Below, in pieces: positions 1 through 19,431 of a DNA stretch of 19,431 bases (position 1 is the stretch's first letter; every line of letters starts with the position of its first letter). Made by a program: the position numbers and the translations under genes. This DNA is from Gemmatimonadota bacterium (GTDB taxonomy: Bacteria; Latescibacterota; UBA2968; UBA8231). The notes below the pieces were generated by a model, which was not told the origin of the DNA, ran no database searches, and saw only the letters and a program-made list of their open reading frames with translations. The DNA is taken from assembly GCA_028875335.1 (NCBI GenBank), contig JAPPEF010000317.1:1-19431 (forward strand). Reading direction: 5' to 3'.

Positions 1-2
1 GT

Positions 3-1646
3 GGACAGGAGACAGTCGACGGTGGCTATCTGGAAATCCATGGATCAACAGAAGGTCAGCTCGCCATCACGGCGGGGGACGACGTCGAAGAGCGCATCTG
101 CTGGGGCGACGTGCTCAAAGAAAAAAAGGTCGCTCAAGGGAAAGTGCGCATTGAGGTCGTCGCACCGTCCGGCAAGCAGTGGGTTCACGTGCGGGTCGAG
201 GACGCGGATACCGGCCAGCCCGTGGGAACCCGCGTCCACTTCCGCTCTGAGCACGGAGCCTATCTGGCACCGCACGGCCACCAAGCTGACGTCAATGTGG
301 CGTGGTTCGAGGACATGGGCGGCGACTGCAAGACCGGGGGCGTGCCCTACGCGTACATCGACGGCACCTGCCAGATCGACTTGCCCATTGGCCCGGTGTA
401 TGCCGAGGTCGTGCGAGGCTTTGAGTACCAGCCGCTGCGCCAGCAGGTTGAGATCAAGCCTGGGCAGAACGCGCTGACCCTTAAGGTTAAACGCGCCTTT
501 GACATGAAACAGCGCGGGTACTATTCGGGGGATACCCACGTGCATTTTCTTTCCTCCCAGTCGTCGCACCTAGAGGCCGAAGGTGAGGACCTCAACGTGG
601 TGCATCTGTTGGCCAGCCAGTGGGGCCGGCTATTTACCTCGTGGGAGGAGTTTACCGGCGGCTTGGCACCGACTAGCAGCGACAATCACTTGGTTTGGGT
701 CAGCCAGGAGAACAGACAGCACGTGCTTGGGCACATCAGCTTGCTCGGCCTCAAGGATCTGGTCGCGCCGATGTGTACCGGCGGGGCCAATGAGGATTGG
801 GTCGGCGGCTCGGTGGATGCGCTGATGGCCGATTGGGCCGAGGAGTGCAAAAAACAGGGCGGGCTGGTCATTATGCCGCACATGCCATTGCCCGACTTTG
901 AGAACGCGGCCAACATCGTCTTGGGCCACGCAGACGCCGGTGAGATGTGCTGGATTTGGGAGGGCGAGCAGATCAGTTCAGCCGAGTTGGGCTACTACCG
1001 CTGGCTCAACGTGGGCCAGAAGCTGCCGATTGTCGGCGGTACCGACAAGATGTCCAACGGCCGCATTTTGGGCGGCTCGCGCACGTATGCCAAGCTGCGC
1101 GAGGGCGAGGAGTTTACCTTTGACAATTGGTGCCAAGCTGTGCGCCGCGGTCAGACGTTTGCCAGCACGGGCGCGATGATCGATCTGAAGGTCGAGGGGC
1201 GGGAGATGGGCGAGGAAATCCACCTGCCCGGCAACGGCGGTACGGTCGAGGTGGTGGCGACCGCGGAAAGCGTCTGGCCGCTTACCGGGTTGGAGCTTAT
1301 TTGCAATGGCGAGTCCGTTGCGCGTGAAACCGCCGCGTCCGGTTCCCAGCAGATCGAACTGAAGTTCAAGCTCAAGGCCAATCGTTCCTGCTGGGTCGCA
1401 GCCCGCTGCTGGGGGCCGCACTACACGGACGCCGGGCCGGTGATGGCTCATTCCTCGCCGGTCTATATCGACGTGGGGCGGCGCTGCGTGTTTGCGCCGG
1501 CCGAGGGCAATTATCTGCTGACGCACATGGAGGGTGGCATCGCTTGGGCCGAAAGGATTGGCGTCTTCCGCGACGAGGGGATCCGCCAGCGGCTGATCGG
1601 CCTGTTTAACGAGGCTCGGGGCGAGCTGCTCCGGCGCATGCAGTAA
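3..1646 (+). CDS. CehA/McbA-family metallohydrolase (PHP-fold), 5' end outside window
   Basis: The frame is open from base 3 to the TAA at 1644-1646, giving 547 residues with no stop. The GTG at 111 lies mid-domain, so the real start is upstream of the window. The N-terminal part (about residues 45-170, counted from base 3) is a beta-rich region of the kind that precedes the catalytic domain in this family. The PHP-like metallohydrolase domain starts at a G-D-T-H-V-H-F motif; H179 and H181 are the expected first metal ligands. Further likely metal-site elements are M-P-H-M-P and G-G-T-D-K. The C-terminal part (about 430-547) looks like a beta-sandwich followed by a helical tail. CehA is known for carbaryl ester hydrolysis, but most members have unknown substrates, so the reaction cannot be named here. 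The next gene follows after 189 bases that contain a palindromic repeat. Confidence 0.82.
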   Translation, partial: GQETVDGGYLEIHGSTEGQLAITAGDDVEERICWGDVLKEKKVAQGKVRIEVVAPSGKQWVHVRVEDADTGQPVGTRVHFRSEHGAYLAPHGHQADVNVAWFEDMGGDCKTGGVPYAYIDGTCQIDLPIGPVYAEVVRGFEYQPLRQQVEIKPGQNALTLKVKRAFDMKQRGYYSGDTHVHFLSSQSSHLEAEGEDLNVVHLLASQWGRLFTSWEEFTGGLAPTSSDNHLVWVSQENRQHVLGHISLLGLKDLVAPMCTGGANEDWVGGSVDALMADWAEECKKQGGLVIMPHMPLPDFENAANIVLGHADAGEMCWIWEGEQISSAELGYYRWLNVGQKLPIVGGTDKMSNGRILGGSRTYAKLREGEEFTFDNWCQAVRRGQTFASTGAMIDLKVEGREMGEEIHLPGNGGTVEVVATAESVWPLTGLELICNGESVARETAASGSQQIELKFKLKANRSCWVAARCWGPHYTDAGPVMAHSSPVYIDVGRRCVFAPAEGNYLLTHMEGGIAWAERIGVFRDEGIRQRLIGLFNEARGELLRRMQ

Positions 1647-1688
1647 AAGTGGCCAGTGGTTAGGTCGCGCTATAAGTACACGAGAAGT

Positions 1689-1787
1689 GGTATGGGATGC
1701 TTCGCTTACGCTCAGCATGACAAGACCGGCGAGTGACCGCCGCTGTCATGCTGAGCGGAGCGCAGCGGAGTCGAAGCATCTGATACC
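1689..1787. repeat. Imperfect long palindrome (dispersed-repeat-like element)
   Basis: The left arm (1697-1722) reads ATGCTTCG, then CTTACG, then CTCAGCATGACA. The right arm (1744-1779) is its reverse complement with about 10 extra bases in the middle (GGAGCGCAGCGGAGTC region). Pairing extends outward through GGTAT (1689-1693) and ATACC (1783-1787). The loop is about 21 bases. The arms resemble the ATGCTTCGACTCCGC...CTCAGCATGACA type of intergenic repeat that I recall from many uncultivated-bacterium genomes. It has no coding content; the ORFs running through it are chance. It could act as a REP-like or MITE-like element, or as a transcript-end hairpin for the upstream gene. Only one copy is visible in this window. 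Confidence 0.7.
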
Positions 1788-1823
1788 TCAATCCCTATGC
1801 GTACTCTCCACTCACTACTAACT

Positions 1824-1827
1824 GAGG
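1824..1827 (+). promoter_or_regulatory. Ribosome binding site deciding the dioxygenase start
   Basis: GAGG lies 8 bases before the ATG at 1836. The earlier in-frame ATG at 1797 has no comparable site and would add 13 residues (M-R-T-L-H-S...) that do not belong to the family's N-terminus. The 1836 start is therefore preferred. Confidence 0.65.
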
Positions 1828-1835
1828 CGAATCCC

Positions 1836-2720
1836 ATGCTTAACCAAGAACAAATCGACGAATTCCACCGCAACGGCTTTCTCAATGGCGGGCGGGTGCT
1901 CTCCGACGAGGAGATCGGCGAATTGAGCGACGCGCTCGACGAGATTTTGACCAAAGGCCCGGACGGCTTTGCCCCCGGCGAGGCGCAGCCGGTGTCCTTC
2001 CGCGACCTAGCCGGCGGGGGCGGCGTCAGCGAGCATCCAGTGTGGCAGATCGTCAATATCTGGGAAGCTGCGCCCGCTTGGGAGCGGCTGATTTACCACC
2101 CGGCTGTGGTGCGGGGGATCAGCCAGCTCACCGGCCATGCCGACCTGCAGGTCTGGCACGACCAGATCCAGTACAAACCCGCGCGCTACGGCGGCTCGAC
2201 CCACTGGCACCAGGACGCGCCCCTGTGGCCGATCATCAAGCCGATGACGCCGGTATCGGCGTGGATTCCCTTGGACGACGCGACCGAGGACAACGGCTGC
2301 ATGTGGATGGTGCCCGGCAGCCACAAGTGGGGCAACCAGATCGAGTTTTTGCGCACGCAGGGCAATTTGTCGCTGCTGGAAAATTTCAAGGACTTACAGG
2401 GCTTTACCCCGCCAGCCGACGCCGAGGTCCGCGAGGTGGTAGCGCGGCCGTGTCCGGTGATGCGCGGGGAGGTCTCCTTCCACCACTCGCTGACTTGGCA
2501 CGGCTCGCCCTTTAATCAGTCGCCGCGGCCCCGGCGCGCCATTGCCATCCACTACATGACCGGCGCAGCACACTTCGACCAAAGCGGCGAGCACCTGATG
2601 AAGCAGTTCGTCGATTTGCCCGACAATGCGCCCATGGCCGAGGCCGGCCCGCACTTTCCGGTGGTGTGCCGCAATGGGGAGCCGGTGGGGGTGCCGGAGC
2701 GGTTGCGGGTGACGAGCTAA
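1836..2720 (+). CDS. Phytanoyl-CoA dioxygenase (PhyH) family protein
   Basis: A 294-residue protein, of normal length for the family. It belongs to the Fe(II)/2-oxoglutarate-dependent oxygenases, which hydroxylate a substrate while decarboxylating 2-oxoglutarate. The N-terminus (L-N-Q-E-Q-I-D-E-F-H-R-N-G-F) is the typical PhyH opening. The iron-binding facial triad is visible: H125-x-D127 in T-H-W-H-Q-D-A, and the distal H222 in T-W-H-G-S. R233 or R234 in P-R-R-A-I-A-I-H-Y is the likely 2-oxoglutarate carboxylate binder. The D-N-G-C-M-W-M-V-P-G-S-H segment between them is also characteristic. No signal peptide is seen, so it is probably cytoplasmic. The substrate cannot be read from the sequence. 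The start at 1836 is chosen because of a GAGG site 8 bases upstream. Its stop lies one base from the stop of the convergent CreD-like gene. Confidence 0.9.
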   Translation: MLNQEQIDEFHRNGFLNGGRVLSDEEIGELSDALDEILTKGPDGFAPGEAQPVSFRDLAGGGGVSEHPVWQIVNIWEAAPAWERLIYHPAVVRGISQLTGHADLQVWHDQIQYKPARYGGSTHWHQDAPLWPIIKPMTPVSAWIPLDDATEDNGCMWMVPGSHKWGNQIEFLRTQGNLSLLENFKDLQGFTPPADAEVREVVARPCPVMRGEVSFHHSLTWHGSPFNQSPRPRRAIAIHYMTGAAHFDQSGEHLMKQFVDLPDNAPMAEAGPHFPVVCRNGEPVGVPERLRVTS

Positions 2721-2721
2721 G

Positions 2722-3963
2722 CTACTCGGACTTTTGAGGAGTGGCTGGCGACTGGGCAAAAACGGTCGACCAGTCCATCCGACCAGTAAGCTGCATGGCG
2801 ACAAAAAGGGTGGCGATGCACAGGACGGTAATGGCCAAGCCGGTATAGCCGACGAAGAAGAAAGTGTAGGAGAAGAGCACCAAGTAAATGAATTGGGCCA
2901 ACCCCACCTCCACCAAGGCCAGCCGCAGGCCGACTACGAGCCGCATGTAGGAGATGACCAAGAAAACGGATACTGCCGCAGCCACCAAAAAGGCGTAGTG
3001 GATGAGCAAGTGGTCGGCTAGGTAAGCCAACAGCAGGTGGAAGCTGAAAAAGGCCGCGCCGATGAAGAAGTAATTCATCGGATGGATGTCGATGCCTTTG
3101 ACCGTGGCAAAGACGAAGAGAACAAAGAAAAAGAGAAAGAGGGATATGGGCGCGGCTTGGGTCACGTCTTGTACCCAGGGGCCTGGATTGAGGCGGGCAG
3201 GCATGACCATGCCGAGGGAGGCCCCGGTGAGCAGGCGGTCGTACTGCCAAGTGAGACGCCAGCCATTGGCGGTGCGCTCCTTTTGAGTGGGGGCTAGGCT
3301 TTCGCGCGGGAAGTCGATGGCGTCGAAATCAGTGTGCATGACCAACTCGAAATCGGAAACCTGCTCGACGTGGTCGCCGAAGCGGTACCACCATTCTTCT
3401 AAACCCTGCGATTGATAGGAAAGACGGATCTGGCGACTCTGACCCGGCGCGAAGTGCAACGGCTGTTGCAAGTGCCCTTCCGCCAGTGGCAGCGGGGCGA
3501 TGGGTTGACCGTCGATGGACAGGGCGAAATCATCGTACACAGCTTGGGAAGTAGGTAGGGCTAGATCGAAGGTCAGGTCGAGGGGGTGGTCGGTCGCGTT
3601 GGTCGCGGTATAGATGGCGTCCAGTGCCACTTGGTAAGTGGCGTACCACAGCAAGCCCTTGCGGCGGTGTTCGAGGTGTAAATCGACTTGTAGGCGGCTG
3701 GCTTCTAGGGGCAGGAGATGCCGCCGCTCTTTGGAGTGCTCTGTCTCTTGGCCGTCGGGGGTCTGTGTGACGACGGTTTCCTCGGTGGTCCAGTACAGGA
3801 GTGGGGCGCGTTGGGACTGGGAAGTGCCCCACAATTGGCCCACCGCGGCTTTGAGCTTGGTGTCTTGCTGGTGGGTGCGGTGGGAGACGACCTGTGCCAA
3901 GATAATCCAAGCGACACTCGTGCAGGCGAAGATAAAGCCGATAGCGGCGATGCGGTATAGCAT
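2722..3963 (-). CDS. CreD-like inner-membrane protein
   Basis: A 413-residue protein. One membrane helix at about residues 4-25 is followed by a large extracytoplasmic beta-rich region (about 30-275). A C-terminal bundle of about five helices begins with I-S-L-F-L-F-F-F-V-L-F. The C-terminal part carries the CreD family signature: I-H-P-M-N-Y at 293-298, A-D-H-L-L-I-H-Y-A-F-L-V-A, and a final T-G-R-M-D-W ending at W398. In E. coli, creD belongs to the CreBC regulon and affects envelope and colicin E2 tolerance, but its biochemistry is unknown. No creB or creC homologue is in this window. I chose the ATG at 3961-3963, which has AAGGAGG five bases upstream; an in-frame TTG at 3976-3978 would put that ribosome site inside the coding region. 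It is transcribed divergently from the giant fusion gene and converges on the dioxygenase gene with a 1-base gap. Confidence 0.8.
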   Translation of the reverse strand: MLYRIAAIGFIFACTSVAWIILAQVVSHRTHQQDTKLKAAVGQLWGTSQSQRAPLLYWTTEETVVTQTPDGQETEHSKERRHLLPLEASRLQVDLHLEHRRKGLLWYATYQVALDAIYTATNATDHPLDLTFDLALPTSQAVYDDFALSIDGQPIAPLPLAEGHLQQPLHFAPGQSRQIRLSYQSQGLEEWWYRFGDHVEQVSDFELVMHTDFDAIDFPRESLAPTQKERTANGWRLTWQYDRLLTGASLGMVMPARLNPGPWVQDVTQAAPISLFLFFFVLFVFATVKGIDIHPMNYFFIGAAFFSFHLLLAYLADHLLIHYAFLVAAAVSVFLVISYMRLVVGLRLALVEVGLAQFIYLVLFSYTFFFVGYTGLAITVLCIATLFVAMQLTGRMDWSTVFAQSPATPQKSE

Positions 3964-3967
3964 GAAG

Positions 3968-3975
3968 CCCTCCTT
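3968..3975 (-). promoter_or_regulatory. Strong Shine-Dalgarno of the CreD-like gene
   Basis: Read on the minus strand this is AAGGAGGG, with about five bases to the ATG at 3961-3963. It decides between that ATG and the upstream TTG at 3976-3978. Confidence 0.7.
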
Positions 3976-4058
3976 CAACTGCGTTTGAACGTCTCGCCGA
4001 TAGCTAAAGTTCCATTTACAGAAGTAAAGTAATCGTCTCAGGGGCGGTCCTCCAGCGA
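3976..4058. promoter_or_regulatory. Divergent spacer, presumed to hold two outward promoters
   Basis: This short spacer between the CreD-like gene (-) and the giant fusion gene (+) must contain both promoters unless the genes are read from elsewhere. It contains a small perfect inverted repeat, TTTAC-AGAA-GTAAA (4015-4028), which could be an operator half-site pair. I cannot assign -35/-10 boxes with confidence. Confidence 0.35.
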
Positions 4059-7000
4059 GTGCCGAAAGAAGCTGCGTCCGTCGGTTTGCTTGCTAGACGG
4101 AATGCTTGGGGCCGATATTGGGACGCTATGGTTGCGCTGATTATCGCCTTTTTGGTCGCCTTTGCCATCGGCCCGGTAGCGGCTTCTACAGGGCCGCGGG
4201 CTGTTGTGGAGCACTTGTCCTCACTGGAATCGCGGGTGGCTGGCTATCCGGGGAGTGTCCAGGCGGCGGAGTATATAGAAGGGCAGTTGCAGGCGTTGGG
4301 GTTGGCGACGCGACGCGACTCCTTTGCAGTAGTGGTGCCGATGGACCGGGGTGGGCGGTTGGAGTGGGAAGATGAGTCGGTGCCTCTGTACGCGGTGTGG
4401 CCGAATGGGGTGCGGACTTCGACCGTGCCGCCGGAAGGGTTGCGGGCGTCGGCTATTTGGGGCGGCGATGGGGATTGGGGCGATTTCAATGGGCAGGAGG
4501 TGGCTGGGCGGGTGGTGGTGCTGGACTTTGCCAGTAGGGACGCTTGGCTGAAGGCCGCGTCGTTGGGGGCTCGGGCGGTGGTGTTTGTGGCTGCGGATTC
4601 GGCTACTACGCAGCAGGCGCAGGGCAAGTACGTGCGGGCACCGTTGGATGTGCCGCGATTTTGGGTGGAGGGGGCCGCTGGAGAGCGGCTGCGGCGACGG
4701 TTGGTGGATGGAAAGGTGGAGGTGGGGCTGTGGGGGCGGATGGATTGGCAGGAGCGGACGGCGTACAACGTGTGGGCGGTGGTGCCGGGGAAGGATGCGG
4801 GGACCGCGCAGAACGAGACGGTGCTCATCCATGCGTATTACGACGCGCCGTCGGTGATACCTGCGCGAGCACCGGGGGCAGAGGCGGCGGTGAGTGTGGC
4901 GGCTCTGTTGGAGGTGGCCGCTCGCTTGCGAGAGAACCCGCCGGCGCACACGGTGGTACTCGCTGCGCTGAGTGCCCACTTTCAGGGGCGGCAGGGCATG
5001 GTCGCCTTTCTCGACAGGCACGCCCGCCGCCAAGAGCACTACGCGGCCCGGCTGGCCGAGCCGCTGAATATTGACCTGTTCATTGGTCTTGATTTGTCCA
5101 GCCACGGCGAGCGGGTGGTGCTGTGGAACAACACGGACAGCTACGCACTCAAGCGGTTTTTCGTGCCCTTTGGCCGTCGCTTTACCGAGTACGCGGAGGT
5201 ACTGGGCAGCGCCGAGGCGTTGGCCAACGGCATCAGCCCAATTCGGGGAATGGATTGGGACAGTTACATGCCTGGGGGTTTGGTCGCCGATGGGGAGTTG
5301 GCGCTCGAGGCGGGATTCCCGTCGCTGACGCTGGCCACGGTAGGCGATGCCCGCTTTGCGCTAGATTTGCCGCGGGACACGGGCGAGAGCGTGGCGTGGG
5401 ATAATGTGGAAGGACAGGCGGCGTTGGTGGCCGATCTGCTGGCCCATGCGTTGGCCGATACGGCGCTATTGGTGGGGCGGGAGCGGCTCGAGGCGGCGTT
5501 GAAAGATCGGCTGCGGGATTTGCGGGTCAAAGCGCGGACGTTTCCCCGGCGCAGTCAGGTGCCAGACCGGCCGGTGGTCGGGGCACTGGTGGCGGTGCAG
5601 GTGGAGGAGGAAGAGCGCAAAGGGGTGCGCGACACGCGCTACTTTCTCGCGGATGCTGCTGGGCTGGCGCGGATTCCCGGACTGGTACAGGGGACGTATC
5701 CGCTGACTGTGGCGGCACTGGACGCCGAGCGGGGGACGCTTACTCACGTAGTGGACTTGAGTAAGCGCGCGCAAGCGCACCACGGGAGACCGAGGGCGGA
5801 TGGTCGCTTGGCCAAGAATGTGCGCTGGCCGCAAAACGAGCAAATCGCCGTGCTATTTCCCGGAGCGGGGCGGCCCTTGTACGGCTTGGTCGAGCCGCGC
5901 CTTTTGCGTGCGTTGAACGAAGTCAAGGTGCTGTCGGCGGCCGGGAGCGAGCCGGGCCAGTACGGGTACGCCTTGGGTAAAAGCAGTATTGGCTCGGTGG
6001 GGGTGATCTACGGACCGGCCGATGCCGCAGCCGACGACCGCGTCAAAGTGATTTTGGACGGCCAGTTTTTGCTGCTCAACAGCGAGGGCAGCCAAAGCGA
6101 GGACGAGGCGCGGGGCCAGGGGTTTTTGCTGACCGAGGAGGGATTTGGGGGCGCGACGCTGCAGGCAGCGCGGGACTTGTGGAACTTGGATGCGGCGCGG
6201 TTGGGGATGCTCAAGGAGCACGGCATTGAAAATCAGCGGTTGACGCGCCTCCACGAGCAGACGGCGGTGGCTATAGCCGAGGCGGAAGCAGCGGCCGCAC
6301 AGCTAAAGTGGGATGAGTACATCGCGTGGAGCCGCAAGGCGCTGGGCTTGGAGACGCGAGCCTACCCAGAGGTCTTGGCAACGCTCAACGACGTCCTCGA
6401 AGGGGTGATCTTCTTTATGGCGCTGTTGTTGCCGGCGGCCTTTTTCGGGGAGCGGCTGTTGTTTGCCGCGGCCGATATTCGCCGGCAGCTCGCTGGCTTT
6501 GGGCTGTTATTGCTGGCGATTTGGCTGATTTTGGCGCAGGTGCATCCAGCCTTTGAGTTGGCCGAGCCATTGGTGGTGTTATTGGCGTTTGCAATCATGG
6601 CAATGGCTGCCTTCGTGCTCTTTATGCTGGTAGGCCGGTTCAATCGCGTCATGGCCCAGCACCAGAGCCAGCAGATGCGAGTCCACGCCCAGGACCTGAG
6701 CCGCTTGAGCGCGAGTTATGCGGCCTTCATGCTGGGGATTTCCAATATGCGGCGGCGGCCTCTGCGCACCGGCCTGACGCTGGCGACGCTGACGCTTTTG
6801 ACGTTTACCCTGCTCTCCTTTACCTCGTTTGAACAGCAAATCCGCTACGCGAGTTTTCGGTTGCCACACGCTGGAGCGTACCCCGGAATCCTCATCCGCG
6901 ACCGCGGCTGGGAGCGCCTGACGCCGGAGGCGCTCGATTACGCCGAGTCGCACTTTGGCGGCAGCGGCTGGATGGGGCGGCGCGGCTGGTACGCGGCCGA

Positions 7001-10000
7001 AGGCGGCAAGGGAAGCTGGATCGCGGTGACGGCGGCAGGGAACGCAGTGCGGGCCACGGGCTTGTTGGGCCTGACGCCGGAGGAGGCGCAGATCACCGAG
7101 GTGGATAAGAGCTTGGTGGCGGGGTCGTTTTTTGCCGCGGATGACGAGGCCACCTGCATCCTGTCGTTGGACATGGCCGAGGCGTTGGGCGTTGGGGTTG
7201 GGGACCAGGTCGAGGTGTTCGGGCGTGCGCTGGCGGTGCGCGGGATTGCCGACTCAGAGCGGTTGGGTGAACTGCGCGATCTCGATGACGAGAGTCTGAT
7301 GCCGGCCGATTTTGTCCTGTCGAGCGCAGAGGTGCTCCAGTTGGGAGCGGAGCAGGACGTGGATATTGCCGGCGAGGAGGATCTACGCGAACTGCGGCCC
7401 TTCATCCACCTAAAGCCGCACCACGTGGTCCTCGTGCCCTATCAAACGCTGGCCGAGGCCGGGGGCAGCTTGCGCTCGGTGGCCGTGCGCTTTTCGGGGG
7501 AGACCGATGGGCAGGCGCTGGTCGAGGACTATTTGACGCGGGTGGCGGTCACCTTGTTTGTCGGCTCGCCGGCAGGGGAGGTGATGGCCCTCAGCTCGGT
7601 GGGGCTGACGGCTGTGCAGGGGCTGGGGGCGCTGGCGATCCCTGCGCTGGTGGCCGCGCTCATTGTGCTCAACGCGATGCTGGGGGCGGTGTACGAACGT
7701 CTGCGCGAGATCGGCATCTATTCCTCGGTGGGGCTGGCACCCTTGCACATTGCGCTGCTGTTTGTGGCCGAAGCCTGCGTCTATGCGGTGTTGGGAACGA
7801 CGTTGGGTTACTTGCTGGGTCAGGGGTTGGGGAAGGTGCTGTTGGCGCTGGGGCTGTTGCAGGGCATTACCTTGAACTACTCGTCGCTGGCGGCGATTGG
7901 GGCCGCGCTGGCGGTGATGGGGGTGGTGTTGCTATCGACGATCTATCCGGCGCGGGTGGCGGCGCGGCAGGCGGTGCCGGACGTGGTGCGGCGCTGGCGG
8001 CCGGACCCGCCCAGCGGCGACGAGTGGCTGTTTGAGTTTCCCTTCATGCTCGGCGAGGGAGAAGTCGAGGGGGTGTGCGGCTTTTTGGCCAATTACTTTG
8101 GGGCCTTTGGCCGGGCGACGCTGGGGGATTTTTACGTCGAGGATATGCAAGTTACGCAGGCCGATGGCTATCGCCTCTCGTTTGCGCTGTGGCTGGCCCC
8201 GTTTGACTTGGGGGTGAGCCAAGAGGTGGTCGTGGAGTTTGTGTCGGTTGGGGAGCGCTCGCGGGCGATGGAAGTCCGGTTGCGTCGGCTAAGCGGCGAG
8301 CGCCACTACTGGCAGCGGCTCAACCTGCGGCTGGTAGAGGCTCTGCGCAAGCAGATGTTGATTTGGTACGCGCTCCGGGAGGCTGAGCGCGTCCAGCACG
8401 TGGAGTCGGCGCGGACGCTGGCGGCCGAGCAGGCCGAGCAGCGCGTAGCGGAACAGTCGGCAGCGGAACAGCCGGCGTCTTTTACTTGGCGGGGATTTGC
8501 GGTGGGGGCGCTGTTGGCCTTGTGCATCGGCGTGGGGGCACCCTACGCGGTGATTATGCTGCAAGGGTCGTTCATGGCGCTCAACAGCTCGTCGCCTGGG
8601 GCGATCTTTCTGTTTTTCGTCTTGGTGGTGGTGGTTAATACTCTGTTACGGGTGCTGGGCCGCGGTCTCGCCTTGGGGCGGGCCGATTTGGTGCTCATTT
8701 ACGCGATGATGCTGTTGGCGTCGGCCGTGCCAACGCAGGCGTTTGTCGGTTATCTGATTCCGATCATCAGTGGGCTGTACTACTACGCGACCCCGGAAAA
8801 CAACTGGGGCGAGGTTTTCTTTCCGCACGTGACGCCGTGGCTGGTGCCGCAGGACCGGCAGGCAATTGTCGATTTGCACGAGGGATTGTCGCCTGGGGAG
8901 GGCATTCCGTGGGCGGCTTGGAGCGAGACCCTGAGCTATTGGTACGTCTTCTTTTTAGTGCTGAGCTTTATGATGCTCTGCATGAGTTCCATTCTGCATC
9001 GGCAGTGGTCGCAGCACGAGCGGCTGGCCTATCCCATGGTGCAACTGCCGCTCAAGATGGTGGAGGAGGACCAGCCGGGGTCTAAGCTAGCGCCGCTTTT
9101 TAAGCAGCGGCTGTTGTGGATCGGCTTTGCAGTGCCGTTCGTCCTGCTGTCGCTCAAGGGGCTGCACTACTACTTTCCGGCGGTGCCGACGCCAATTCAG
9201 TCGGCTGGGCAACTGCCGTGGATCGGCAGTAAGCTGAATTCGCACTGGGTGTACGCGTGGATCGGCTTTTTCTATTTGGTCAACCTAAACATTTCCTTTT
9301 CGATTTGGTTTTTCTACCTCTTCAACAAGGCGCAAGAGGGGATTTTCGCCTCGTTGGGCATTGCCAGTACCGAAAAGCTCAGTCTCTACTCCTACTCGCA
9401 GACTGCGGACCTGACGCACGAGGTGATGGGGGCCTGTTTGATTTTTGTTGGCTACACCTTGTGGATGGGGCGGCGGCACTTGGGGGCCGTGTGGCGCAAG
9501 GCTTGGCGCGGCGATTCGACGGTGGATGATGCGGGGGAGATGCTTTCCTATCGGGTGGCGGTCTTTGGCTTTTTAGTCAGCCTGATTTTTGTGGGCGTGT
9601 GGCTGTGGGCGTCCGGGGTGCCGCTGGCGATTTTGCCGCTGTTTTTACTGATGTGCTTGATCTTTTACGTGTTTGTCACGCGGGCGGTGGCCACGGCCGG
9701 GTTGGCGACGGCGCGCTCGCCGATGGTGGCGGCGTTTTTCGTCATCTCCGCGGTGGGCGCACCGGTGATTGGGGCCAAGGGGCTGACGGCCCTGACCTTT
9801 ACGTACGTCTGGCAGTCCGAGATGAGGCTCTTTCCGATGATTGCCGCGGCCAATTCGCTCAAGCTAGCCGAGGCGGTGGTTGGCTCTAAAAGGCGGCTGT
9901 TTTGGGGAATGGCGCTGGCGTTAGTGGTGAGTTTGGCTGGGGCGACGTGGATCATTTTTCAAGTGTGTTACGAGCACGGTGGGATCAATCTGCATTCGTT

Positions 10001-10394
10001 CTTTATGACCCGTCAGGCCACCCGCACGTTTACCGACATGGCGCGGCCGATCGTCGATCCGCTACCAGCCGATATGCGCGGTTGGTTGTTTACCGGCATC
10101 GGCGGATTCTTTGAGGCCGTGCTGTTGTGGGGTCATCACCGGTTTTACTGGTGGCCGTTGCACCCATTGGGATTTATCGTCAGCGTCGGCTGGCTGGCTG
10201 GTCAGGTGTGGTTTTCCGTGTTCATCGCGTGGGCGCTCAAGCTGGGCATTGTCAAGTGGGGTGGGATGCCGCTCTACGAGCGGGCCAAGCCCTTTTTCCT
10301 AGGGTTGATCTTGGGCGAGGCGACCGCGGCCGGATTGTGGCTGTGCATCGATGGTGTGTTGGGCGAAACCGGGCATTTTCTGTCGTATATGTGA
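4059..10394 (+). CDS. Giant fusion: inactive M28-like domain + FtsX-type permease + DUF6785/DUF6784 membrane module
   Basis: A single uninterrupted frame of 2111 residues. A membrane helix (about 24-42) precedes an extracytoplasmic M28-peptidase-like domain (about 50-480) with a PA-like insert (about 140-235). In it the usual A-H-Y-D reads A-Y-Y-D (259-262), the G-A-x-D metal Asp is Ala276, the E-E pair is H307-F308, and the last His is D436. A small beta domain (about 501-575) follows. Three helices lie at about 783-860. An FtsX/MacB-type permease comes next, with its first helix at about 906-926, an extracytoplasmic domain, then three helices from about 1187; E-R-L-R-E-I-G-I (1213-1220) is the classic FtsX loop. 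A soluble domain (about 1313-1450) and an A/E/Q-rich linker lead into DUF6785 (from about 1475) and DUF6784, with W-W-P-L-H-P-L-G-F at 2031-2039, roughly 13 helices in all. The GTG start has only a weak GGGGCGG site; ATG 4128 is the alternative. No ABC ATPase is adjacent. Its role is unknown; transport or envelope signalling is inferred. Confidence 0.85.
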   Translation: MPKEAASVGLLARRNAWGRYWDAMVALIIAFLVAFAIGPVAASTGPRAVVEHLSSLESRVAGYPGSVQAAEYIEGQLQALGLATRRDSFAVVVPMDRGGRLEWEDESVPLYAVWPNGVRTSTVPPEGLRASAIWGGDGDWGDFNGQEVAGRVVVLDFASRDAWLKAASLGARAVVFVAADSATTQQAQGKYVRAPLDVPRFWVEGAAGERLRRRLVDGKVEVGLWGRMDWQERTAYNVWAVVPGKDAGTAQNETVLIHAYYDAPSVIPARAPGAEAAVSVAALLEVAARLRENPPAHTVVLAALSAHFQGRQGMVAFLDRHARRQEHYAARLAEPLNIDLFIGLDLSSHGERVVLWNNTDSYALKRFFVPFGRRFTEYAEVLGSAEALANGISPIRGMDWDSYMPGGLVADGELALEAGFPSLTLATVGDARFALDLPRDTGESVAWDNVEGQAALVADLLAHALADTALLVGRERLEAALKDRLRDLRVKARTFPRRSQVPDRPVVGALVAVQVEEEERKGVRDTRYFLADAAGLARIPGLVQGTYPLTVAALDAERGTLTHVVDLSKRAQAHHGRPRADGRLAKNVRWPQNEQIAVLFPGAGRPLYGLVEPRLLRALNEVKVLSAAGSEPGQYGYALGKSSIGSVGVIYGPADAAADDRVKVILDGQFLLLNSEGSQSEDEARGQGFLLTEEGFGGATLQAARDLWNLDAARLGMLKEHGIENQRLTRLHEQTAVAIAEAEAAAAQLKWDEYIAWSRKALGLETRAYPEVLATLNDVLEGVIFFMALLLPAAFFGERLLFAAADIRRQLAGFGLLLLAIWLILAQVHPAFELAEPLVVLLAFAIMAMAAFVLFMLVGRFNRVMAQHQSQQMRVHAQDLSRLSASYAAFMLGISNMRRRPLRTGLTLATLTLLTFTLLSFTSFEQQIRYASFRLPHAGAYPGILIRDRGWERLTPEALDYAESHFGGSGWMGRRGWYAAEGGKGSWIAVTAAGNAVRATGLLGLTPEEAQITEVDKSLVAGSFFAADDEATCILSLDMAEALGVGVGDQVEVFGRALAVRGIADSERLGELRDLDDESLMPADFVLSSAEVLQLGAEQDVDIAGEEDLRELRPFIHLKPHHVVLVPYQTLAEAGGSLRSVAVRFSGETDGQALVEDYLTRVAVTLFVGSPAGEVMALSSVGLTAVQGLGALAIPALVAALIVLNAMLGAVYERLREIGIYSSVGLAPLHIALLFVAEACVYAVLGTTLGYLLGQGLGKVLLALGLLQGITLNYSSLAAIGAALAVMGVVLLSTIYPARVAARQAVPDVVRRWRPDPPSGDEWLFEFPFMLGEGEVEGVCGFLANYFGAFGRATLGDFYVEDMQVTQADGYRLSFALWLAPFDLGVSQEVVVEFVSVGERSRAMEVRLRRLSGERHYWQRLNLRLVEALRKQMLIWYALREAERVQHVESARTLAAEQAEQRVAEQSAAEQPASFTWRGFAVGALLALCIGVGAPYAVIMLQGSFMALNSSSPGAIFLFFVLVVVVNTLLRVLGRGLALGRADLVLIYAMMLLASAVPTQAFVGYLIPIISGLYYYATPENNWGEVFFPHVTPWLVPQDRQAIVDLHEGLSPGEGIPWAAWSETLSYWYVFFLVLSFMMLCMSSILHRQWSQHERLAYPMVQLPLKMVEEDQPGSKLAPLFKQRLLWIGFAVPFVLLSLKGLHYYFPAVPTPIQSAGQLPWIGSKLNSHWVYAWIGFFYLVNLNISFSIWFFYLFNKAQEGIFASLGIASTEKLSLYSYSQTADLTHEVMGACLIFVGYTLWMGRRHLGAVWRKAWRGDSTVDDAGEMLSYRVAVFGFLVSLIFVGVWLWASGVPLAILPLFLLMCLIFYVFVTRAVATAGLATARSPMVAAFFVISAVGAPVIGAKGLTALTFTYVWQSEMRLFPMIAAANSLKLAEAVVGSKRRLFWGMALALVVSLAGATWIIFQVCYEHGGINLHSFFMTRQATRTFTDMARPIVDPLPADMRGWLFTGIGGFFEAVLLWGHHRFYWWPLHPLGFIVSVGWLAGQVWFSVFIAWALKLGIVKWGGMPLYERAKPFFLGLILGEATAAGLWLCIDGVLGETGHFLSYM

Positions 10395-10484
10395 ATCTGT
10401 ATATATCGTATTGTATATAACGGGGCGGTTCGTTTGCTGTTTAGAGTTTAATCACGTCAGACCACTTAATCGGGAGGATTTATT
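10395..10484 (+). promoter_or_regulatory. Spacer with AT-rich tract and ribosome site before the TonB receptor
   Basis: This 90-base gap holds an AT-rich tract at about 10398-10422 containing TATATA on both sides of a short centre (an imperfect palindrome), unusual in this GC-rich setting. The receptor's ribosome site GGGAGGA (10472-10478) lies six bases before the ATG at 10485. The AT-rich tract could be a promoter or operator, or the end of the upstream transcript. Co-transcription with the fusion gene is possible but not shown. Confidence 0.4.
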
Positions 10485-13157
10485 ATGCGGAGCATGGATG
10501 CGGACTTGGCCGGTCTAATGCGCCTATTGGGAACGGCGGCCCTGAGCCTCGTCCTCGTCAGTTCGCTCGTCGTCGGGCAGGCAGCGTGGTCCGAGGAGGC
10601 TGAGACGGAGGAAGAGGACGAGGAGGGGGCCTATACCGAGGACATCTATCTGATGGAAGAAGCCATCGTCGTGGGGTCGCGCCACGCGCCGCGTTCAGAA
10701 AAGGAGTCGGCCGCGCCCGTAGATGTGCTGAATGCCGACCAACTGCGCACGCAAGCTGCGGTCGATATGGACGACATGCTGCGCACCCTGGCTCCATCGT
10801 ACAATATCCAGCGGCACGGCATTGACGACGAAGCGACCTTGGTGCGCCCGGCCACGCTGCGGGGCCTGCCGCCGGACAACCTGCTGGTGCTGGTCAACGG
10901 CAAGCGCCGCCATCGCTCCGGCGTAATCGCACTGCTGGGCAGTTCGCTCAATACGGGATCGCAAGGGCCGGATTTGAGCGTGATTCCAGCTATTGCTTTG
11001 AGGCAAATGGAACTGCTGCGCGACGGCGCGGCGGCCCAGTACGGATCCGACGCCATAGCCGGGGTGCTGAACCTGCGATTGCGCGAAGCCTCCGAAGGGG
11101 TGCTAATGGAAACACGAGTAGGCCAGTACTTCGAGGGCGACGGTAGTTTGTATCAAGTCGCTACCAATGTCGGCCTGCCGCTTAGCGAGGACGGTTTTTT
11201 CAATGTCAGCGTCGAGTACCGCCAAAACGATCCTACCATCCGCAGCGGTCAACGCGCCAATGCTGCGACGCTGAGAGAGAGAGGCTATCCCGTCAAAGAG
11301 CCGGCGCAGATTTGGGGCAGTCCCGACCTCGACGGCGTGTGGAATACCTTCTTCAACAGTGGAGTTGATCTTGGCAATGGATCTGAAGCCTATAGTTTTG
11401 GCGGCTGGGCCAAGCGCCGCGCCGAAGGCGGCTTTTTCTTCCGCGCTCCGGGCACTTCCTCGGCGCGCAGCAGCGTATTTCGCATCGGCGATCAGCGGGC
11501 CGTAGCCGATCTCGACCCGGACGACGACGTTGATCCCGCGAACTTGGAAGTGCCTTCTTTGGACTCCAGCTTCGACGAGACCCAAGCTTTCGTCGATGAG
11601 TACCAGGGCGATCTCTTTCTGTTCAACGAGCGCTTCCCGGGTGGTTTTACGCCGCGCTTTGGAGCGGATATCCGCGATGTGAGCTTGGTGGCTGGTCTGC
11701 GCAGTGCCCGCTCCGGTGGCCTCAAGTGGGACGCCAGCGTCAGCGCCGCCCGCAGCAATATCGAATTTTTCATTTTCAATACCATCAACGCCTCGCTGGG
11801 GCCGGATACGCCGACGTCGTTCCGTCCGCGCGACTACATCCAGACCGAAGTCGCGGCCAACTTCGACTTCTCGTACGCGATGGAGGTGGGTGGTTTGGCC
11901 TCGCCGCTCGGCCTCGCTTGGGGCGCTGAATGGCGCCAAGAGACGTTCGAGTCCGTGGCTGGCGATGAAGCCTCCTACGTGGTGGGCCCCTATGCGCCCC
12001 AGGGCTTTAGCAGCGGTTCCAACGGCTATCAGGGGCTGCACCCAAGTAACGCCGGCAAGTGGGATCGCCCCAACTATGCCTTGTACGTGGATTTGCAGAC
12101 AGACGTAGTGCCGCAGCTCCAGCTAGGCACGGCCGTGCGCTACGAGGACTTCTACGCCGATTTTGGCAATACCCTCAACGGCAAGCTCTCGGCCTTGTTG
12201 CGAGCTAGCGACCGGGTCAACCTGCGCTCGACGGTCAGCACTGGGTTCCGCGCTCCGTCGCCCGGCCAGGCCAATCTCCGCGCCGTGACCACTGGCTTTT
12301 CCGGCACCGGTGGTCTGACCGAGCAGGGGCAGGTGCCGCCCACCCATCCCATAGCCGCGGCCTTGGGCGGAGAGGAACTGACTGAGGAGAAGTCCGTGGG
12401 ATTTTCCGTCGGCACCGCCATGGAACTCACTGACGATTTCGATCTGACCCTCGACTACTTCGCCATTGACATCGAGGACCGCATCGCCCTGACCGGGAAT
12501 ATCAAGATCACCGACCAAATCGCCCAGATCATCCGGGACGATGAATCCCTCCAGGGCGTCAGCGTCCTCCAAGAGGTCAAATTCTTCTCCAATGACTTTG
12601 ATACCCGCACCCAAGGTATTGACTTGGTGCTGTCGTGGACGCGGACGTGGGCCCCCCAATCTCTGTCCCACATTGATGTCGCCTACAACTGGACCCGGAC
12701 TACTCTTGAGGACTTTTCGCAAGAGCGGACAAAAGAAGAATTTCTGGGCAAACCCCTGGACGAACCGATCAAATTCAAACTGATGACGCCCCGACGTGAG
12801 GTGGAACTGGGGGAAATGAACCCCGAGCACCGCTTGGTGGTCACCGGCAGTCACCAAATGGGCGCTTGGAGCGGCATGCTGCGGCCCAGCTACTTCAGCG
12901 CTTGGAAAGCCTGCCGCTTCCAAGACAACAGTTGCGGTGATCTCGACGCCTTTGACGGAGGCGTCATTGTCGATGCAGAAGTCGGTTATGCCTTTGGCGA
13001 TAGCTATCAGTTGAGCGTGGGGGCGCAGAATATTTTAGACTCAGTGCCCGAAGCTCCGCCCGAAGAGACCTCAGGTCAGGGCAATCTGCGCCCGGAGAGC
13101 ACGCCTTGGGATTACAACGGTGCTTTCTGGTACACGCGTTTATTTGTGGAATTTTAG
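10485..13157 (+). CDS. TonB-dependent outer-membrane receptor
   Basis: An 890-residue protein, within the usual size range for TonB-dependent receptors, which import substrates across the outer membrane using TonB/ExbBD energy. An N-terminal signal peptide (hydrophobic core about 14-31, likely cut near A34) is followed by a very acidic stretch and a TonB-box-like segment E-E-A-I-V-V-G-S-R (58-66). The plug domain (about 70-205) carries L-R-G-L-P-P-D-N-L-L-V-L-V-N-G-K-R-R-H-R-S and ends with L-R-D-G-A-A-A-Q-Y-G-S-D-A-I-A-G-V, both hallmarks of the family. The rest is a beta-barrel, with G-A-Q-N-I-L-D near the end and a C-terminal aromatic F, as expected for outer-membrane insertion. A C-x6-C pair near the C-terminus may form a disulphide in an outer loop. 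No SusD-like partner is present, so the ligand is unknown. A strong GGGAGGA site supports the start. It lies 90 bases downstream of the giant fusion gene, on the same strand. Confidence 0.93.
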   Translation: MRSMDADLAGLMRLLGTAALSLVLVSSLVVGQAAWSEEAETEEEDEEGAYTEDIYLMEEAIVVGSRHAPRSEKESAAPVDVLNADQLRTQAAVDMDDMLRTLAPSYNIQRHGIDDEATLVRPATLRGLPPDNLLVLVNGKRRHRSGVIALLGSSLNTGSQGPDLSVIPAIALRQMELLRDGAAAQYGSDAIAGVLNLRLREASEGVLMETRVGQYFEGDGSLYQVATNVGLPLSEDGFFNVSVEYRQNDPTIRSGQRANAATLRERGYPVKEPAQIWGSPDLDGVWNTFFNSGVDLGNGSEAYSFGGWAKRRAEGGFFFRAPGTSSARSSVFRIGDQRAVADLDPDDDVDPANLEVPSLDSSFDETQAFVDEYQGDLFLFNERFPGGFTPRFGADIRDVSLVAGLRSARSGGLKWDASVSAARSNIEFFIFNTINASLGPDTPTSFRPRDYIQTEVAANFDFSYAMEVGGLASPLGLAWGAEWRQETFESVAGDEASYVVGPYAPQGFSSGSNGYQGLHPSNAGKWDRPNYALYVDLQTDVVPQLQLGTAVRYEDFYADFGNTLNGKLSALLRASDRVNLRSTVSTGFRAPSPGQANLRAVTTGFSGTGGLTEQGQVPPTHPIAAALGGEELTEEKSVGFSVGTAMELTDDFDLTLDYFAIDIEDRIALTGNIKITDQIAQIIRDDESLQGVSVLQEVKFFSNDFDTRTQGIDLVLSWTRTWAPQSLSHIDVAYNWTRTTLEDFSQERTKEEFLGKPLDEPIKFKLMTPRREVELGEMNPEHRLVVTGSHQMGAWSGMLRPSYFSAWKACRFQDNSCGDLDAFDGGVIVDAEVGYAFGDSYQLSVGAQNILDSVPEAPPEETSGQGNLRPESTPWDYNGAFWYTRLFVEF

Positions 13158-13179
13158 TGCGAAAATCACCTGTCTCGCA

Positions 13180-13222
13180 GCGGCCTAGGGCGACGTAGCA
13201 ACGGCGAGTTGCCCTAGGCCGC
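13180..13222. terminator. Strong hairpin between convergent genes
   Basis: A perfect 12-bp stem: GCGGCCTAGGGC (13180-13191) pairs with GCCCTAGGCCGC (13211-13222). The stem can extend three more pairs inward (GAC with GTT, one wobble), leaving a 13-base loop. It sits 22 bases after the TonB receptor stop and 8 bases beyond the sulfatase stop, so it could end transcription from both sides. Neither side has a U-tract, so a classical intrinsic terminator is not certain. Confidence 0.5.
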
Positions 13223-13230
13223 CGAACTCC

Positions 13231-14685
13231 TCAACAGCGCACCACATCCTCGACGTCTGCGACTGGCAGGGTGTCTTCGTGCCGGGGCTGCACCGTTTGT
13301 CCCCACGCCGTCAGAAGGTGCATATCCCGCGTCAGTTCAGTACAGCGCTGGGTCACCTGCTCGGGGTTCCAATCGGCGTAGAGTTGGTCGAGCAGCTCTT
13401 GCCGCAGGGCGGCGTAGGCACCAGCACTGCCCAAGTCGTTCCATTCCTCTGGGTCGTCCGCCAGATTGAACAATGCCGGTGGGGTGTCGTCGTGGTATTT
13501 GTAGAGTTTCCACGATCCCTGCCGGATCATGCGCGAAGGAGGATCGCCGCGCGAGGGCCCCAATTCGCTGAAGGTGGTATCGGGGCGGGCATTATCTGCG
13601 TGTCCCTGTAGTTCGCGCCACAGAGAATGGCCGTCGGCTGCGGGCAGGGACTCGCCGCCGGCCACTTCTACGGCGGTGGGTGCCCAATCGAGCAAATTGC
13701 ACAGCACCGGGTTTTCCACGCCTGCCGGTATCACGCCGGGCAAACGGGCGATGAGGGGGACGCCGACCGAGCCTTCGTAGTAGTTGCTCTTCCACCAGCA
13801 GCCGTGCTCGCCGGCCATCTCGCCGTGGTCGCTGGAGTAGATCACCAACGTATTGTCGCGCAAGCCGGTCTCGTCGAGTTTGTCGAGGAGCTGGCCGACT
13901 TTGCGGTCGAAGTATTCGCACAGACCAAAATAGGCCGCCCGCGCCACGCGGATGCGCTCTTTGGGCAGGGGTTCGTCAATGAGACGGCGCTTTTTGAAAT
14001 TGGCCACGGCCGCTGGCTCTCCGGTCGGGTCGGGTTGCGGCACATCGACTCGGTCGTAGTAGTAATCGTATAGATCCTTGGGGGCGAAGAATGGGCAGTG
14101 CGGCAGTACAAAGCCCGCTACTGCGGCAAAGGGCCGGTCGTGCGTTTGCGCTTTTTCCTCCAAATAGGCGCAAGCCGCCTCGGCGACTCGGTCGTCAAAG
14201 GCTTGGTACGTAGTGCGGCCGTACCCGGCTATTTCGACGCATTCGCGGGTCTGGCCCGAGGTGCTGGAGGGAATGCTCTTGAACAGTGGCCCGCCCTGTT
14301 GGGCCGCACCCGGATGCCGGGCGGTGTGCTCGCCGATAGGCCGGCGCTCAAAACCGTGGCGCTGGTCGGGCCCGACAAAGTGCATGCGGCCAAGCAGCGC
14401 GGTCTCGTATCCAGCCGCACCCACGGCATGGGCCCAAGTCGGCAGCGCCGAGTTGAGGATGTGGTCGTTGCCCCAGACTTGGTTGGCGCTAGGCCGCCGC
14501 CCGGTCATAAAGGCCATGCGTGCTGGCGCGCACAAAGGCGAGGGGGTGTACGCATTGGCAAAGCGCATGCCCTCGCTGGCCAAGCGGTCGAGGTGCGGGG
14601 TGCGCACCAGCGGGTCGCCGTAGCAGCCGAGGTGGAATTTGCTGTGCTGGTCGGAGAGGATGAAGAGGATATTGGGTCGGTCCAT
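13231..14685 (-). CDS. Cys-type sulfatase (formylglycine-dependent, BetC-like layout)
   Basis: A 484-residue member of the alkaline-phosphatase-fold sulfatases, which hydrolyse sulphate esters using a formylglycine made from cysteine. It opens with P-N-I-L-F-I-L-S-D-Q-H (D12 in the metal site). The activation motif is C52-A-P-A-R56, followed by T-G-R. The second metal and substrate segment S-S-D286-H287-G-E-M lies in a context (F-D-R-K-V-G-Q-L-L-D... and Y-E-G-S-V-G-V-P-L-I-A) that resembles choline-sulfatase-type proteins. The true substrate cannot be assigned. No clear signal peptide is visible, so it is either cytoplasmic or exported by an unrecognised route. An in-frame stop lies four codons upstream of the chosen ATG, so this is the earliest possible start, although it lacks a good ribosome site. 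The small gene 74 bases upstream on the same strand may share its transcript. Confidence 0.92.
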   Translation of the reverse strand: MDRPNILFILSDQHSKFHLGCYGDPLVRTPHLDRLASEGMRFANAYTPSPLCAPARMAFMTGRRPSANQVWGNDHILNSALPTWAHAVGAAGYETALLGRMHFVGPDQRHGFERRPIGEHTARHPGAAQQGGPLFKSIPSSTSGQTRECVEIAGYGRTTYQAFDDRVAEAACAYLEEKAQTHDRPFAAVAGFVLPHCPFFAPKDLYDYYYDRVDVPQPDPTGEPAAVANFKKRRLIDEPLPKERIRVARAAYFGLCEYFDRKVGQLLDKLDETGLRDNTLVIYSSDHGEMAGEHGCWWKSNYYEGSVGVPLIARLPGVIPAGVENPVLCNLLDWAPTAVEVAGGESLPAADGHSLWRELQGHADNARPDTTFSELGPSRGDPPSRMIRQGSWKLYKYHDDTPPALFNLADDPEEWNDLGSAGAYAALRQELLDQLYADWNPEQVTQRCTELTRDMHLLTAWGQTVQPRHEDTLPVADVEDVVRC

Positions 14686-14759
14686 GGATGGGTTCTAGGG
14701 GAAACGGTCAAACAGCGGGACTTGTTTTTGCAAAACTGTGAAGATGGGGGTCTAAGCCG

Positions 14760-15041
14760 TTATGTTGCCTCTTGAAGAAGAGCTAGCCCCACCTCATCGA
14801 CCTCCACTCGCACGACCTGAAGACCTTTTTCGCGCAGTTTTGGCAGTACCGATTCTAGGGCTGCCTCGAACGACGTGGCTTCCACAGTACAGTGCGCAAT
14901 CGGTGTACCGGATTGTATAACGAGAGTAAAGTCCAAGACATTTTCTGGAGCTGCCCCATTGTCTTCAAAATCATAGAGTTGGTCGGTCGTATCCAGATCG
15001 GGCTCAGTCGCAAGCGTAAGCATAAACTCATAGACTCGCAT
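14760..15041 (-). CDS. Small protein of unknown function
   Basis: A 93-residue acidic protein beginning M-R-V-Y-E-F-M-L-T-L. AGGAG (15051-15055 on the plus strand as CTCCT) lies nine bases before the ATG, supporting a real gene. It has no signal peptide, membrane helix or cysteine-rich motif. The layout is beta strand, acidic loop, beta strand, helix (about 57-72, S-F-E-A-A-L-E-S-V-L), beta strand, then V-D-E-V-G-L-A-L-L. This loosely recalls small bacterial proteins that begin Y-E-F-T-L and end V-G-L, sometimes followed by a helix-turn-helix, but here any DNA-binding tail is absent. I do not claim a function. It lies 74 bases upstream of the sulfatase on the same strand. Confidence 0.6.
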   Translation of the reverse strand: MRVYEFMLTLATEPDLDTTDQLYDFEDNGAAPENVLDFTLVIQSGTPIAHCTVEATSFEAALESVLPKLREKGLQVVRVEVDEVGLALLQEAT

Positions 15042-15231
15042 CGTCTTCAGCTCCTATTGACCTCTGCATTTCTAATGGAATGCTGCCTCATTCTTGCTTC
15101 GACCCAGACCGTATTCCTTTAGCTATGCAGTCCTCAATAAGTATGCAGGCATGGCGTGGAATTTAGTGAAAAATGGAAGGAAATGCATCTTTTATGGTTC
15201 CTCGACGCGGTCGCGGATAGCTGCTGACTGA
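15042..15231. promoter_or_regulatory. Divergent intergenic region
   Basis: About 190 bases separate the small minus-strand gene from the plus-strand CRTAC1 pair. The stretch is less GC-rich than the genes and must hold the small gene's ribosome site (15051-15055). It contains a short direct repeat, TATGCAG, at 15124-15130 and 15142-15148. I see no convincing -35/-10 pair, RNA gene or conserved structure. Confidence 0.35.
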
Positions 15232-17088
15232 TTGGCTCTATTTGTAGGTGGGACTTATTTTTTTGCGGTGAACTGCTACGCCTACTATTCATCCATTTTG
15301 TACCTGCCTTTAGTTTTTTTTCTTCTGTGCTGCGGCTGCGCCGCACCCGAGCGCTCAGCCTTTTTCGTCGAGGTAGCTGCCGAGGCCGGGCTGGATTTCC
15401 GCCACACTAGTGGGGCCAGCGGCGATTACTTTCTGATTGAGACGATGGGGGCTGGCGCGGCCTTTTTCGACTACGACAACGACGGCTGGCTGGACGTGTA
15501 TCTAGTGGATGGCTTCGACCTGTCGCCGTGGCGCGAGCGCTTGGTGCCGGTCAATCTCGTGACTGGGGATTCGACGGGTACTTGGGTTGTCGAGGACTTC
15601 CGGCCGCCTTTGCGCTACGATGGTCGAGTGGATACTTCGGTGTTGGCGTTGCGTCAGGCTCCTGGCGTAGGCCAGACGCGAAATCGCCTCTACCAGAATA
15701 TGGACGGGGACTTTCGCGAGGTCACTGAGCAAACTAGGACAGGCGATCTGGGCTACGGCATGGGGTGCGCAGTCGGCGATTACGACAACGACGGTCGTGC
15801 GGATCTCTACGTGACCAACTACGGTCGCAATGCCTTCTATCGCAATCAGGAGGACGGCACCTTTGCCGAGCGGGCGCAGGCGGCTGGCGTAGCCGATCCC
15901 CACTGGAGCACGAGCGCGGCCTTTTTCGACTACGACAACGATGGTGATCTCGACCTATATGTGGTGAATTACCTCGACTTGACGCCGGACACCAACCGCT
16001 TGTGCGGTGGTGCGGTCGCTAGCAGTGGAGCCTCTTTGCGCGTTCCGGCGGGTCAGCGGACCTATTGCAGCCCGAGGCGCTACAACGGCGCGCCAGACGC
16101 GCTTTTTCGCAACGAAGGAAACGGGCATTTCTCTGATGTGACACAGGCCAGCGGGGTCTTTAGTCCCTTTGGCAAGGGGCTTGGGGTAGCGGCCGCTGAT
16201 TTTGACGCCGATGGGCATCTCGATGTGTACGTGGCTAACGATGGCACGCGCAATTTTTTTTATCGCAACCGAGGCGACGGTACGTTTGCCGAGACCGGGT
16301 TGGCGGCCGGGGCGGCGTACAATGGCGACGGCCAAGCCGAGGCCGGCATGGGGATCGCGGTCGGCGATGGGGATGCCGATGGGGATGCCGACCTGTTGGT
16401 GACCAATTTTTCCCGCGAGAGCAATACGCTCTACCGCAACGAGGGAGACGGCCGCTTTGCCGATGCGACGGAGGTAGCTGGCCTGCGCGGTCCGACCTTG
16501 CTGCCGCTGGGGTTTGGCGCGTTTTTTGCCGATGTCGATAACGACGCCGACGTGGATTTGTTCGTAGCCAACGGTCACGTCCTCGACCGCATTGCCTTAC
16601 AGGATTCAGCATTGAGCCACGCCCAACTCAACCAGCTTTTCGCCAACGATGGCCATGGTACATTCGCCGACGTGTCGGCTCGCAGCGGTCCGGCCTTTGA
16701 ACTGTCCGCAGTGTCGCGCGGGGCCGCTTATGGCGATTACGACAACGATGGTGACTTGGATGCGCTGGTGACCAACGTCGATGGCGCGGCGCGGCTATAC
16801 CGCAACGAGCTGCGGTCGGAACATCACTGGCTGTCCCTGCGGTTGGTGGGGACGCGGGCGAACCGCGATGCCGTTGGTGCGCGGGTGCGGGTGTTTTGCG
16901 GCAGTGTGGTACAAACGCGTCAGCGGATTGGCGGGGGTACCTATCTGTCGGCGAGCGATAGCCGGTTGCACTTTGGCTTGGGCGACTGTGCGCTGGTAGA
17001 GCGGATCGAAATCACTTGGCCCGACGGCAGCGTGCAAGAGCGGCGCAACGAGCCGGTCGATCGGGTCTTGGTGGTGGAGCAGGAGTAG
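15232..17088 (+). CDS. CRTAC1-family secreted protein (FG-GAP repeats + ASPIC/UnbV domain), copy 1
   Basis: A 618-residue protein if the TTG at 15232 is used. Only TTG and GTG starts (15232, 15268, 15298) precede the domain and none has a good ribosome site, so the start is uncertain. The N-terminus is hydrophobic (about 22-34) and ends in C-C-G-C-A-A, suggesting a lipoprotein or secreted protein. Seven FG-GAP/VCBS-type repeats follow, each with a calcium-loop-like D-x-D-x-D-G-x-x-D motif, for example F-F-D-Y-D-N-D-G-D-L-D-L-Y; some end in L/F-Y-R-N. A two-cysteine insertion (L-C-G-G ... Y-C-S-P-R) lies between repeats 3 and 4. The C-terminal ASPIC/UnbV domain (about 533-615) has N-R-D-A-V-G-A-R-V, G-G-G-T-Y-L-S-A and H-F-G-L-G. 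The family is predicted to form an extracellular beta-propeller; its function in bacteria is not established. The stop overlaps the next gene's start. Confidence 0.85.
   Translation: MALFVGGTYFFAVNCYAYYSSILYLPLVFFLLCCGCAAPERSAFFVEVAAEAGLDFRHTSGASGDYFLIETMGAGAAFFDYDNDGWLDVYLVDGFDLSPWRERLVPVNLVTGDSTGTWVVEDFRPPLRYDGRVDTSVLALRQAPGVGQTRNRLYQNMDGDFREVTEQTRTGDLGYGMGCAVGDYDNDGRADLYVTNYGRNAFYRNQEDGTFAERAQAAGVADPHWSTSAAFFDYDNDGDLDLYVVNYLDLTPDTNRLCGGAVASSGASLRVPAGQRTYCSPRRYNGAPDALFRNEGNGHFSDVTQASGVFSPFGKGLGVAAADFDADGHLDVYVANDGTRNFFYRNRGDGTFAETGLAAGAAYNGDGQAEAGMGIAVGDGDADGDADLLVTNFSRESNTLYRNEGDGRFADATEVAGLRGPTLLPLGFGAFFADVDNDADVDLFVANGHVLDRIALQDSALSHAQLNQLFANDGHGTFADVSARSGPAFELSAVSRGAAYGDYDNDGDLDALVTNVDGAARLYRNELRSEHHWLSLRLVGTRANRDAVGARVRVFCGSVVQTRQRIGGGTYLSASDSRLHFGLGDCALVERIEITWPDGSVQERRNEPVDRVLVVEQE
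15455..15941 (+). repeat. Nucleotide-identical FG-GAP repeat segments in CRTAC1 copy 1
   Basis: A 28-base stretch coding A-F-F-D-Y-D-N-D is identical at 15455-15482 and 15914-15941. A 12-base unit, GATGGGGATGCC, is repeated in tandem at 16366-16377 and 16378-16389 in the same gene. Identity at synonymous positions suggests recent repeat exchange within the gene. Confidence 0.65.
17076..17079 (+). promoter_or_regulatory. Ribosome binding site of CRTAC1 copy 2, inside copy 1
   Basis: GGAG lies 8 bases before GTG 17088, within the last codons of the upstream gene. It supports the GTG start over the TTG at 17016, which would place the start deep inside the preceding ASPIC domain and put 24 R/A/G-rich residues ahead of the signal sequence. 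Confidence 0.6.
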
Positions 17089-18731
17089 TGGGCGCGTTGA
17101 TATGGTGCGCGGTCGGGTGCCTCCTCGGGGCAGCTAGTGGGTGGAGCGAGTCGCTCGTGGTGCAATTCGTCGATCAGGCGGCGACTGTCGGCCTGACGCA
17201 GCCCAATGTCTCGGGCACCGACCAAAGCTACATAGTCGAGGGGATGATGGGCGGTGCCGCCTTTTTCGATTACGATCGCGATGGCGATGTGGATTTGTAC
17301 GTGACCAACGGCTCTTCCTTTGCGGGCTTTGCTGCGGGTGAGCATCCGGCCAATCAATTCTACCGCAACGACGGCGGTCGCTTTGCCGATGTGACGGTCG
17401 TCGCTGGCGTGGGGGATACGAGCTGGTCAATGGGATGCGCTGCGGCCGATTACGACAACGACGGCCATACGGACCTCTACGTTACCAACTTTGGCCGCAA
17501 TACCTTATATCGCAATCTCAGTACGGGTCGCTTTGCCGATGTGACGGTTGCTGCTGGCGTGGGTGATATGGGGTGGGGCACCGGTGCGAGTTTTGGGGAT
17601 TACGACCGCGATGGCGACGTGGATTTGTACGTGGCCAACTACGTGGACTTCTCCCTCGGTTACGAATCTCCAATACCCTGCCTGTGGAAGAACGTGAAGG
17701 TGTACTGCGGGCCGGTGGGTCTGCTACCAGCTGCGGATGTGTTTTACCGCAATAATGGCGACGGGACGTTCTCCGAGTGGACGAAACAGGCGGGTCTGCA
17801 GGGCGAAAAGTTCTACGGCATGAGCGCGCTGTTTGGCGACTACGACGACGACGGGTGGCCCGACCTGATCGTGGCCAATGACTCTACGCCCAACCTGCTT
17901 TTTCGCAATCTCCAGGACGGTCGCTTCGCCGAGGAGGCGCTCATGGCTGGGGTGGCGTACAGCGGGGAAGGGGTGACGCAAGGATGTATGGGGGCCGCGT
18001 GGGGCGATTACGACAACGACGGCCTATTCGACCTATTCGTCACTAATTTCGCCGACGAGTACAACGCGCTGTACAGGAACGAAGGTGGGGGCTTTTTTGC
18101 CGATGTGTCTTTTGTCGCGGGGATCGGGACGGCACCGGCTGAATTGGTCTCGTGGGGCACGGGTTTTTTCGACTACGACAACGACGGCGACCGCGATCTT
18201 TTCGTGGCCAATGGCCATACCTACCCGCAGGCCGACTTGCCGAGGGTCAACTCCAGCTACGAACAAATCAACTCGCTGTTTGAGAATAGGGATGGACGGC
18301 TGGTGGAGGTGTCGGCCGCAGCAGGTCCGGGCTTTGCCTTGCGCCGCGTCAGCCGCGGGACCAGTTTCGCCGACTACGATGGCGATGGGGACACCGATTT
18401 ATTTATTCTCAATCTCAACGGCCCGCCAGCCCTGTTGCGCAACGATGGCAACCACGACAATCACTACCTGCTGGTGCGCACGGTGGGGACGAAGAGCAAC
18501 CGCGACGGGATTGGGGCACGGGTGATCATTAGTGCCGGTGGGCAGAGTCAGCACGCCGAGGTGCAAAGCGGGGGAAGCTATTTGTCGCACAACGATCTGC
18601 GGCTGCACTTTGGTTTGGGACAGGCCGAGCGCGTGGACCGGCTCGAAGTGCGCTGGCCCAGCGGGGCAGTTCAGGTGCTGAGCGACATTGCTGCCGATCA
18701 GGTCCTGACCGTCGTCGAGCCGCGTCAATAG
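17088..18731 (+). CDS. CRTAC1-family secreted protein (FG-GAP repeats + ASPIC/UnbV domain), copy 2
   Basis: A 547-residue paralogue of the preceding gene. Its GTG start shares the G of the upstream TAG stop (TAGTG), a layout typical of translational coupling. The N-terminus (G-A-L-I-W-C-A-V-G-C-L-L-G-A-A-S-G) is a short signal peptide. Seven repeats follow in the same order as in copy 1, with motifs such as F-F-D-Y-D-R-D-G-D-V-D-L-Y-V and G-D-Y-D-D-D-G-W-P-D-L-I-V. The same two-cysteine insertion (I-P-C-L-W ... Y-C-G-P) lies between repeats 3 and 4. The ASPIC/UnbV domain (about 460-545) has N-R-D-G-I-G-A-R-V, G-G-S-Y-L-S-H and H-F-G-L-G. Within the gene, 17268-17303 and 17598-17633 match at 34 of 36 bases, and a 23-base stretch at 17376-17398 recurs exactly at 17526-17548. 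Conserved length and order point to gene duplication. The biological role of these propeller proteins in bacteria is unknown. Confidence 0.9.
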   Translation: MGALIWCAVGCLLGAASGWSESLVVQFVDQAATVGLTQPNVSGTDQSYIVEGMMGGAAFFDYDRDGDVDLYVTNGSSFAGFAAGEHPANQFYRNDGGRFADVTVVAGVGDTSWSMGCAAADYDNDGHTDLYVTNFGRNTLYRNLSTGRFADVTVAAGVGDMGWGTGASFGDYDRDGDVDLYVANYVDFSLGYESPIPCLWKNVKVYCGPVGLLPAADVFYRNNGDGTFSEWTKQAGLQGEKFYGMSALFGDYDDDGWPDLIVANDSTPNLLFRNLQDGRFAEEALMAGVAYSGEGVTQGCMGAAWGDYDNDGLFDLFVTNFADEYNALYRNEGGGFFADVSFVAGIGTAPAELVSWGTGFFDYDNDGDRDLFVANGHTYPQADLPRVNSSYEQINSLFENRDGRLVEVSAAAGPGFALRRVSRGTSFADYDGDGDTDLFILNLNGPPALLRNDGNHDNHYLLVRTVGTKSNRDGIGARVIISAGGQSQHAEVQSGGSYLSHNDLRLHFGLGQAERVDRLEVRWPSGAVQVLSDIAADQVLTVVEPRQ

Positions 18732-18754
18732 ACGACGGGATTGATGGCGAGGGC

Positions 18755-18811
18755 GTATAGACGCCGGGTCCCAACGACACCGATCAACAAAAGCTGAACT
18801 TGGGACTATAC
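18755..18811 (+). terminator. Possible stem-loop after the CRTAC1 pair
   Basis: GTCCCAA (18768-18774) pairs with TTGGGAC (18800-18806), and GTATA (18755-18759) can pair with TATAC (18807-18811) outside an 8-base bulge. It starts 24 bases after the stop of the second CRTAC1 gene. No U-tract follows, so a terminator role is tentative. The remainder of the gap to 18976 is AT-richer, holds no recognisable RNA or repeat, and presumably contains the promoter of the next gene. Confidence 0.3.
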
Positions 18812-18976
18812 CCGTGCCGAAAACAATGGCGCAAGAACATTCAAATGCTGTCATTATAGGCCACCTCTGCGCCGTGTATTTGAAATTTGGCCACTGCAAA
18901 CATACGGCGCGGCCCGGGTCGTTTATACTCTCAAAATTTTGGTTCATAGTTTGCGCTATTGTCAGACAAAAAAGAA

Positions 18977-19431
18977 ATGATATTGATTCCACCCGGCGCA
19001 TTCCCGATGGGAACCTCAGAACGGGAAGCCACGCGATTAGCAGCCGCGTACGGCTACCACATTAGCTGGTTCATCGGTGAGATCCCTCAGCGGTCAGTGT
19101 ACGTGGAGGCTTTCTACATCGACAAGTTCCCAGTGACCAACGCTCAATACGCCGAATTCGCGGATGCGACGGGCCATCCTCCACCGGCTTTCTGGCCCGA
19201 TGGGACGCTCCCGATCGAAAAGCGCAACCATCCAGTCACTGGGGTAAATCAGGACGATGCGTGGGCATACGCAAAATGGGTGGGCAAGCGCCTGCCTACG
19301 GAAGCCGAGTGGGAAAAGGCGGCGCGTGGCATTAATGGCCTTAGTTTTCCTTGGGGTAACCAGTTCGATCCAGAGGCGTGCTGCTGGGGACGCTCTAGCC
19401 GGGAAGGTCCGGCTGCCGTCGGCTCCTATCC
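18977..19431 (+). CDS. Formylglycine-generating-enzyme (SUMF1/FGE) family protein, 3' end outside window
   Basis: The first 151 residues are visible and the frame is open to the window end. They read M-I-L-I-P-P-G-A-F-P-M-G-T-S, then V-E-A-F-Y-I-D-K-F-P-V-T-N-A-Q-Y, H-P-V-T-G-V-N, D-A-W-A-Y-A-K-W and G-K-R-L-P-T-E-A-E-W-E-K-A-A-R-G. This order is diagnostic of the FGE-sulfatase domain. True FGE converts the sulfatase motif cysteine to formylglycine with copper and oxygen; its catalytic cysteines lie in the C-terminal part, which is outside the window, so activity cannot be judged. Many members of this fold have other roles. An in-frame stop at 18947-18949 bounds the start to TTG 18959 or ATG 18977; neither has a strong ribosome site, and ATG is preferred. 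It may serve the Cys-type sulfatase about 4 kb upstream, but it is not in the same operon. Confidence 0.85.
   Translation, partial: MILIPPGAFPMGTSEREATRLAAAYGYHISWFIGEIPQRSVYVEAFYIDKFPVTNAQYAEFADATGHPPPAFWPDGTLPIEKRNHPVTGVNQDDAWAYAKWVGKRLPTEAEWEKAARGINGLSFPWGNQFDPEACCWGRSSREGPAAVGSY

Follow-up and report, generated by a model that had tools for sequence, protein, structure and literature searches.

Known transporters and the fused frame

OPT transporters are usually regarded as stand-alone carriers and FtsX/MacB permeases as ATPase-driven machines, while Nicalin and nicastrin are non-peptidase parts with an M28 fold in eukaryotic membrane complexes (translocon and gamma-secretase). Barley Yellow Stripe 1 is described as a proton-coupled, elevator-like symporter with Asp residues at its proton site (PMC9691689), MacB as an ATPase-driven machine (PMC5985334). 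For YbbAP-TesA of E. coli, PMC12646458 describes a type VII permease that acts together with a hydrolase fold in the periplasm. This complex is powered by ATP and TesA is a separate enzyme with activity of its own; a counterpart of neither was found at the locus analyzed here. The window, i.e. the whole stretch of 19,431 nucleotides (contig JAPPEF010000317.1, Gemmatimonadota bacterium, GTDB lineage Latescibacterota; UBA2968; UBA8231), contains a single unbroken frame in which all three folds are predicted to come together (Table 1). This frame had been noted in the original prediction and was borne out over 2111 codons. Since the relatives P0002-P0011 comprise 2086-2094 aa and the frame of L001 (2088 aa) starts at the equivalent of codon 24, the ATG at that codon is probably the true start, not the GTG. 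Neither DUF6785 nor DUF6784 was mentioned in open-licence PMC papers, and the titles and abstract openings among the matches listed contained nothing on an M28-FtsX-OPT layout.

Table 1. Features of the fused frame.
Feature	Residues	Positions	Strand	Basis or remark
Whole fused frame		4059..10394	+	2111 codons from GTG; probable real start ATG at 4128 (codon 24)
N-terminal hydrophobic helix (signal peptide or anchor)	23-41	4125..4181	+	hydropathy scan
Pseudo-M28 aminopeptidase domain	40-480 (M28 core 237-366)	4176..5498	+	Pfam, profile matches, active-site census
PA-domain match within pseudo-M28 part	~141-211			Pfam, weak, below cut-off
Carboxypeptidase-regulatory-like stretch	503-564	5565..5750	+	PF13620 E 0.0014, weak, below cut-off
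Three extra transmembrane helices before permease core	779-856	6393..6626	+	hydropathy; helices in predicted model
MacB/LolC/FtsX-type (type VII ABC) permease core	880-1310	6696..7988	+	one helix, periplasmic domain, three helices
Loop VYER.REIG...VGLAP.HI	1211-1231	7689..7751	+	conserved in alignments; place of MacB major coupling helix
Predicted START/Bet v 1/Aha1-like (helix-grip) domain	1320-1439	8016..8375	+	presumably cytosolic
Helix and A/E/Q-rich linker to OPT half		8376..8480	+	unfused relatives terminate within this stretch
DUF6785+DUF6784, one complete predicted OPT-fold transporter module	1475-2111	8481..10391	+	

Domains of the fused protein

A domain search had been proposed as a check; run with Pfam, it matched M28, FtsX, DUF6785 and DUF6784. 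The extracytoplasmic domain is related by sequence to peptidase family M28, as predicted: Peptidase_M28 (PF04389) matched residues 237-365 over its cut-off (E 1e-5; 1.1e-6 with the N-terminal part alone), and the best sequence relatives are the M28 aminopeptidases 2ek8 (4.9e-17) and YwaD (6hc6, 1.4e-13). A profile match was also obtained with Nicalin (7tm3, E 2.6e-6) and a poorer one with Nicastrin (E 0.12), which share the M28 kinship, whereas the domain studied here is bacterial and joined to a permease. Unlike in the aminopeptidases, the catalytic Glu pair is lost. This was revealed by a census of 138 rows, many of which are closely related, in an alignment matching true M28 enzymes, at positions which we take to be catalytic or metal-binding. 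The catalytic Glu, the neighbouring ligand Glu and the terminal His each occurred in 0/138 rows, so that neither the catalytic residue nor the two-metal ligand set of M28 was found. At the place of the catalytic Glu, all 138 rows have His307, which is invariant together with Asp262; at that of the terminal His, 98 rows have Asp436. Asp was absent from the bridging position in all 138 rows (Glu in one), while Glu275 lies one residue before it, beside an alignment gap, in 132. The first His is present in 7/138 rows and Asp345 in 137/138. Thus, the domain is probably not a peptidase of known mechanism. As Glu275, Asp345, Asp436 and His307 are retained in most or all rows, it may nevertheless possess a modified metal site and, with it, a degree of enzyme activity.

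For the permease, the FtsX match (residues 1193-1304, E 3.8e-12) and the predicted core fold agree with the original prediction; MacB_PCD matched residues 992-1088 below its cut-off (E 1.9e-5). The predicted model, of medium quality (pTM 0.45), revealed an FtsX/MacB-type fold with its periplasmic domain. The protein thus shares the FtsX match, the core fold and the loop at the coupling position with type VII permeases (MacB, LolC/E, FtsX, YtrF, HrtB, YbbP), but differs from them by three extra helices, the pseudo-M28 domain, the putative START-like domain and the OPT half, and in that no ATPase gene was found nearby. Residues 1320-1439, for which neither Pfam nor NCBIfam gave a match, are predicted to adopt the START-like fold and would lie on the cytosolic side. 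While the M28, FtsX and OPT parts of the layout originally proposed stood, this predicted domain and the three extra helices had been overlooked in it. The A/E/Q-rich stretch ahead of residue 1475 is visible by eye.

DUF6785 (residues 1476-1974, E 3.3e-124) and DUF6784 (residues 2009-2104, E 1e-27) together have a predicted OPT fold spanning the entire module, which supports the OPT-like character suggested previously and likens the module to plant importers of iron chelates. Identity to Yellow Stripe 1 (7wst/7wsr) is only 9-14% and, in contrast to that protein, the module is either fused to a permease unit or has one encoded next to it. For the OPT family of Pfam (PF03169) no match was listed at E up to 10, a search in which the HMMER filters drop most weak matches, and a family profile of the module did not match any PDB sequence. 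By its predicted structure the module has the fold of OPT proteins and probably works like them, but is not filed as a sequence member of the family. DUF6785 matches numbered 17 to 50 per genome across seven genomes. In G001, G002 and G003, with 50, 44 and 17 matches, most of them lie outside M28-FtsX loci, which looks like substrate diversification.

Recurrence of the fusion and the unfused gene pairs

Recurrence in related genomes had been named as a check on the fusion, and it was found. Among 120 listed relatives, 28 possess both halves at full length, 82 are full-length M28-FtsX proteins without DUF6785 and eight are partial; some DUF6785 is present in 35. This junction recurs on two records titled 'chromosome' (L001, L006). 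Within 64 genomes of the phylum of G001, with at most the six best candidates scored per genome, the fusion occurred on one contig in seven among the matches listed; in G048 and G049, in addition, its two parts lie at the ends of contigs. With 28 of 120 listed relatives carrying both halves, the fusion exceeds chance. The probability that it is an assembly artefact or a chance read-through is practically negligible: the sequence does originate from a MAG, and a long frame conflicting with the homologous one was encountered in one stretch (L128), but recurrence already refutes this explanation: 28 clustered proteins and two chromosome-level records share the junction, and homology extends to either side of it. 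The statement that three pieces normally encoded separately had been joined applies to the OPT half only. Because each of the 82 full-length unfused relatives encodes M28 and FtsX in a single gene, the frame is, by gene organization, a fusion of two genes and not of three. In a FastTree phylogeny built on the M28-FtsX half (31 fused proteins, 13 paralogues and 30 out of the 82 unfused proteins, 74 rows in total), for which long-branch warnings were issued, the fused rows form one clade requiring one change (support 99). Apparently, the fusion into one chain happened once.

Where the halves are not fused, they are mostly neighbours. DUF6785 lies within ~1.6 kb of the unfused M28-FtsX copies in 6/6 (G001), 6/6 (G002) and 4/5 (G003) cases, each genome possessing one fused copy in addition; a contig-end fragment of G003 was left out. 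The same applies to 10 of 12 hand-picked unfused loci of further genomes, a count that omits L128, for which the ORF caller picked the conflicting frame. Altogether, the neighbour is absent at 3/29 unfused loci (L075, L118, L121). Several loci show four-base overlaps between the genes, and the order varies, the OPT gene being first in some paralogues and last in others. For the seven pairs of G001, the distance matrices of the two halves are in agreement, with a Mantel r of 0.81 that 40 of 5040 relabellings attained. Since related genomes mostly encode both halves as neighbouring genes, this organization suggests that they work together, as had been supposed for the parts of the fusion. In the tree of OPT modules, the fused ones are set apart from the rest by a branch whose support is only 78, and their closest relatives are the stand-alone copies L090 and L099. 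Furthermore, G053, G054, G055 and G057 have a stand-alone copy (~64% identical) nested inside the fused clade with moderate support (branches 85-91; three changes, of which the starred branches force only one), which may reflect a later split. With stand-alone copies nearest to and within the fused group, it can be concluded that the OPT half can do without the M28-FtsX half. A protein termed c2 gave no match in the PDB and, in its short form, no significant one in Pfam or NCBIfam; by profile comparison with DUF6785 (94.6% with 8 c2 rows, 92.7% with 16 rows, over only 194-227 aligned columns on the N-terminal side) it is a probable distant homologue.

Genes in the neighbourhood did not provide any reliable hint to the substrate. 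Compared with 20 control stretches, 33 stretches with stand-alone DUF6785 showed no significant excess of sulfatase, PhyH, enolase-type, Gfo/Idh or AKR genes. This comparison was dropped as a whole because its queries came from DUF6785 stretches, cassette stretches or the window and were therefore biased; with it fell a FlgD_ig/CHU_C cluster signal (14/33 vs 1/20). A 'TonB' group (10/33 vs 1/20) had been labelled wrongly: of its four query proteins, at least two lack any Pfam match. The test was repeated with genome positions and 2000 circular shifts. TonB plug genes were not enriched (2/43 copies within 6 kb, mean 2.1 in the shifts), and FlgD_ig gave a weak signal (21/43 within 10 kb, 95/2000 shifts as high; 150 of 269 candidates scored). 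A family of 912 aa and unknown function was enriched within 10 kb (14/43, 1/2000 shifts) and not within 6 kb (5/43, 295/2000 shifts). For the seven M28-FtsX-linked copies, no neighbour class was enriched.

Possible mechanisms

The reading we prefer, whose chance falls a little short of even, is that the protein is a one-chain version of a conserved gene pair whose receptor/permease half serves an OPT-fold importer. It would be the single-chain form of an inner-membrane pair conserved in Latescibacterota and relatives. Its periplasmic aminopeptidase fold, deprived of the catalytic Glu pair, would most likely bind a ligand (a peptide, a metal chelate or another small organic compound) and would sit on a MacB/LolC-type permease core, seemingly without a dedicated ATPase gene, that bears the START-like domain on its cytosolic side. 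This half would deliver the ligand to, or gate, the C-terminal half, a secondary transporter of OPT fold resembling Yellow Stripe 1, which would import it with protons or another ion. The original suggestion, a conformational change handed on by FtsX to the transporter, is speculative. A physical complex, the topology, the direction of import, the energy source and ligand binding are all presumed here, and the OPT, type VII and START-like folds are predicted. A more specific version deserves clearly greater doubt: the ATPase-less type VII permease, in complex with the OPT-fold transporter, would be a passive ligand-sensing lever, the repurposed aminopeptidase site (Asp262, His307, Glu275, Asp345) binding the ligand outside and the START-like domain reading it inside, while c2 as a second OPT-like subunit would complete the transporter in most cassettes. 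This would amount to a membrane transport system of a new kind.

The lack of a neighbouring ATPase, a point not raised in the original prediction, is the main mechanistic puzzle. It is conceivable, if unlikely, that the protein is a type VII ABC machine served in trans by an ATPase from another locus. By analogy with the proposal for YbbAP-TesA, it would then perform ATP-driven periplasmic work or extract hydrophobic molecules from the membrane. The pseudo-peptidase would be its receptor, and the OPT-like part would form a second channel or a scaffold. A START-like fold would suit hydrophobic ligands, and the type VII core is complete in the predicted fold. Moreover, the VYER.REIG loop, at the position described for the major coupling helix of MacB (PMC5985334), is conserved, something that an ATPase acting in trans would explain, and in YbbAP-TesA a transporter of this type is reported to be paired with a hydrolase of the periplasm (PMC12646458). 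On the other hand, tblastn with four ABC ATPases of G001 did not detect any ABC ATPase in 41 stretches (33 from the unfused set plus 8 fused ones; 764 kb), whereas both control loci, where an FtsX-type permease is accompanied by its ATPase, were detected. Likewise, PF00005 was absent within ~12 kb of 7/7 G001 copies (150 of 204 candidates scored; 91 ATPase matches listed in this genome). In the stretches examined, a dedicated ABC ATPase was thus found neither in the same chain nor in the operon. Improbable is a scaffold for membrane-protein assembly or quality control, similar in nature to the nicalin complex of eukaryotes, in which the pseudo-M28 domain would dock partners and the OPT-like helices would shield or fold clients without transport. 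The Nicalin match would fit this, as would one paralogue cassette next to a PspA/IM30 gene and another whose neighbour is weakly SurA-like, but the predicted OPT fold spans the whole transporter and the DUF6785 copy numbers suggest diversified substrates. A sensor has little chance of being right: pseudo-peptidase and permease would detect a ligand in the envelope and relay this to the OPT-like part, in the manner of BceAB-type permeases, which sense antibiotics. Against it speaks that no constant regulator was noticed among the partly annotated neighbours in the ORF clusters.

If OPT and FtsX/MacB folds are indeed coupled without a neighbouring ATPase, this would add a new way to build a transporter. 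DUF6785 and DUF6784, Pfam families of unknown function, gain a likely fold and role. Given the 50 DUF6785 matches in a single Latescibacterota genome, they may constitute a main transport route of the largely uncultured Latescibacterota.

Composition and recurrence of the fused gene

The window contains one uninterrupted frame of 2111 codons in which Pfam matches to Peptidase_M28, MacB_PCD (under its cut-off), FtsX, DUF6785 and DUF6784 follow each other in this order, as expected from the original prediction of a single frame spanning M28-like, FtsX and DUF6785/DUF6784 parts. The initial 23 codons are probably untranslated because the related proteins P0002-P0011 comprise 2086-2094 aa and the frame at fused locus L001 2088 aa. 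A search of 5.8 billion proteins yielded 183 relatives, 120 of which were counted. Both halves were essentially complete in 28 (48-95% identity to the window) and some DUF6785 was present in 35, while 82 were full-length M28-FtsX proteins without DUF6785 (1430-1516 aa), terminating 1-20 residues past the aligned part; eight were partial. A single gene encodes M28 together with FtsX in all 82 full-length unfused relatives, so that the fusion joins two parts and not three. The assumed joining of three separately encoded pieces thus fails for M28 and FtsX and holds for the OPT half.

The proposed search of other genomes for the same domain order revealed 11 loci with the fusion, two of them chromosome-level records, under contig titles of Latescibacteria/Latescibacterota, Gemmatimonadetes/Gemmatimonadota and once uncultured bacterium. 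In the phylum of the related genome G001, at least seven of 64 genomes carry the fusion on one contig and two more have both parts at contig ends, with up to six candidates per genome scored among the matches listed. In the tree of the M28-FtsX half, the fused rows formed one clade (support 99), which makes one old fusion the simplest reading. Four stand-alone OPT modules nest inside the fused-module clade with moderate support and are possibly a natural split of the fusion. DUF6785 is expanded within single genomes (50 genes in G001, 44 in G002, 17 in G003) and gave zero matches in 14 control genomes. Downstream of the fused gene, ORF maps differ among L001, L006 and L010.

Coordinates of the features discussed
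Feature	Sequence	Position	Strand	Remark
Fused frame	window	4059-10394	+	
Kept Asp/Glu/His/Asp site	window	4842-4844, 4881-4883, 4977-4979, 5091-5093		residues 262, 275, 307, 345; 138-row census
PhyH dioxygenase	window	1797-2720	+	fused-gene neighbour
CreD-like membrane protein	window	2722-3978	-	fused-gene neighbour, divergent
TonB-dependent receptor	window	10485-13157	+	fused-gene neighbour
Sulfatase	window	13231-14685	-	fused-gene neighbour
Two ASPIC/FG-GAP proteins	window	15232-17088, 17016-18731	+	fused-gene neighbours
Stand-alone OPT module	L112	8552-10501		~64% identical to fused one
Stand-alone OPT module	L113	202-2151		~64% identical
Stand-alone OPT module	L114	8675-10741		~64% identical
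Stand-alone OPT module	L115	8485-10434		~64% identical
Long c2	L062	4486-7713	-	
Long c2	L127	12771-15989	+	
Paralogue f locus	L066	12355-18948		
912-aa family, example	L085 (G001)	1712-4450		

The pseudo-M28 domain

The claimed peptidase fold was borne out by profile matches to true M28 aminopeptidases (2ek8 4.9e-17, YwaD 1.4e-13); Nicalin was also matched (2.6e-6). What we take to be the catalytic Glu, ligand Glu, bridging Asp and first and terminal His of M28 was placed by alignment and compared in 138 rows (the window, 25 locus frames and 112 proteins, many closely related). The domain failed this catalytic-residue test. Both the catalytic Glu, replaced by invariant His307, and the neighbouring ligand Glu, replaced by Phe, His or Tyr, are absent in 138/138 rows. 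The bridging position is never Asp and once Glu; Glu275, one residue ahead of it and beside an alignment gap, occurs in 132 rows and could be a stand-in. The first His is kept in seven rows. At the terminal-His position of the alignment, 98 rows have Asp and no row has His. Asp262 (138/138) and Asp345 (137/138) are kept. Judged from conservation, the remaining strongly kept site may bind metal or ligand, and residues 262, 275, 307 and 345 are possibly a repurposed site with His replacing the catalytic Glu.

Neighbours of the unfused genes

G001 possesses seven M28-FtsX genes; all six unfused ones adjoin a DUF6785 gene and the seventh is the fusion. In G002, 6/6 unfused genes have this neighbour (one a shortened frame 1.5 kb off, another at a 1.5-kb gap), in G003 4/5, each genome having one fusion in addition, and in other genomes 10/12 hand-picked loci, giving 26/29. 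At the G003 exception, DUF6785 is absent and c2, a further protein encoded in most unfused cassettes, adjoins M28-FtsX. Several cassette genes overlap by four bases, typical of coupled translation. DUF6785 precedes M28-FtsX in some paralogues and follows it in others. For the seven M28-FtsX proteins of G001 and their seven DUF6785 partners, the two sets of distances correlated (r 0.81; 40/5040 relabellings as high). The gene linkage is well supported.

c2 (~655-1075 aa) lacks a Pfam family apart from PDZ domains in its long form and, by profile comparison over ~200 columns, is a probable distant DUF6785 homologue. The long form has a large additional stretch close to the C-terminus, in which the PDZ domains of the L062 protein are located. 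All five c2 genes of G001 (two pieces of one counted once) lie within ~7 kb of an M28-FtsX gene; of five in G002, four are close and one is ~18 kb off, a sixth weak match being judged spurious. c2 adjoins M28-FtsX in 11/12 picked loci, the twelfth being a contig end. A tblastn search of the window and of seven fused loci found no c2 near the fused gene, and none of the genome-wide c2 positions in G001 and G002 is near paralogue b.

Behind the paralogue a cassette come YbjN/CesT-like and PspA/IM30 genes and a gene for an amine oxidase (Pfam on L062), and at L074 also a spermine-synthase-like and a DUF4178 gene; such neighbours suggest a link to envelope stress. Similar ORFs occur at L068, L117 and L127. 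Paralogue f is preceded by a gene of weak SurA similarity and by genes for an 870-aa protein that matches no Pfam family and for a FlgD_ig/CHU_C protein, with similar ORFs at L072 and L077. G001 carries ~39 strong copies of a 912-aa family that matches nothing in Pfam or NCBIfam. In this genome the family occurs within 10 kb of 14/43 stand-alone DUF6785 genes, commoner than expected (1/2000 shifts); within 6 kb it is not commoner than expected.

Possible function of the fusion

In the reading that we tentatively rank first, an OPT-fold importer has a receptor/permease unit tethered to it: the OPT half would form the importer and the M28-FtsX half the receptor/permease unit. The OPT fold is a prediction of high quality, the permease fold one of medium quality and the START-like fold a tentative one. 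The main rival, an ATPase acting in trans, appears unlikely to us. G001 has at least 91 PF00005 matches (150 of 204 candidates scored), those closest to its M28-FtsX genes lying ~12 kb from paralogue d, ~14 kb from e and ~22 kb from the fused gene, and at greater distances from the other four. With four G001 ABC ATPases as tblastn queries (1e-5), no ABC ATPase was detected in 33 unfused-set stretches, which include three fusion fragments, or in eight fused-gene stretches (764 kb in all); both control loci, having an FtsX-type permease and its own ATPase, were recovered. Neighbour-gene comparisons revealed no substrate, and no described precedent for this layout was seen in the open-licence articles searched. 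Whatever function we infer for the protein, the fusion is real, recurrent and old, and joins a known type of permease unit to an OPT-fold family that is newly recognised.
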